This document shows, piece after piece, positions 1 through 59,986 of a stretch of 59,986 nt of DNA. Every line of letters starts with the position of its first letter. The first letter of the stretch is position 1. The stretch comes from Rhodoferax sp. (lineage in GTDB: Bacteria > Pseudomonadota > Gammaproteobacteria > Burkholderiales > Burkholderiaceae_C), in contig VMTC01000036.1 of assembly GCA_013791765.1 (NCBI GenBank), positions 1 to 59,986 on the forward strand. Direction: 5' to 3'. A program made the translations under genes and the position numbers. The notes beneath the pieces are model-generated. The model searched no databases. It worked only from the letters and a program-made list of their open reading frames with translations, and had not been told where the DNA came from.

Positions 1-214
1 CCGTTGAATAGCCGTAGACCAAAATTGCCAGCAAGGTGGCTGGGTGGTGTGCTTTGGAGCCGCGACCGGCATATTGGCGTGTCAGGCGGGAGAGATCAAG
101 GCCGTCGATGACTTCAACGACGAAGCGCGCCAGATGGTCCTAGGTGAGCCAGTCATCAACCGACGGGGGCAGCAAGTAGTCGGTCTTGCGGTCAGTCAGA
201 ATGAAGTTCGACAT
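1..214 (-). pseudogene. IS1182-family transposase, 5' part, with in-frame stop
   Basis: Read on the minus strand from the ATG at 214, the translation begins MSNFILTDRKTDYLLPPSVD and continues with ARFVVEVIDGLDLSRL, the typical N-terminus of IS1182-family (DDE) transposases. Codon 25 is TAG (140-142) where the family has a sense codon, so the gene is broken as written. The rest leaves the window at position 1. A good ribosome binding site (AAGAAGGA) remains just upstream. The element sits beside a decayed hydrogenase gene, so it may have taken part in that rearrangement, which is inference. Confidence 0.8.
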
Positions 215-514
215 GGTGGTTAAATCCTTCTTAAGCCACGTGTATTATAGCTTTAACACTATGTATTTAGTAGCAAATAAGAGAATATTTAAGTCCGACA
301 GGCTGCTAGAGACCGAAGTCAACCAGCCGCCGTGCGCGCGATCGTGCAGGAGCGCTGCGTGTCGCATATCTTCCGAAAGTCACTCGCAACCGCAAGCTGA
401 CCTTCCATGACTGTGTCTATGGCCCAGTTGCCCGGTTTTCGGCGATCTAATTTAACCAACAAAAACAAACACTTAAAACGGCCAATAAGGGTCTTCCCGG
501 AGTCATGTGCGTGT
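215..514. other. AT-rich stretch with no recognisable gene (IS end?)
   Basis: This region holds no convincing gene. The first ~90 bases are AT-rich upstream sequence of the transposase. Bases 291-309 (AAGTCCGACAGGCTGCTAG) resemble the outer end of an IS element, but the partner end is outside the window. Short readable pieces at 330-400 could be other transposase debris and are too short to assign. Confidence 0.3.
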
Positions 515-530
515 TGGTGCGTTAAATGCT
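515..530 (+). promoter_or_regulatory. Putative sigma54 (-24/-12) promoter, relic of the MBH hydrogenase promoter
   Basis: TTGGTGCGTTAAATGCT contains GG at 516-517 and GC at 528-529 separated by exactly ten bases, the spacing of sigma54 promoters. It lies about 100 bases upstream of the hoxK relic. C. necator hox operons are transcribed from sigma54 promoters activated by HoxA, and hoxA is present here at 13945. Match to the consensus is partial (the -24 CAC is not kept), so this is a candidate. It would drive hupE-hoxFUYHWI and possibly the whole cluster. Confidence 0.4.
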
Positions 531-632
531 TTACCTGCTAGCACTGCGCATGACAGCAGGACCTATGCCCCGAATGCTTTGGGCAGCAAAGTAGTCGGAA
601 TGAATCAAGAAAACAACTGGAGACATTTCACG

Positions 633-770
633 ATGGAGACCTTTTACGCGGTGATGCGCCGACATGGCATTTCACAAGTACTGATAAAGCCAACAGCCAC
701 GTTGTTGGGACTGGCGCCGCCTTTTGTGCGGCAGATTGCGCACCCCATGAAAGCCAATCCGCATTACTAA
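633..770 (+). pseudogene. hoxK: Decayed 5' end of MBH small subunit gene (hoxK relic)
   Basis: The translation [14 protein letters not shown] followed by [20 protein letters not shown] matches the Tat signal peptide region of group 1 membrane-bound [NiFe]-hydrogenase small subunits (C. necator HoxK starts with [20 protein letters not shown] and continues TATSLGLGPSFLPQIAHAME). The segment RRSFLK that carries the twin-arginine motif is lost or scrambled (QVLIKP). A stop follows at 768-770, before any of the iron-sulfur cysteines. Only ~45 of the usual ~360 codons remain, so no functional protein is expected. It shows that an MBH operon once started here. The reading frame is open upstream to 507 but only the part from 633 is family-like. 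Confidence 0.8.
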
Positions 771-782
771 TGCGCTGGCTGC

Positions 783-806
783 ACGGGCTGAAGAGCCCCG
801 TTTTTT
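783..806 (+). terminator. Hairpin plus T-run just upstream of hupE
   Basis: ACGGGCT-GAAG-AGCCCCGT pairs with one bulged base and is followed directly by six T residues (801-806). It looks like a rho-independent terminator at the end of the hoxK relic. It lies immediately before the hupE ribosome binding site (AAGGAG, 807-812), so if active it would reduce transcription from the relic promoter into hupE. Confidence 0.45.
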
Positions 807-821
807 AAGGAGACATTCAGG

Positions 822-1412
822 ATGAAAAAAAGTAACTTTCTGCAGTCACTGGGCGCTGTAGCTCTGCTGCTCACCACCGCCTCTGCGCAGGCGCACACGG
901 GGCACGGCACGGAAGGTTTTGCCGCCGGGCTGTCCCACCCCTTCATGGGGTTGGACCACCTGCTCGCCATGGTGGCCGTGGGAATCTGGTCTATGGCCAT
1001 TTTGCCTAAGGCCCTTCGCTTCGCGGGACCGATGGTGTTCATCGCCATGCTGCTCGTGGGTGCTCTTACCGCCATGGCGGGCGTGCTACTGCCCCAAGTG
1101 GAGTCGGGCATTGCTGTCAGCGTAGCAGTGCTGGGCGCCATGCTGCTGATGGCGCGCCGTATCGGTCTTGTGGCGGGGCTCACCATTGTGGCGGTCGCTG
1201 CTGTGTTCCATGGTTATGCCCATGGCGCCGAATTGGCCGCTGGTCATTCGTTTGCCGCCTATGCCGCTGGTTTCATGCTCGGGTCTGCTGCACTGCATGG
1301 CGCAGGTTTTGGTGCGGGTGTTGTTCTGCAACGTTTGCCCGTGTGGGTCGGCCGCAGCGTCGCCGCGCTGCTGGGCGCGTCTGGCCTGCTGATGCTGGCG
1401 ACACGTCTTTGA
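822..1412 (+). CDS. hupE: HupE/UreJ family nickel/cobalt transporter
   Basis: The 196-residue protein starts with a signal-like segment ending in AQAHTGHG and has about six membrane helices. It carries the family signature HPFMGLDHLLAMVAVG near residues 46-61, whose His and Asp residues are thought to bind the metal. HupE/UreJ proteins are secondary permeases bringing Ni2+ (or Co2+) into the cell for hydrogenase or urease, which fits the hydrogenase genes that follow. A clear ribosome binding site (AAGGAG) precedes the ATG. Base composition is high-GC, unlike the hoxFUYHWI block that starts 32 bases later, so hupE may belong to the older hydrogenase locus. Confidence 0.9.
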   Translation: MKKSNFLQSLGAVALLLTTASAQAHTGHGTEGFAAGLSHPFMGLDHLLAMVAVGIWSMAILPKALRFAGPMVFIAMLLVGALTAMAGVLLPQVESGIAVSVAVLGAMLLMARRIGLVAGLTIVAVAAVFHGYAHGAELAAGHSFAAYAAGFMLGSAALHGAGFGAGVVLQRLPVWVGRSVAALLGASGLLMLATRL

Positions 1413-1444
1413 GTGCCGGGTGTGATAACTAATCGGAAAATTTC

Positions 1445-3256
1445 ATGAAAAAAATCCACGAAATACTTGAGAATCACAATTCGGACAGAACCCGTTTGAT
1501 GGATATTCTTTGGGATATTCAGAATCAGTGGGGCTACATCCCCGATGAGATTCTGCCAGAAATGGCGGACAAACTCGGTTTGACTGAGTTAGATATTCGG
1601 GAGACCTATTCATTTTATCATTTCTTTCTTGGCAAACCTCCCGCCAAGCATCAGATATATTTAAGCGACACGGTCATTGCAAGAATGCATGGTTATCAGG
1701 CGGTCTACGATGCACTTGAACAAGAGACCGGATGTATCTTTGGTGAAAAAGATGTCACAGACACATTTGGCCTGAAAACAACATCTTGTATCGGTCTAAG
1801 CGACCAAGAGCCCGCGATGCTGATTGGCAAAGAGGTCTTTACACGATTGACACCTGAAAAAATTTCGCAGATTATCAGTCGCTTGAAAAGAGGTGACTCC
1901 CCTGCCGATATTGTCAATCCCGATGGCGTGGCAAGTGACACGCTGGCTTACATCAACACCATGGTGGAGTCTGGAATTCGTAGCAAAGGCGCTGTATTTT
2001 TCCAGAACAAAACTGATTTCAAAGCTTTGCTTAATCAGGTTATTAATACCCGTCCGGAGGTGATTATTAACACTGTTTCTGAATCCGGACTACGAGGACG
2101 CGGCGGCGCAGGTTTTTCAACGGGCTTGAAATGGCGCCTCTGCTCTGATAATGATGAAAATACAAGATTTGTCATCTGTAATGCTGATGAGGGTGAACCA
2201 GGCACATTCAAAGACAGAGTTTTGTTGATGGAGTCACCCAAGGAAGTAATTTTCGGAATGATCACTACCGGACATGCGATTGGTGCGCAGGAAGGAATTA
2301 TTTATCTGCGTTCTGAATACTACTACCTCAAGGACTATCTTGAGAAGCAGCTGGCAGACTTCCGTGCAGAGGGTCTGCTGGGCAAGTGCATTGGCGGTAA
2401 ACCGGACTTCAATTTCGACGTTCGCATCCAAATGGGTGCAGGCGCGTATATTTGTGGTGATGAAACCGCCTTAATTGAATCCATGGAAGGCAAGCGCGGC
2501 ACGCCACGTGTCAAGCCTCCTTATCCTGTCAATATGGGTTATCTGGGCAAACCAACCAGTGTCAATAATGTAGAAAGCTTTGTTGCCGTCACTCGAATTA
2601 TGGAAGAAGGCGCACTCTGGTTCAAGGCCATGGGTACAGCTGAGTCAACCGGTACCAGGCTATTGAGTATTTCCGGTGACTGCGATGCGCCAGGAATTTA
2701 CGAAATTGAATGGGGAGTCACGTTAAACGAGGTTTTGAAAAAGGCGGGTGCCAAGGATGCTTGGGCAGTTCAAGTCAGCGGTCCGTCAGGAGATTGCGTT
2801 TCGGTAAAGAAAGATGGTAACCGTGCAATCGCTTTGGAAGACCTCTCGTGTAACGGTTCATTCATGGTGTTTAATCGTTCTCGTGACCTCCTGGCTATCG
2901 TCAAACATTTTATGCAGTTCTTTGTGAATGAATCATGCGGAATTTGTGTCCCGTGCCGCTCTGGCAATGTTGATTTATTGAAAAAAATAAGCCGCGTCAT
3001 CGAAAATAAAGCATGTCAAAAAGATATTGATGAGGTCGTTGCCTGGGGGAAACTGGTGCGCAAGACGAGCCGGTGCGGGCTAGGGGGCACCTCACCTAAA
3101 CCCATTTTAACGACACTAGAGAAGTTCCCTGAAATATACCAGGAAAAATTGGTAAAGCAGATTGGCCCGCTACTGCCGTCCTTTGACCTGATTGAAAGCC
3201 AAAGGGGATACCTGGAAGCGGTCGCCACATTAAACAATAGGAGTACATGTTCATGA
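1445..3256 (+). CDS. hoxF: NAD-reducing hydrogenase diaphorase subunit HoxF
   Basis: HoxF is the FMN- and NAD-binding subunit of the cytoplasmic soluble hydrogenase HoxFUYH, passing electrons from H2 to NAD+. The 603-residue protein has an N-terminal NuoE-like domain (about 1-165) and a NuoF-like domain (about 180-600). The FMN/NADH loop GRGGAGFSTG is at 218-227. The [4Fe-4S] ligands are Cys498, Cys501, Cys504 and Cys544. The NuoE-like part shows only Cys97 and Cys115, so a classical NuoE [2Fe-2S] cluster is unlikely. Length matches C. necator HoxF (~602). The gene is visibly AT-richer than hypA onward. It overlaps hoxU by four bases. Confidence 0.97.
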   Translation: MKKIHEILENHNSDRTRLMDILWDIQNQWGYIPDEILPEMADKLGLTELDIRETYSFYHFFLGKPPAKHQIYLSDTVIARMHGYQAVYDALEQETGCIFGEKDVTDTFGLKTTSCIGLSDQEPAMLIGKEVFTRLTPEKISQIISRLKRGDSPADIVNPDGVASDTLAYINTMVESGIRSKGAVFFQNKTDFKALLNQVINTRPEVIINTVSESGLRGRGGAGFSTGLKWRLCSDNDENTRFVICNADEGEPGTFKDRVLLMESPKEVIFGMITTGHAIGAQEGIIYLRSEYYYLKDYLEKQLADFRAEGLLGKCIGGKPDFNFDVRIQMGAGAYICGDETALIESMEGKRGTPRVKPPYPVNMGYLGKPTSVNNVESFVAVTRIMEEGALWFKAMGTAESTGTRLLSISGDCDAPGIYEIEWGVTLNEVLKKAGAKDAWAVQVSGPSGDCVSVKKDGNRAIALEDLSCNGSFMVFNRSRDLLAIVKHFMQFFVNESCGICVPCRSGNVDLLKKISRVIENKACQKDIDEVVAWGKLVRKTSRCGLGGTSPKPILTTLEKFPEIYQEKLVKQIGPLLPSFDLIESQRGYLEAVATLNNRSTCS

Positions 3257-3957
3257 TGATTCAACTCAAAATTGACGGAAAAAACATCAACGCCCGAAAA
3301 GGCGAACCGTTGGTGGATGTTGCCTTGAAGAACGATATTTATATTCCGACTCTTTGTTATACGACAGGGCAAGCGTGTCTGGGCACCTGTCGAGTCTGCT
3401 CGGTGAAAGTGGATGGCGTAGTCACTGCCGCCTGTACCGTTCCGGTTGCACACGGCATGGACGTCGAAGTCAATGAGCCAGAAGTCACGGATATGCGCAA
3501 AGCGCTGGTTGAAAGCCTGTTTGCTGAGGGCACTCATAATTGTCCAAGCTGTGAAAAAAGTGGCCGCTGTGATTTACAGGCAGTGGGTTATGAGGTTGGG
3601 ATGATGGTGTCTCGCTTCGAGTATCGATTCACGCCACGGCGAAGAGATTACGCATCAGACAAGATTCTGCTCGAACGAGATCGTTGCATTTTTTGTCAGC
3701 GTTGCGTGGACTTTGTTCGTGATGAAGAAACTGGTCAAAAAATATTTAGTATTAGCGGCCGCGGTGCTAACTCCCGCATTGAAATCAATGCGGAATTCGC
3801 CAATAAGATGACTGCCGAGCAAGTTACCCGTGCGGTAAATCTCTGTCCGGTCGGCACAATTGTTGAAAAAGGCGTTGGCTTCAATGATCCGATCGGTAAA
3901 CGAAAATTCGAAATCAAGTCGGTACGCGAGCGCGCATTGGAAGGAGGCCCCAAATGA
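3253..3957 (+). CDS. hoxU: NAD-reducing hydrogenase diaphorase subunit HoxU
   Basis: HoxU is the iron-sulfur electron-transfer subunit linking HoxF to the hydrogenase module, homologous to the N-terminal part of complex I NuoG. The ferredoxin-like domain has CYTTGQACLGTCRVC and a later Cys for a [2Fe-2S] cluster. Then follow the HNCPSCEKSGRC motif and the DRCIFCQRCVDF motif with a later CP for [4Fe-4S] clusters. I start at 3253 because this ATG overlaps the hoxF stop as ATGA and lies about nine bases after AGGAG (3239-3243). The ATGs at 3247 and 3256 are alternatives. The protein is 234 residues, the usual length. Confidence 0.95.
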   Translation: MMIQLKIDGKNINARKGEPLVDVALKNDIYIPTLCYTTGQACLGTCRVCSVKVDGVVTAACTVPVAHGMDVEVNEPEVTDMRKALVESLFAEGTHNCPSCEKSGRCDLQAVGYEVGMMVSRFEYRFTPRRRDYASDKILLERDRCIFCQRCVDFVRDEETGQKIFSISGRGANSRIEINAEFANKMTAEQVTRAVNLCPVGTIVEKGVGFNDPIGKRKFEIKSVRERALEGGPK

Positions 3958-4604
3958 GCAACCATGCTGTGAAGCAAGCCGATTCTGCTATTAATGAGAT
4001 GTACAGTCACGATCTACCCAGAACCCCTGTGGATGCAGAATTCCTGGCAAGTCAGGAAGGGAAAATTAAGGTATCGATGATAGGCTTGTGCGGCTGCTGG
4101 GGCTGTACGCTATCAGTGCTTGATATGGATGAACGGCTTTTGGGCCTCTTGGATAAGGTCACCATTCTCCGCTCATCACTGACCGACATCAAGCGCATTC
4201 CGGAACGCTGTGTCGTCGGGTTTGTTGAAGGCGGCGTGGCGAATGAAGAAAACATCGAGACACTGGAGCATTTCCGCGAGAATTGCGACATCCTGATCTC
4301 GGTCGGTGCCTGCGCGATCTGGGGAGGCGTGCCAGCCATGCGTAACCAAGAGTCGCTCAGCGATTGTCTTGCCGAAGCCTATATCGGCTCTCCCACAGTC
4401 GTACTCGGTGTCATTCCTATTATTCCTGATCATCCTGATATTCCAAAGTTGACGACCAAAGTTTATCCATGCCATGACGTGGTCAAGATGGATTACTTTA
4501 TCCCCGGTTGTCCACCCGATGGAGACGCCATCTTAAAAGTACTCGATGACCTGGTAAATGGCCGTCCAGTGAATCTTCCGACATCGATCAATCGCTACGA
4601 TTAA
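3954..4604 (+). CDS. hoxY: NAD-reducing hydrogenase small subunit HoxY
   Basis: HoxY is the small subunit of the bidirectional [NiFe]-hydrogenase and holds the proximal [4Fe-4S] cluster. Seen motifs are GLCGCWGCTLS, VGACAIWGG and the C-terminal PGCPPDGD, which supply the cluster cysteines. There is no Tat signal, as expected for a cytoplasmic enzyme. At 216 residues it is of normal length and has a slightly extended N-terminus. The start overlaps the hoxU stop as ATGA, pointing to translational coupling. Confidence 0.96.
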   Translation: MSNHAVKQADSAINEMYSHDLPRTPVDAEFLASQEGKIKVSMIGLCGCWGCTLSVLDMDERLLGLLDKVTILRSSLTDIKRIPERCVVGFVEGGVANEENIETLEHFRENCDILISVGACAIWGGVPAMRNQESLSDCLAEAYIGSPTVVLGVIPIIPDHPDIPKLTTKVYPCHDVVKMDYFIPGCPPDGDAILKVLDDLVNGRPVNLPTSINRYD

Positions 4605-4617
4605 AGGGATATCTAAT

Positions 4618-6084
4618 ATGAGCAGGAAACTGATTATCGACCCCGTTACCCGTATCGAAGGTCACGGGAAAGTCGTCATCCAGCTTGATGATGACAACAA
4701 GGTCATTGATGCGAAATTGCACGTGGTTGAATTTCGTGGTTTTGAAAAATTCATTCAGGGGCACCCTTACTGGGAAGCACCGATGCTGTTGCAGCGTATT
4801 TGCGGCATCTGCTTTGTCAGCCATCACGTGTGCGGAGCCAAGGCACTGGATGATATGGTGGGCGTCGGATATTCGACACATAATCTGATTACCCCCACTG
4901 CGGAGAAGATGCGTCGACTAGGGCATTACGCACAGCAACTGCAGTCTCACGCAACGGCATATTTCTACTTGCTCGTGCCGGAAATGCTGTTTGGCATGGA
5001 TGCGGCGCCCGAAAAGCGCAATGTACTGGGTTTGGCGGTCGCCAATCCGGAGTTGGTTAAAAGGGTCGTCATGCTGCGCAAATGGGGACAGGAACTGATC
5101 ACGGCAGTACTGGGCAAGAGAATGCACGGGATCAGCTCCATTCCGGGTGGTGTGAATAACAATTTAACGGCTGAAGTACGAGATCGGTTCATCAAAGGTG
5201 ACGCTACCATCCCCAGCATGGAACAGATGCTCGATTATGCTCAAGAAGGCCTGCAGCTCTTTTATGACTTCCATGAAAAGAACCGCGTCATGGTCGATAG
5301 CTTCGGGGATGCGCCGGCATTGGATATGTGTCTGGTTGACGATAATGGTGATGTCGATTATTACCATGGCAAGTTGCGCATTATCGATAACGACAAGAAG
5401 ATCGTTCGCGAATTGGACTATCACGACTATCTTGATCATTTCTCTGAAGCGACCGAGGAATGGAGTTACATGAAGTTCCCGTTCTTGAAGGAACTCGGCA
5501 GGGAAAAAGGATCGGTGCGGGTGGGCGCCTTGGCGCGGGTGAATATTACAAAATCATATTCAACGCCACTGGCGCAAGCGGCTCTGGAAAAGTTTCATGC
5601 TTATAACAAAGGCAAGTCCAGTACCAAAGCCATGCACACCAACTGGGCCAGGGCAATTGAAATAATTCATTCAGCCGAACTGATTAAAGAGTTGCTGAAC
5701 GATCCAGACCTGCAAAAAGAGCAGTTGGTCGTCGCTGCCACGGAATCCATGTGGAAAGGCGAAGGCGTGGGCGTGGTGGAAGCGCCGCGCGGCACATTGC
5801 TGCATCACTACAGAGCCGATAAGGAAGGTAATATTACCTTCGCCAACCTGATAGTTGCCACGACACAAAATAACCAGGTAATGAATCGTACCGTGCGCAG
5901 CGTGGCCGAAGCATACCTGGATGGGCAGGCCGAAATCACCGAAGGCATGATGAATGCAATCGAAGTGGGTATTCGTGCCTTTGATCCTTGCCTGAGTTGT
6001 GCCACCCATGCCCTGGGTGAAATGCCTCTGGAGGTGACCTTGCTTGACGCGAAAGGAAATCAAATTGATGAACGCAGAAAGTGA
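4618..6084 (+). CDS. hoxH: NAD-reducing hydrogenase large subunit HoxH
   Basis: HoxH carries the Ni-Fe(CN)2CO site where H2 is split. The N-terminal cysteine pair is in RICGIC (about residues 60-65) and the C-terminal pair in DPCLSCATH. After that His a 24-residue tail (ALGEMPLEV...) follows, the peptide removed by HoxW once nickel is in place. The 488-residue length equals that of C. necator HoxH. A 13-base gap separates it from hoxY. hoxW begins inside its last codons. Confidence 0.97.
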   Translation: MSRKLIIDPVTRIEGHGKVVIQLDDDNKVIDAKLHVVEFRGFEKFIQGHPYWEAPMLLQRICGICFVSHHVCGAKALDDMVGVGYSTHNLITPTAEKMRRLGHYAQQLQSHATAYFYLLVPEMLFGMDAAPEKRNVLGLAVANPELVKRVVMLRKWGQELITAVLGKRMHGISSIPGGVNNNLTAEVRDRFIKGDATIPSMEQMLDYAQEGLQLFYDFHEKNRVMVDSFGDAPALDMCLVDDNGDVDYYHGKLRIIDNDKKIVRELDYHDYLDHFSEATEEWSYMKFPFLKELGREKGSVRVGALARVNITKSYSTPLAQAALEKFHAYNKGKSSTKAMHTNWARAIEIIHSAELIKELLNDPDLQKEQLVVAATESMWKGEGVGVVEAPRGTLLHHYRADKEGNITFANLIVATTQNNQVMNRTVRSVAEAYLDGQAEITEGMMNAIEVGIRAFDPCLSCATHALGEMPLEVTLLDAKGNQIDERRK

Positions 6085-6577
6085 TCTCACATTGGATTAT
6101 TTCAATGATGATTCAGCCCTGATCTACGGCATAGGCAATATCGGCCGCCAGGATGATGGTCTTGGCTGGGCCTTTGTTGACTGGCTGGCAAGCACATCGG
6201 CCTGTGCCAACGCGGAGATGGTTAAGTTTTATCAGCTCAATCTGGAAGATGCAGATTTAATCAGCCATAAGCAGCGGGTGTTATTTGTCGATGCCTCAAA
6301 GGACACGGCGATTAACAGCTTTCGCTTGTATAAAGCTGAGCCAAAAATGGATTTCAGTTTTACCTCGCATGCCATGTCCATAGAAGTCATTATGGCAACC
6401 TGTCAGATGTGTTTTGGAAAAATCCCTGAAGTCTATGTGCTGGCCATCAGAGGCTATGAATGGGAGTTGCGAATCGGTCTGACGGAGCAGGCTAAAAGCA
6501 ATCTTAATCTGGCGAGCACCCACCTCTATCGCACTGCAACGGCGCTGACTTCAAAGACTGACTATTGTTTGCAGTAG
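6068..6577 (+). CDS. hoxW: HoxH-specific maturation endopeptidase HoxW
   Basis: This HybD/HycI-family protease cleaves the C-terminal tail of HoxH after nickel insertion. The family motif GIGNIGRQDDGLG has the Asp that senses nickel, and a second region contains HAMSIEV with the conserved His. I choose the ATG at 6068 (MNAESDLT, 169 residues) because AAGGAAAT lies at a normal distance upstream. The in-frame ATG at 6044 would overlap hoxH by 41 bases. Either start leaves an overlap with hoxH, implying coupled translation with its substrate. Confidence 0.9.
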   Translation: MNAESDLTLDYFNDDSALIYGIGNIGRQDDGLGWAFVDWLASTSACANAEMVKFYQLNLEDADLISHKQRVLFVDASKDTAINSFRLYKAEPKMDFSFTSHAMSIEVIMATCQMCFGKIPEVYVLAIRGYEWELRIGLTEQAKSNLNLASTHLYRTATALTSKTDYCLQ

Positions 6578-6631
6578 TCAATATAGACTCACAATCACTT
6601 CCATACTTGATGAACTAACTGGAGATAAATA

Positions 6632-7132
6632 ATGAAAACTAATATTGAAGAAATAGCAACATTAATCTACAACGCACCTATTGGCCAATACATTGGTGAA
6701 ACTGGGGCAAAGATACTTGCGGAGCACGCGGCACAGAAGCTTGATTTGAAAGATAATGAGATTCTGTGTGAAAAAGGCGTTTCTACCAATTGCTTTTATA
6801 TAGTGACAAAAGGACGCCTGGCAATCACCAATGAAACAAAGGATAAACCATTTCCGACCATTTTACATATATTGGAAAAGGGTGATCTGATTGGAGAACT
6901 GAGTTTTATTGATAACTCTCCACATGCTGATACAGTACGTTCTTTGGGGGATTCTGGTGTTATCAGCTTCAACAAAACTGACATCACGCCATTAATTAAA
7001 GGTCACCCGGAGCTTATGTTCAATTTCATGCAGGCGGTCATCAAACGTGTTCACAGTACATTAACAGCCATTAATCGTCAGCAAAACGAACTGCTGACCT
7101 ACATCCAGACAGGTGGCCGAGGTCGGTTGTAA
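6632..7132 (+). CDS. hoxI: HoxI, cyclic-nucleotide-binding-fold accessory subunit of the soluble hydrogenase
   Basis: HoxI is known from the C. necator soluble hydrogenase, where two copies join the HoxFUYH tetramer and allow activation by NADPH. The 166-residue protein is one cNMP-binding (CAP-effector) domain followed by a helix. The phosphate-binding cassette reads GELSFIDNSPHADT (88-101). Where true cAMP binders have Arg, this protein has His98, so cyclic nucleotide binding is doubtful. The gene is the most AT-rich of the block: bases 6661-6720 are 25 G+C out of 60. It is the last gene of the low-GC segment. Confidence 0.88.
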   Translation: MKTNIEEIATLIYNAPIGQYIGETGAKILAEHAAQKLDLKDNEILCEKGVSTNCFYIVTKGRLAITNETKDKPFPTILHILEKGDLIGELSFIDNSPHADTVRSLGDSGVISFNKTDITPLIKGHPELMFNFMQAVIKRVHSTLTAINRQQNELLTYIQTGGRGRL

Positions 7133-7324
7133 TCAATCACCGCGTCCGTAGCCCGGATATTCAGGGCGGATACCATACACACTGGGATATTCGGATGTAT
7201 TTGCGGATGCTGGTAGTGCTTGTCGCATGGATGCTTTGCAGCGGATCTGCGTTGACACGCTGGGGCACGGTAATCGGAGTTGCCCTGGCGCACGCCCTTG
7301 GCGCTAACCCGACGGAGGGCTGCC
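7133..7324 (+). other. Intergenic junction between the soluble-hydrogenase block and hypA
   Basis: Base composition changes here from AT-richer to high-GC. The stretch contains a 45-codon open frame (7195-7332, MYLRMLVVLVAW...) with a hydrophobic start that runs into hypA in another frame. I do not recognise it. If remnants of hoxV or other lost MBH genes survive downstream of the replacement, they would be expected here, but I could not match any. Confidence 0.3.
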
Positions 7325-7669
7325 ATGCATGAGGCCAGTATTGCGGGAGGCATTCTCAAGCTGGTGGAGGACGTCAGGCAGCGCGAAGGGTTTCGCCGTG
7401 TAACCGTCCTGCGGATTGAGGCGGGGCAACTCGCCGGCGTGGAAGGGCGTGCGCTGCGGTTTGCCCTAGAGGCCCTGGCGCCAGGGACCTGCCTGCAGCA
7501 GGCACGCATTGACATTGACGAGCCCTCAGGCCAGGCTTGGTGCCTGCCCTGCGGTGAAACCATCGCGATCAAGCAGCGCGGCGACGCCTGCCCGCTATGC
7601 GGCCTCTACCAGTTGCAGGCCACGGGGGGCACTGAGCTGCGCGTGGTCGAGATGCTGGTGGATGACTGA
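7325..7669 (+). CDS. hypA: Hydrogenase nickel incorporation protein HypA
   Basis: HypA binds nickel and with HypB delivers it to the hydrogenase large subunit. The start is set by the invariant N-terminus MHEASI, whose amino group and His2 bind nickel. The zinc site is formed by CLPC and CPLC in the C-terminal half. The protein is 114 residues, the normal size. It is the first gene of the hypABFCDE-hoxX block, whose order and high-GC composition match the C. necator MBH operon downstream half. Confidence 0.95.
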   Translation: MHEASIAGGILKLVEDVRQREGFRRVTVLRIEAGQLAGVEGRALRFALEALAPGTCLQQARIDIDEPSGQAWCLPCGETIAIKQRGDACPLCGLYQLQATGGTELRVVEMLVDD

Positions 7670-7693
7670 CATGACAAACAAGGAGACAGCAAG

Positions 7694-8614
7694 ATGTGTG
7701 TAGTTTGCGGTTGCGCTGACGCCGGTACGGCTGAGGCTGTGGTGGAGGCTCCCGGCCATGCTCACGGGCATACCCACGGTCCCGAGGGGGATCATTCCCG
7801 CGAACATGCCCATGATCATGGGCAGGGCCACGGCCACATCGATCCCGGTAGCGGTGACCTGCATTTTGGTGCAGGTAAGGCACGGGTTTCGGTGCCTGGC
7901 ATGAGCCAGTCGCGAGCCATCAAGCTCGAGACGGACATTCTGGGTGCTAACAACCGCATCGCCAGCCAAAACCGTCACCACTTCGAGTCGCATGGCGTCA
8001 CGGCCCTGAATCTGGTCTCTAGCCCCGGCTCGGGCAAAACCACCTTGTTGTGCGCCACCATTGAAGCGCTGAAGGTCCGCGCGCCAGGCCTGCATGTGGC
8101 GGTGATCGAAGGCGACCAGCAAACCAGTTTTGACGCCGACCGCATTCGCGCCACCGGCGCGCCAGCCGTGCAAATCAACACGGGCAAAGGCTGTCACCTT
8201 GACGCACCGATGGTGGCACAAGCGTTTGCGCAACTGCACCAGCACCAGCACCACGATGCAGGCCACCATGATCACTCGCATGCTGACCCACGCAGCCTGC
8301 TGTTCATCGAAAACGTGGGCAACCTGGTATGCCCCGCTGTCTGGGACCTGGGCGAAGCGGCCAAAGTGGCTATTTTGTCGGTGACCGAGGGCGAGGACAA
8401 GCCGCTCAAGTACCCCGACATGTTTGCCGCTTCGAAGCTGATGATTATCAACAAGATCGACCTACTCCCCCATGTTCTCTTCGACGTGCAGCGCTGCATT
8501 GAATTCGCGCGTCGGGTCAACCCGAGCATTGAGGTGATTCAACTCTCTGGCACCACTGGCGAGGGCATGGGTACATGGCTGAACTGGCTTGGTTCAGCCA
8601 TGTACCCGGCATGA
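7694..8614 (+). CDS. hypB: Hydrogenase nickel incorporation GTPase HypB with two His-rich segments
   Basis: HypB is the SIMIBI-class GTPase that releases nickel to HypA/HydH-type targets. The N-terminal CVVCGC site (2-7) is followed by a His-rich tail with ten His between residues 22 and 48, a nickel store. The P-loop PGSGKTT is at 111-117. The G-domain metal site uses Cys167-His168 (GCHLD) and Cys213 (NLVCP). Between these lies an extra stretch, residues 182-197, with eight His, where the E. coli protein has a short acidic loop. AAGGAGAC upstream gives a good ribosome binding site. The last bases overlap the hypF start as ATGA. Confidence 0.96.
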
Positions 8615-9759
8615 AGCCTGGCAACTTGCCCCCCGTGCTGGCCTGCGGTGCGTGGCTCAAAAATGCGGCGTGTCTGCTCACGTCGGGGCAGCCCCAGTGG
8701 TCTGTACTGCACGGTGATTTGAGCCACCCCGACGCGTGTCGTGCGCTGGAAGTGTCGGCGCGTGCACTGCTGCACGATGCGCACCATCCGGTGGTGGCGG
8801 TGGCGCATGATCTGCATCCTGATTTTTACAGCTCGCGCCTGGCCACTGAACTGGCGCATGAACTTGGTGTACCGGCCATCGGCGTACAGCACCACCATGC
8901 GCACATTGCCGCCGTCATGGCCGAACATGGCGTGCAGGGTGCGGTGGTGGGCCTGGCGCTCGATGGCGTGGGCCTGGGTACGGACGGCGCCGCCTGGGGC
9001 GGCGAACTTCTGTGGGTGGATCAAACCGCTTGGCGCCGCATGGGCCATCTGTGGCCGCTGGCCTTGCCCGGTGGCGATGTGGCGGCACGCGAACCCTGGC
9101 GCATGGCCGCTGCGGCGCTGCACGCATTGGGCCGCACCCATCAAGTGGGCTCACGGTTTTCGTCGGTAGCAGGGGAAAGCGCTGCTCACATGGTGCAGCG
9201 CATGCTCGAGCGCAACATCAACTGCCCAGCCACCAGCAGCACGGGGCGCTGGTTTGATGCCGCCGCCGGGGCCTTGGGGCTCAGCGTGCACCAGGCCCAT
9301 GAGGCCGAGGCCGCGATGGCGCTGGAGCAACAGGCAACCGCATGGCTGGCGCAAAACCACACGCCAATTGTTTTACACGGCGTGGACACACAGGCCATGG
9401 AGCAACTCGATATCCGGTCCCTGCTGACACGACTTCTTGAAACCCCTGCAGATGGCGATGGCGTGCCCGCTGCTGCGGCCTGGTTTCATCTGGCCTTGGC
9501 CGATGCGCTGGCAGACTGGGCGGCACTGGCCGCTGAACAGACGGGCACCCGCACCGTGTGTCTGGGCGGTGGCTGCTTTTTAAACAAACTGCTAACGAGC
9601 CATGTCACGGCCAGCTTGCAACAGCGCGGCCTGCGCGTCCTGCTGCCTCAATCGTGCGGCGATGCGGGGCTGGCACTGGGCCAGGCCTGGGTCGCGGCGC
9701 ATCAGGTCGTTGCCGGTCACCCTACTCACCCTGAAACCGAAAGCCTGTCATGTGTCTAG
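8611..9759 (+). CDS. hypF: Truncated HypF (Kae1-like carbamoyltransferase domain only)
   Basis: HypF makes the thiocarbamate on HypE that becomes the CN ligands. Full HypF is ~750 residues with acylphosphatase, zinc-finger, YrdC and Kae1-like domains. This protein (382 residues from the ATG at 8611) has only the Kae1-like part, with [17 protein letters not shown], the [10 protein letters not shown] segment and the C-terminal [13 protein letters not shown]. necator HypF1 from the MBH operon is likewise a short form and is functional, so this is a known variant, not fresh damage. ATGA overlap with hypB favours 8611. An in-frame ATG at 8575 is the alternative. Confidence 0.9.
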
Positions 9760-9995
9760 CCATCCCTGCCAAACTCGTCGAGCTCCTGGCCAACGACCAG
9801 GCCATTGTCAATTTGGGCGGTATCTGCAAAAAAATTTCCGTCGCCCTAGTGCCAGGTGTTGTGGTCGGCGATTACGTCATCGTTCACGTCGGTCACGCCA
9901 TTGGGCGCATAGACCCTGAAGAAGCCGAACGCACGCTGGAATTGTTTGGTGAGATTGCGAAGTTCGAAGCCCAGCAGGCAGAGCTTGCCCCATGA
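9750..9995 (+). CDS. hypC: Hydrogenase assembly chaperone HypC
   Basis: HypC works with HypD to build and deliver the Fe(CN)2CO unit to the large subunit. The protein of 81 residues begins MCLAIPAK, with the essential Cys2, and has the OB-fold signature GDYVIVHVGHAIGRID. It overlaps hypF by ten bases and hypD by four (ATGA), so the trio is translationally coupled. Confidence 0.95.
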   Translation: MCLAIPAKLVELLANDQAIVNLGGICKKISVALVPGVVVGDYVIVHVGHAIGRIDPEEAERTLELFGEIAKFEAQQAELAP

Positions 9996-11137
9996 AATAC
10001 ATCGACGAATTCCGCGATGGCGCAATCGCCCGGAAAATTGCCGAGCGTCTGGCCGCCGAGGTGCAGCCCGGCAGGAACTACAGCTTCATGGAGTTCTGCG
10101 GTGGTCACACCCATGCAATTTCGCGCTACGGCGTAGCCGAACTGCTGCCAATGAACGTGCGCATGGTTCACGGGCCGGGTTGCCCTGTGTGTGTATTGCC
10201 GATTGGCCGCATCGACCTGGCCATCGGGCTGGCGCTGGAGCTTAATGTCATCGTATGCACCTATGGTGACACCATGCGCGTACCAGCGTCTGACGGCCTG
10301 TCACTGGTGAAGGCCAAGGCACGGGGTGGCGATATCCGCATGGTGTATTGCGCCGCTGATGCATTGACCATTGCGCGCCAGAACCCGGAGCGCGAGGTGG
10401 TATTTTTTGCCATCGGCTTCGAGACCACCACGCCACCGACGGCCTTGGCGATTCGTGATGCGCAGCGCCAGGGATTGAAAAATTTCACAGTGCTGTGCTG
10501 CCATGTACTGACGCCCTCGGCGATCACGCACATCCTGGAATCGCCTGAAGTCCGGCAATACGGCACGGTGCCGATTGACGGCTTCATAGGCCCGGCGCAT
10601 GTGAGCATCATCATCGGCTCAGGGCCCTACGAGCACTTTTCCGAGGAGTACCGCAAGCCGGTGGTGATTGCCGGGTTTGAACCCCTCGATGTCATGCAGG
10701 CTGTGCTGATGCTGGTGCGTCAGGTCAACGAGGGTCGCTGTGAAGTTGAAAACGAATTTACACGCGCCGTTGACCGCGATGGCAACCTCAGCGCCCAGGC
10801 ACTGGTCTCCGAGGTGTTTGAGCTGCGCACCAGTTTCGAGTGGCGTGGCCTGGGCGAGGTGCCCTACAGTGCCCTGAAAATTCGCCCCGCCTTTTCCGAG
10901 TTCGACGCCGAGCGTCGGTTTGAGCTAGCCTACCGTCCCGTGGCCGACAACAAGGCATGCGAGTGTGGTGCCATTTTGCGCGGCGTCAAGAAGCCCACAG
11001 ATTGCAAAATTTTCGGCACGGTCTGCACACCGGAAAACCCAGTCGGTTCCTGCATGGTCTCCAGTGAGGGCGCCTGTGCCGCCCACTATTCCTACGGGCG
11101 CTTTCGCGACATTGCCATCGTGGCAGAAACAGCATAG
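9992..11137 (+). CDS. hypD: Hydrogenase Fe-cyanide assembly protein HypD
   Basis: HypD is the [4Fe-4S] protein on which, with HypC, the iron receives its CN and CO ligands. Visible family motifs are MEFCGGHTHAIS with the essential Cys, GPGCPVCVLP with the redox-active cysteines, and the C-terminal cysteine cluster (CECGAILRG, CKIFG, CTPENPVGSC). At 381 residues it has full length. It sits between hypC and hypE, the invariant order. Confidence 0.96.
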   Translation: MKYIDEFRDGAIARKIAERLAAEVQPGRNYSFMEFCGGHTHAISRYGVAELLPMNVRMVHGPGCPVCVLPIGRIDLAIGLALELNVIVCTYGDTMRVPASDGLSLVKAKARGGDIRMVYCAADALTIARQNPEREVVFFAIGFETTTPPTALAIRDAQRQGLKNFTVLCCHVLTPSAITHILESPEVRQYGTVPIDGFIGPAHVSIIIGSGPYEHFSEEYRKPVVIAGFEPLDVMQAVLMLVRQVNEGRCEVENEFTRAVDRDGNLSAQALVSEVFELRTSFEWRGLGEVPYSALKIRPAFSEFDAERRFELAYRPVADNKACECGAILRGVKKPTDCKIFGTVCTPENPVGSCMVSSEGACAAHYSYGRFRDIAIVAETA

Positions 11138-11142
11138 CAAGC

Positions 11143-12192
11143 ATGGCCAAGAAAAACTACATTCGCCCACTCGACATCAAAAATGGCCGCATCGACATGG
11201 GCCACGGCGCCGGCGGGCGTGCCGCCGCCCAGCTGATTGAGGAGCTGTTTGTGGCCGCGCTGGACAACCCCTATTTGCGCCAGGGCGACGACAGCGCGTC
11301 GTTTGCCATGCCCTTGGGGGCGCGCATGGTGATGGCCACCGATGGCCACGTGGTGTCGCCCCTGTTTTTTCCGGGCGGTGATATTGGCTGTCTGAGCGTG
11401 CATGGAACCATTAACGACGTGGCCATGTCTGGGGCACAACCCCTGTACCTGGCAGCTAGTTTCATCATTGAAGAAGGTTTTCCGCTGGCCGACCTCAAGC
11501 GCATTGTGGACAGCATGGCGGCGGCCGCGCGTGAGGCCGGCGTGCCGGTCATTACCGGCGACACCAAGGTGGTGGAGCGAGGCAAAGGCGATGGCGTGTT
11601 CATCAGCACCACCGGCGTTGGTGTGGTGGCGCCAGGTGTTGACGTAGCAGGGGTCAATGCGCGCCCGGGCGATGTCATCCTGTTGTCGGGCACCATTGGC
11701 GACCACGGCGTGGCGATTCTCTCAAAACGCGAGTCGCTGGAGTTTGAAACCACGATTGAGTCCGATACAGCGGCCCTGCACACTCTGGTGGCGGCGATGC
11801 TGCAGGCCGCGCCCGGCGGTGTGCGCGTGCTGCGCGACCCGACACGCGGTGGGTTAGCCACCACGCTCAACGAAATCGCGGGCCAGTCTGGCGTAGGCAT
11901 GGTGTTGGAAGAGGCCGCTATTGCGGTGCTGCCGCAGGTCGATGCGGCCTGCGAGCTACTGGGCCTGGACCCCTTGTATATCGCCAACGAAGGCAAGCTG
12001 ATTGCAATTTGCAGCCCCGAGAGTGCCGATGCCCTGTTGCTGGCCATGCGTGCCCACCCGCTGGGGGCTCAGGCTGTGTGCATAGGGACTGTGACCGAGG
12101 ACCCGCACCATTTTGTGCAGATGAACACCCGTTTTGGGGGTCGTCGTGTGGTGGACTGGCTTAGCGGAGAGCAGCTGCCCCGCATCTGCTGA
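11143..12192 (+). CDS. hypE: Carbamoyl dehydratase HypE
   Basis: HypE dehydrates the carbamoyl group placed by HypF to a thiocyanate on its C-terminal Cys. The 349-residue protein has the AIR-synthase (PurM-like) fold with MGHGAGGRA near the start, the ATP-binding segment DPTRGGLATTLNEIA, and ends in the required PRIC. The gene starts five bases after hypD. Confidence 0.96.
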   Translation: MAKKNYIRPLDIKNGRIDMGHGAGGRAAAQLIEELFVAALDNPYLRQGDDSASFAMPLGARMVMATDGHVVSPLFFPGGDIGCLSVHGTINDVAMSGAQPLYLAASFIIEEGFPLADLKRIVDSMAAAAREAGVPVITGDTKVVERGKGDGVFISTTGVGVVAPGVDVAGVNARPGDVILLSGTIGDHGVAILSKRESLEFETTIESDTAALHTLVAAMLQAAPGGVRVLRDPTRGGLATTLNEIAGQSGVGMVLEEAAIAVLPQVDAACELLGLDPLYIANEGKLIAICSPESADALLLAMRAHPLGAQAVCIGTVTEDPHHFVQMNTRFGGRRVVDWLSGEQLPRIC

Positions 12193-12196
12193 CCCC

Positions 12197-13948
12197 ATGC
12201 GCATTTTGTTGCTCAGTCACAGCTTCAACAGTCTTTCGCAACGGCTGTTCGCGGCCTTGAAAGCACTGGGGCACCAGCTGTCTGTGGAGCTGGACATTTC
12301 GGACTCGGTGACCGAAGAAGCCTGTGCCCTGTTCCAACCTGATCTGCTGATTGCGCCGTTTCTCAAGCGGCGCATCCCTGAATCGGTCTGGCGTTCGGTG
12401 GTGTGCTTGGTGGTGCATCCTGGCCCGCCGGGGGACCGAGGGCCGGCCGCGCTGGATTGGGCGGTACTAGAGCAGGCGCCGCAGTGGGGCGTCACCGTGT
12501 TGCAGGCCAATGCCGATTTCGACGCGGGTCCAGTTTGGGCCCACGCCGACTTTGCGATGCGGGCAGCGAGCAAGGGGAGTCTTTACCGCGCCGAGGTCAC
12601 CCAGGCGGCCGTGGTGGCGGTGCTTCGCGCTGTGGAACGATTTGGCGTCAACGAGCCGCTGGCGCCACCAACCGCGGTAGATGCAGCCAGCCCGGACGCA
12701 TCTTGCGACCACTGGCGGCCCGCCGTGCCTCAAGCAGCCCGCCGCATCGACTGGCTGCGCAACACCACCACCGAGATACTGGCGCGACTGCGCAGCGCCG
12801 ATGGCCAGCCGGGCGTGCACGATGAACTGTTTGGCCTCCCCTGTTATTTATTTGACGCTCATCCTGCCACCGGAGCGGCCCTGCAGGCGCTGGCTGGTGC
12901 TGCTGTGGGGGCAGTGGTGGCCCAGCGCGATGGCGCCCTGCTGCGGCGCACCGTGGATGGCGGCGTCTGGATTGGACAGGTCCGCCTGGCCCGGGCCTGC
13001 GGTGACGGAACAGCATTCAAGCTGTCGGCCACTTTGGCATTTGCAGCCGAGGCGGCTACGCTGCCAGTGTGGTCAGTGCCACTCGAACGCGACGACGATG
13101 AGTGGGCCGAGCTGCGTTATTGGGAGCTGGGGCCTGCGCTCGCTCGCGTGGGCTGTCTGTCTTTTGACTTCTACAACGGCGCCATGTCCACCGAGCAGTG
13201 CGTGCGTCTGCTGGCTGCCATACGACATGCGAAACAGCGTGACACCCGCGTGCTGCTGCTGCTCGGCGGGCGCGACTTCTTCAGCAATGGCATCCACCTG
13301 AACTGCATCGAGGCCGCAGCGCATCGGCCCTTGAGCAGCGCCGCCGACGAATCCTGGCGCAACATCAACGCGATGAACGATGTGGCACAGGAGATCATTG
13401 AAGCCACAGACCGGATCACGGTGGCGGTGTTGCGCGGCAATGCCGGAGCGGGCGGCGTGTTTCTGGCTTTGGCGGCCGACGAGGTGTGGGCGCACCAAGG
13501 CGCGGTGCTGAACCCCCACTACCGCAACATGGGCAACCTCTACGGCTCGGAGTACTGGACTTATCTGTTGCCGCGGCGTCTGGGGCCAGAGCGGGCACGC
13601 ACGCTGATGACGCAGCGCCTGCCCCTGTTGGCCGTAGACGCGCAGCGCATGGGGCTGGTGGACCGCTGCCTGGACAGCGCCCCTGCAGCGCTCGAACGTG
13701 ACGTTATCCCTGATGCACTGGCGCTGGCCCTCACCTACAATTTACCGGAGAGAATCCTGCAAAAACAGCGGGTTCGCGCCGCTGATGAGGCCACCCGGCC
13801 ACTGGCTGACTACCGCAAAGAAGAATTGTCCCGCATGTACCGCAATTTTTACGGCTTCGACCCCAGCTACCACGTGGCTCGCTATCACTTTGTGCACAAG
13901 CTGCCCCACGCCTGGACACCACGGCATCTGGCCGTCCACCGGCCATGA
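12197..13948 (+). CDS. hoxX: HoxX/HypX, CO-ligand synthase for [NiFe]-hydrogenase maturation
   Basis: HoxX converts a formyl group, taken from formyl-tetrahydrofolate, into CO for the active-site iron under aerobic conditions. The N-terminal formyltransferase-like half contains HPGPPGDRGPAALDWA, the substrate loop. The C-terminal half is an enoyl-CoA hydratase/isomerase fold with GNAGAGGVFLALAADEVW and HYRNMGNLYGSEYW. I start at 12197 (MRILLLSHSFNSL, 583 residues), five bases after hypE. The frame is open further upstream but those residues are not family-like. Its presence suggests the hydrogenases are made in the presence of O2. Confidence 0.93.
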   Translation: MRILLLSHSFNSLSQRLFAALKALGHQLSVELDISDSVTEEACALFQPDLLIAPFLKRRIPESVWRSVVCLVVHPGPPGDRGPAALDWAVLEQAPQWGVTVLQANADFDAGPVWAHADFAMRAASKGSLYRAEVTQAAVVAVLRAVERFGVNEPLAPPTAVDAASPDASCDHWRPAVPQAARRIDWLRNTTTEILARLRSADGQPGVHDELFGLPCYLFDAHPATGAALQALAGAAVGAVVAQRDGALLRRTVDGGVWIGQVRLARACGDGTAFKLSATLAFAAEAATLPVWSVPLERDDDEWAELRYWELGPALARVGCLSFDFYNGAMSTEQCVRLLAAIRHAKQRDTRVLLLLGGRDFFSNGIHLNCIEAAAHRPLSSAADESWRNINAMNDVAQEIIEATDRITVAVLRGNAGAGGVFLALAADEVWAHQGAVLNPHYRNMGNLYGSEYWTYLLPRRLGPERARTLMTQRLPLLAVDAQRMGLVDRCLDSAPAALERDVIPDALALALTYNLPERILQKQRVRAADEATRPLADYRKEELSRMYRNFYGFDPSYHVARYHFVHKLPHAWTPRHLAVHRP

Positions 13949-15405
13949 AGCGGGCTGATACCTTGTCGACGGTTCTGGTGGTGGACGACGAAGTGCGTTC
14001 GCAAGAGGTCATGCGCCGCACGCTTGACGAAGACTTCACCGTTTACACCGCCGGCGATGCCCAAGAGGCCCGTGAGCGACTGGAGCGCACCGACATCAGC
14101 GTGATCCTGTGTGATCAGCGCATGCCCGGGCTGACCGGCGTGCTGTTCCTGAAGGAGGTGCGTGAGCGCTGGCCCGACACGGTGCGCATTGTGATCTCGG
14201 GCTACACCGACTCTGAAGACATCATTGCCGGCATCAACGAGGCGGGTATTTACCAATACATCCTCAAACCCTGGATCCCCGACCACCTGCTGGCCACCGT
14301 GCGCAATGCCGTGGAGGCGCAAACGCTGCAGCGCGACACCAACCGGCTGCACCTTGAGTTGCGCACCAGTACGCCGGTACTGCGCCAGCGTGCCACGGCC
14401 AAGCTCACAAAGGCTCGCAGCATCTTCGACTTCGACCGCATTGAGCGTGCGCCCGGCAGTCCGCTGGACGCCGTCTGCGAAGTGGCGGTGCGCGTGGCCC
14501 GCTATGACCTGAGCGTGCTGGTGCTGGGTGAATCCGGCACGGGCAAAGAACTGCTGGCGCGTGCCATGCACTACGCCAGCTCGCGTGCGGGTGGCGCCTT
14601 CGTGATGGAAAACTGCGCCGCCATCCCTGACACACTGCTTGAGTCCGAACTGTTCGGCCACAAGCGTGGCGCGTTCACGGGGGCCTATGAAGACCACCCC
14701 GGCCTGTTCCAGCGGGCCAGCGGTGGCACGATATTTCTCGACGAAATCGGCGAAACCTCACCGGCGTTTCAGGTGCGACTGCTGCGCGTGCTGCAGGAAA
14801 GAGAAGTGCGTCCGGTAGGGGCCGCGCACTCGGTGCCGGTGGACGTGCGCGTGATCGCGGCCACCCACCGCGACCTTGAGCAGCGCGTGCGTGAAGGGCT
14901 GTTTCGTGAAGACCTGTACTACCGCATTGCCGGCGTCTCGATCACCGTTCCATCGCTACGCGAACGTGCGGGCGACATCGCGCCGATTGCCCGGCGTCTG
15001 GTGCAGGAGGTGGGCGCCGAGCTCGGGCGCCCCGAGGCCACCCTCAGCGATGAATCCCTAGCCTGCCTGATGGGCTACCCCTGGCCCGGCAATATTCGCG
15101 AATTGCGCAACGAGATTGCGCGCGCCATCGCGCTCAGCGATGGCGCTGTGATCGCCGCCCAGTCTTTCTCCTTACGCGTGCTGCACGGTCAGGCCGGCCT
15201 GGCGACCGCCAGACAGGCGGGGGCGCAAGGGACGGCGCTACCGCGTAGTGGCACTTTAGGTGAGCGGCTCGATGCCATCGAAGCCATGGTGCTGCGTGAA
15301 ACCCTGCTGCGCCACCGCTGGAACAAGACGCGCGCTGCCACTGAGCTGGGCTTGTCGCGTGTCGGCTTGCGCGGCAAGATGGCCCGCTTCGGGCTGGAAG
15401 GCTGA
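13945..15405 (+). CDS. hoxA: HoxA, NtrC-family activator of hydrogenase genes
   Basis: HoxA activates sigma54 promoters of hox operons. The receiver domain has the phospho-acceptor Asp57 in LCDQRMPG. The AAA+ domain carries the Walker A GESGTGKE, the sigma54-contacting GAFTGA loop and the Walker B region GGTIFLDEIGE. A Fis-type helix-turn-helix lies near the end (RAATELGLSRVGLRGK). In C. necator HoxA is active when not phosphorylated and is silenced by HoxJ. The gene overlaps hoxX as ATGA. Confidence 0.93.
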   Translation: MKRADTLSTVLVVDDEVRSQEVMRRTLDEDFTVYTAGDAQEARERLERTDISVILCDQRMPGLTGVLFLKEVRERWPDTVRIVISGYTDSEDIIAGINEAGIYQYILKPWIPDHLLATVRNAVEAQTLQRDTNRLHLELRTSTPVLRQRATAKLTKARSIFDFDRIERAPGSPLDAVCEVAVRVARYDLSVLVLGESGTGKELLARAMHYASSRAGGAFVMENCAAIPDTLLESELFGHKRGAFTGAYEDHPGLFQRASGGTIFLDEIGETSPAFQVRLLRVLQEREVRPVGAAHSVPVDVRVIAATHRDLEQRVREGLFREDLYYRIAGVSITVPSLRERAGDIAPIARRLVQEVGAELGRPEATLSDESLACLMGYPWPGNIRELRNEIARAIALSDGAVIAAQSFSLRVLHGQAGLATARQAGAQGTALPRSGTLGERLDAIEAMVLRETLLRHRWNKTRAATELGLSRVGLRGKMARFGLEG

Positions 15406-15407
15406 AT

Positions 15408-16433
15408 ATGGACGGTTCTGTAAAACCAGACGCCGCGTTCAACGTCCTGTGGCTGCAATCCGGCGGCTGTGGCGGCTGCAGCATGTCGCTGCTGTGTGCC
15501 GACACCACCGACCTTCACGGCCAATTGCGCGACGCCGGCATTCACCTGATGTGGCACCCTTCCCTCTCGCTGGAAAGCGGCCACGAGTTGATCGCCATGC
15601 TGAAGGACATCGTGGCCGGGCGCTTGCGGCTCGATGCCCTGTGTATTGAAGGCTCACTGCTGCGCGGACCGCACAACACCGGCCGCTTCCATGTGCTGGC
15701 CGGCACTGGCATACCGTTTATTCACTGGGTCACGCGACTGGCCGCGCGGGCACGCCATGTGCTGGCGGTCGGCAGTTGCGCCGCCTGGGGCGGGGTAACG
15801 GCAGGCGGCGCCAACCCCACCGATGCCTGCGGGCTGCAGTATGAGGACGACCACATCGGTGGCCTGCTCGGCGTCGAGTTTCGCTCGACCAGTGGCTTGC
15901 CGGTGATCAACATCGCGGGTTGCCCCACGCACCCCAGTTGGGTGATCGACAGCCTGATGGCGCTGGCCGCCGAAACGTTTGGCGAGGGCGATCTCGACAC
16001 ACTGGGCCGGCCGCGCTTTTACGCCGACCAACTGGTGCACCACGGCTGCACGCGCAACGAATACTACGAATACAAGGCCAGCGCCGAAAAGCCGTCCGAT
16101 CTGGGCTGCATGATGGAACACATGGGTTGCAAGGGCACGCAGGTACACGCTGACTGCAACACCCGGCTGTGGAACGGTGACGGCTCGTGCACGCGCGGTG
16201 GCTACGCCTGCATCGCCTGCACCGAACCCGGTTTCCAGGAGCCGGGCCACCCTTTCCACGAGACGCCGAAGTTAGCCGGCATTCCGATTGGCCTGCCCAC
16301 CGACATGCCCAAAGCCTGGTTTGTGGCCCTGGCCTCGCTGTCCAAGTCCGCCACGCCCCGACGCATCAAGCTCAACGCCGTGGCCGACCACCTGGTGGTG
16401 GTGCCGGTGGCGCGCAAAACCCGTCTCAAATGA
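15408..16433 (+). CDS. hoxB: Regulatory (H2-sensing) hydrogenase small subunit HoxB
   Basis: HoxB is the iron-sulfur subunit of the regulatory hydrogenase HoxBC. It begins near the cluster motif QSGGCGGCSMSL with no Tat signal, so the protein is cytoplasmic, as expected for a sensor. Further motifs are VGSCAAWGGV, NIAGCPTHP and the cysteine-rich C-terminal third for the medial and distal clusters (CMMEHMGCKG, CIACTEPGF). The start is two bases after hoxA. The length, 341 residues, fits the family. Confidence 0.94.
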   Translation: MDGSVKPDAAFNVLWLQSGGCGGCSMSLLCADTTDLHGQLRDAGIHLMWHPSLSLESGHELIAMLKDIVAGRLRLDALCIEGSLLRGPHNTGRFHVLAGTGIPFIHWVTRLAARARHVLAVGSCAAWGGVTAGGANPTDACGLQYEDDHIGGLLGVEFRSTSGLPVINIAGCPTHPSWVIDSLMALAAETFGEGDLDTLGRPRFYADQLVHHGCTRNEYYEYKASAEKPSDLGCMMEHMGCKGTQVHADCNTRLWNGDGSCTRGGYACIACTEPGFQEPGHPFHETPKLAGIPIGLPTDMPKAWFVALASLSKSATPRRIKLNAVADHLVVVPVARKTRLK

Positions 16434-16443
16434 ATCGCCTGCC

Positions 16444-17901
16444 ATGTCCCGTTTGATTGTTGGCCCGTTCAACCGCGTCGAGGGCGACCTCGAAGTCACG
16501 CTCGACATCGAGGCCGGCCGGGTCTCCTCAGCCCATGTGAATGCACCGATGTACCGGGGTTTCGAGCATATCCTGCAAGGCAAAAGCCCGCATGATGCGC
16601 TGGTGTATGTGCCGCGCATCTGCGGCATCTGCTCGGTGTCGCAGTCGGTCGCTTGCGCGCGGGCACTGGCCAGCCTGGCTGGCATCACCATGCCGCCCAA
16701 CGGCCAGCACGTCGCCAATGTGATTCTGGCCACCGAGAACCTGGCCGATCACCTCGCGCATTTCTATTTATTCTTCATGCCCGATTTCACGCGGCCAGTG
16801 TATGCGCAGCAGCCCTGGCACGCGGAAGCGGTACGCCGCTTCGCCACGCAGACCGGCGAGCAAACGCGCGCGGCAATTGCGGCACGCCAGCGCTGGTTCA
16901 CCCTCTTGGGTACGCTGGCCGGCAAATGGCCGCACACGCAGAGCATCGAACCCGGCGGCTCGACGCGCCCGATAGAACTCTCCGAGCGCATCCGCCTGCT
17001 GGCCAAGGTGCGCGAGTTCCGGAGCTTTCTGGAGCGCCAACTGTTTGCGACCCCGCTCGAACAAATCACCGCGCTGAACAGTGAAGAAGCCCTGTGGGCC
17101 TGGCATGCTCAAGACCCTTGGAGCGGCGATTTCCGCCTGTTTTTGAGCATGGTGCAAGACACCGCGCTGACCCGCCTGGGACCGGGGCCAGGCCGCTACC
17201 TCAGTTACGGTGCTTATCCGCAGCCACAAGGCGGCTTCGAATTTGGCGACGGCGTGTGGCACGCGAACACCGGCGCATTGGCGCCACTGGATGAGCGAGG
17301 CATCCGTGAAGACGCCACCTACGCCTGGCTATCCGATACAGCGGGGCCACGGCACCCGATCGAAGGCATCACACTGCCCGATGCCGATAAGACCGACGCC
17401 TACACCTGGAACAAGGCGCCCCGCCTGGCCGGCGAGGTGATTGAGACCGGCGCCATTGCGCGGCAACTGGCTGCGGCAAACCCGCTGGTGCTGGACGCCG
17501 TGGGCCGCCAGGGTGGCACCGTTTACACGCGGGTGCTGGCGCGTCTGCTGGAGCTGGCGCGGGTGGTGCCAATGATGGAAAACTGGCTGCAACAACTGCG
17601 ACTCAACGAGGCTTACTGCGTGCCTATCCCGGCTTTCACCGAAGGTGTTGGTATTGGCTTGAGCGAGGCTGCGCGCGGTAGCCTGGGCCACTGGGTGGTG
17701 GCCAGCCGGGGACGCATTGCCAATTACCAAATCGTGGCACCCACCACCTGGAACTTCTCGCCGCGCGACGCCGCCGGCACGCCCGGCGCACTGGAGCAGG
17801 CGCTGGTGGGCGCCCCGGTGCAGGATGGTGAAACTACGCCGGTGGCGGTGCAGCACATCGTGCGCTCCTTTGATCCCTGCATGGTGTGCACCGTGCATTG
17901 A
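16444..17901 (+). CDS. hoxC: Regulatory (H2-sensing) hydrogenase large subunit HoxC
   Basis: HoxC holds the [NiFe] site of the H2 sensor. The N-terminal pair of nickel cysteines is in RICGIC and the C-terminal pair in DPCMVCTVH. The protein ends exactly at that His, with no peptide to be cleaved. This lack of an extension is typical of regulatory hydrogenases and fits the absence of a matching protease gene. The start at 16444 (MSRLIVGPFNRVEG, 485 residues) is set by homology; the frame is open further upstream inside hoxB. Confidence 0.94.
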   Translation: MSRLIVGPFNRVEGDLEVTLDIEAGRVSSAHVNAPMYRGFEHILQGKSPHDALVYVPRICGICSVSQSVACARALASLAGITMPPNGQHVANVILATENLADHLAHFYLFFMPDFTRPVYAQQPWHAEAVRRFATQTGEQTRAAIAARQRWFTLLGTLAGKWPHTQSIEPGGSTRPIELSERIRLLAKVREFRSFLERQLFATPLEQITALNSEEALWAWHAQDPWSGDFRLFLSMVQDTALTRLGPGPGRYLSYGAYPQPQGGFEFGDGVWHANTGALAPLDERGIREDATYAWLSDTAGPRHPIEGITLPDADKTDAYTWNKAPRLAGEVIETGAIARQLAAANPLVLDAVGRQGGTVYTRVLARLLELARVVPMMENWLQQLRLNEAYCVPIPAFTEGVGIGLSEAARGSLGHWVVASRGRIANYQIVAPTTWNFSPRDAAGTPGALEQALVGAPVQDGETTPVAVQHIVRSFDPCMVCTVH

Positions 17902-19382
17902 TGACTCGGCCTTTTTACGCCATGGTTAAACCGTTGCCTGCGAACACGCCAGCCCCGCGCCCCCAAGGCCTGGAACGGCTGATGCCAAACGGCCCCATGG
18001 AAGGCGTGGACGAGTCCACCTGGATGGATGTGATCCAGAAAATGGACGAGGTTTACTCGCAGTTGATCCATGACGAGATCGAGCTGGAGAAGAAAAACAC
18101 CGAGCTCGAGCAATCACAGCAGTTCATCTTCAGCGTGCTCGCGGCCATGTCGGACGTGCTGCTGGTATGCAATGAGCGCGGCGTGATCGAGGAAACCAAT
18201 GCCGCGCTGTGCGAGTTGGTGGGCCGCAACGACGCCGAGTTACGCGGCACCTCGATTTATGACCTGCTGGCCGATACCCAGAGCACGGAGCGTGCGCGCA
18301 CCGTGCTGGACAACCTCAACCCGCCGCGCCGCGGTGAAGGGCTCGAGCTCAACCTGCTCGATGCCCAGCGCCAGAGTGTGCCGGTGGATGCCAACTGCAC
18401 ACCCCGTGTGGCCGCCAGCGGACGCCGGGTCGGCACCGTGTTTGTGGCGCGGCCCACGGCCGAGATCAAGCGCGCCTACCATGAGCTGCGTGCCGCACAC
18501 GATGCGCTCAAACGCGCGCAGCAACAGTTGCTGCACTCAGAAAAAATGGCCTCGCTGGGCCGGCTGGTGGCCGGCGTGGCGCACGAGCTCAACAACCCCA
18601 TCAGCTTTGTGCTGGGCAACGCGCATGCACTGAGCCGCTATTGCGAACGCCTGCGCCGCTACCTGGCGGCCGTGCATGCCAGCGAACCCGCCGAGCAGCT
18701 TGACGCGCTGCGAAGAAAATTGCGAATTGATAACCTGCTGGGCGACCTGCCCTCGCTGATTGAAGGCACGCTCGAAGGCGCGCAGCGCACCGCCGACATC
18801 GTCAACGGCCTCAAGCGCTTCTCCGCCATGGACCCGCAGGCGCGCGGGCCGGTGAACTTAAACGAAGTGATCGAGCGCGCCATCCATTGGGTGCGCAAGG
18901 GCGTAGCCCCCGGCTTTGAGGTGAAATGGCAACCCGGCGAACCCTGCAACGTGACCGGCAGCGCCGGACAGTTGCAGCAAGTACTGATGAACCTGCTGCA
19001 AAACGCGCTGGATGCCGCCACCGGCGTAGGCCGCGCCCACCCAGTGGTATGGATAGACACCGACGCGGGCAACACGCATTTGCAGTTGCGCCTGCGCGAC
19101 AACGGACCCGGCATCGCGCCAGAACACCTGTCGCACATCTTCGATCCGTTTTTCACCACCAAGCCCGTAGGCCAGGGCACCGGCCTGGGCTTGTCGATCA
19201 GCTACGGCATTGTGGAGCAGCATGGCGGGGTTTTGAGCGCGCGCAACCATCCAGAAGGCGGGGCTGAGTTTTTGTTGGAACTGCCGTTGGCAAGGACGCC
19301 GCCCGAGCCTGTGCGCACGAATCGGGGTAGTGGCACTTTTGGTGCGGTTGTCATGGAAAGTCTCTACAAAACAAACACATAG
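17901..19382 (+). CDS. hoxJ: HoxJ, H2-responsive PAS histidine kinase
   Basis: HoxJ binds HoxBC through its N-terminal PAS region and phosphorylates HoxA. Seen domains are an N-terminal coiled segment (~45-75), PAS (~75-195), the H-box VAGVAHELNNPISFVLG, and an ATPase domain with N-box LMNLLQNALDAA and G-boxes DNGPGIA and GQGTGLGLS. C. necator H16 HoxJ is inactive because of a Gly-to-Ser change in its ATPase domain; the glycine boxes here look intact. The ATG at 17901 overlaps the hoxC stop (TGATG). A GTG at 17886 is possible. Confidence 0.92.
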   Translation: MTRPFYAMVKPLPANTPAPRPQGLERLMPNGPMEGVDESTWMDVIQKMDEVYSQLIHDEIELEKKNTELEQSQQFIFSVLAAMSDVLLVCNERGVIEETNAALCELVGRNDAELRGTSIYDLLADTQSTERARTVLDNLNPPRRGEGLELNLLDAQRQSVPVDANCTPRVAASGRRVGTVFVARPTAEIKRAYHELRAAHDALKRAQQQLLHSEKMASLGRLVAGVAHELNNPISFVLGNAHALSRYCERLRRYLAAVHASEPAEQLDALRRKLRIDNLLGDLPSLIEGTLEGAQRTADIVNGLKRFSAMDPQARGPVNLNEVIERAIHWVRKGVAPGFEVKWQPGEPCNVTGSAGQLQQVLMNLLQNALDAATGVGRAHPVVWIDTDAGNTHLQLRLRDNGPGIAPEHLSHIFDPFFTTKPVGQGTGLGLSISYGIVEQHGGVLSARNHPEGGAEFLLELPLARTPPEPVRTNRGSGTFGAVVMESLYKTNT

Positions 19383-19408
19383 TGAAGTCCGTTATTGCGA
19401 ACCGACAA

Positions 19409-19436
19409 TTGCCAAACCCGCCAAGTTCAGGATAAT
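19409..19436 (+). promoter_or_regulatory. Putative sigma70 promoter for the glgP operon
   Basis: TTGCCA (19409-19414) and GATAAT (19431-19436) are separated by 16 bases. They lie between the end of hoxJ and the glgP ribosome binding site (GCGGGAG), 32 bases before its ATG. This would separate the solute genes from hydrogenase control. It is sequence matching only. Confidence 0.4.
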
Positions 19437-19467
19437 TTCTGGTCACAACTTTTGCGGGAGACCGACC

Positions 19468-21609
19468 ATGTTCGCAGGTGACCAAGACATCGCGCGTGCC
19501 ATCCTGGAGCTCGAGGCCTTTTTGCCCGAGCCGCTGCGTGCGCTCGCACGCGTGGCCTATAACTACCGCTGGTCCTGGACGACCGATGGCCCAGCGATGT
19601 TCGAGGCGATCGATCCGGAGCGCTGGGTCCGCTGTGGCCGCAACCCGCGGCGCCTGCTATCCGAGGCGCCGCCGCCCATGTTGACGCACGCCGCCGCCGA
19701 TGCGGGCTTTGTCGGCTGGGTCAACCGGGTTGCGGCGGAATTGGTTCTTGACGCTGCCCGGCCGTGCTGCGACGGCGGAGTCGAACCGGCGCACCCGGTG
19801 GCGTTTTGCTGCTCCGAATTCGCGGTCCATGGCTCCTTGCCGATCTATTCGGGCGGCCTGGGCGTGCTCGCCGGCGACATCTTGAAGGAAGCCTCCGATC
19901 TCGCCTTACCGATGGTCGGCATCGGTCTGATGTACCGCACCGGCTATTTTCACCAACGCATCGACGTTACCGGCTACCAGCACGAGTACTGGCTCGACGC
20001 CGACCCTGACCGGCTGCCCTGCGTCAAAGTCACGGGCGAGGATGGCCGGCCGGTCACGGTGCTGGTGCCCGTGGACGATGAAAACGTCACGGTGCAGGTG
20101 TGGCGCGTTGACGTCGGGCGGGTGCCGCTCTACCTGCTCGACACCGATCTGGCGGTCAACAGCCAGCGCGGACGCTGGATCACCTCGCGCCTGTACGAAA
20201 GCAACCGCGCGATCCGTCTAGCGCAGTACGCGGTGCTGGGCGTCGGCGGGGTGCGGGCCCTGCGCGCACTCGGGATTGAGCCTAGCGTCTACCACTTCAA
20301 CGAAGGCCACCCCGCGCTCGGCGTCTTTGAGCTGCTGGCGCAGGCACAGGCGCGCGCCGTCCCGGACAACCCGTCAGACACCGTGTGGGAGCAGGTGCGC
20401 GAGCAAGTGGTGTTCACCACCCACACCCCGGTGCCGGCGGGCAACGAGACCTACCAGCGCGCCGAGGTGCTGGCCATGCTCGGGCGCATTGCCGATTTGG
20501 TCGGTGAGCGTGAGCGCTTCCTGGCGCTCGGTCGCATCGACCCCAACAACCCGAACCAGCCCATGGGCATGAGCGCACTGGCGCTGCGGGCCAGCCGCCA
20601 TGCCAATGCCGTGAGCCAGCGCCACGGACAGGTCGCGCGCGCCATGTGGCAGCCGCTGTTTCCGGGGCGTTCCGTGCAGGAAGTGCCCATCACCCACATC
20701 ACCAACGGCGTGCATATTCCCAGCTGGCTGCGCGGCCCGATGCGCGCCTTGCTGGAGCGCTACTTGGGCGAGGACTGGCTGCGCCGCGCCGACCAGAGCG
20801 CTACCTGGGCGCCAGTGCAGGACATCCCCGGCGCCGAACTGTGGGCCGCACGCTGCACGGCGCGAACCCAGCTGGTTGAGATGATTGCGCGTCGGGCCAC
20901 CAGCGACCGGCTGCGACGCGGCGACCGGCTGGACTACGCGGAGGCGGCCGGCACCGGCTTCGACCCCGAGCGCCTCACCATCGGCTTTGCCCGCCGTCTG
21001 GCCACCTACAAACGCCTGCACCTGGTCGCCTTGTTGCCGGAGCGCGCTCTAGGGTTGATTGGCGGTGCTCAGCCAGTGCAGTTTGTGTTTGCCGGCAAGG
21101 CCCACCCGGACGACATCGCCGCCAAAGAAGTGGTGCGCCAGGTGTTTGCGCTCAAGAGTGAACCGTCTGTGGCCGGGCGCGCGGCGTTTCTTGAAGACTA
21201 CGACATGGCGCTGGCGGCGCAGTTGGTGGCAGGCTGCGACGTGTGGGTCAATCTGCCGCGCCCGCCGAATGAGGCCAGCGGCACCAGCGGCATGAAGTCC
21301 TGCCTGGGTGGCGGCCTGCAACTCTCGGTGCTCGACGGCTGGTGGGCCGAGGCCTTTGACGGCAGCAACGGCTGGGCCATCAATGGCGATGTGATGGAGG
21401 ACACCCAGGCGCAGGATCAGCGCGACGCACGGGCCTTGTTTGATCTGCTGGAGCAGCAGGTGGTGCCGATGTTCCACGAGCGCGACGCGCAAGGCGTGCC
21501 ACAGCGATGGGTCACCATGATGCGCCGCAGCCTGCTCACCTGCGGCCCGCGCTTCTCGGCCAGCCGCATGGTCCGTGAGTATGCGGACCAGGTCTACCGG
21601 CGCGACTGA
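19468..21609 (+). CDS. glgP: Alpha-glucan (glycogen/maltodextrin) phosphorylase, GT35
   Basis: The enzyme releases glucose-1-phosphate from alpha-1,4-glucans with PLP. The protein of 713 residues is the short bacterial type with an N-terminal DUF3417-like cap (AYNYRWSWTTDGPAMF). The PLP lysine is in ASGTSGMKSCLGG (Lys610), followed by LDGWWAEAF. Other conserved parts are YSGGLGVLAGD and HFNEGHPAL. The start at 19468 has GCGGGAG upstream. It overlaps the next gene by one base (TGATG), so the two are coupled, which suggests that glucose-1-phosphate feeds the solute genes downstream. Confidence 0.92.
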   Translation: MFAGDQDIARAILELEAFLPEPLRALARVAYNYRWSWTTDGPAMFEAIDPERWVRCGRNPRRLLSEAPPPMLTHAAADAGFVGWVNRVAAELVLDAARPCCDGGVEPAHPVAFCCSEFAVHGSLPIYSGGLGVLAGDILKEASDLALPMVGIGLMYRTGYFHQRIDVTGYQHEYWLDADPDRLPCVKVTGEDGRPVTVLVPVDDENVTVQVWRVDVGRVPLYLLDTDLAVNSQRGRWITSRLYESNRAIRLAQYAVLGVGGVRALRALGIEPSVYHFNEGHPALGVFELLAQAQARAVPDNPSDTVWEQVREQVVFTTHTPVPAGNETYQRAEVLAMLGRIADLVGERERFLALGRIDPNNPNQPMGMSALALRASRHANAVSQRHGQVARAMWQPLFPGRSVQEVPITHITNGVHIPSWLRGPMRALLERYLGEDWLRRADQSATWAPVQDIPGAELWAARCTARTQLVEMIARRATSDRLRRGDRLDYAEAAGTGFDPERLTIGFARRLATYKRLHLVALLPERALGLIGGAQPVQFVFAGKAHPDDIAAKEVVRQVFALKSEPSVAGRAAFLEDYDMALAAQLVAGCDVWVNLPRPPNEASGTSGMKSCLGGGLQLSVLDGWWAEAFDGSNGWAINGDVMEDTQAQDQRDARALFDLLEQQVVPMFHERDAQGVPQRWVTMMRRSLLTCGPRFSASRMVREYADQVYRRD

Positions 21610-22427
21610 TGCCAAAAACCATCATCTTTAGCGACCTGGACGGCACCTTGCTCGACGAGGCGACCTACACCTTTGAGTCTGCGCTGCCCGCGCTGGACGT
21701 GATCCGCGCACAAGGCATTGCGCTGGTTCTGTGTTCCAGCAAAACGCGCGCCGAGCTGCTGCATTACCGTCAACGCCTGCATAACGATCACCCCTACATT
21801 TCAGAAAACGGCGGCGGAATTTTCGTGCCGGCCGGCAACTTCACGGTTCCGCTTGACGCCGCGCCTTGCGCCACCGGCGAATGTTTGATCACGCTGGGTA
21901 CGCCGCACTCCGAGATACGGCGCCAATTTGTTGCACTGCGCCAGCGCTTGTGTGTCCCCGTGCGCGGCTTCACCGACATGACGGTGGGCGAGGTAGCTGC
22001 GCTGACCGGGCTCGATCTTGAGGAAGCGGCGCTGGCAAAAGCACGCGACTTTGATGAGCCTTTTGTGTTTGGCGGCGCCCCGGAGCCGGCGTTCTTGCAG
22101 GCCATTGAGGACGCGGGCCTGCACTGGACCCAGGGGCGAATTTTTCACATCATGGGCGCGCACGACAAGGGGTTGGCCGTGCGGCGACTGTTGGCGCTGT
22201 ACAAGCAGCAATATGGAAGAGTGACCAGCATCGCACTGGGCGACAGCCTGAATGATTTGCCAATGCTGCAAGCGGTTGACCGGCCGGTGCTGGTGCGACA
22301 CGCGAACGGCAGTTTTGACCCGCGCATCGACATCGCCGGTCTGACCCGCACGCACAGCCCTGGCCCACTGGGCTGGAACGAGGCCTTGCTATCTATGCTG
22401 TCAAGTCAAAATAGTCACCAGGAATAG
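21609..22427 (+). CDS. HAD-IIB phosphatase, mannosyl-3-phosphoglycerate phosphatase type
   Basis: The 272-residue protein belongs to the HAD subclass IIB group that includes MpgP/YedP and MggB. The nucleophile motif is SDLDGTLLDEATYTF, motif II is VLCSSKTRAEL, and the C-terminal metal site is LGDSLNDLPML. Family enzymes remove phosphate from glycosyl-3-phosphoglycerates to give the free solute. The neighbouring GpgS-like gene makes glucosyl-3-phosphoglycerate, so that or a further glycosylated form is the likely substrate here. Exact specificity cannot be read from sequence. Confidence 0.82.
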   Translation: MPKTIIFSDLDGTLLDEATYTFESALPALDVIRAQGIALVLCSSKTRAELLHYRQRLHNDHPYISENGGGIFVPAGNFTVPLDAAPCATGECLITLGTPHSEIRRQFVALRQRLCVPVRGFTDMTVGEVAALTGLDLEEAALAKARDFDEPFVFGGAPEPAFLQAIEDAGLHWTQGRIFHIMGAHDKGLAVRRLLALYKQQYGRVTSIALGDSLNDLPMLQAVDRPVLVRHANGSFDPRIDIAGLTRTHSPGPLGWNEALLSMLSSQNSHQE

Positions 22428-22561
22428 CGGATGGCTGTTAGCATTTCTCAAACTCGTTCTTGGCTGCGCGCTTATCCTTTCACGGCATAGCGGCGGCTTC
22501 CAGACGCGCACTATGGCAGCAATGCCACCCATCAGAGCAACATCGGAGGGTCAGCCGGACG

Positions 22562-23821
22562 ATGAATAGCCTATCCCTGCGCGGCGACGTGCGCGAACAG
22601 CTCGTTGCCATCCATCATGCGGACATTGTGGTGGGGATTCCGAGCTTTAATAACGCGCGCACCATAGGCCATGTGGTGCGCGCGGTCCAGGGCGGGCTGG
22701 CCAAATACTTCCCGCAGCATCGCGCAGTCCTCGTCAATTCTGACGGTGGTTCGGTTGATGGCACCAGCGCCGTGGTGCAACAGTCCACCATCGAGGATTT
22801 CAGCGCCATCTTGCTGCACCACCGCATTGAACCCGTCACCAAGCTGGCTTTTCCTTATTTGGGCCTGCCCGGCAAGGGCAGTGCATTCCGCAGTATTTTT
22901 GAGATTGCCCAGGCGCTTGATGCCAAGGCCTGCGCCGTGGTTGACTCCGACCTCAGAAGCATCACGCCCGAGTGGATCGAACTGCTGCTCAAACCGGTTC
23001 TGGTCAATGGTTTTGACTACGTTGCGCCGCTCTACCACCGCCACAAGTTTGACGGCACCATCACCAACAGCATCGTCTATCCGCTCACCCGCGCGCTCTA
23101 TGGCAAGCGGGTGCGCCAGCCCATTGGCGGAGATTTTGGCTTCTCCGGCGAGCTGGCCCGCTTCTACCTGAGCAAGGACGTATGGGACACCGATGTGGCG
23201 CGTTTTGGCATTGATATCTGGATGACCACCACCGCCATTGCCAACGGCTTCAAGCTGACGCAGTCTTTTCTCGGCGCCAAGATTCACGATGCCAAAGACC
23301 CCGGCGCCGACCTGAGCAGCATGCTCTACCAGGTGGTCAGCGCTACCTTTGACCTGATGGAAAATTACGCCGCGCTCTGGCGCCCGATCAAAGGCTCCGA
23401 GCCGGTACCGGCCTTTGGTTTTCAATATGCGGTGGGGCTGGAACACGTCAACGTCAACACCAGCCGGATGCTGCTTTTGTTCCGCGAAGGCCTGGTCAAT
23501 CTGCACGACATCTGGCAGGACATCCTGGGTGCCGGCGACTTTGCCGAGCTGCAGCGGCTGGGGACTTTGAGCGATGCCGAGTTTGATTTTCCACTGGACC
23601 TGTGGGCGCGCATTATTTACGATTTCGCCATTGCCTTTCACCGCAAAAAAATGACACCCTCACACCTGATCAAGTCACTGACGCCGCTCTACATCGGAAA
23701 AACCGCCTCTTTCATCCTGGCCGTTGAGCCCCTGGACGCGGCCGGCGCGGAAGTCGAAATCGAGAAGCTTTGCGAGGCTTTTGAGCGCAACAAGGACTAT
23801 CTGGTGAGCAGTTGGACCTGA
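22562..23821 (+). CDS. Glycosyltransferase (GT-A fold, GT2/GT81-like), possible second sugar transferase of the solute pathway
   Basis: The 419-residue protein has a nucleotide-sugar fold: VVGIPSFNNARTIGHVV at the start, VNSDGGSVDGT, and a DXD metal motif in AVVDSDLRS. Conserved GDFGFSG and a long helical C-terminus follow. It is clearly different from the GpgS-like gene at 24560. In Petrotoga the solute mannosylglucosylglycerate is made by GpgS, a second transferase (MggA) and a phosphatase (MggB), and this gene could be the second transferase. That is inference from context. The start at 22562 follows GGAGGG. The frame is open upstream but not family-like. Confidence 0.75.
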   Translation: MNSLSLRGDVREQLVAIHHADIVVGIPSFNNARTIGHVVRAVQGGLAKYFPQHRAVLVNSDGGSVDGTSAVVQQSTIEDFSAILLHHRIEPVTKLAFPYLGLPGKGSAFRSIFEIAQALDAKACAVVDSDLRSITPEWIELLLKPVLVNGFDYVAPLYHRHKFDGTITNSIVYPLTRALYGKRVRQPIGGDFGFSGELARFYLSKDVWDTDVARFGIDIWMTTTAIANGFKLTQSFLGAKIHDAKDPGADLSSMLYQVVSATFDLMENYAALWRPIKGSEPVPAFGFQYAVGLEHVNVNTSRMLLLFREGLVNLHDIWQDILGAGDFAELQRLGTLSDAEFDFPLDLWARIIYDFAIAFHRKKMTPSHLIKSLTPLYIGKTASFILAVEPLDAAGAEVEIEKLCEAFERNKDYLVSSWT

Positions 23822-23851
23822 TTTTGAGACGACCTGAATAGGAGATGCACC

Positions 23852-24544
23852 ATGCCTGAATTTTTGAACTTGATCCTCAGCCCCTTGCAGGAGGTATGGC
23901 TGAATTTCCAGGTGTTTTTACCCAATCTGCTGGCCATGCTCGTGATCCTGTTGCTCGGGCTGGTGCTGGCCAAGCTGATCCGGATCATTCTGGTGAAAGC
24001 TTTGAACGCCATCAACTTTGACAGCTTGTGCGACCGCGTCGGCATAACCGCGCTGATGCGCAAAGGCGACCTGTGGACCAAACCCGCGGTCGCACTGGCC
24101 ACTGTCGTCTTTTGGTTGCTGATTGTCGTCACCTTGATGATTGCACTGAGCGCGCTCAGGCTGCCTACCGTTGACCATATGGTGACGCAATTCTTTGGGT
24201 ATCTGCCGCGGGCCTTTTCTGCCGCGCTGATTCTGATCGTCGGCTTCCTGCTGGCGGGCTTCATCAGCCGGGCCGTCCTGATTGCGGCGGTCAACAGCGC
24301 GTATCACTATGCCAAGCTGCTGGCCGAAGCCGTGCGCATGCTGCTCACGGTACTGATTCTGGCCATGGCGATGGAACAGCTGCAGGTGGCGCCCAGCATT
24401 GTGCTGGCGGCCTTTTCCATCATTTTTGGCGGTATCGTGATCGCGCTGGCCATTGCCTTTGGTGTGGGCGGCATTGACGCGGCCAGGCGCATGATCGAGC
24501 GCGAAAATGCCACCGACCAGAAGGACGAGATCGAACACCTCTGA
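23852..24544 (+). CDS. Small mechanosensitive-channel-like membrane protein (TM_helix repeat)
   Basis: The 230-residue protein has five or so membrane helices with the conserved TM-helix repeat of MscS-related proteins (LLILLLGLVLAKLIRIILVK-type helix near 25-50 and the glycine-rich IIFGGIVIALAIAFGVGG near the end). It lacks the large MscS cytoplasmic beta domain. Its position between two glycosyltransferase genes of a solute pathway suggests a role in solute release on hypo-osmotic shock, which is inference. GGAG lies upstream of the ATG. Confidence 0.78.
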   Translation: MPEFLNLILSPLQEVWLNFQVFLPNLLAMLVILLLGLVLAKLIRIILVKALNAINFDSLCDRVGITALMRKGDLWTKPAVALATVVFWLLIVVTLMIALSALRLPTVDHMVTQFFGYLPRAFSAALILIVGFLLAGFISRAVLIAAVNSAYHYAKLLAEAVRMLLTVLILAMAMEQLQVAPSIVLAAFSIIFGGIVIALAIAFGVGGIDAARRMIERENATDQKDEIEHL

Positions 24545-24559
24545 CCGGGAGCGCAACCC

Positions 24560-25768
24560 ATGTCCGACTTCTACCAGTCCGGCGTCATCACCACACTGCA
24601 TCAGCTGGGAAAACCGTCGCTTGACCGGCTGGAGGCAGAGCTGGGCCGCTTTGCCAAAGCGCGCCCGATTGCCCTGGTGCTGCCGGCACTCTATTCCGAA
24701 TTTGAAGGGCCCGCCATGCCGGGCATCGTGCAGGAACTGGCCAAGGTCAAGTACCTGCACGAGATCATCCTGGTGCTCGACAAGGGCTCGGAGAAAGATT
24801 TTCAAAGGGTGCGCAACTTCATGGCGCCGATTGCCACCGACGTCAAGATCATCCACAACGACGGCAAGCGCATCACCGAAATCTATGAAACCCTGGCGCG
24901 AAATGGCTTTCATGTCGGTGAACGCGGCAAAGGCCGTTCCGCCTGGCTCGCATACGGCTATGTGCTGGCGCGCGGCCAAAGCGCTGTCATTGCCTTGCAC
25001 GATTGCGACATCGTCACCTACAGCCGCGAACTGCTGGCGCGCCTGTGCTACCCGGTGGCCAACCCGAACCTGGACTATGTGTTTTGCAAGGGCTACTACA
25101 GCCGGGTGTCCAGCAAATTGAATGGGCGCGTGACCCGTCTGCTGATCACGCCGCTGGTGCGCTCGCTGCTGCAGATCATCGGGCCTAACGGCTTTCTGAG
25201 CTTTCTGGACAGTTTTCGTTACCCGCTCGCGGGCGAGTTCTGCATGATCACGGACCTGGCGCGGGTCAATCGGATTCCCTGGGACTGGGGCCTGGAGGTC
25301 GGTTCCCTGGCCGAGGTGTACCGCAACTATTCACCGCGCCGGGTTTGCCAGGTCGATATTGCCACCAACTACGAGCACAAGCACCAGATTCTCTCGGCCA
25401 ATGACGCTGCCAAGGGCCTGATGCGCATGACAGTGGATATTTGCAAGTCGATGTTCCGCACACTGGCGTCTGAGGGCGTCGTGTTCTCGGACGGCCTGTT
25501 CAAGACCCTGCTGGTGGCCTACCTGCGCCAGGCGGAGGACACCATCATGAAATACGAGGCTGATGCGGCCATCAACGGGCTGGCCTTCGACCGCAACGAG
25601 GAAGCCATGGCGGTGGAGGCCTTCACGCGCGCCATTGGCATGGCCAGCCAGACCTTCATGGAAAACCCGATGACCACGCCGCTCATTCCCAACTGGAACC
25701 GGGTCAGCGCGGCCATTCCAGACATTTTTGAGATGCTGCAACAGGCCGTGAATGAGGACAACAAGTAA
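24560..25768 (+). CDS. gpgS: Glucosyl-3-phosphoglycerate synthase (GT81)
   Basis: GpgS transfers glucose from an NDP-glucose to 3-phosphoglycerate, the first step to glucosylglycerate. The 402-residue protein begins MSDFYQSGVITTLHQLGKPS, has the nucleotide-binding region ALVLPALYSEFEGPAMP, the metal motif in IALHDCDIVTYSRELL, and the acceptor region RYPLAGEFCMITDLAR, all typical of bacterial GpgS. GGGAG precedes the ATG by a normal distance and the gap to the channel gene is 15 bases. A mannosyl-transferring relative is possible. Confidence 0.8.
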   Translation: MSDFYQSGVITTLHQLGKPSLDRLEAELGRFAKARPIALVLPALYSEFEGPAMPGIVQELAKVKYLHEIILVLDKGSEKDFQRVRNFMAPIATDVKIIHNDGKRITEIYETLARNGFHVGERGKGRSAWLAYGYVLARGQSAVIALHDCDIVTYSRELLARLCYPVANPNLDYVFCKGYYSRVSSKLNGRVTRLLITPLVRSLLQIIGPNGFLSFLDSFRYPLAGEFCMITDLARVNRIPWDWGLEVGSLAEVYRNYSPRRVCQVDIATNYEHKHQILSANDAAKGLMRMTVDICKSMFRTLASEGVVFSDGLFKTLLVAYLRQAEDTIMKYEADAAINGLAFDRNEEAMAVEAFTRAIGMASQTFMENPMTTPLIPNWNRVSAAIPDIFEMLQQAVNEDNK

Positions 25769-25855
25769 CAAAACCATTCTGTTACCGATCTTGCAAAACC
25801 GGTGGCGACTTTTGCACTTGTGACCCGTACCATGCGTCCTTTTCAAGGAAATCAC

Positions 25856-26395
25856 ATGGCCATGTCCCCACACTTTTTCAATAAACGCGAACCTGAAACC
25901 TCCCCTGTACGCCCAGGTAACTCAGTATCGAACGTCAACAGTTATGGCCCATCGGGAACGACCGGCGTCCAACACGCAAGCACCATGAATTCAGCAAACC
26001 CTGTCAACACCGCCCCGGCTGCCCCAGCCGCGTCTCAAAGTGGCAGCAAGCTCACGGTCGGACCGAACATCAAGCTCAAAGGCGTTGAAATCACCGATTG
26101 CGACACGCTGGTGGTGGAGGGCCTGGTCGAGGCGACCATGGATTCGCGCGTGATTGAAATTTCGGAACACGGCGCGTTCAAGGGCTCGGCCGAGATCGAC
26201 ATGGCCGAAATTCATGGCCAGTTTGATGGCAACCTGACGGTCCGCCAGAAGTTGACAATCTATGCCACCGGCAAAGTCAGCGGCAAGATCCGCTACGGCA
26301 AAGTCGTGATCGAAGAAGGCGGCCAACTCACCGGCGAAATCCAGTCTGGCGCCATGCCAGCCTCAAAACCAGCCAGCCAGTTGCAAGCCGCTTAG
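25856..26395 (+). CDS. Bactofilin cytoskeletal protein
   Basis: The protein of 179 residues has a flexible Ser/Pro/Ala-rich N-terminus (about 1-65), a DUF583/bactofilin beta-helix (about 66-165) with the repeated pattern of VVEGLVEATMDSRVIEIS, AEIHGQFDGNLTV and KVSGKIRYGKVVIEEGG, and a short tail. Bactofilins polymerise without nucleotide and organise cell-wall or envelope processes. The start at 25856 follows AAGGAA by six bases. The stop codon TAG lies in the 5-bp duplicated target of the element at 26396. Confidence 0.9.
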   Translation: MAMSPHFFNKREPETSPVRPGNSVSNVNSYGPSGTTGVQHASTMNSANPVNTAPAAPAASQSGSKLTVGPNIKLKGVEITDCDTLVVEGLVEATMDSRVIEISEHGAFKGSAEIDMAEIHGQFDGNLTVRQKLTIYATGKVSGKIRYGKVVIEEGGQLTGEIQSGAMPASKPASQLQAA

Positions 26396-26550
26396 GGATG
26401 CAGAAATGCCAAATATCCCATTTCTGGCTGCACAGGCGGGCACATTGCGTCGTTGCTACTCGCTTGTGTGGCATAGCCACACGGCGCTCCCAGCGCCTAG
26501 CACTCCCGCCAGCGCTTGCCATAAACGGGACATTGGCAATTTTCGCATCC
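26396..26550. mobile_element. MITE-like element, 155 bp, with CTTAG target duplication
   Basis: The left end GGATGCAGAAATGCCAAATA and the right end, read in reverse complement (GGATGCGAAAATTGCCAAT), form imperfect ~25-bp inverted repeats. CTTAG directly repeats on both sides (26391-26395 and 26551-26555). The interior has a hairpin GTGTGGCATAGCCACAC. No coding capacity is seen. The core GCGTCGTTGCTACTCGCTTG resembles the reverse complement of the element at 59068-59220. It directly abuts the bactofilin stop. Confidence 0.7.
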
Positions 26551-26564
26551 CTTAGGCCTGTCAA

Positions 26565-26758
26565 TTAGTTCAGGGAGTAGTTGAAGTAGAGCGCGTCGGC
26601 GAGCATCACGTCGCGTGCGCGAAAGCCTTTGAGCAGACCGTGCACCAGCCCGAGCTCGCGCGTACCTTTGCCGTTCACCCGCTTGACCGCACGGGCACTG
26701 CGCAGTTTTAACGTGATGGTGTCCACCCCATCATGCTTCACTTTGTAAATGATTGCCT
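26565..26758 (-). pseudogene. Fragment of an IS4-type transposase
   Basis: Read on the minus strand, the translation includes HGLLKGFRARDVMLADALYF before a stop at 26565, resembling the segment with the second catalytic Asp of IS4-family transposases (LL..F..GDV.LADR/ALY). The upstream part (VDTITLKLRSARAVKRVNGK) does not align well, so the fragment may be rearranged. It lies between a MITE-like element and rarD. Confidence 0.5.
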
Positions 26759-26759
26759 A

Positions 26760-27638
26760 TTAATTGAATCGCTGTTTGCGCGCTTGCCACACGCTGTCTG
26801 CGCTGTAAAGCGCCAACGCCGCCCAGATCAGATAAAAGCCGATGGCGCGCGCCGGCTCAAACGCTTCGCCGTACAGCCACACACCCAGCAGCATCTGAAG
26901 GCTCGGTGAGATGTACTGCAGGATGCCCAACGTGGCCATGGGTATGCGCCGTGCACCGGCGGCAAACAGCAGCAGGGGAACAGCGGTCAGCGGTCCGGCC
27001 AGCAGCAGCCACCCCAGGGTCGCCGGATCGCCTTGCACCAGAGCGCCTTGCCCGTGCCACGTCCACCACCCCAGCAGCCCCAGCGCCATGGGCGACAGCA
27101 GCAGGGTCTCCAGCGTCAGGCCTTCCAGCGCGCCCAGCGTGGCCAGCTTGCGCAGCAAGCCATAGATGCCAAATGAGAGCGCCAGCACCAACGCCACCCA
27201 GGGCAGTCGCCCGGCCTGCACAGTGAGCCATAGCACGCCGGCTGCGGCCACCGCCACCGCCAGCCACTGACCAGGGCGCGGACGCTCATGCAAAAAGGCA
27301 AAGCCCATCGCCACATTGACCAGCGGCAAGATGAAGTAACCCAAACTGGCATCGACCATATGGGCGTTTTGCACCGCCCACACGTACACCGACCAATTGA
27401 CCGACAAAAGCAGGGCCGACACCGCAAACGCCAGCAGAACCCGTGGCTGGCGGGCCACGCCGCGCAGCCAAGCCCAGCGCTTGAGCACGGCCAGCACGCA
27501 CAGCAGGAAAACCAGCGACCACACCATGCGGTGCATCACGATCTCAAACGCATTGACCTCGATGAGCTGTTTGAAAAAGACCGGCAGCAATCCCCAGGCC
27601 GTGTAGGCCAGCGCGGCGTAAAGCACACCGGGATTCAT
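26760..27638 (-). CDS. rarD: RarD/EamA-family permease
   Basis: The 292-residue protein has ten predicted membrane helices of the EamA (DMT) type. The start MNPGVLYAALAYTAWGLLPV and the segment FEIVMHRMVWSL match RarD (E. coli ~296 residues). RarD proteins are drug/metabolite exporters whose substrate is uncertain. The frame is open further upstream (to 27743), but family homology begins at 27638. It is divergent from the methylglyoxal-synthase-like gene. Confidence 0.88.
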   Translation of the reverse strand: MNPGVLYAALAYTAWGLLPVFFKQLIEVNAFEIVMHRMVWSLVFLLCVLAVLKRWAWLRGVARQPRVLLAFAVSALLLSVNWSVYVWAVQNAHMVDASLGYFILPLVNVAMGFAFLHERPRPGQWLAVAVAAAGVLWLTVQAGRLPWVALVLALSFGIYGLLRKLATLGALEGLTLETLLLSPMALGLLGWWTWHGQGALVQGDPATLGWLLLAGPLTAVPLLLFAAGARRIPMATLGILQYISPSLQMLLGVWLYGEAFEPARAIGFYLIWAALALYSADSVWQARKQRFN

Positions 27639-27791
27639 GGTTGGGAGGGGGTCATGTGTTGCGTCTTGCTGGCGTGGGTGCAGTTCAGAGTCTAGTGGCA
27701 AGAACATGACACATTGACGGCGCTGCCGATTACAGTAGACCACTCACGCCCCATCCCGCCTCGCCCGAGAGGCCACAAGAAGACCGTCACC

Positions 27792-28676
27792 ATGAACTTT
27801 GGACTTGTCGCCCATCGATTGCATCGCCTCGGCCCGGACAGCAGCCTGCTGCGCTGGGCGCGCGCCTGTGAGCCCGGCCTGCGCGCGCTGGGCCTGAGCT
27901 TGCATGCCACCGGCGGTGCCTATGCCGCGCTGAGCAAATACAAGCTGCTGGACGGCCAGCTCCACCCTGTGGGCAATGGCCGCGACGGCGGGCTGATGCG
28001 CCTGGTGTCGCGCATGGCCGGTGGCCTGGCGCCGCAGGCCGCCCTGGACGGCGTGTTTTTTCTGGTGGACCCGGTGGACCCGACCTCGATCTACCCCGAA
28101 GCCCAGGCGCTCAAACGCCAGTGCGTGATTCACGGCAAGCCGTTTGCATCCACCCTGGCCGGGGCCATGGAATGGGTGGCGGTGGAACTGGCCAACGCCG
28201 GCCTGCACACGCTGCACGCGCCCGAGGCCGCGCCGCTGTTTGCGCTCGAATCCCAGGTGGCGGCGCTGATCGCCCACGACGCGCTGAAAGACCAGATGGT
28301 GGCCTTTGCCGTCGAACATTTCGTGACCTTGTCGCGCTTTGCCGGGCGCGTGGCCACCGGCACCACCGGCAAACGCCTGAACGACATGGCCTGGTCGCGT
28401 GGCTGGCCGCAAGCGCAGCCCTGGGTCACCTGCTACCAAAGCGGCCCGCTCGGTGGTGACGCGCAGATTGCCGAGCTGGTGCTGGACCAGCGCTGCCAGA
28501 AAGTCATTTTTTTTGAAGACCCCCATGTGGCCCGCCAGCACGAGGCTGACATCCAGCTGCTCGAACGCGCCGTGTGCAGCGCCCAGCGCGCCACCACCTG
28601 CTTCAACACCCCGGCCATGGCCCGGCGCTGGGCGCAGGCGGTGATGCGCGAGCCGGGGACGCCGAATAAATCCTGA
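27792..28676 (+). CDS. Tandem methylglyoxal-synthase-like protein
   Basis: The 294-residue protein contains two MGS-fold domains. The second (about 158-285) keeps the MgsA signatures: AHDALKDQMV, ATGTTG (188-193), SGPLGGD with Asp223, and DPHVARQHEAD with His250 and Asp253, matching E. coli MgsA residues Asp71, His98 and Asp101. The first (about 3-130) has the same layout (GLVAHRL, HATGG, FFLVDPVDP) but lacks the equivalent His and Asp pair. MgsA makes methylglyoxal from dihydroxyacetone phosphate and is normally one ~150-residue domain. The C-terminal half could be active and the N-terminal half regulatory; this is inference. Confidence 0.82.
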   Translation: MNFGLVAHRLHRLGPDSSLLRWARACEPGLRALGLSLHATGGAYAALSKYKLLDGQLHPVGNGRDGGLMRLVSRMAGGLAPQAALDGVFFLVDPVDPTSIYPEAQALKRQCVIHGKPFASTLAGAMEWVAVELANAGLHTLHAPEAAPLFALESQVAALIAHDALKDQMVAFAVEHFVTLSRFAGRVATGTTGKRLNDMAWSRGWPQAQPWVTCYQSGPLGGDAQIAELVLDQRCQKVIFFEDPHVARQHEADIQLLERAVCSAQRATTCFNTPAMARRWAQAVMREPGTPNKS

Positions 28677-28720
28677 TTTGATAGCATATAACGTAGCTTC
28701 TACGTGGGCTAAAGGCTCAT
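28674..28720 (+). repeat. Dispersed Comamonadaceae-type short repeat, copy A
   Basis: Starting with the stop codon of the methylglyoxal-synthase-like gene, the segment includes TGATTTGATAGCATATAACG and TACGTGGGCTAAAGGCT. The motif TACGTGGGCTA-AG-CT recurs at 43071-43127, and GATAGCTAC (reverse strand) recurs near 54728. Such ~50-base repeats are common between genes in this bacterial family (from memory). Confidence 0.5.
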
Positions 28721-29076
28721 TCTTCTTGAATTCTTATGGCTTTTCAGCTGGCGCCTCAGCGACCTGACCCAGGACTTGAACCAGCAGAACGAATTGAGGA
28801 AGATGGCGCTGTGCGCTTGGTGCGCCGGCAGAAAGAGCCTTGGGCGAGGCCCGGCGCCTAGCGCGTGACCTGGCCATTGCACCGGCGCTGCTTGCAAGCG
28901 TCATCCGGGCGCTTGCCACGCGAACTCAACCGAGATTGGACCAAAAGCGGCGTTTCTTGCCTTCTTTCAAAGGAGGAAATCGCTCGCTTTTCCTTTTAGA
29001 GGGGAGGGGCTCATTGAGCCCAATACATTCTTTCTGTGTCGCTCCAGGGTTGTCAGTCGCTCGCCGGGGGGCAATT
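28721..29076. other. Intergenic stretch without a recognisable gene
   Basis: Several short frames are open on both strands, but none has family features or a good ribosome binding site. A GGGCTCA/TTGAGCCC hairpin lies at about 29008-29022 downstream of the DASS transporter gene without a T-run. I see no function. Confidence 0.3.
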
Positions 29077-30546
29077 TCACCAGTAGCCGAGCGCGCTCCA
29101 CCAGAGTCCGCCAACCAGCACCCAAACGGCCAGATTCACCAGGCTCATCACAAAGCCCACTTTCCACCACTCGCCCAGCGAAACATAGCCCGAGCCAAAG
29201 ATGATGGGCGACGTGCCCGTGGCGTAATGCGTCAGCGTCATCATGATCGACGAAACTGCGGCCAGCAGCAGCGCAAACGCCATTGGCGGTGCGCCCAGTG
29301 CGATCCCGGCGGCAAAGAATGCGCCGAACATCGCGGTGATGTGTGCGGTGGTACTGGCAAACAAATAATGCGCATACATGTACACCAGCGTCAGGAGCGC
29401 CACCGCGCCGACCCAGCCTAAACCCAGCCCGAGAATCCCGGTCTCAATGCTCTTGGAAAACCAGGTAATCAGCCCTAGCTTGTTCAGAAAAGTGGCCATC
29501 ATGACCAATGCTGCAAACCAGGTGATGGTGTCCCAAGCCCCTTTTTCCTTCAGCACGTCATCCCACTCAAGGACACTGGTGACCAATAGCAGTGACAGGC
29601 CAAGCGCTGCGGCAGCGGTGGCGTCCACTTCATAGGCCTTACCCAGCAACATGGCGGGCACCCCGGCCCAGAGCAACAGCATCAAGGCAAACACGCCCAG
29701 CAGTATTTTCTCGTTCCCCTTGATCGAGCCCAATTCGGCGATGCGGTCTCTTGCAAACTGGCTTGCCGCCGGTGTGTCCTTGATCTCGGGCGGCGACAAC
29801 CAGTAAAGCACCAGCGGCATCAATGCCATCGCGACCAGCCCCGGCAACAGCATCGCGAGGGCCCAGGTGCTCCACGACAGGGAAATCTGCGCCCCCGTCG
29901 CCTCGGCCACGAATTTGACCACCAACGGGTTGGGCGCTGTGGCGGTGATGAACATGGCCGAGGTGATGGGGTTGGAATGGTAGTTAACCAACGCCAGGTA
30001 GCGCCCGATCTTGCTCGAGCTGCCCTTGTCGGGCGTTGACTCGAAACTCTCCGCAATCGAGCGCATGATCGGGTGCATGATGCCGCCCCCGCGTGCGGTA
30101 TTGCTGGGGGTGACGGGCGCCAGAACCAGCTCCGACAATCCCAGCGCGTACCCGATACCCAAAGTCTTTTTGCCGAACAATCGGATGAAGGTGTACCCAA
30201 TGCGAGCACCGAGCCCGGTCTTTATCAGGCCGCGGGAAATCATGATCGAAATGCCAATCAGCCAGATCAGCGGGTTGGAAAAGCCGCTGAGGGCATCAGC
30301 GATGGCTGCTCCCGGCTTGTTGTTGGTGACACCGGTAAGCGCCACCAGGGCAATGGCGATCATGGCCAGCGCGCCGATCGGCATCGCCTTGCCGATGATG
30401 GCGGCAATGGTACCGATGAACAGCGCCAGCAAGTGCCAGGCTTGCGGCGTGACACCCTCGGGCACGGGAATCACGAACCAGATGGCGAGCGTAATCCCAA
30501 TGGCCAGCAAGGCAGAACTCACGCGAATAGAAGAATTTTCATTCAT
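29077..30546 (-). CDS. DASS/SLC13-family anion (dicarboxylate or citrate) transporter
   Basis: The 489-residue membrane protein belongs to the DASS family (CitT/SdcS/YflS type) that moves di- or tricarboxylates, by Na+ symport or exchange. Family motifs are the two substrate loops LAPVTPSNTARGGGIMHPIM and HYATGTSPIIFGSGYVS, and NYHSNPITSAMF. The start at 30546 is fixed by AAGGAGG about five bases upstream. It is divergent from a DctB-like kinase gene, which suggests that the two-component pair controls this transporter. Confidence 0.9.
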   Translation of the reverse strand: MNENSSIRVSSALLAIGITLAIWFVIPVPEGVTPQAWHLLALFIGTIAAIIGKAMPIGALAMIAIALVALTGVTNNKPGAAIADALSGFSNPLIWLIGISIMISRGLIKTGLGARIGYTFIRLFGKKTLGIGYALGLSELVLAPVTPSNTARGGGIMHPIMRSIAESFESTPDKGSSSKIGRYLALVNYHSNPITSAMFITATAPNPLVVKFVAEATGAQISLSWSTWALAMLLPGLVAMALMPLVLYWLSPPEIKDTPAASQFARDRIAELGSIKGNEKILLGVFALMLLLWAGVPAMLLGKAYEVDATAAAALGLSLLLVTSVLEWDDVLKEKGAWDTITWFAALVMMATFLNKLGLITWFSKSIETGILGLGLGWVGAVALLTLVYMYAHYLFASTTAHITAMFGAFFAAGIALGAPPMAFALLLAAVSSIMMTLTHYATGTSPIIFGSGYVSLGEWWKVGFVMSLVNLAVWVLVGGLWWSALGYW

Positions 30547-30618
30547 AAACACCTCCTTATGCCCAGCAGTATCGAATGCCAACCGCACTTGCGCATCCGT
30601 GCGATTGGCACCTCTGCT

Positions 30619-30636
30619 CTGCGTAAAACTACGCAG
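30619..30636. promoter_or_regulatory. Palindromic candidate operator in the divergent DASS/kinase intergenic region
   Basis: CTGCGTA-AAAC-TACGCAG is a perfect 7-bp inverted repeat with a 4-base spacer. It lies 40 bases before the kinase start (30676) and 73 bases before the transporter start (30546). FixJ/NarL-type regulators such as the one encoded at 32859 bind symmetric sites, so it is a candidate target. Confidence 0.4.
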
Positions 30637-30675
30637 ACGAAGCTGACTGCGTGCATCACGCCTGCGATTAGCGTT

Positions 30676-32862
30676 ATGGTTGAGGCCGTATTTCTGGTTG
30701 AAACCCCATTGAAGATGTTGCCTGTGTCCTTTGTTCGGAGTTTGTCCTGGCGCCAGCTTTGGCGCTGGGGGCTGCTCGCGCTTGCCGTCGGTCTGTCAAT
30801 CATTTTGGTGGGGCGTTGGGCCGAACGCCATGCCTTGCAGATCAAGACCGATGCGCTGCAACAGGTCGCTCAGGCCAATGCCCTGGGTCTCAGAGGCATT
30901 GCAGAAAAGCATGGCTATTTGCCCTATGCTGCGGCTCGCCATCCCGACGTCCAGGCATTGCTGCAGCATCCTTCAGACCGCATGCTGCGCGACAAGGTGA
31001 ACCACTACTTTTCAGATCTCAAAGACCGCACCGCATCTGCCGCGCTTTTTGTGATGAGCACCAGCGGCATGACGCTCGCCGCCAGCAACTGGAACAGTGC
31101 CGACAGTTTTGTCGGTCAATCCTATCAACAGCGCCCCTATTTCAAGCAGGCGCTGCAAGGTCAGCGCAGCTTTTTTTACGGCGTTGGCTTGACCACCGGC
31201 ACCCCCGGCTTTTTCATTGCCGAGCCGGTGCTCAGCCAAGGCCAGGTGATTGGCGTGATTACCGTCAAAGTCAGCCTGAGTCCCCTGGCGAACTCTTGGG
31301 CCAATAGCACCGATCCGGTGGTCTTGCAGGACAGCCGTCGCATTGTTTTTCTGAGCTCAGAGCCGGAATGGCTGTACCACAGCAGTGACCTTCTTTCGGC
31401 CAGCGATCTGGCCTGGTTGCAGTTGAATGGCCAGTACGGTGTGCGCAGCCGCTACGCCATCTTGCCCTGGCGGGCCGTGCGCACGCCCGACTCACCCACT
31501 TACGAGTTTGATGCCACCGTAAAGCATGCGCCGCGCTCGTTCCTTGCCCTGGAGACCAGTTTGCCCGAACTAGGCTGGACGCTTACCGTGACCAGCGACC
31601 TGAAAAGCGTTGAGCGAGCCCGCCAGGAAGCGCTCGCACTGACCACTTTGCTGGCCGCAGTTTTGTTGCTGGCCGGTTTGTACTGGCGATTGCACGAACA
31701 GCGTTTTGTCGAACAGCTGCAGGCAAAGCGTGAACTCGAGCAACGCGTCAAGGCGCGTACCCATGACCTGGAAGAAGCGCACGCTTTCCGCAAGGCGATG
31801 GAAGATGCGCTACTGGTCGGCATGCGGGCACGCGACCCCGAGGGGCGCATCATCTATGTCAATCGGGCCTTTTGCGACATGGTCGGCTACAGCGCCGAGG
31901 AGTTGCTGGGCTGCAAAGCACCTTATCCTTATTGGCATCCAGATGATCTGGACAAGTACATGCGTCAGCGCGAGGCCTCTCTGCAAGCTGAGTCCTTGCC
32001 GCACGGTTTCGAATCGCGCGTGCGACATCACGACGGACATGATGTGATCACGCAGGTCTACACCGCACCATTGATCGACGGCCAAGGCCAGCAGCAGGGC
32101 TGGATGAGTTCGGTGGTCGATATCACGGCGCAAAAGATGGCCGAAAACCGCCAGCACGAACAGGATCGCCAACTCCAGCGCAGCGCACGCCTGGCCAGCG
32201 TGGGCGAGATGGCATCAACGCTGGCGCACGAGCTCAATCAGCCGCTGATGGCGCTGTCGAACTTTGCGGTGGCCGCGCGCGCGATAGCGGCTCAGGCGCA
32301 TCAGGAGCTACTGGTTTCTGCGCTGGACGACATCGTGGAGCAATCGCAACGGGCCAGTGAAATCGTCAAACGGGTGCGGGGCTTCATCAACCCCCAGCGC
32401 GGGAGTTACGAAGATTGCGATGTGCATGCGGTGATCGCGCATTCGCTGGCCCTGCTCAAGCCAGAGTTACAGCGCAACCAGAGCGCGGTAACAACCCAAT
32501 TGACCGAGAACTTGCCGCACATCCGTGGCAACCGTGTCCTGCTGGAGCAAGTGCTGATCAATCTTCTGCAAAATGCCATGCAGGCGACCCAGGATCTGCC
32601 CCCGGCGCGCCATGTGATCGACATCGCCACCACCTTGCTTGAACGCGCCATTCTGATTCAGATCGGCGACGCTGGACCCGGCGTACCGGAAGCATCGCAA
32701 GAGCAGGTGTTCACCCCCTTTTTCAGCACCAAGCCCGATGGCCTTGGCCTCGGACTCAATATCTGCCGCACCATCATCGAAGCGCACGGCGGGCACTTGA
32801 AAGTTGCCAACCGGGCAGAGGGTGGTGCGGTTTTTTCCTTTACTTTGGCTTTGAGCGTATGA
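30676..32862 (+). CDS. DctB-like sensor histidine kinase with periplasmic sensor and PAS domain
   Basis: The 728-residue kinase has TM1 at about 31-47, a periplasmic double-Cache domain of DctB type (about 50-318), TM2 at about 320-338, a short coiled coil, a PAS/PAC domain (about 365-490), an H-box AHELNQPLMALSNF with His518, and an ATPase domain with LINLLQNAMQA, DAGPGVPE and GLGLGLNIC. DctB relatives sense C4-dicarboxylates. ATGs at 30676 and 30715 are both possible starts; neither has a strong ribosome binding site. The 3' end overlaps the response regulator gene as ATGA. Confidence 0.88.
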   Translation: MVEAVFLVETPLKMLPVSFVRSLSWRQLWRWGLLALAVGLSIILVGRWAERHALQIKTDALQQVAQANALGLRGIAEKHGYLPYAAARHPDVQALLQHPSDRMLRDKVNHYFSDLKDRTASAALFVMSTSGMTLAASNWNSADSFVGQSYQQRPYFKQALQGQRSFFYGVGLTTGTPGFFIAEPVLSQGQVIGVITVKVSLSPLANSWANSTDPVVLQDSRRIVFLSSEPEWLYHSSDLLSASDLAWLQLNGQYGVRSRYAILPWRAVRTPDSPTYEFDATVKHAPRSFLALETSLPELGWTLTVTSDLKSVERARQEALALTTLLAAVLLLAGLYWRLHEQRFVEQLQAKRELEQRVKARTHDLEEAHAFRKAMEDALLVGMRARDPEGRIIYVNRAFCDMVGYSAEELLGCKAPYPYWHPDDLDKYMRQREASLQAESLPHGFESRVRHHDGHDVITQVYTAPLIDGQGQQQGWMSSVVDITAQKMAENRQHEQDRQLQRSARLASVGEMASTLAHELNQPLMALSNFAVAARAIAAQAHQELLVSALDDIVEQSQRASEIVKRVRGFINPQRGSYEDCDVHAVIAHSLALLKPELQRNQSAVTTQLTENLPHIRGNRVLLEQVLINLLQNAMQATQDLPPARHVIDIATTLLERAILIQIGDAGPGVPEASQEQVFTPFFSTKPDGLGLGLNICRTIIEAHGGHLKVANRAEGGAVFSFTLALSV

Positions 32863-33458
32863 CTGATGCGGCACTCACCCTCTACGTTGTCGATGACGAC
32901 GAAGCCCTGAGGCGCTCGCTGCTGCTGTTGCTGTTCTCGCAAGGGCTGGCGGTGCAGGGCTTTGACTCTGGCGAGTCGTTTCTACAAGTGCTTGACCCGC
33001 AACGACCGGGCTGCGTGATCCTTGATCTGCGCATGGGCGGTATGAGCGGTTTGGCCGTGCTGGAACAATTGCGCATGCGGCACAGTCCGCTGGTGGTGGT
33101 GTTTCTGTCTGGCCACGGCACCATTCCCATGGCACTTGAAGCGGTGCGCCTGGGCGCCTTTGACTGGGTCGTCAAGCCTGATACGCAGCAACTGCTGGAC
33201 AAACTACCCCTTGCCATGGCCGAAGCCAGGGCGCGCGCCAACGCGCTGGTGCGCTGGCTGGAGCTCACACCACGCGAACGCGAGGTCGCACGGCAGGTCG
33301 GCCTGGGGCATTCAAACAAGGAGGTCGCCCGCCAACTGGTTCCCGCTTGCAGCCCGCGCTCGGTGGAGACGCACCGGGCCAATCTCTTCATGAAGCTTGA
33401 ACTGGCCAATGACAACGAACTGGGACGCTGGCTTTCGCGCCACGCATGGTTGCAATAG
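32859..33458 (+). CDS. FixJ/NarL-type response regulator
   Basis: The 199-residue protein has a receiver domain with acidic pocket VDDDE, phospho-acceptor Asp56 (VILDLRMGG) and Lys106 (VVKPD), and a LuxR-type DNA-binding domain (LTPREREVARQVGLGHSNKE, then SPRSVETHRANLFMK). It is the partner of the preceding kinase. The likely target is the divergent DASS transporter. Confidence 0.9.
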   Translation: MTDAALTLYVVDDDEALRRSLLLLLFSQGLAVQGFDSGESFLQVLDPQRPGCVILDLRMGGMSGLAVLEQLRMRHSPLVVVFLSGHGTIPMALEAVRLGAFDWVVKPDTQQLLDKLPLAMAEARARANALVRWLELTPREREVARQVGLGHSNKEVARQLVPACSPRSVETHRANLFMKLELANDNELGRWLSRHAWLQ

Positions 33459-33572
33459 TTTGGCCCACCTATTGGCAAGGGCCTGGCGTCACCTGTTGAC
33501 GCAGGGCAAGCCATTTGATGGGGCTCGCTGTTCATCTGTTGCGAGACACAGCTCGGCAATACTTTGATCCAG

Positions 33573-36095
33573 TCAGTCCAGGACGGCCACGGCCGTCGCG
33601 TCGCCTGTCGCGGCCCCTGCCCGCATCAGTTGAGTCAACTCCGGTGCCGGCATCGCCTTGGCAAACAGCCAGCCCTGGTAAGCCTCGCAACCGTATTGAC
33701 GCAAGAACGCCAGTTGCGCGTCAGTTTCAACCCCCTCGGCCACCAGCGCCATGCCCAGGCTGTGCGCCATGGCGATGATGGTTTTGGAAATGGCCATGTC
33801 GCTGGCATCCAGCGGGATACCGTCCATGAAGCTTTTGTCAATCTTGAGCTTGTGGATCGGCAGTGCCTTGAGGTAGGCCAGTGACGAATAGCCGGTGCCA
33901 AAGTCATCGAGCGCCACGCGGCAACCCAAGGCCACCAGCGCGCCCAGCTGTTCACGCGCCTGCTCGGGGTTCTTCATGGCCACCGACTCGGTGATTTCAA
34001 TCACCAGGAGGTGCGCCTGCGCACCGCTGCGCGCCAATGCCGCGCCCACTATTTCGGCCAGGTCCGGCTGGTTGAATTGTTGGGCTGAAAAATTGACCGC
34101 CACACGCAGCGGCGTACCCGCCTGGGCCCAGGCAGCAATTTGCGTGCAGGCGGTCTCCAACACCCAGTCCGACAACTGCAGGATCAAGCCAGTCGCCTCG
34201 GCCACCGGAATAATACGCGCCGGCGACACCTGGCCCAGCACCGGGTCAAACCAGCGCAGCAGGGCCTCGGCACCCACGATGGCATCGGTCGCCACATCCA
34301 CCTGCGGCTGGTAGTGCAGTTGCAAAGCGCCTTGCGCCAGCGCCTGCTTCAGGTGCGTATGAAGCTCCATATCCTCACGCACCTGGCCGTCCATCTCCTT
34401 GGAATAAAGGGCATAAGCACCGCGCCCGGCCTGCTTGGCCCGGTACATTGCCATGTCGGCGTAGCGCAACAGCGTGTCGCTGTCCTGCGCATCGTGCGGA
34501 TAAAAGGCCAGCCCGACGCTGGCACCCGAATAGAGCTCCCGCCCCGGCAACTGGTAGCTTGCCTGCAGTGACAGCAAGAGCTTGCTGGCCACAATCACGG
34601 CCTCGTCCGCGCTCGCCAGATCGGTCAGCAAAATGCCAAACTCGTCGCCGCCCAGGCGCGCCAGCAAGTCGGTGGTGCGCAAGGTGCTGCGCATGCGCGC
34701 GCTCACCTGCACCAGCAGGGCATCGCCCATGGCATGACCATAACTGTCGTTGACGTTTTTGAAGTGATCAAGGTCCAGAAACAGCACCGCCACCCGCGAC
34801 GCCGCGCGCCCGCTGCGCGCCAGCGCCTGATTGAGCTGCAGGTTGAACAGCCAGCGATTGGGCAGGCTGGTCAGCTCATCGTGGCTGGCTTGGTGCTTGA
34901 GCGATGCTTCAAATTCTCGGCGCTCGCTCAGGTCGCGTACATAGGCTATGGCGTGCTGCGTACCCTCATCGTCCCAATAGCCCAGCGATATGTCTACCGG
35001 AAGCAGTTGGCCATCGCGGCGCAGCAAGTTCAAGTCCATGGAGCCCATCGGGCGAGGGTGCGGAGCCTTGAAGTTAGCCAGCATGGACTGCGCGTGTTCG
35101 GCGCGCAAATGCTCAGGCAGAAAGATCGACACGTTTTGGCCCACGAGCTCGCCAGTGGCATAACCCGAGAGGTTGTCCATGGCCGGATTCGCCATCAAAA
35201 TACGGCCCGCTTGATCCACCCACAGCACCCCATCGGGCGCCGCCTTCAGGGTCACCTGCTCGCGCAGATGCTGCCCGGCCAGTTGCGCCAACGGGCGCCG
35301 CAAAGCTTCATTAAAGGTGGCATGGAGCAAATACAAATAGGCAGCGCCCTTGTAGAAATGCCCCACTGCATTGGCGCCGTCCTGGTCATTGACTCCGAGC
35401 TGGGTGAAAAAAAACTCTGACACCGCCGACAGGGCCAAGGCAAAACCCAGTGCCATGCCGCACTCCTGCGCCAGGGCAGCGCGGCGCTGCCACAGCACCG
35501 CCAGTGCGATCAGGTTCAGGCTGATGACCAGCCATTCCAGTCCAATTTTCAAAGGGCTCAAGCCCTGCCCCGGCACAAACAGCGCTGGCACGCGCTCGGG
35601 CCAGCGCAGCCCGATCAGGCCCAGCAGACCTACAAGCGCCAGCATCAGCAGCAGCGCCAGGCGTTTTTTTGACAAACCAATTTTTGATCGCTTGGACGAC
35701 CCCACATAGGCGAGCAGGGCGAGGGCGGCCAGCAGGCGCGCGGCCAGCCAGAAAAACATCGACTTGTGCGGGCTATTGGGGCTGAGCGCGTCGGGCATGC
35801 CCACATAACTCAGGGCGTGCAGCAAATCAAGCAGCCCGACCCCCAAAAACATCACCCCCAAGAGCACCACCGCCCCTTCGCGCGCTGACAGGACGGCGCG
35901 GTAGCCGGTCATGAAGATCAGCATGGCCACCACCACCGCGAACAACTCCAGCAGGTTGTGAAAGAACACAAAGGTTCCGGGGGCAAAGACGTGCTGGCGG
36001 GCCGGACTCGAGACCCACCACAAGAGCGGCAGCGCCAGCGCCAGCAAGCACAGGCCAGCGGCTTTTTGGTAAGGATGGGAGTGGGTGGCGTGCAT
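33573..36095 (-). CDS. MASE3-PAS-GGDEF-EAL cyclic-di-GMP enzyme
   Basis: The 840-residue protein has about eight membrane helices in a MASE3-like sensor (1-270), PAS (about 280-400), GGDEF (about 405-570) and EAL (about 580-830). The cyclase motif GGDEF is intact with an inhibitory RxxD site five residues before it (RTTD-LLARL-GGDEF). The phosphodiesterase motifs EALLRW, NFSAQQF, EITES, DDFGTGYSS and KIDKSF are all kept. Both activities are possible, so net direction cannot be predicted. It ends near, and faces, the response regulator gene. Confidence 0.9.
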   Translation of the reverse strand: MHATHSHPYQKAAGLCLLALALPLLWWVSSPARQHVFAPGTFVFFHNLLELFAVVVAMLIFMTGYRAVLSAREGAVVLLGVMFLGVGLLDLLHALSYVGMPDALSPNSPHKSMFFWLAARLLAALALLAYVGSSKRSKIGLSKKRLALLLMLALVGLLGLIGLRWPERVPALFVPGQGLSPLKIGLEWLVISLNLIALAVLWQRRAALAQECGMALGFALALSAVSEFFFTQLGVNDQDGANAVGHFYKGAAYLYLLHATFNEALRRPLAQLAGQHLREQVTLKAAPDGVLWVDQAGRILMANPAMDNLSGYATGELVGQNVSIFLPEHLRAEHAQSMLANFKAPHPRPMGSMDLNLLRRDGQLLPVDISLGYWDDEGTQHAIAYVRDLSERREFEASLKHQASHDELTSLPNRWLFNLQLNQALARSGRAASRVAVLFLDLDHFKNVNDSYGHAMGDALLVQVSARMRSTLRTTDLLARLGGDEFGILLTDLASADEAVIVASKLLLSLQASYQLPGRELYSGASVGLAFYPHDAQDSDTLLRYADMAMYRAKQAGRGAYALYSKEMDGQVREDMELHTHLKQALAQGALQLHYQPQVDVATDAIVGAEALLRWFDPVLGQVSPARIIPVAEATGLILQLSDWVLETACTQIAAWAQAGTPLRVAVNFSAQQFNQPDLAEIVGAALARSGAQAHLLVIEITESVAMKNPEQAREQLGALVALGCRVALDDFGTGYSSLAYLKALPIHKLKIDKSFMDGIPLDASDMAISKTIIAMAHSLGMALVAEGVETDAQLAFLRQYGCEAYQGWLFAKAMPAPELTQLMRAGAATGDATAVAVLD

Positions 36096-36127
36096 GGATA
36101 CCAGCTCAGTCTTTTTGCATCCTTGTT

Positions 36128-37675
36128 TTAAGCCGAAAACACCTTGACTGCCTCCACCAATCGCTGCGCCTGGTCGCTCAGGCTGTTGGCCGCGGCACTG
36201 CTTTCTTCCACCATGGCGGCGTTTTGTTGGGTCATCTCGTCAAGCTGCGCCACCGCCTGGCCGACCTGTGAAATGCCCAGCGTCTGCTCCTTGGACGCGG
36301 CTGAAATCTCAGTGATCAGATCGTTCACGCGGCTCACCTGCGCCACCACTTCGGTCATGGTCTGGCCGGCCTGCGCCACCAGGCGGGTACCCGAGCTGAC
36401 CTTGTCGACCGAGTCGTCTATCAGGCCCTTGATTTCCTTGGCCGCTGCGGCCGAGCGCCCGGCCAGGGACCGCACCTCGCTGGCCACCACGGCAAAACCG
36501 CGGCCCTGCTCGCCGGCCCGCGCCGCCTCCACCGCGGCATTGAGCGCCAGGATGTTGGTCTGAAAGGCAATACCGTCAATCACGCTGATGATGTCGGCAA
36601 TCTTGCGGCTGGACGCCGAGATCAGGCCCATGGTTGCCACCACATCGCTCATGGCCTCGCCGCCTTGCGTGGCGACCACGGTGGCCGCGTTGGCAACCTG
36701 GCTGGCCTGTTGCGCAGTGTCGGAGTTCTGGCGCACGGTGGCAGTCTGTTGCTCCATGGCGGCAGCGGTCTGTTCCAGATTGGCCGCCGTTTGCTCGGTG
36801 CGGCTCGACAGATCGTTGTTGGCGGCGGCGATCTCCCGGCTCGCCACCTGCACGCCCGAGACCTGCTCGTACACATCGGCCACCAGGGACTGCAAGTTCA
36901 GGCCCGACTGGTTGACGGCGCGCGCGATCAAACCGAGGTCATCACAGCGGTTGAGGTTCAGGTCTTCGCCGGCTTCACCGCTGGCCACCTGCTGCGCCAC
37001 CCCCAGTATCTTGCGCAGTGGCGACGTAATTTGCGCCTCAATGAACCAGTCGGCCAGCAACAGGCTGGCCGCCACCACGAGCCCGGTCGCCGCCAAGGCG
37101 GCGGCGCCAATGCCGCTGAGCGACAACGTGGTGCCAACCGCCAGCGCCACGCCCGCCAGGGGCAGCCGCACGCGCCAGGCGGTGGGAAGGAGTTGCAGCG
37201 CGCTGGCCCAGCGCATGAAGCCGGTGCGCACGATCAGGCCGCGGTTAAAAGCCAAGCCGCCAGCACTGCCGGCCTTGAAGCGGGCGTAAAGCGTTTGCGC
37301 AGCCTCCACTTCGGCGCGCGCCGGCTTGGTGCGCACCGACAGGTAACCCACCACCTGGCCGTTGCGGCGCATCGGGGCGGCATTGGCGCAGACCCAGTAA
37401 TGGTCGCCGTTCTCGCGCCGGTTTTTCACCAGCGCGCGCCAGGACTCGCCCTCTTGCAGGCTGCGCCACATGTCGGCATAGGCCTCGACCGGCATGTCCG
37501 GATGGCGCACTATGTTGTGCGGCTGGCCCACCAACTCGTCCAGGGAAAAGCCACTGGTGCGAACGAAAGCCGCGTTGGCGTAGCTGATGTGGCTGGCGGT
37601 ATCCGTGGTCGAGAGCAAGGTTTCACCCTCTGGAAACTGGTACTCGCGCTGGGTCACGGGTAGATTGGTTCTCAT
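36128..37675 (-). CDS. Aer-like PAS chemoreceptor (aerotaxis/energy taxis)
   Basis: The 515-residue receptor has an N-terminal PAS domain of Aer type ([20 protein letters not shown]), two adjacent hydrophobic segments (about 160-210), a HAMP-like region and a methyl-accepting signalling domain with the hairpin tip [20 protein letters not shown]. Aer proteins bind FAD in the PAS domain and report redox state. AAGGA lies before the start. There is no CheR-binding pentapeptide at the C-terminus (ends VKVFSA). Confidence 0.9.
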
Positions 37676-37728
37676 GCGGTTGGTCCTTGGGTCAAGAGTT
37701 GGGGTGAGTCAGTGAAAAGAAACCGCGC

Positions 37729-39519
37729 TTAAAAGCTGGTCCAGTCATCGTCGCTGGCCGCCGCGGAGCTTTTGCTCGTGCTCGTGCTCGTGCTCGTGAG
37801 CCTTGGCGCGGACGCGCGCGCTGGTGCCGGCGGCGGCAAGTTGCTGGCCGGGCGACTCAGGGCGGGGCCTTTTCGCTTTTCAACGCCTTTGAAAGGCAAA
37901 GGCTTCGGGGCGCTGGCGCGCGCCACGGACCGGGTCGGGGCGGCAGGCGCCAGCGCACGGGCCCGCTGACCCTCGCCTGCGGCCAGCTTGAACACCGCCA
38001 CCGTGCCCACCAGCTCCTGCGCCTGGGCCTTGAGGCTGCTGGCGGCTGCGGCCATTTCTTCCACCAGGGCGGCGTTTTGCTGCGTCACCTGATCCATTTG
38101 CACCACCGCCTCGCCCACTTGCGAGACGCCCTGGCTTTGCTCGTTGCTGGCAGCGCTGATCTCGCCCATCAGGTCGGTCACGCGCCGGATGCCGGCCACC
38201 ACCTCGCCCATGGTGACGCCGGCCTGATCCACCAGGGAAGTACCTTGCTCGACCTGCTCGACGCTGGCGTTGATCAGGCGCTTGATCTCCTTGGCCGCCT
38301 CCGCCGAGCGCCCAGCCAGGCTGCGCACCTCGCTGGCCACGACGGCAAAACCGCGTCCCTGCTCCCCGGCGCGCGCCGCTTCCACGGCGGCGTTGAGCGC
38401 CAGGATGTTGGTCTGAAACGCAATGCCGTCGATCACACTGATGATGTCGGAGATCTTCTTGCTCGAATCGTTGATGCCCTTCATGGTGTCCACCACCTGC
38501 GCCACTACCGCGCCGCCCTGCACCGCCACGCTGCTGGCGCTCACGGCGAGTTGGTTGGCCTGGCGTGCGTTGTCGGCGTTTTGCCTGACGGTCGAACTCA
38601 GCTCTTCCATCGAGGCCGCCGTTTGTTCCAGCGCGCTGGCCTGCTGTTCGGTGCGGCTTGAAAGGTCGTGGTTGCCCGCTGCAATTTGGGCGCTGGCGGT
38701 GGCGACACCTTCGGAGCCGTTGCGCACGTCAGAAACAACCCGGGCCAGATTGGTCTGCATCTGTGCCAGCGCAATGAGCACCTGCGCGACTTCGTCTTTG
38801 CCGTCGGGTGTGATGCTTTGGTTGAGATCGCCCTGCGCAATGCCGTTGGAGATATCGACCGCATCGCGCAGCGAACGCGTGACGCTGCGGATCAGGGCGG
38901 CGCCAAACAGCGCAGCGATCAGTACACCGAGCACGATGGAGCCGATGGCCACCATGCGGATGGTCTGGTAGCGGGCGATGGAGGCGTCATACTCCTGCTT
39001 GGCAACATCGAGCTGGAGTTGCATCAAGGCCTCAATATCCGCGCCCACCGTCGTGTAGAGCGGGCGAATCTTCTCGATTGCGATCCGTCTGGCTTCATCG
39101 ATCTCATTGGCGCGCAAGGCTGCCAGCGCCGGGCTCTGGCCTTCTTGCACGAAGCGGGCGCGGTCTTCGCCAAATTTTTTCGCCAGAATCGCTTCATCCG
39201 CCGTTAACGTGGTGGCCATGTAGGCGTCCCACAGCTTGTCAATCGCAGCGGTGTTGGCCTCGACCTCGGCCGTGGCCGGGGTGATGACCTCGGGCGTGGG
39301 CGTGACCAGTGAAGTGGCAATGGCCAACCGGTTGCGCAGCAGCCGGCGCTCGATTTCAGACACCTGCCCGGCCGGTATGAGACGGTCTTCATACACCGTC
39401 TTGAGCGCATCGTTAGCGCGCGCGATGCCAAACAGGCCAATGGCGCCAATGCCGATCAGCATCACTGACAGCAAGCTGATGAGCAGAATCAGGCGCGTGG
39501 AAATTTTGAGATTGTTCAA
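37729..39519 (-). CDS. Methyl-accepting chemotaxis protein with four-helix-bundle sensor
   Basis: The receptor (596 residues from the TTG at 39519, [20 protein letters not shown]) has a 4HB-type periplasmic sensor between TM1 (~10-30) and TM2 (~190-212), HAMP, and a signalling domain with [20 protein letters not shown] Pro/Ala/Ser-rich linker ends in DDDWTSF, which resembles the NWETF CheR/CheB tether. The TTG start is chosen because family members start [10 protein letters not shown] and GGAGAC lies upstream. An ATG at 39567 is an alternative. Confidence 0.88.
37772..37798. repeat. Hexanucleotide tandem repeat in the chemoreceptor tail
   Basis: The unit CTCGTG (GTGCTC on the reading frame strand) repeats about four times and encodes alternating Ser-Thr residues (TSTSTSTS) in the linker before the C-terminal DWTSF. 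Copy changes by slippage would alter linker length without shifting the frame. Confidence 0.7.
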
Positions 39520-39807
39520 GGTGCGTCTCCGTGATGAAAAATGAAGCAGGCAGCGCAGCGCCGGCACAGGTGCACCGGGGCGCGTTGCGCAGGGGGTGTC
39601 AAGCCGGGATGGCCTTGCGCGATTTCAGGCAGTTGGAACACGTGCATCGCAGTCCTTCACGGGGCTGGTTCGTTGTCTTCAAAGACGCGCACACAGGCAC
39701 GCTTGAGGGTTAACAAGGCGTGTTCAAGGCCTCAGGGGCTTGGGCCGCCAGGGGCAGGGGCGGGCCAAGTAACTTACGTTTTGATTCTATATCGACAACT
39801 TTTGACT
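39520..39807. other. Intergenic region upstream of the chemoreceptor gene
   Basis: No gene is recognised. The part next to 39800 is AT-rich and could hold the chemoreceptor promoter (reading leftward). The stretch 39540-39760 is high-GC with open frames that have no family features. Confidence 0.3.
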
Positions 39808-40446
39808 TTAATCAATACGATTGTTACAAAGCAATAAATTTAATTTATCGGCCGCCGCAATGGTCTGCTCGGCCAGCGCCGCCAATTTGCAGCGCTGGCG
39901 CCGCGCCGACTGGCGTAAGAGCTCAAAGGCTTCGCTGCGCTGGCAGTGTTGCTGCATCATGACAATGCCAACGGCCACGCTGATACTGCGTTCGGCATCG
40001 AGCGCGCCCTGCAGTTGCTGGCGCGCCAGCCGCAAATCCTGCAGCTCATTGGCGCGCGCCAGCGCGGTCTCGATGGCCGGCACCAGGTGTGCGATGTCTT
40101 GGGGTTTGACCGCATAGCCCAGGGCGCCGCTGGCGGTGGCTTGGGCCACCAAGTGCAGATCGCTGTAGGCGCTGAGCATCATGAACGGAATGTGCTCAAA
40201 CTCATGCAGGCGTTGCGCCAGTGCCAAGCCACCTGAGCCCGGCATGCGCACATCCAGAATGGCAAGATCCGGGCGGTCGCCGCTGGCCAGCGAAGCTTCG
40301 GCTTCCTCAGCGGACTCGGCGCTGGTGACGGCATAACCGGCCGCCGTGAGGCCGCTGGCCAGCGTGGCGAGCACCAGGCGGTCGTCATCGACCAGCAGCA
40401 GGCGCCGGCCAGGGGTGCTCGGCGCAATGGAGGGGTTGCTTGTCAT
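39808..40446 (-). CDS. ANTAR-domain response regulator
   Basis: The 212-residue protein has a receiver domain with Asp65 (LAILDVRMPG), Lys in VKPQD, a coiled coil and a C-terminal ANTAR RNA-binding domain (AVGIVMMQQHCQRSEAFELL). ANTAR regulators bind paired hairpins in leader RNAs and prevent termination. Its start overlaps the end of the kinase gene to the right as ATGA, so the two form a PdtaS/PdtaR-like pair. Confidence 0.9.
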   Translation of the reverse strand: MTSNPSIAPSTPGRRLLLVDDDRLVLATLASGLTAAGYAVTSAESAEEAEASLASGDRPDLAILDVRMPGSGGLALAQRLHEFEHIPFMMLSAYSDLHLVAQATASGALGYAVKPQDIAHLVPAIETALARANELQDLRLARQQLQGALDAERSISVAVGIVMMQQHCQRSEAFELLRQSARRQRCKLAALAEQTIAAADKLNLLLCNNRID

Positions 40447-42353
40447 GTGAGGATTCTCAAGTCCGGCCCCAGGGTGGGAGGCTCCAGGTGCAAGCAGGTT
40501 ATCACCCGCCCGTCTTGTTGTTCCCTGAGCAGGCGCGCACCTTGGCGCGGCAGCAGCGCCGCCACCAGCTTCAGGCCGTGCGCCTGTTCGGTCGACGTGG
40601 CCGCCTGCGTGAACTGACCGGCGTTGCTGATGCTGATCTGCACCTGGTCGGGGCGCTCGCCTTTGCGCACGTCAATGCGCACCGGCGTCTGGCCGCCGTG
40701 TTTGACGGCGTTCACAATCAGCTCGTTGAGCACCAGGGCCAGCGGCACCGCCTCTTTTTCCACCACCAGGCAGGGCTGCCACCCGGGCGGTATTTCCACC
40801 AACACCGGCGTTTGCCACAGGCCGGCGACCGCGTCGGCAATGGCGCCGGTGAGCTCGCACACCCGCACCTGGGCGCTGTCGGCGCGGCCCTGCAGGCCGT
40901 GGATGACGGCAATGCCCTGCACCTGGCTGATCGCCTGCTGCAGCGGCTCGGCCAGCGCCGGGTGTTGGCGCGCCGACTGGTGCAGCAAACCACTAATGCC
41001 CTGCAGGCTGTTCTTGACGTGGTGATGCACCTCGCGCACCAGGGCGGCGCGCTGGGCTGCCTCGGCCTGTTCGCGCTGACGCTCCTGCAAGGCGCTGTCG
41101 GTGCTGTCGGTCAAGCTGGCGACGTAATGGGTGACACGGCCGCGTGCATCCGTGACCACCGTGGTGCTGACCCGGGCCGGGTAGACCGCGCCATTTTTGC
41201 GACGCTGCCACATCTCGCCATGCCACGTACCGGTGCTGTGAATATCACGCCAGACAGCGTCATAAAACGCGGTGGAATGGCTGCCCTCGGGCCGCAGCAA
41301 CTCAGGCGTCTGCCCCTGGGCCTCTTGCTGCGAGTAGCCAGTGATGCGGGTAAAGGCCTGGTTCACCCGCAAGACGCGCCTGCACGCATCCATCACCACC
41401 AAAGCATCCTGGCATTCAAAGGCAATGGCGGCGATGCGCATCGCCTCTTCGGCCCGATTGCGCTGACTGCTGTCACGGCTCACGCCGATGAAATGCGTCA
41501 GCTGCCCGTACTCGTCGCGCACCGGGGAGATGCTCAGCTCGTTGCAGAAGGTGCTGCCATCCTTGCGGTAGTTGAGTAGTTCACCCGAAAACTCCACTTG
41601 CTTCGTCAGCGCCTGGCGCATCGCGTCCACGGCTTGCGGGTCGGTCAACGGGCCCTGGAGAAAACGGCAATTCAGGCCCAAAATCTCGGCTTCGCGGTAA
41701 CCGGTGATCGCCACGAAGGCGTCATTGACCGAGACGACGCGCTGGTCGGGCGTGGTGATCATCACGCCCTGCGAGACCGCCTTGAGGGCATGGTGGCTCA
41801 CGCGCAGGGTCGCATCGGCCTGCTTGCGCAAGCTGATGTCGCTCAGCACCAGTCGCCAAACCGCTTCGCCATCGCCCTGCGCAGCGACGGCCCTGATCAG
41901 CACCCAAAAGGCAGTGCCGTCGCGCTTGCGCAGACGCAACTCGGCCTCCTGCGGCGCCCCGCCCAGCGCCATCTGCTGCGTCAGTAGGTAGTAGCGATCC
42001 TGGTCAGGCGCGCAGATAAAGCGGGTGATGGGCTGGCGCAGCAATTCGGACCTGGGCAGCCCGAGCATCGCGGCGGTGGTGAGGTTGGCTTGCAGGATCA
42101 AGCCGCCCGCACTGACGGTGCAATAGCCCACGGGCGCCAGGTCATAGAAGTCGAAATAGGTCGTTTGCGAGGCGGCCAGCTCAAGCTTGGTGCGCCGTAG
42201 TTCCTCATTTTGGATTTTCAGGTCATTTTGATGCACGCGCAACGTGTGAATCATGGCCTGCAGCGTGGGTTGCGACGGCTCGTCGCCCTGGCGCGGTATG
42301 GCCTTGGTGCTGGGCGCAGCAGCGGCAGGGGGGGAATCAGGGTCAAGCGGCAT
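40443..42353 (-). CDS. Multi-PAS HisKA_2-type sensor histidine kinase
   Basis: The 636-residue cytoplasmic kinase has an N-terminal helical segment, three PAS/PAC domains (about 70-190, 195-310, 320-430) and a HisKA_2/HATPase module with the H-box REVHHHVKNSLQGISGLLHQ and N-box VLNELIVNAVKHG. No membrane helix is seen. One PAS contains GLNCRFLQGPLTD, the LOV signature with the photoactive cysteine (GxNCRFLQ), so blue-light sensing is possible. It is co-translated with the ANTAR regulator. Confidence 0.88.
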   Translation of the reverse strand: MPLDPDSPPAAAAPSTKAIPRQGDEPSQPTLQAMIHTLRVHQNDLKIQNEELRRTKLELAASQTTYFDFYDLAPVGYCTVSAGGLILQANLTTAAMLGLPRSELLRQPITRFICAPDQDRYYLLTQQMALGGAPQEAELRLRKRDGTAFWVLIRAVAAQGDGEAVWRLVLSDISLRKQADATLRVSHHALKAVSQGVMITTPDQRVVSVNDAFVAITGYREAEILGLNCRFLQGPLTDPQAVDAMRQALTKQVEFSGELLNYRKDGSTFCNELSISPVRDEYGQLTHFIGVSRDSSQRNRAEEAMRIAAIAFECQDALVVMDACRRVLRVNQAFTRITGYSQQEAQGQTPELLRPEGSHSTAFYDAVWRDIHSTGTWHGEMWQRRKNGAVYPARVSTTVVTDARGRVTHYVASLTDSTDSALQERQREQAEAAQRAALVREVHHHVKNSLQGISGLLHQSARQHPALAEPLQQAISQVQGIAVIHGLQGRADSAQVRVCELTGAIADAVAGLWQTPVLVEIPPGWQPCLVVEKEAVPLALVLNELIVNAVKHGGQTPVRIDVRKGERPDQVQISISNAGQFTQAATSTEQAHGLKLVAALLPRQGARLLREQQDGRVITCLHLEPPTLGPDLRILT

Positions 42354-42496
42354 GAGCCTGGATGGTACCCGAGCGGCTGCTGTTGCCGGCCTAGCGCAAG
42401 CTGTGATTCAAAGTGTGTGCGCTTCTGATGAATGGTTCTTTTCAGAAGCACTCAGGTGCTTCTATTGGGTCGGGGCTGATATCACGGTGGTGGGTG

Positions 42497-42587
42497 AATC
42501 AGCCGGGCGATACGCTTTGCTACGTGTCCCGGCGCCCGCTTCGCGTTCTCCTCCTTTACCTTCGCAAAGCGCATCACCCGGCTGATT
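42497..42587. repeat. Palindromic element with 24-bp arms
   Basis: Left arm 42497-42520 and right arm 42564-42587 pair at 22 of 24 positions (the arm begins AATCAGCCGGG and ends CGCTTTGC). A 43-base GC-rich spacer separates them. There is no coding function. It lies in the 515-base gap between the kinase and carboxyltransferase genes. Confidence 0.65.
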
Positions 42588-42725
42588 TTTCCAGCGGTTG
42601 GGTACGCCAACAGGGGAAGTAAAAAATAGCCTGCGTTGGGGTGGCTCGAATTGATGTGCGCCGCTTGCTGCAGAAATTCTGACTTCGACGGCTTCAGGCA
42701 CGGTGATTGGGCGATGCGACCGGGC

Positions 42726-42799
42726 TTTGGGGTGAAAGGCGCGCGCCCACAAGCGCTTGCATACCCCAGCTTCAATCTCGCGCGTGCTTTCACCCCAAA
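42726..42799. repeat. Second palindromic element, ~20-bp arms
   Basis: TTTGGGGTGAAAGGCGCGCG (42726-42745) pairs with the reverse complement of 42779-42799 (TTTGGGGTGAAAGCACGCG). The spacer is ~33 bases. It ends 70 bases before the carboxyltransferase start. Its sequence differs from the palindrome at 42497. Confidence 0.55.
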
Positions 42800-42868
42800 A
42801 CCCCATGCACCCCAGCTGCTGTCACGGGCTTGACCGGCTTGGCCCGGCGTTGGCCGCAAAATCTCCTG

Positions 42869-44809
42869 ATGATTGAAATACGCTCCCCCCTGCAGGCCCA
42901 GATCGTCCAATGGCAGGTGCAAGCCGGTGACCACGTCCGGGCCGGTGACCTGCTGGTGATTCTGGAAGCGATGAAGATGGAGCACGAACTGCGTGCCAGC
43001 GACGGCGGGCGCGTGAGCGAGCTGTTTTTTGTCAATGGCGAGCTCGTGGCAGAAGCCGATGTACTCCTGAAAATAGAGCTACTAACGCAGGAAATACGTG
43101 GGCTAGAGCCTGATTTGGCATATAAAAGTGCTGAGAATGCGCCAGCTTCGGTGCAGCAGCCCACCCAAGGCTTCCAAGGGCCTGCAGCCACAACGGAGGG
43201 GCAAGCCGCAGCCCAAGCCGGCAAAGCGCCACCGGCGCAGGCAGCCCCCGGAGACGCTGCGGCGCGCCCTGACCTGCAACGCCTGCTGGCGCGCCAAGCC
43301 CACACGCTCGATGCCAGTCGCCCTGAGGCTGTCGCCAAGCGCCACGCGCTAGGCTTGCGCACAGCGCGCGAGAACATCGCCGATCTGGTCGATGCCGACT
43401 CCTTCATCGAGTACGGCGCGCTGGCCGTGGCGGCGCAAAGCCGGCGTCGCTCCGAACAAGACCTGATCCAGAACACCCCCGCGGACGGCATGGTCACCGG
43501 CATCGGCAGCATCAATCAAGCGCTGTTTGGCGCCGATCAGAGCCGCGCGGTGGTGCTGGCCTACGACGCCACGGTGCTGGCCGGCACGCAGGGCATCCGC
43601 AACCACCACAAAACCGACCGTATGCTCGGCATTGCGCTGCAGCAAAAGTTGCCCGTGGTGCTGTTCGCCGAAGGCGGCGGCGGACGCCCGGGAGATGTCG
43701 ATATGCCGATCGTGGCAGGGCTGCATGTGGGCACTTTTGCCAGTTTTGCGCGCCTCAATGGCCAGGTACCGGTGCTCGGCATCGTGGCCGGGCGCTGCTT
43801 TGCCGGCAACGCGGCGCTGCTGGGTTGCTGTGACGTGATCATCGCCACGCAAAGCAGCAACATCGGCATGGGCGGCCCGGCGATGGTCGAGGGCGGCGGC
43901 CTGGGCGTGTTCAAACCAGAACAGATTGGCCCCAGTGAGGTGCAACACGGCAATGGCGTGATTGATATTTTGGTGGCCGATGAGCGGGAGGCGGTGGCGG
44001 CGGCGCGGCATTACCTGTCGTTCTTTCAGGGCCGCTCGAAAGAATGGCAGGCGCCAGATGCGCTGGCTTTGCGCGACGTGGTGCCGGAAAACCGCGTGCG
44101 CGTCTATGACACGCGCGCCGCCATCGCAGGGCTGGCCGATGTGGGCAGCGTGCTCTTTTCGCGCGGCGGCTTTGGCCAAGGCATCCACACCGCGCTGGCG
44201 CGAATCGAGGGCCGCCCGGTTGGCATCCTGGCCAACAACCCGCTGCACCTGGGCGGCGCGATTGACGCCGCTGCGGCCGACAAGGCGGCGCGCTTCATGC
44301 AGCTGTGCAACGCGCACGGCCTGGCGCTGATCAGCCTGGTGGACACGCCCGGCTTCATGGTCGGGCCGGACACGGAAGCCCAGGCACAGGTGCGCCATGT
44401 GAGCCGGATGTTCATCGCTGCCGCCCATTTGCGCGTGCCGTTTTTCAGCGTGGTGCTGCGCAAGGGCTACGGCCTGGGTGCAATGGCCATGACCGCCGGC
44501 GGCTTTCACTCGCCGCTGATGACGGTGGCGTGGCCGAGCGGTGAATTTGGCGCGATGGGCCTGGAGGGCGCCGTGCGCCTGGGCTACCGCAAGGAACTTG
44601 AAGCGCTGCCAGAAGGCCCGCAGCGCGAGGCCTTGTTTGAGCAACTGCTGGCCAAGCAGTACGACAACGGCAGCGCCATCCACATGGCAGCCACGCTGGA
44701 AATTGACGCGGTGATTGACCCGGCGCAGACCCGCAACTGGCTGCTGCGCGGGCTGCAGATGCAGGGGCAATTGCCTGGTGCGCAGAACTTGTCTATTGAC
44801 GCCTGGTGA
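42869..44809 (+). CDS. Biotinyl domain-carboxyltransferase fusion (acyl-CoA carboxylase type)
   Basis: The protein of 646 residues starts with a biotinyl-carrier domain (about 1-70) with EAMKMEHE (biotin on Lys36), then a low-complexity linker (about 70-140) and a complete acyl-CoA carboxyltransferase (about 145-645) with GGGGRPGDV, the oxyanion region GRCFAGNAALLGCCD and VDTPGFMVGPDTEAQ. Such enzymes need a biotin carboxylase, which is not encoded nearby. The acyl-CoA substrate is unknown. I start at 42869 where the biotinyl fold begins. The frame is open upstream to 42707, but only through a palindromic element. Confidence 0.85.
   Translation: MIEIRSPLQAQIVQWQVQAGDHVRAGDLLVILEAMKMEHELRASDGGRVSELFFVNGELVAEADVLLKIELLTQEIRGLEPDLAYKSAENAPASVQQPTQGFQGPAATTEGQAAAQAGKAPPAQAAPGDAAARPDLQRLLARQAHTLDASRPEAVAKRHALGLRTARENIADLVDADSFIEYGALAVAAQSRRRSEQDLIQNTPADGMVTGIGSINQALFGADQSRAVVLAYDATVLAGTQGIRNHHKTDRMLGIALQQKLPVVLFAEGGGGRPGDVDMPIVAGLHVGTFASFARLNGQVPVLGIVAGRCFAGNAALLGCCDVIIATQSSNIGMGGPAMVEGGGLGVFKPEQIGPSEVQHGNGVIDILVADEREAVAAARHYLSFFQGRSKEWQAPDALALRDVVPENRVRVYDTRAAIAGLADVGSVLFSRGGFGQGIHTALARIEGRPVGILANNPLHLGGAIDAAAADKAARFMQLCNAHGLALISLVDTPGFMVGPDTEAQAQVRHVSRMFIAAAHLRVPFFSVVLRKGYGLGAMAMTAGGFHSPLMTVAWPSGEFGAMGLEGAVRLGYRKELEALPEGPQREALFEQLLAKQYDNGSAIHMAATLEIDAVIDPAQTRNWLLRGLQMQGQLPGAQNLSIDAW
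43071..43127 (+). repeat. Dispersed short repeat, copy B, inside a coding region
   Basis: AAATAGAGCTACTAACGCAG followed by TACGTGGGCTAGAGCCTGAT and GGCATATAAA has the make-up of the intergenic repeat at 28674. Here it is translated in frame as linker residues ~68-87 (LLTQEIRGLEPDLAY) of the biotinyl-carboxyltransferase fusion. Confidence 0.55.
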
Positions 44810-44930
44810 GCCCTGCCCCTGGCGGCGCCAGTGGGCGGCGCCGGTGCGCCATGTCGCGCAATGCACGACAAACGCGCGACTTGCCGGGTGTGCCGACGAG
44901 CCGCGCGTTGTGCTGCAAAAACCCTAGGGC

Positions 44931-45374
44931 TTAAGCGCGCACCTCATTAACGTACGGCTTTGTTCCATAGTAGTCATGGATGCTCTTCTCCCACGCTGAA
45001 TCGGCCATATTTGGCCAGCTGTCCTGGTCGAACCCTGGCGCGCTTTCGAGACGGTCTTTCTCTACATTGAGCGTGAAGCGTTTGTTCTCGGTATCAAGCG
45101 TCAAGGCAGTCCACGGCACGGCAAAAAGCTTCTCGCCCATACCAAGGAAGCCACCAAAGGACAACACGGCATAGCTCACCCGGCCGGTGCGCATGTCGAG
45201 CATGATTTCTTTGATATCGCCAAGGTCTTCCTCTTTGAGGTTGTAGACATCGTTGCCGATCAGCGTGTCGGCGCCCATCAGCTCAGGACCAGGTCCTTGG
45301 CGCACGAGCGAGCCGGACTCGATGTTGGTGCCGACTTTGTACATACCATAGGGGTCGCGTTCTTCGTAGTTCAT
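44931..45374 (-). CDS. PRC-barrel domain protein
   Basis: The 147-residue protein has a PRC-barrel core (GADTLIGNDVYNLKEEDLGD, then RVSYAVLSFGGFLGMGEKLF) and a charged C-terminal tail. It has no signal peptide. PRC-barrel proteins of this kind are often linked to stress or membrane adaptation; the exact job is unknown. GGAG precedes the ATG. Confidence 0.82.
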   Translation of the reverse strand: MNYEERDPYGMYKVGTNIESGSLVRQGPGPELMGADTLIGNDVYNLKEEDLGDIKEIMLDMRTGRVSYAVLSFGGFLGMGEKLFAVPWTALTLDTENKRFTLNVEKDRLESAPGFDQDSWPNMADSAWEKSIHDYYGTKPYVNEVRA

Positions 45375-45668
45375 GTGAATCTCCAGTTAATAGCCTGTGT
45401 CAAATAGTGACCTAAGTGACGGACCAAATGCCCGAAACTTGGGCGCGAAGATAAACGCACAGCGCGCATTTGTCGGTGCGGCAGCACACAGTCACTTTGA
45501 AAACGAAGTCACATTGCCGCACCAGCAGAAACACGGTGCGCCTGCTCGAAGAACGTGGCGCAAACTTCATCCAAAAGTCGATGAAAACCACCCCGGGCGC
45601 GGATTGTTTGTCACCCCCCGGTTCTCACCCCCGTTGTCACCCAGTGGGATGTGCCTGCGTATCACGCC
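45375..45668. other. Intergenic stretch, no gene recognised
   Basis: A + strand frame is open through here but shows no family features and runs antisense into the cation exporter gene. I see no terminator or promoter that can be defended. Confidence 0.3.
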
Positions 45669-46658
45669 TCAATGCGCGTGTGCAGGGTCGTGGTCGTGCG
45701 CATGCGGGTGTTCGTGTGGCGCTGCAATGGTGGGCTTGGCGCCGGGGCCGTCCCCCGGCAACTCGCCACAGGGCACCGTGAATGCCTGCTGCATCACCTG
45801 CAGCGTGACGTGCGTGATCTCAAAGCGATCGTGCAGCTGCGCTGTGGCGTCTTGCAGAAAAGCATCGTCGGCACGGCCTTGCGGCATCACCAGGTGGGCG
45901 GTCATCGCGGTTTGCGAAGTGCCCATGGCCCAGATGTGCAGGTCATGCACCCGGCTCACCCCGGGCAGCGCCGCCAGGCAGTCGCGCACCGCCAGCAGGT
46001 CAATGCCTTGGGGCACGCCATCAAACAACATGTGCAGGGATTGCTTGAACAAGTCCCAGGTGCCCCACAAGATAACAGCGGCAATGCCCAGACTCACCAC
46101 CGGGTCGAGCCAGTTCCAGCCCATCCAGAGCGTCAGCGCCCCGGCCACCACGACGCCAGCGGACACCAGGGCGTCGGCCGCCATGTGCAAAAAAGCACCG
46201 CGAATGTTCAGGTCGCTCTCGCGCCCGCGCATGAACAGCAGCGCGGTGGCGGTGTTGATCACAATGCCAATGCCCGCCACCACCATGATGGTGACGCCTT
46301 GCTCCTGCAGGGATACTTCGCCGGAGAGCAAGCGCCCGATGGCCTCCCACGCCAGCGCGCCCATGGCCACCAGCAGCAAGAGCGCGTTGGCAAAGGCCGC
46401 CAGAATCGAGGCGCGCTTGAAGCCATAGGTGTGGCGTGCGTCCGGTGCGATCTTGCCCGCCAGCGCGCCGCCCCAGGCCAGCACCAGGCCGGCCACGTCG
46501 CTCAGGTTATGGCCGGCATCAGCCAACAGCGCCAGCGAGTTGACGCGCCAGCCATAAAAGGCCTCAATGCCGACGAACGCCAGATTAAGCACGATGCCAA
46601 TGGCAAAGGCGCGGTTGAAATTGGCCGGGGCGTGGCTGTGCTCGTGTTCTGCGGTCAT
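45669..46658 (-). CDS. Cation diffusion facilitator (CzcD/ZitB-type) metal exporter
   Basis: The 329-residue protein has six membrane helices and the CDF metal sites HNLSD (helix II, with LLADAGHNLSDV) and HMAADALVS (helix V). A His-rich C-terminus (HEHPHAHDHDPAHAH) follows the cytoplasmic domain. It exports Zn2+ or a similar divalent ion by proton antiport. The gene starts right at the end of the small DUF2789-like gene. Confidence 0.92.
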   Translation of the reverse strand: MTAEHEHSHAPANFNRAFAIGIVLNLAFVGIEAFYGWRVNSLALLADAGHNLSDVAGLVLAWGGALAGKIAPDARHTYGFKRASILAAFANALLLLVAMGALAWEAIGRLLSGEVSLQEQGVTIMVVAGIGIVINTATALLFMRGRESDLNIRGAFLHMAADALVSAGVVVAGALTLWMGWNWLDPVVSLGIAAVILWGTWDLFKQSLHMLFDGVPQGIDLLAVRDCLAALPGVSRVHDLHIWAMGTSQTAMTAHLVMPQGRADDAFLQDATAQLHDRFEITHVTLQVMQQAFTVPCGELPGDGPGAKPTIAAPHEHPHAHDHDPAHAH

Positions 46659-46907
46659 CTACTTGCTGCCTTGTGGGGGCCGCAGCGCAGCGCTGAGCTG
46701 ATCGACCAGCAGGGCCCAGTCGGCATCCTGGGCGATCGATTCGCGCAAAAACATCTTTTGCGCCGGCGTCCAGAACGGCGCATCCGCCAGGCGCACCTCG
46801 GTGTCAAGCGGCGTGTGCGCGGCCAGAAATTCACGTATCTCTGCAGCACCGCTGGGCAAGCCCAACTGGGCAAAGAGTTCGCTGAAGTCGTGGTTTGTTT
46901 TGGTCAT
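46659..46907 (-). CDS. Small protein, DUF2789-like
   Basis: The 82-residue protein (start MTKTNHDFSELFAQLGLPSG, then FLRESIAQDADWALLVDQLS) resembles the DUF2789 family, which has no known function. It abuts the cation exporter gene and is probably co-transcribed with it. Confidence 0.7.
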   Translation of the reverse strand: MTKTNHDFSELFAQLGLPSGAAEIREFLAAHTPLDTEVRLADAPFWTPAQKMFLRESIAQDADWALLVDQLSAALRPPQGSK

Positions 46908-47060
46908 GGGGGACTGCTTTCAATGGGATTGAGGGGCTGCGCCAATGGGTTGTGTCGCGGTAAGACGTGCCTGACAATGACGGCACAACCGAGACAACCA
47001 AGTTAGCGATGATAGGCGAGCTGCGCGAAATGCTTCATGCAAGTCACCCGGCGCGGCCCC

Positions 47061-48068
47061 TCAGACGTATGCCAGCTCAAACGCCGCCGCCGGTCGCTCG
47101 CCCGCCAGCGCCTGCAGCAAGTTGCTCGTGGCCAGTGCGGCCATCGCCTGGCGTGTCTCGAACGTGGCCGAGCCAATGTGCGGCAGGGCCGTCACCTTGG
47201 GATGCGTGCGCAAGGGCGAGTCCAAGGGTAGCGGCTCGGTGGCAAACACATCCAACCCGGCGGCACGTAAGGTGCCGTGGTCCAGGGCAGCAAGCAGCGC
47301 CTCTTCCTGCACGATGGCGCCGCGCGCGCCATTGACAAAAATGGCCCCAGGCTTCATCAGGGCAAATTCGCGCGCGCCCATCAGTCGCCGGGTTTCGCTG
47401 GAGAGCGGCAGCACAGCGGCAACGATGTCGGCGCGTTGCAGCAGTTCATCCAGGGGTGTGTGACGGGCTTTGCCGGCCAGCGCCGGCAACTCCTGGGCCA
47501 GATCGACGGGGTGGCGGCTGTGGTACAGCACCGGCATGCCAAAACCCAAAGCGGCACGCCGCGCCAGCGCCTGGCCGATGCGACCAAAACCCAGAATGCC
47601 CAGCGTTTTGCCGTGTACGTCCCAGCCGAACAGCTCTTCGCCGATGTTGCTCGTCCAGCGGCCCTCGCGCACATGGTTGGCCAACTCCACCAGGCGCCGG
47701 CTGCTCGCCATGATGAGTGAAAAAATGGTGTCGGCCGTGGTCTCGGTCAACACGCCGGGGGTGTGGCACAGCAGAATGCCGCGCGCGGCCAGCGCGGGCA
47801 AATCGTAGTTATCGACCCCGACTGACACGCTGGAGATCACTTGCAGATGCGGTGCGCCCGCCAGCAGGGTCGCGTCCACCGGGTAGCTTGAGCCGATCAT
47901 GCCCTGGGCGCTGGCCAGTGCGGCGTGAAAGGCAGCAACTTGTTCTGGCAGGCGCGGGTTGGCCACCGTGACCTCATGCAAGGCTTGCAGGCGGGTCAGT
48001 TGCTCGGGCGGCAGTTCGCGAAAGACCAAAATTTTTTTGCGTGCGGTGTCAGCGCCTGGGTTCAGCAT
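47061..48068 (-). CDS. D-2-hydroxyacid dehydrogenase (GhrB/TkrA type)
   Basis: The 335-residue NAD(P)-dependent reductase has the Rossmann motif GFGRIGQALARR and the catalytic Arg (NGARGAI), Glu (VFATEPLP) and His (LPHIGSAT). Relatives reduce glyoxylate, hydroxypyruvate or 2-ketogluconate. As the last gene of a LacI-controlled operon with a ketodeoxygluconate-type kinase, a sugar-acid substrate is likely. Confidence 0.87.
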   Translation of the reverse strand: MLNPGADTARKKILVFRELPPEQLTRLQALHEVTVANPRLPEQVAAFHAALASAQGMIGSSYPVDATLLAGAPHLQVISSVSVGVDNYDLPALAARGILLCHTPGVLTETTADTIFSLIMASSRRLVELANHVREGRWTSNIGEELFGWDVHGKTLGILGFGRIGQALARRAALGFGMPVLYHSRHPVDLAQELPALAGKARHTPLDELLQRADIVAAVLPLSSETRRLMGAREFALMKPGAIFVNGARGAIVQEEALLAALDHGTLRAAGLDVFATEPLPLDSPLRTHPKVTALPHIGSATFETRQAMAALATSNLLQALAGERPAAAFELAYV

Positions 48069-48071
48069 GAT

Positions 48072-49040
48072 TCAAAGCCCTGCATGATTGAGTTCGGTGC
48101 GGGTCGGCAGGCCTTCACTGTCGCCCAGCACTTGCACGGCACGCGCGCCAATCCAGGCGGCGCGCTTGACGGCGTCGGGCACGCTCAAACCTTCAAGCAA
48201 TGCGCTGATCACGCCCACCGCAAAGCCGTCACCGGCGCCCACCGTGTCCACCACCGCAGCCACCGGGAAACCGGCCACGTAGCCGCTGCCGGCCTCGCCG
48301 TCATAGAAAGCGCCCTCGCTGCCCAGCTTGACCACGACCAGTTGAGCGCCGCGTTGGCGGTAATAGCGGGCAATGCCTTGCGGCGTTCTCTCACCGGTCA
48401 AGAAACGACCCTCCGCCAGGCCGGGCAAGACCCAGTGGGCACGCGTGGCCAGGTCGTTGATGGCCTCGCGCATCGTCTCGGGCGTGGCCCACAGCGTCGG
48501 GCGCAGATTCGGGTCGAACGAGACGCTGCGCCCGGCGGCGCGCATCAGGTCCATGCTGTGGCGGGCGGCGGGCAGGGTCGTGGGAGAGATCGCGGCAAAG
48601 ACGCCGGTGGCGTGTAGATGGCGGGCGCCCAACAGCCAGGTTTCGTCGATATCGGCCAGCCCCATGTGGCTGGCGGCGGAGCCGCTGCGGTGGTATTCGA
48701 CCGGCGGGTCGCTGCCGTCGCTGACCTGGCCCTTGAACTGAAAGCCGGTTTTTTGCGCCGCATCACACACGACGTGCGAGCAATCGATGCCCTCGCGCGT
48801 CATGGCGGCGAGCAAATAACGGCCCATGGAATCCGTGCCCAGGCGACTGGCCCAGCCCACCTTGAGGCCCAGGCGTGCCAGGCCGATGGCGACGTTGGTT
48901 TCGGCCCCGGCCGTGCGTTTGTGGAAGGCTTGGACGTGCTCCAGCGCACCGGGCTGATCGGCGACCAGCAGCATCATGGCTTCACCAAAGGTAATGACGT
49001 CCAGCGCACGGTTCATGCTGTGGCTCTCTGGTTGCTTCAT
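48072..49040 (-). CDS. kdgK: PfkB-family sugar kinase, 2-keto-3-deoxygluconate kinase type
   Basis: The 322-residue kinase has the PfkB signatures KRTAGAETNVAIGLARLG and DTVGAGDGFAVGV with the catalytic Asp. The start FGEAMMLLVADQPG is typical of KDG kinases, which make 2-keto-3-deoxy-6-phosphogluconate for the Entner-Doudoroff pathway. The ATG at 49040 overlaps the stop of the isomerase-like gene as ATGA. A second Met (49016) is possible. Confidence 0.82.
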   Translation of the reverse strand: MKQPESHSMNRALDVITFGEAMMLLVADQPGALEHVQAFHKRTAGAETNVAIGLARLGLKVGWASRLGTDSMGRYLLAAMTREGIDCSHVVCDAAQKTGFQFKGQVSDGSDPPVEYHRSGSAASHMGLADIDETWLLGARHLHATGVFAAISPTTLPAARHSMDLMRAAGRSVSFDPNLRPTLWATPETMREAINDLATRAHWVLPGLAEGRFLTGERTPQGIARYYRQRGAQLVVVKLGSEGAFYDGEAGSGYVAGFPVAAVVDTVGAGDGFAVGVISALLEGLSVPDAVKRAAWIGARAVQVLGDSEGLPTRTELNHAGL

Positions 49041-49895
49041 GTCAGGATGGGCCGACGTGCAGGGGCAACGCCGGCCGTGCTGGCGGCGACACCGCGCAGC
49101 TGTTCAATCTCCCGGCGCGTGACATTCAGCAGGTCGTCCCCTGCCAGCGGGTATTCGATGGCCCACGGCACATCGGTCGGCAAGGCGCGCAGCACGGCGC
49201 GCCAGGGGGCGCCAGACTCAGTCAGCGGCACGGCCACCCAGCGCTGCGGCAGGCGTTGCACGCCTTTGCAATGCACATACCGGACCTGCGGTGCCAGCGC
49301 GGCGGCCGCCTGCAAGGGGCACTCGCCAGTCCAGTGCCAGTTGCCCATGTCGAAGGTCATGCCCAGAAAAAGCCCCTGGGCATTGGCGGTGCTAAAAAAG
49401 TCTTGCAGCGCGGCCAGCGTGCCAGCCGCCGCGGTCTGGTCGTTTTCGATCAGCAATTCAGTTCCGCTGGCCTGCAGGCGCGCTTGAAGCTCGTCCAGGC
49501 TCCTGTGGGAGGTCGGGCCAAAGCCGCCAATCGCCATTTTCAGACGCGCGGCGCCCAGGGTTTGCGTGGCCGCCAGCGCACGTTCCAGCGCTGGCATATT
49601 CAGCGTGCCGTCGGCCCCCCAGAGGTGGTGCGCGTCCGAAAAGACCAGACTTTTGCCTGCGGTCCGCACGGCTTGGGCGATGGCCGGGAGTTCGCGCGCC
49701 GGCTCCACCAGTAGTTCACTGCGCACTTCCACGCCGTCGGCGCCAGCGGCCAGGCTGAGCGCGCTAAACCACTGTTGTCCGTGGCGCCGCACTTCGGCGG
49801 CACCAAAGGCGGACAGTGAAATCAGCACCGGCGTGGGCGGCTGGGTAGTGCTTGTGACGCTGGTTAAATGGGCCGCCATGGCGGTGCTTGCTCCC

Positions 49896-49906
<11 letters not shown>
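49037..49906 (-). CDS. Sugar phosphate isomerase/epimerase-like TIM-barrel protein
   Basis: The 289-residue protein has the xylose-isomerase-like TIM-barrel pattern: [39 protein letters not shown] and [11 protein letters not shown], with the acidic and His residues that bind a divalent metal. The substrate is not predictable. It lies between the transporter ATPase gene (11-base overlap) and the KDG-type kinase gene (4-base overlap), so it likely acts on the imported compound. Confidence 0.8.
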
Positions 49907-50687
<781 letters not shown>

Positions 50688-50721
50688 GGAGAAGCACCGT
50701 TGTAGCGGACTCGGGTCTGGC

Positions 50722-51528
50722 TTATTGCATTTTTGGCAGGTCGGTTTCCAGCCATTTGCGGTACAACTTGTTGAGCTCGCCGTTGGCGGTGTTGCGCGCC
50801 ACGAAGTCGTCCACCGTGCTCAGCAGTTCAGCCTGGCCGGGGCGCATGGCCACGGCCATGACCTGCTGGCGCAGCAAGAATTTGTTCTCGTAGGTGTTGG
50901 CGGGGGCGCGCTTGTCGATCTGCGCCGCCACTGTGGTCGAGCAGCCGATGGCGTCCACCTGACCCGACATCAAGGCCTGCATGGCCGAGGCGTCGTCGTC
51001 AAAACGGCGAATCTCGGTGCCCTCGGGGGCGACGGCGGTCAGGGCCACGTCCTGTGTGCTGGCGCGGGCGACACCAATGCGTTTGCCTTTGAGGTCGGCA
51101 GCGGCTTTGATGCCGGCCTTTTTATCGCCGTACACCACAATGCTGGCCGCCGCATAAGGTTTGGAGAACTGCACCTGCTTGGCGCGCTCCGGGGTGATCG
51201 CCAGGGAAGCCACCAGCAGATCGACCTTGTTGGTCAGCAGGAAGGGAATGCGATTGGGGCCGGTCACGGGGACCAGATTGAGCTTCACGCCCAGGTCCTT
51301 GGCCATCAGGCGGGCCACGTCAGCGTCGTAGCCGTCGGGCTGGTTGCTGCTGTTCATGGTGCCGTAGGGCGGAAAGTCGACCAGCATGCCGATGGTCAGC
51401 TCGCCCTTTTTCTTGATTTCGGCGACGGTCTGCGCGCTGACGGCAGGTACCCAGCTTGTGAGCGTGGCGGCCAAGGATAGCGCCAGGGCGGCGCCCGTGA
51501 AGGTTCGACGTTGCAGATGCTTGATCAT
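50722..51528 (-). CDS. ABC transporter substrate-binding protein (SBP family 3)
   Basis: The 268-residue protein has a signal peptide (about 1-33, ending VSAQ, with RR at 7-8) and the family 3 fold: [31 protein letters not shown] and [14 protein letters not shown]. Family 3 proteins usually bind polar amino acids, but some bind amino sugars or sugar acids. The sugar-type genes downstream make that worth testing. Confidence 0.92.
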
Positions 51529-51585
51529 GGTGAAGTCTCCGGTAGTGGTGGTGAGAAATGACAGGGGTGAAAGAAGGGCGGGCGC

Positions 51586-52239
51586 TTAACGCGCCAGCGC
51601 AGCGGCGTGCCGGCGTTCCATGCGGGCGGCCAGCAGGGACAGCGGCCAGCACAGCACAAAATAGATGGCTGCCACGACGCTGAACACGATGAGTGGCTGG
51701 AAGGTGGCGTTGTTGATGATCTGGCCAGAACGCGTGATCTCGACAAAACCGATGATGGCGGCCAGCGAGGTGCCCTTGATGATCTGCACCATGTAACCCA
51801 CCGTGGGCGCCAGCGCAATTTTGAAGGCCTGCGGCAAAATCACGTCCCGCATGCGTGACACATAAGGCAGGCTCAGCGCCTGCGCCGCCTCCCATTGCCC
51901 GCTGGGAATGGCCTGGATACAGCCGCGCCAGATTTCGCCCAGGAAGGCGCTGCTGTTGAGAATCAGCGCTACGCCCGCCGCCACCCAGGGGTTGACTTCC
52001 AGCCCCAGCACGGGCGCGCCAAAAAACACCAGGAAGAGCTGCAGCAGCAACGGCGTACCCTGGAATACCTGGATGAAGGCGCCCGAAAGCAAGCGCGCCA
52101 CGTTGTTGTTCGAAGTGCGGCTGAGTGCAATGATCAGGCCACCGATGGCGCCGCCGACAAAGGCAATCATGGAGAGCGCCACGGTCCACTTGGCCGCCTC
52201 CAAAATGAACAGGAACTCGGAAAAACCAAAAGTACGCAT
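51586..52239 (-). CDS. ABC transporter permease (HisMQ/GlnP family)
   Basis: The 217-residue permease has about five membrane helices, the family start region FQGTPLLLQLFLVFFG and the EAA-type coupling loop AIPSGQWEAAQALSLP. It pairs with the adjacent permease, whose stop it overlaps by one base. Confidence 0.92.
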   Translation of the reverse strand: MRTFGFSEFLFILEAAKWTVALSMIAFVGGAIGGLIIALSRTSNNNVARLLSGAFIQVFQGTPLLLQLFLVFFGAPVLGLEVNPWVAAGVALILNSSAFLGEIWRGCIQAIPSGQWEAAQALSLPYVSRMRDVILPQAFKIALAPTVGYMVQIIKGTSLAAIIGFVEITRSGQIINNATFQPLIVFSVVAAIYFVLCWPLSLLAARMERRHAAALAR

Positions 52240-52910
52240 CAGCGGCCTGCCGGGTAGTTGAGGGCCAGGCGGTAGATCACCCGGAACAGTGCAGAAAACG
52301 ACAGCGCCAGCAGCAGGTAGATGGCGGCCACGACGATATAAATCTCGAAACTGCGAAAGGTCTGCGACTGCAGGTTGGCCGCCACCGAAGTGAGGTCGTC
52401 CGCCGAAATCGCCGACACCACGGCCGAGCTGAGCATCAGCAAAATAAACTGACTGGTGAGCGCCGGGTACACGGTGCGCAGCGCCGGTTTCAGAATCACA
52501 AAGCGAAATATTTCGTGGCGCTTGAGGTTGAGCGCCAGGCCGGCCTCGATCTGCCCCTTGGGAATGGACTCGATGCCAGCGCGGATGATCTCGGTGGCGT
52601 AGGCGCCCAGATTCACCACCATCGCGACCAGCGCGGCGGCGTAGGCGGACCAGCGCAGGCCCAGCGCCGGTAGCGCAAAAAAGAAGAAGAACAGCTGCAC
52701 CAAAAACGGCGTGTTTCGGATCAGCTCGATATAGGCATTGATGACCCAGCGCAGCGGGCGCGGCCCGGCGGTTTTACCCCAGGCGCAGACGATCGCCAGC
52801 ATCAAGCCCAGCAGCATCGCCAGCAGCGACAGCTCGATGGTGTTGAGCGTGCCTTTGAGCAGCAGCGGCCAGGCCGCGAAGACATCACCAAATTGAAACG
52901 AATAGTTCAT
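52239..52910 (-). CDS. ABC transporter permease (HisMQ/GlnP family)
   Basis: The 223-residue permease has RNTPFLVQLFFFFFALP and the coupling loop ESIPKGQIEAGLALNL. It is the first gene of the operon. I start at 52910 (MNYSFQFGDVFAAWP) where homology begins; a start at 52940 would add ten unrelated residues. The LacI operator and a TATAAT box lie 79-103 bases upstream. Confidence 0.9.
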   Translation of the reverse strand: MNYSFQFGDVFAAWPLLLKGTLNTIELSLLAMLLGLMLAIVCAWGKTAGPRPLRWVINAYIELIRNTPFLVQLFFFFFALPALGLRWSAYAAALVAMVVNLGAYATEIIRAGIESIPKGQIEAGLALNLKRHEIFRFVILKPALRTVYPALTSQFILLMLSSAVVSAISADDLTSVAANLQSQTFRSFEIYIVVAAIYLLLALSFSALFRVIYRLALNYPAGR

Positions 52911-52988
52911 AAGCGGGCGCAAACGCCAGGTTAAGCACAAAAAGTTAGCGGATCGGTGGACTCATTGCTCACTGCATGGTCAACAAGA

Positions 52989-53004
52989 CTGAAACCGGTT
53001 TCAG
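52989..53004. promoter_or_regulatory. LacI-family operator upstream of the transporter operon
   Basis: CTGAAACCGGTTTCAG is a perfect 16-bp palindrome with central CG, the hallmark of LacI/GalR-family operators. It lies four bases downstream of a TATAAT box on the minus strand (53008-53013), where bound repressor would block transcription. Almost the same site precedes lacI (54162-54177). Confidence 0.8.
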
Positions 53005-53007
53005 TTT

Positions 53008-53013
53008 ATTATA
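53008..53013 (-). promoter_or_regulatory. -10 box of the transporter operon
   Basis: On the minus strand this reads TATAAT, a perfect -10 box, 98 bases before the first permease start. A -35 box at 16-17 bases upstream is poor, which suits a regulated promoter. Confidence 0.5.
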
Positions 53014-53040
53014 GAAGTAGTCTGACACCCAGTAACTATG

Positions 53041-53062
53041 GAAAACCCTAATACGGATTAGG
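53041..53062 (-). terminator. Candidate terminator at the lacI 3' end
   Basis: On the minus strand CCTAAT-CCGT-ATTAGG forms a 6-bp stem followed by GTTTTC. The stem includes the lacI stop codon. It would separate lacI from the transporter operon promoter just downstream. Confidence 0.4.
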
Positions 53063-54086
53063 TGACAGCGCGCACCGACGAGCCGCGCGGCACCAGGCGG
53101 CCAGACAGCAGAATCTGCCGCGGCGGCAGCTCCAGGCCCTTCAGTCGCTCGATCAGGCAGCCAGCCGCAATGCGCCCCAGCTCGTCGGTGGGCTGCGCGA
53201 TGCTGCTCAGGCCCGGGCCAATGTAGGGTGACCACTCGGTGTCATCAAAACCCACCAGGCCGACGTCGCTGCCGAACTGCCAGCCCAGACGCGCCATCGA
53301 CGCCACCACACGCAAGGTCACCACGGCGTTGCTGGAGACCACGGCGGGCAGACGCGACCCAGCGCGCTGACGCAGGCCGCACAAGGCCTCGTCCAGCGCT
53401 TGTAGATCATCTGCGGCGCTCTCGAAAGTGCGGCCCTGCAAGCCTGCCACGCTGGCCGCCGATTCGCTGATGAAGCTGCGAAACGCGGCCTCGCGCTCCT
53501 CGCGCGAGCTTACGTTCTTGATGGGCTCCGAGATAAACAACAGCTCGCGGTAGCCAGCCTCCAGCAGGTGGCCGGCGCCCAGACGCACCGCGCCAGCATT
53601 GTCCAGTGAGACAAAGTCGGCCTGCATGCCGTGGTGGCGACGGTCCACCAGCACCACCGGCTTGCCATGGCGCGCGGCGGCGGCGGCGGCCTTGGCATCG
53701 CGTCCCAGGGTGTTCAGGATGAAACCTTCCACCTGGTAGGCCGTAAGCGCCTCGATGGCCTCGATCTCGCGCCGGCTGTCATTGCCCAGGTTGAACAGCA
53801 TGAGCAGGTAGCCGGCGTCCTGGCAGGCTTTTTCGGCGCCGCGCAGCACCGCGACCGAAAACGGGTTGGTCACATCGGCCACCACCAGGCCAATCAGGCG
53901 CGAGCGGCCCCGTTTGAGCGCCTGCGCCATCGGGCTGGGGCTGTAGGCCAGGGTTGCAATGGCGACCTCCACGCGCGTGGCGATGTCTTTGGTGAGCAGC
54001 TTGTCGCGGTGGTTCAGGAAGCGCGACACGGTGGCTTTGGAAACGCCCGCGACCCGGGCGACATCCGCGATGGTGGGGCGTGTCAT
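53058..54086 (-). CDS. LacI-family repressor of the sugar-acid/ABC transporter operon
   Basis: The protein of 342 residues from 54086 begins MTRPTIADVARVAGVSKATV, the LacI helix-turn-helix, with hinge YSPSPMAQALKRGRS, and a periplasmic-binding-protein-like effector domain ending with GFDDTEWSPYIGPGLSSIAQ. The frame is open to 54161, but the added residues are not family-like. Matching operators before its own gene and the transporter operon indicate autoregulation and local control. The inducer is unknown. Confidence 0.92.
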   Translation of the reverse strand: MTRPTIADVARVAGVSKATVSRFLNHRDKLLTKDIATRVEVAIATLAYSPSPMAQALKRGRSRLIGLVVADVTNPFSVAVLRGAEKACQDAGYLLMLFNLGNDSRREIEAIEALTAYQVEGFILNTLGRDAKAAAAAARHGKPVVLVDRRHHGMQADFVSLDNAGAVRLGAGHLLEAGYRELLFISEPIKNVSSREEREAAFRSFISESAASVAGLQGRTFESAADDLQALDEALCGLRQRAGSRLPAVVSSNAVVTLRVVASMARLGWQFGSDVGLVGFDDTEWSPYIGPGLSSIAQPTDELGRIAAGCLIERLKGLELPPRQILLSGRLVPRGSSVRAVT

Positions 54087-54161
54087 CGGCAAGCTGGTGA
54101 TGGTGGTGGGGGAGTGACTAGGGGAGGACATTTCAAATGCAGCAAGCGTGGAACAGAACAA

Positions 54162-54177
54162 CTGAAACCAGTTTCAG
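54162..54177. promoter_or_regulatory. LacI-family operator upstream of lacI
   Basis: CTGAAACCAGTTTCAG matches the operator at 52989 in 15 of 16 bases, with seven-base arms and an asymmetric centre. It lies 76 bases before the lacI start and implies autorepression. Confidence 0.75.
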
Positions 54178-54324
54178 ACAATGGTAGCACCCGACCGCAT
54201 CGCCGGGAACCGCTACGCTTGGCGCACCCATGGCCGGGCCGAACGACGCTGGTTGATTTTGTCGCATGGGTCACAAAAGGCCAAACGATTATGCCAAGTG
54301 GCCGTCAAATTAACTGCAGCTTCG

Positions 54325-54725
54325 CCATGCTCAATGCCAATGAAACGATGCAGAAGCGCGGAGTTGCAGTCAATCATTCTTCGATCAACCGCTGGGCGAT
54401 TCGATTCCTGCCGTTGCTGAAGAAGGCGTTTCGAGATCACAAGCGCCCAGTGGCTTCGAGTTGGAGGATGGATGAGACGTGCATCTTGCTCAAAGGCGTT
54501 TGGAAATACCTTTGTCGAGCGGCCGACAAGTCTGACAAGACCTTTGAGATTTTGCTCACCGCCAAGCTTGACGAGAAGGTCTCAATGCTTTTTTTGAGAA
54601 GGCCAGAAAGGCCAACACCCTCCAGAGAAAGTGACGATGAACAAGAGCCGAGCCAACAAGGCAAAGGCGCAGATTGGCCAACAATTTATGCCAAATCGGC
54701 CTCTGGCCCACGTCAATAGGACTTG
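54325..54725 (+). pseudogene. IS6-family transposase relic
   Basis: The translation has RGVAVNHSSINRW, then RPVASSWRMDETCILLKGVW and FEILLTAKLDEKVSMLFL, matching the middle of IS6/IS26-type transposases. After a run of seven T (54589-54595) homology continues in another frame as PPEKVTMNKSRANKAKAQIG, where the second catalytic Asp of the family is replaced by Asn. The N-terminal part is altered and the C-terminal third is missing. It is not functional. Confidence 0.75.
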
Positions 54726-55006
54726 AGTAGCTATCAAAATAATGCAAAGGCCCCTACCGACGTGTTTCAAAGCAGCACGGAGCCACTGTGACGGGCATTT
54801 GTAAAACACTGTAACGCCAAGCCGTCCTGCAACGTGGCGATGCAAAACAGTGCTTTTGCGCAACACCAAACTGACAAGGGCGCGCTCAAATGAGGCCAAG
54901 AAGCGCAGCCAGAGCCAGCAGCGCTGCGTCTTTTTAGCCACGAACGCGTCTTCCAGTTTAGTAACAGCGACGAGTTGCACCCGCGCAATCCAACGGAGAG
55001 AAAAAT
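54726..55006. other. Intergenic stretch with repeat debris upstream of the envelope module
   Basis: GTAGCTATCAAAATAATGC near 54730 looks like the end of the dispersed short repeat seen at 28674 and 43071, read in reverse. Between 54760 and 54970 there are weak inverted repeats (AAACTG...CAGTTT) but no gene. A ribosome binding site (GGAGAG) precedes the gene at 55007. Confidence 0.35.
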
Positions 55007-55696
55007 ATGCCCTTGATACAGGCCCAGAACATCAGCAAAAATTACCGCGTGGGTGACCAGGAGGTGCCCGCCCTCAAGGGCATCAGCTTTGAAATCGGCG
55101 AAGGCGCGTTTGCTGCCTTTGTCGGCCCCTCTGGCAGCGGCAAGTCCACCCTGCTTAACCTGATCGGTTGCCTGGACCACCCCAGCAGCGGCACTTTGCG
55201 GGTGCACGGCACCGACATCAGCACGCTGTCGCGCAGCGCCGCCGCCACCTTTCGCGGTGAGAACCTGGGCTTTGTGTTTCAGGACTTCAACCTGGTGCCG
55301 GTGCTCAGCGTCTATGAAAACATTGAGTACCCGCTTTTGATGGTGCGCGGCTGGTCGCAGGACAAGCGGCGCGAACAGGTCAACAAGATGATTGCCGCCG
55401 TGGGCATGACCGAGCAAGCGAACAAGCGACCGGATCAACTCTCGGGCGGGCAGAAGCAGCGCGTGGCGGTGGCGCGGGCGCTGGTGGGCGAGCCCAAACT
55501 GGTGCTGGCCGACGAGCCCACTGCCAACCTGGACCATGACACCGCTTACAAGGTGCTCAACCTGATGAAAGCGATGCGCAACGACTTTGGCACCAGCTTC
55601 ATCTTTTCCACCCACGACCCCAAGATCATGCAGGAGGCCGAGCAGATCTTCACGCTCGAAGATGGTCGCCTGAGCGCCCAAGGAGTGGCAGCATGA
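55007..55696 (+). CDS. LolD/MacB-type ABC transporter ATP-binding protein
   Basis: The 229-residue ATPase has Walker [13 protein letters not shown], the family segment GFVFQDFNLVPVLSVYEN, signature LSGGQKQRVAVARAL and Walker B LVLADEPTANLD, typical of the MacB/LolD/FtsE group that works by mechanotransmission and not by classical import. It overlaps the permease gene as ATGA. The whole module (four genes) is coupled or closely spaced. Confidence 0.9.
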   Translation: MPLIQAQNISKNYRVGDQEVPALKGISFEIGEGAFAAFVGPSGSGKSTLLNLIGCLDHPSSGTLRVHGTDISTLSRSAAATFRGENLGFVFQDFNLVPVLSVYENIEYPLLMVRGWSQDKRREQVNKMIAAVGMTEQANKRPDQLSGGQKQRVAVARALVGEPKLVLADEPTANLDHDTAYKVLNLMKAMRNDFGTSFIFSTHDPKIMQEAEQIFTLEDGRLSAQGVAA

Positions 55697-56937
55697 GCTC
55701 GACCCTGAAATTGGCCATGCGCAATTTGCTGCGCTATCGCCGCCGCACGTTGCTCACCGCCTTGCTCATCACGCTGGGGGTGGTGGCGCTCTTGCTGTTT
55801 GTGGCTGCCGCCGGCTCCTTCAAGCAAACCATGGTGGGCTCAATCACCGACAGCATGCTCGGGCATCTGCAGATTCACCGCAAGGGCTATACCGCGTCCA
55901 TGGACAACTTGCCGCTGACCATGAGCCTGCAGCCCAAGGCGGTTGAAAAGGTCGAGGAATTTCTCAAAGCCGACCCGGCCGTGGCGGCCTACTCCAAGCG
56001 CGTCAAGCTCGGCGCCATGTTCAGCAATTTCACCGAGAACAGCAGCATTCGCTTGAACGGCGTTGACGCGGCAGCCGAAGACTTGGCTGTGCCCGCGCTG
56101 CGCCAGCGCATCAGCGAGGGCGACAAGACCGGCCCGCTGGTGGCACCGGGCAAAGTGCTGGTGCCCGCCCTCTTGGCCAAAGGCATGAAAGTCAAACTCG
56201 GTGTCTCGGTGGTGCTGGTGGCTTCAAATGCCACGGGCTCGGTCAATGGCAAGACCTTCATCGTGGGCGGCATTCTGGAGGGCATCACCGGCCCGGGCGG
56301 GCGTGACGGCTACATCGACATCAAGGATGCGCGCGAGTTGCTGCGCATGGACAAAGACGAGGTGATGGAAGTGGCGGTGCGGCTGAAAAACATCGACCAG
56401 CTCTCTGCTGCGCAAGAACGGCTGGCGAGTGCGCTTGAGACCATCCGCAACAAGGAAGACAAACCGGCCACCGAGCTGCACACCTGGGCTGAACTGTCGC
56501 CCTTTGCGAACATTGTGAAAATGATCGACATGATGACCTTTTTTATCCGCATCATGCTGGTGGCCATTGTGCTGGTGAGTGTGATGAACGTGATGCTGAT
56601 GGCCGTTTATGAGCGTATCCGCGAGATCGGCACGCTCGCTGCCATCGGCACCCAACCGCGCAAGCTGATGGCGATTTTTCTCAGCGAGGGCCTGCTGCTG
56701 GGCCTGGCCGGTGCGGCAGTGGGTGTCGCGCTGAGTTACGCCGTGGTGGCTTTGCTCAACCTGTACCCGATCGTCTTCAACTTTGGCCGCGAGCAAATAA
56801 CGCTGCGCCCGATGCTGGCCACGGTGGAGGTGCTGGGGGTGCTGGGCCTGGCGGTGCTGGTGTCGGGCCTGGCCAGTTTGCAGCCGGCCTGGCGCGCGGC
56901 CCGCATGGACCCGATTGATGCACTGCGCCATGTTTGA
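55693..56937 (+). CDS. FtsX/LolCE-type ABC transporter permease
   Basis: The 414-residue permease has an N-terminal helix (about 20-42), a large periplasmic MacB_PCD domain (about 43-275) and three C-terminal helices with the FtsX signature VMNVMLMAVYERIREIGTLA. In LolCDE this arrangement extracts lipoproteins from the inner membrane. With the LolA-like gene next door, handling of a lipid or lipoprotein is likely. Confidence 0.9.
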   Translation: MSSTLKLAMRNLLRYRRRTLLTALLITLGVVALLLFVAAAGSFKQTMVGSITDSMLGHLQIHRKGYTASMDNLPLTMSLQPKAVEKVEEFLKADPAVAAYSKRVKLGAMFSNFTENSSIRLNGVDAAAEDLAVPALRQRISEGDKTGPLVAPGKVLVPALLAKGMKVKLGVSVVLVASNATGSVNGKTFIVGGILEGITGPGGRDGYIDIKDARELLRMDKDEVMEVAVRLKNIDQLSAAQERLASALETIRNKEDKPATELHTWAELSPFANIVKMIDMMTFFIRIMLVAIVLVSVMNVMLMAVYERIREIGTLAAIGTQPRKLMAIFLSEGLLLGLAGAAVGVALSYAVVALLNLYPIVFNFGREQITLRPMLATVEVLGVLGLAVLVSGLASLQPAWRAARMDPIDALRHV

Positions 56938-56965
56938 GGCTTTAAAAATTAGCGAGAAAAGCAAC

Positions 56966-57700
56966 ATGAAATTCCTCAAACTGATCGCCCTGTCTGCGCT
57001 GTGCGCACCCTTGCTGGCCTTTGCCGTCGATGGCGTTGCCATTCTCAAAAAACTCGACCGCAACCTGGAGCCTGAGTCTTATGAGTCGTACCGCAAGTTG
57101 ATCAACATCGAGCCCAACGGCAACAAGAAGGAATTTGTTCTGTTCTCTGTGAAAAAGGGCAAGGACCAGACCGCCAGCGTGTTCCTGCAGCCCGCCAGCG
57201 ACAAGGGCCGCAGCACCTTGCGCCAGGGCGACAACATGTGGATGTACCTGCCCAGCGTGGGCAAGCCGATGCGCATCACCAGCTTGCAGTCGATCACGGG
57301 CGGCGTGTTCAACAACGCCGACATCATGCGCCTGGACTATGCGCAGGAATACGACGTGGCCAGCGTTGACGAGGCCGATAAGACTTACACCCTGCACCTG
57401 AAAGCGAAAACCGCTGAGGTCGCCTATGACAAGCTGACGATGACGGTGGACAAGCAACTCATCTTGCCGGTTGCCATTGAGGCCTACGCCAGCAGCGGCA
57501 TGCTGCTCAAAACCCTGCATTTCAAAGACATCAAGGACTTTGGCGCTGGCATCAAGCGCCCCGCCATGATCGAGACCGACAGCCCGCTGTACAAGGGCTA
57601 TAAGTCGGTCATGCTGTATTCGGGCCTGAAGAAACGCGACTTTTCCGACGAGGTGTTTACCCAGGGCTTCATGCCCCGGCTGGAGGAGCTGCGCAAGTGA
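56966..57700 (+). CDS. LolA-like periplasmic outer-membrane lipoprotein-sorting protein
   Basis: The 244-residue protein has a signal peptide (about 1-18, ending LLAFA) and the LolA-like fold of the 'outer membrane lipoprotein-sorting' family: NMWMYLPSVGKPMRIT, then GGVFNNADIMRLDY. Such proteins shuttle hydrophobic cargo across the periplasm. This start is chosen because the signal peptide begins here; the frame is open upstream to 56915 in the permease gene. Confidence 0.85.
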   Translation: MKFLKLIALSALCAPLLAFAVDGVAILKKLDRNLEPESYESYRKLINIEPNGNKKEFVLFSVKKGKDQTASVFLQPASDKGRSTLRQGDNMWMYLPSVGKPMRITSLQSITGGVFNNADIMRLDYAQEYDVASVDEADKTYTLHLKAKTAEVAYDKLTMTVDKQLILPVAIEAYASSGMLLKTLHFKDIKDFGAGIKRPAMIETDSPLYKGYKSVMLYSGLKKRDFSDEVFTQGFMPRLEELRK

Positions 57701-59010
57701 GTAGCACCCTCGGCCAGGGGCGTGTTGCGCTGGCGGCGCTGAGTGGGGTGCTGCTGCTCGGGAGCGCCTGCGTCAGCGCCGAAGAATTCAGCTTTGATGC
57801 GTCTGAGTTCGCGCAAAAGACCTTTGAGTTTTCGGGCTTCGTCGAGCAAAAAGAAGAAGGGCTCAAGCTGCGTTCAGGCAGCCCGGCCTTCAAACTGGCA
57901 TACCCGGGCGAGCCTGGGCGCGATGGCTTGCTGCGCAGCAGCAGCACGCTGGAGCTCAGCGGCAAGGCCAATCTGGGCGACTTTGTTCTCGATGCGCGCG
58001 CCCAGGCCAGCTTGGCCGACGATGCGCTCGTGAGCAGCACCCGCAAGCCCAGTGTGATGGAAGGCGGCCTGCGCTGGAGCGCCAGCCCCGGCTTGAGCTT
58101 TGATGCGGGCAAGCGCGTGCAGCGCTGGGGCAAGGGTTACGCCTGGAGCCCGGTGGCGATGGTGGAGCGGCCCAAAGATGCCAATGACCCGCAAGCCTCA
58201 CGCGAGGGCTTTGTGATGGCCAGTGGCGAATGGACCAAAAGCCTGAGCGGGGGGCCGGTCAGCACGGTCAGCTTGATGGGCCTGGTGGTGCCAACCGATG
58301 GCAGCATGAACCGCGATTTTGGCCAAAGCCAGGACCTGAACCCTGCCGCCCGGCTGTATCTGCTGGCGTGGGACACGGACATTGACCTGATGTGGCGCGC
58401 CAAGGGCGCGCGGCCCGCCAGCTTTGGCGTGGACTTTTCACGCAACCTGAGCCCGGCGCTGGAGATTCACGGCGAATGGGCCCGCACACTGGACGCGCCG
58501 CGCACCACCGTGAGCGCCAGTGGCATCACCAGCAGCGATCGCGTGGATGTGGACTCGTACCTGCTGGGTCTGCGCTACCTGTCGCAGTCCGAGGTGACCT
58601 GGATCGCCGAGTACTACCGCAATGGTGCCGGTTACAGCGCACAGGAGTTCGATGCTTACTACCAGTTTCTGGACCTGGCGCTGGCGCCGGGTGCCCCGGC
58701 TGCGCTGGCCAGCCAAACCCGTAGCGTGGCTCAATCGGGCTACGCCAGGCCCAACCCGGGACGGGACTATTTGTACCTGAAAGCCAGCGTCAGCGAGCCC
58801 TTCAACTGGGTCTACGGCGCGGCCTCGGTGAGCACCATGGTCAATTTGAACGACCACAGCTATCAGATCACGCCGGAGTTGAGCTACACCGGCTTTTCCA
58901 ACTGGGAGTTGCGCGGGCGGCTGATCTTGCTGGCCGGGTCGGCGCGAACTGAGTTTCATGAAAAGACCGCCAGCCAGCGCCTGGAGGTTTATGCGCGTTA
59001 CTTTTTTTGA
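57697..59010 (+). CDS. Outer-membrane beta-barrel protein of the LolA-like module
   Basis: The 437-residue protein starts with GTG overlapping the preceding stop. It has a signal peptide (to about residue 28, SACVSAEE) and alternating hydrophobic/polar strands, and ends in YARYFF with the C-terminal Phe recognised by the BAM machinery. I do not recognise a named family. Its place after a LolD-LolCE-LolA-like set suggests the outer-membrane end of a trans-envelope path. Confidence 0.75.
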   Translation: MSSTLGQGRVALAALSGVLLLGSACVSAEEFSFDASEFAQKTFEFSGFVEQKEEGLKLRSGSPAFKLAYPGEPGRDGLLRSSSTLELSGKANLGDFVLDARAQASLADDALVSSTRKPSVMEGGLRWSASPGLSFDAGKRVQRWGKGYAWSPVAMVERPKDANDPQASREGFVMASGEWTKSLSGGPVSTVSLMGLVVPTDGSMNRDFGQSQDLNPAARLYLLAWDTDIDLMWRAKGARPASFGVDFSRNLSPALEIHGEWARTLDAPRTTVSASGITSSDRVDVDSYLLGLRYLSQSEVTWIAEYYRNGAGYSAQEFDAYYQFLDLALAPGAPAALASQTRSVAQSGYARPNPGRDYLYLKASVSEPFNWVYGAASVSTMVNLNDHSYQITPELSYTGFSNWELRGRLILLAGSARTEFHEKTASQRLEVYARYFF

Positions 59011-59067
59011 GTGCAACCAAGCGGCGAGCATGATCCAATGCCGTTGGCGAAAATGCTGCGCTAAGGA

Positions 59068-59220
59068 GTCGAGAAAAAATAAATTGGACAAAGACCCGCT
59101 TTCAGACGAGATGCCAGACAAGGCGCAAAGCGCGCCGTTTGGCGAGCCAAACAAGCGATTTGCAACGCCGCATGGCGCTCGTATGGAAGATGGGGAATGT
59201 TCAAGTTATTTTTTCTCGAC
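59068..59220. mobile_element. MITE-like element, 153 bp
   Basis: GTCGAGAAAAAATAA at the left end and its reverse complement at the right end begin ~23-bp imperfect inverted repeats (59068-59090 and 59198-59220). The interior has TTTGGCGAGCCAAA. Its reverse-complement core (GCGGCGTTGCAAATCGCTTG) matches the element at 26396-26550, so they are one family. No target duplication is visible and there is no coding capacity. Confidence 0.65.
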
Positions 59221-59253
59221 GACTAACTATGTTTTACAGGGAGTTTGAAGGCG

Positions 59254-59986
59254 ATGAAGACTTTATCTTTAATTTTTTGCGCTCTGCTGGCCGGCCCGGC
59301 ACTGGCCACCCAGGTTGACACTGTGCTGATGGTGTCGATTGATGCATTGCATCCGGCCGCTTTAAGCGAGCAGGCCTCTCCCACACTGCAGCGCCTGATG
59401 CGCTCGGGGCGCTACACGCTGCAGGGCCAAAGCGTCAGCCCGCCGCAGACCTTGATCGCGCACACCGCCATGCTGACCGGCCTCGCGCCTGCTCAAAGCG
59501 GCAAGCAAGACAACAACTGGAAGCCGGGCCAGCCGCAGGTAGCGCGAGAAACCCTGCTGGACGTGGCGAAACAGCGGGGCTTTCAAACCGCATATTTTTA
59601 TGCCAAGCCCAAACTGGGCTACCTGATCAGCGCCGCGGTGGACGAGCACGCGCTGGCGCGCGACGATGGCATCGACCGGGCCCAGGCTTTTTTCAGTCAG
59701 CCCGGTCAGCGCTTTGTCTTTCTGCACATCAGCGGGCTCGAAGACGCCGGAGCCGACTCGGGCTGGCTGTCGCCCGACTACGTCAATGAGCTGACGTACA
59801 TCGACCGCACGCTGGCGCCGCTGCTGGACGCCGTTGCCCAGCGCGGCAGTTACCTGGTCGTGGTGACGAGCGACCACGCCGGCCATGAGCGCCAGCATGG
59901 CACGCTCCATCCTGAGGACTTCAAGCTGCCAGTGATCATGGTCGCCGACCGAACGCTGCCAGCGCTGGCCCCGGGCGGCTTGCACC
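59254..59986 (+). CDS. Alkaline-phosphatase-superfamily (type I phosphodiesterase) protein, 5' part
   Basis: The translation begins MKTLSLIFCALLAGPALATQ, a signal peptide, and continues without a stop to the window end (244 codons). It has the metal Asp in MVSIDALHP, a nucleophile region SPPQTLIAHTAMLTGLAPA, and VVTSDHAGHERQHG with metal-binding Asp and His. This is the phosphodiesterase/nucleotide pyrophosphatase branch. A secreted phosphohydrolase is predicted. GGAGTTTGAAGG upstream can serve as ribosome binding site. The 3' end is outside the window. Confidence 0.85.
   Translation, partial: MKTLSLIFCALLAGPALATQVDTVLMVSIDALHPAALSEQASPTLQRLMRSGRYTLQGQSVSPPQTLIAHTAMLTGLAPAQSGKQDNNWKPGQPQVARETLLDVAKQRGFQTAYFYAKPKLGYLISAAVDEHALARDDGIDRAQAFFSQPGQRFVFLHISGLEDAGADSGWLSPDYVNELTYIDRTLAPLLDAVAQRGSYLVVVTSDHAGHERQHGTLHPEDFKLPVIMVADRTLPALAPGGLH

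Follow-up and report, generated by a model that had tools for sequence, protein, structure and literature searches.

In the Rhodoferax sp. contig VMTC01000036.1, a membrane-bound hydrogenase (MBH) operon of the Rhodoferax kind has very probably lost its MBH-specific genes and gained a foreign cassette, hoxFUYHWI, for a soluble hydrogenase (SH) of the Cupriavidus necator type, with the shared parts of the operon being kept. All coordinates given here refer to the window, i.e. the whole 59,986-nt stretch analysed. Blastn comparisons reveal that 377–19311 is a mosaic of two lineages, and gene calls place in it, on the plus strand, hupE, hoxF, U, Y, H, W, I, hypA, B, F, C, D, E and hoxX, A, B, C, J, in that order. 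Replacement of the MBH by the SH inside the operon of the former had been proposed in an initial annotation of this DNA, and it is supported by the mosaic, a hoxK fossil, the tail of hoxV and intact operons in related genomes.

Descent of the flanks from an MBH operon is borne out by blastn, profile, tree and 400-base bin comparisons. The upstream and promoter region (377–632, recognised by blastn and by alignment to regions upstream of hoxK), the hoxK start, hupE and the hypA–hoxJ part all match the MBH operons of two same-genus genomes, G025 (the Rhodoferax sp. KJN.1 record, locus L061) and G017, which unlike the window hold hoxK, hoxG, hoxZ and hoxMLOQRTV, arranged as an intact hoxK–hoxG–hupE–hoxZ–hoxMLOQRTV ahead of the same hypA–hoxJ part; strains with intact hoxKGZ between the same flanks, proposed as a check in the initial annotation, are thus at hand within the genus. 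No C. necator-type SH was found in either genome. The stretch 7311–19311 matches G025 at 84.6% (blastn), and the window joins G025 and G017 in the flank tree (100/100). The similarity to both genomes ends at 377 and at 19311; what they are shown to share is the cluster, not its place on the chromosome.

Downstream, hypABFCDE–hoxXABCJ is present in the order first described: hypA (7325–7669, PF01155, 82% to G025), hypB (7694–8614, TIGR00073), a short hypF of 394 aa (8575–9759, matching TIGR00143 positions 389–740 only), hypC (9750–9995), hypD (9992–11137, TIGR00075), hypE (11143–12192, TIGR02124), hoxX, also called hypX (12197–13948), the NtrC-type activator gene hoxA (13945–15405, 93% to G025), the small and large subunit genes of the sensor hydrogenase, hoxB (15408–16433) and hoxC (16444–17901), and the histidine kinase gene hoxJ (17886–19382), the last part of which lies beyond the edge of similarity. 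The four genes hoxA, hoxB, hoxC and hoxJ are open and 85–93% similar to those of G025. The short hypF, which had been taken as a sign of an MBH operon, is not diagnostic, as five loci with another SH type (L089, L101, L107, L108 and L109) also match hypF1 best, their hypC following just 1.1–1.2 kb after the hypF start. Initially hupE (822–1412, PF04955 E 5e-50) was counted as a newcomer together with hoxFUYHWI; the latter is indeed foreign, but hupE is an old gene of the MBH operon, placed between hoxG and hoxZ in G025 and G017, and the limits of the foreign segment are accordingly corrected to about 1437–7137. The similarity of hupE to G025 is 70%, lower than that of hypA–hoxJ, and between G025 and G017, too, hupE differs by 15%.

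The most direct trace of the former enzyme is a hoxK 5' remnant of 45 in-frame codons and a stop (633–770, plus strand). Residues 2–49 of C. necator HoxK match 633–764 with 57% identity (E 9.5e-8), the sole match in the genome at E ≤1, and a DNA profile built from 33 hoxK starts, with the window and the Glaciimonas locus L093 left out, matches 607–796 at E 4.2e-30; besides the Glaciimonas locus, the next matches were a codon-shuffled window at E 0.94 and then others at E of at least 1.3. The decayed hoxK start claimed earlier is therefore real, and the segment 633–770 does align to hoxK in a profile search, as it had been proposed to check. Relative to hoxK, the aligned stub region has lost 14 bases over the twin-arginine motif and gained 2, and the motif WLHGL is reached in a different frame. 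When the 45-residue stub was searched against PDB sequences, only phosphotriesterase-like entries came up, at E 0.41 or worse, and the hoxK profile was used instead.

At the other border, what remains of the former hoxV, its six final codons plus stop (7312–7332, plus strand; TEGCHA and stop, where G025 has TEDCHA and stop), still overlaps the start of hypA. Intact hoxK, hoxG and hoxZ are absent from the window, the 45-codon stub being all that is left of the three, and a search of the window for hoxG-to-hoxT remnants gave nothing save hoxG and hoxV matches to the HoxC, HoxH and HoxB regions. Extending the search for hoxKGZ to the rest of the source genome, which is rated 100% complete with 0.89% contamination, PF14720 and HoxK searches found no MBH small subunit, the single PF14720 match being HoxB. 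The spacer between the cassette and hypA (7138–7311) has no stop when read in frame with the hoxV tail; its best blastn match among the fetched loci has E 0.029 over 21 bases, its protein matches are chance-like and none is convincing.

The central segment, 1437–7137, matches another lineage, namely the Glaciimonas MAG locus L093, at 79.0% (blastn). It carries hoxF (1445–3256, 85% to L093), hoxU (3247–3957, 84%), hoxY (3954–4604, 82%), the large subunit gene hoxH (4618–6084, 92%, both Cys motif regions present), the maturation protease gene hoxW (6068–6577, TIGR00072, 78%) and hoxI (6632–7132, PF00027, 78%), all on the plus strand. Both GC and GC3 step at its borders, with GC3 at 0.40–0.59 in hoxFUYHWI versus 0.69–0.81 in hypA–hoxJ. 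Cut into 400-base bins, the region sorted cleanly in 64 out of 64 cases, the 3 bins before and 41 after the cassette being best to G025 or G017 and the 20 starting at 1201–6901 best to L093, with which the window is also joined in the SH tree (100/99). The six SH genes are open and have dN/dS values of about 0.03–0.13 against L093; their dS of 1.0–2.4, close to saturation, rules out L093 as the direct source. Since the gene order is that of the C. necator type (group 3d, HoxFUYHI) and the SH, its HoxH being 77% similar to that of C. necator, falls with the C. necator SH, apart from the other 3d type (tree 100/100), the cassette is by these two measures a C. necator-type NAD-reducing SH, for which H2-dependent NAD+ reduction is predicted.

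Upstream of the stub, a sigma54-like -24/-12 site at 515–529 (TGGTGCGTTAAATGC) coincides in alignment with the G025 and G017 promoters. Scored against a sigma54 consensus of 11 positions, the window site keeps 8 of 11 versus 10 in G025 and G017, and, because 300-base stretches drawn at random from the window reach a score of at least 8 in 25% of cases, it is the position that backs the site and not the score. The sigma54-like promoter of the initial annotation has the alignment in its favour, but its score is indistinguishable from chance. Sites of at least 8/11 occur within 300 bases before hoxK in 13 of 29 MBH loci, and the score is 10 in L093 (before the hoxK stub) and in the Hydrogenophaga locus L072 (before hoxF), compared to 8 in the window. 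A profile of 12 such promoters detects L072 at E 0.0011 and the window at E 0.011, misses the L093 site and has its best match before hoxN of the C. necator plasmid pHG1; profile and site scores together hint that the promoter was retained.

The proposed exchange would have removed most of hoxK, hoxG, and hoxZMLOQRTV except for the last hoxV codons, and would have kept the promoter, hupE, hypABFCDE, hoxX, the activator HoxA and the H2 sensor HoxBC–HoxJ. The cassette would supply its own protease, HoxW, and the resident Hyp proteins could mature the incoming enzyme. As to transcription, regulation and activity, and equally the order of steps, we infer that HoxBC would sense H2, that HoxJ would then leave HoxA active and that HoxA and sigma54 would drive the old hoxK promoter, the product being a cytoplasmic enzyme, with H2 as donor and NAD+ as acceptor, in place of a periplasmic quinone-reducing one. 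Counted against this explanation are the weaker sigma54-like site, the spacer 7138–7311, the cassette dS, the 70% value of hupE and the similarity edges at 377 and 19311; the joins are as given by the assembly.

Two further loci have a comparable arrangement. In Glaciimonas sp. KJC.1 (L093), a hoxK stub (hoxK-start profile E 1.1e-15) stands ahead of hoxFUYHWI, hypA, hypBFCDE, hoxXABC and the hoxJ start, with PF14720 in HoxB only, as in the window; unlike in the window, the stub breaks off near codon 46, where hoxF follows with no hupE between them, a different hupE separates hypA from hypB, and the flank is of Oxalobacteraceae type. Hydrogenophaga sp. Bet4 (L072) likewise has hoxFUYHWI, hypABFCDE, hoxXABC and the hoxJ start with PF14720 in HoxB only, but it differs in having a short HupE-like frame before hypA and an SH nearer the C. 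necator group, and neither the hoxK-start profile nor a locus search found a hoxK remnant near it. No MBH was found in these two genomes, both MAGs without stated completeness. The initial annotation had held that hupE–hoxFUYHWI–hyp as the ancestral order, in relatives without MBH genes at this place, would speak against a replacement; hoxFUYHWI does stand before hyp genes in L093 and L072, but with a hoxK fossil in L093 and with the three flanks standing apart in the trees it looks derived and not ancestral. The flank tree comprises 23 of the 54 rows of a FastTree run, hand-picked for hoxABCJ-bearing clades with other operon types dropped; each row is a stretch aligned by tblastn and not a full gene model, and its MBH label includes L097, L106 and L075, whose MBH was not seen. 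Flank trees set the window, L093 and L072 apart and AU tests reject their grouping; the label changes three times on the tree against a shuffled mean of 2.9 and could mean one gain and two losses, so that separate origins rest on the fossils and AU tests. Judged from sequence, the replacement of the MBH by an SH has probably recurred, with one or more distant relatives seemingly having undergone it independently. The fossil-bearing cases are the window and Glaciimonas, with different hoxK break points, and Hydrogenophaga has the gene order with no fossil. It is likely that the stretch from the hoxK promoter to hypA is an exchange slot, in which unrelated Burkholderiales independently placed the same NAD-reducing hydrogenase cassette, so that a sensor and maturation set evolved with a respiratory MBH would now serve a cytoplasmic enzyme.

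If so, a single module swap would shift the fate of H2 electrons between quinone and NADH under unchanged control. The locus would preserve a natural example of an enzyme being exchanged for one of another class in an operon whose promoter, sensor and assembly genes stayed in place, and it suggests that hyp, hoxX, the sensor and hupE are interchangeable operon parts, and that hoxMLOQRTV travels with the MBH and hoxWI with the SH. It further leads one to expect an organism with no MBH at all, in which H2 is oxidised to NADH under the control of the H2 sensor, and it cautions against reading the class of hydrogenase made by an operon from its hyp or regulatory genes.

As to how the replacement came about, the chances are about even that it was stepwise, the SH cassette first being inserted after hupE beside a working MBH that was later deleted in two pieces, a course of events that modifies the explanation above and does not oppose it. 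The need for two gaps (hoxK–hoxG and hoxZ–hoxV) with hupE kept between them favours such a route, as do the MBH operons L063, L065, L067, L068, L069 and L079, which carry another SH type downstream, after hoxA, although no fetched locus was seen to combine MBH genes with a C. necator-type SH at this position. Somewhat unlikely is that the replacement, though real, happened in another, unsampled relative, and that the finished mosaic entered this genome whole by horizontal transfer. The end of G025/G017 similarity at both cluster edges, an IS fragment at the contig edge and the location of Cupriavidus hydrogenase clusters on islands and a megaplasmid (PMC2864759 for C. metallidurans CH34) would agree with this, but the flank groups with the same-genus pair at 100/100, G025 and G017 differ from each other too, which allows for local rearrangement, and a megablast of 1–20000 against plasmids gave 6 records, covering flank parts only at 76–78%. 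An assembly chimera of two organisms would explain the sharp GC and similarity steps, but it is very improbable, as it requires two joins, both at gene borders, leaves the decayed hoxK stub unexplained, and does not fit with the stub and SH of L093 or with a genome of such completeness having no MBH small subunit left. That hoxFUYHWI–hyp–hoxXABCJ, common to three loci, is the old order into which relatives inserted MBH genes is barely credible, being contradicted by the hoxK start and hoxV tail surviving in the window, the hoxK start in L093, and three flanks at three places in the tree with their grouping rejected.

Known Cupriavidus systems show parts of the replacement arrangement. In C. 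necator H16 pHG1 (NC_005241), the MBH operon has the same hyp–hoxXABCJ part as the window and the SH operon the same hoxFUYHWI order, but the two are separate, complete operons, and a dedicated hypA2B2F2 set, its hypF long, accompanies the SH. Our search of open-access literature recognised no account of an MBH operon that holds an SH together with a hoxK remnant. In C. metallidurans CH34, the SH cluster on island CMGI-3 is described as hoxFUYHWI and a partial hoxV, followed by hypABFCDE–hoxXA, a hyp set read by the authors as a duplicate (PMC2864759). As in the window, the tail of an MBH operon serves an SH there, and the cluster is a published relative of the present arrangement; it differs in that, according to the same account, a full MBH cluster is kept on CMGI-2, there is no H2 sensor, and hoxN and other loci intervene, and the section of PMC2864759 on this cluster does not mention a hoxK remnant. 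Beyond this known relative, what is new here is the Glaciimonas hoxK stub ahead of hoxFUYHWI and the same gene order, with no stub, in Hydrogenophaga.

The hydrogenase locus, read from profile searches and comparison with the proteins of the Cupriavidus necator megaplasmid pHG1, runs from a decayed hoxK start through hupE and hoxF, U, Y, H, W, I to hypA, B, F (394 aa), C, D, E and hoxX, A, B, C, J, and on sequence grounds its flanks derive from a membrane-bound hydrogenase (MBH) operon. The initial annotation had pointed to relatives with intact hoxKGZ between the same flanks as a check, and two same-genus genomes, Rhodoferax sp. KJN.1 and G017, hold them, both ordered hoxK-hoxG-hupE-hoxZ-hoxMLOQRTV-hypABFCDE-hoxXABCJ. 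In blastn, positions 1-20000 of the window match KJN.1 at 377-760 (65.6%), 808-1406 (71.3%) and 7311-19311 (84.6%), and G017 at 444-760, 803-1400 and, in three pieces, 7315-19290. Because both relatives carry hupE between hoxG and hoxZ, and the matches include it, hupE (822-1412) is the MBH operon's own gene. The tail of hoxV persists over the hypA start at 7312-7332 (TEGCHA in the window, TEDCHA in KJN.1), while most of hoxK, hoxG, and hoxZ through nearly all of hoxV are gone. The spacer before hypA (7138-7332) is open for 65 codons in the hoxV-tail frame and bears no resemblance to any hoxV sequence compared.

The decayed hoxK start proposed by the initial annotation was confirmed by a DNA profile of 33 hoxK starts (57 loci were offered, the rest being without a strong hoxK match), which hits window 607-796 at E 4.2e-30; beyond the window and L093, a Glaciimonas sp. 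KJC.1 locus, nothing better than E 0.94 was found among 14 target sequences (L093 present twice) and ten codon-shuffled windows. At the protein level, 633-764 is 57% identical to the C. necator HoxK start (E 9.5e-8), and nothing else in the genome matches that start at E 1 or better. The remnant has lost 14 bases over the twin-arginine motif and gained 2; as HoxK is 99.7% identical between KJN.1 and G017, this decay reflects lost constraint. The window is one complete contig (59,986 bases) of a genome that totals 4.17 Mb on 136 contigs, with completeness rated at 100% and contamination at 0.89%. In that genome, a check for MBH elsewhere with the small-subunit family PF14720 matched once, in HoxB. 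PF00374 matched HoxC, the HoxH of the insert and the large subunit of a second soluble hydrogenase on contig C117, with a weak place below the cut-off on C32.

The hoxFUYHWI insert, encoding an NAD-reducing soluble hydrogenase (SH), is foreign as judged by similarity and composition. Window 1437-7137 matches L093 at 79.0% (blastn), and a comparison in 64 bins of 400 bases gives L093 as best match for the 20 starting at 1201-6901 and KJN.1 or G017 for the 3 before 1201 and the 41 from 7201 onward. GC is 39-52% at 1501-7000 versus 59-69% at 7501-19500, and the six SH genes have a GC3 of 0.40-0.59, against 0.68 for hupE and 0.69-0.81 from hypA to hoxJ (hypC aside). Compared with L093, protein identity is 78-92% across the SH and 58-84% for nine flank proteins; compared with KJN.1, it is 78-97% for ten flank proteins. 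NG86 dN/dS for the six genes against L093 is about 0.03-0.13 (hoxH 0.044/1.36; hoxW 0.138/1.04), which suggests a functional enzyme, and dS of 1.0-2.4 marks L093 as a relative of the source and not the source itself.

A hoxK stub is also present in L093 (2696-2847, profile E 1.1e-15), preceded by a sigma54-like site, TGGCACAGAATTTGC, that aligns with that of the Herbaspirillum locus L090; it ends near codon 46 and hoxF starts about 100 bases further on, with no hupE after the stub, unlike the window. In the Hydrogenophaga sp. Bet4 locus, L072, a short HupE-like frame stands between hoxFUYHWI and hypA; no hoxK stub was found there. PF14720 matches HoxB only in both genomes, which are MAGs without stated completeness. 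The SH tree pairs the window with L093 (100/99), whereas the flank tree (HypD, HypE, HoxA and HoxB; 23 rows) places the window with KJN.1 and G017 (100/100), L093 among Oxalobacteraceae (with L106, 95/92; with L090, 100/100) and L072 with the Hydrogenophaga MBH locus L094 (96/96). AU tests reject window plus L093 (p 1.9e-6), window plus L072 (2.7e-7), L093 plus L072 (7.9e-11) and all three together (2.1e-5). With two fossils, different break points and two clades, replacement likely occurred twice, in the window and in L093, and gene order and tree would suggest a third event in L072.

In HoxH searches for this SH, on draws that overlap in some genomes, only the Rhodoferax itself was found among 89 genomes of the genus (next 51%), 399 of the order at at least 72% (next 53%) and 398 of the phylum at E 1e-180; five of 399 family genomes at at least 72% (next 52%) and three of 369 in the class carry it, each count including our own. 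With pHG1, L072 and L093 added, the total comes to ten loci, those of G266 and G343 being almost the same. The cassette stands ahead of an MBH-type hyp-hoxX part in the window, L093 and L072, ahead of hypA2B2F2 on pHG1 and ahead of another hyp set in genome G1080, where hoxI was not found. The 20-30 kb fetched for G177, G266, G343, G161 and G878 (loci L174-L178, L192, L194) showed no hyp genes. An H2 sensor locus (hoxA, B, C, J) persists in G343 and G161, where no MBH small subunit accompanies it; their relative G266 has both. Another SH type occurs in two further settings: in L063, L065, L067, L068, L069 and L079, one (hoxF, mostly hoxU) directly follows hoxA of an MBH operon, in hoxB's usual place, and in L089, L101, L107, L108 (which ends inside hypD) and L109, one 35-49% identical to C. 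necator (hoxF, U, Y, H, W) immediately precedes hypABFCDE with a short hypF.

By the account in PMC2864759, one island of Cupriavidus metallidurans CH34 bears hoxFUYHWI, hoxN, a partial hoxV, hypA2B2F2C2D2E2 and hoxXA, a second island has an MBH cluster that is intact, and the strain is described as without an H2 sensor. Its SH genes are, as in the window, joined to an MBH-operon tail, which the authors there take as a duplicate. In the window and L093, unlike CH34, the MBH genes themselves are gone.

According to PMC4377017, the C. necator MBH and SH promoters both need sigma54 and HoxA, and hypC1D1E1 of the MBH operon is required for full SH maturation, so an SH is already compatible with MBH-operon control and assembly genes; the regulatory hydrogenase acts on HoxA via HoxJ (PMC11540253). 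The exchange has cost the MBH-specific set and brought in an SH with its own HoxW, whose H2-derived NADH could feed CO2 fixation, a 480-residue RuBisCO large-subunit frame being present in the genome. The window's -24/-12 site agrees with the consensus at 8 of 11 positions, versus 10 in KJN.1, G017, L093 and L072; given this weaker site, SH expression may be lower or the transcript may start elsewhere.

The second SH on C117 (L059:5035-12436) is of the other 3d type, with hoxU, hoxY and hoxH, a 1200-residue Cache-PAS-GGDEF-EAL protein between hoxH and a hoxW-like gene, and genes for an MCP and a PEP-CTERM protein upstream; hoxF was not found within the fetched stretch. Apart from both hydrogenase loci, contig C64 (L060:8075-11932) carries a second hyp set with full-length hypF (hypA2, hypB2, hypF2, hypC and part of hypD matched). 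At the edge of the window's contig, some 270 bases ahead of the promoter site, the minus strand of 1-240 holds a transposase-start-like fragment with an in-frame stop, presumably IS1182-type; a profile match to it was not obtained. Downstream of hoxJ, 19330-22427 encodes an alpha-glucan phosphorylase and a mannosyl-3-phosphoglycerate phosphatase-like protein, and over the rest of the contig the genes with profile matches have sensory, transport and regulatory functions.
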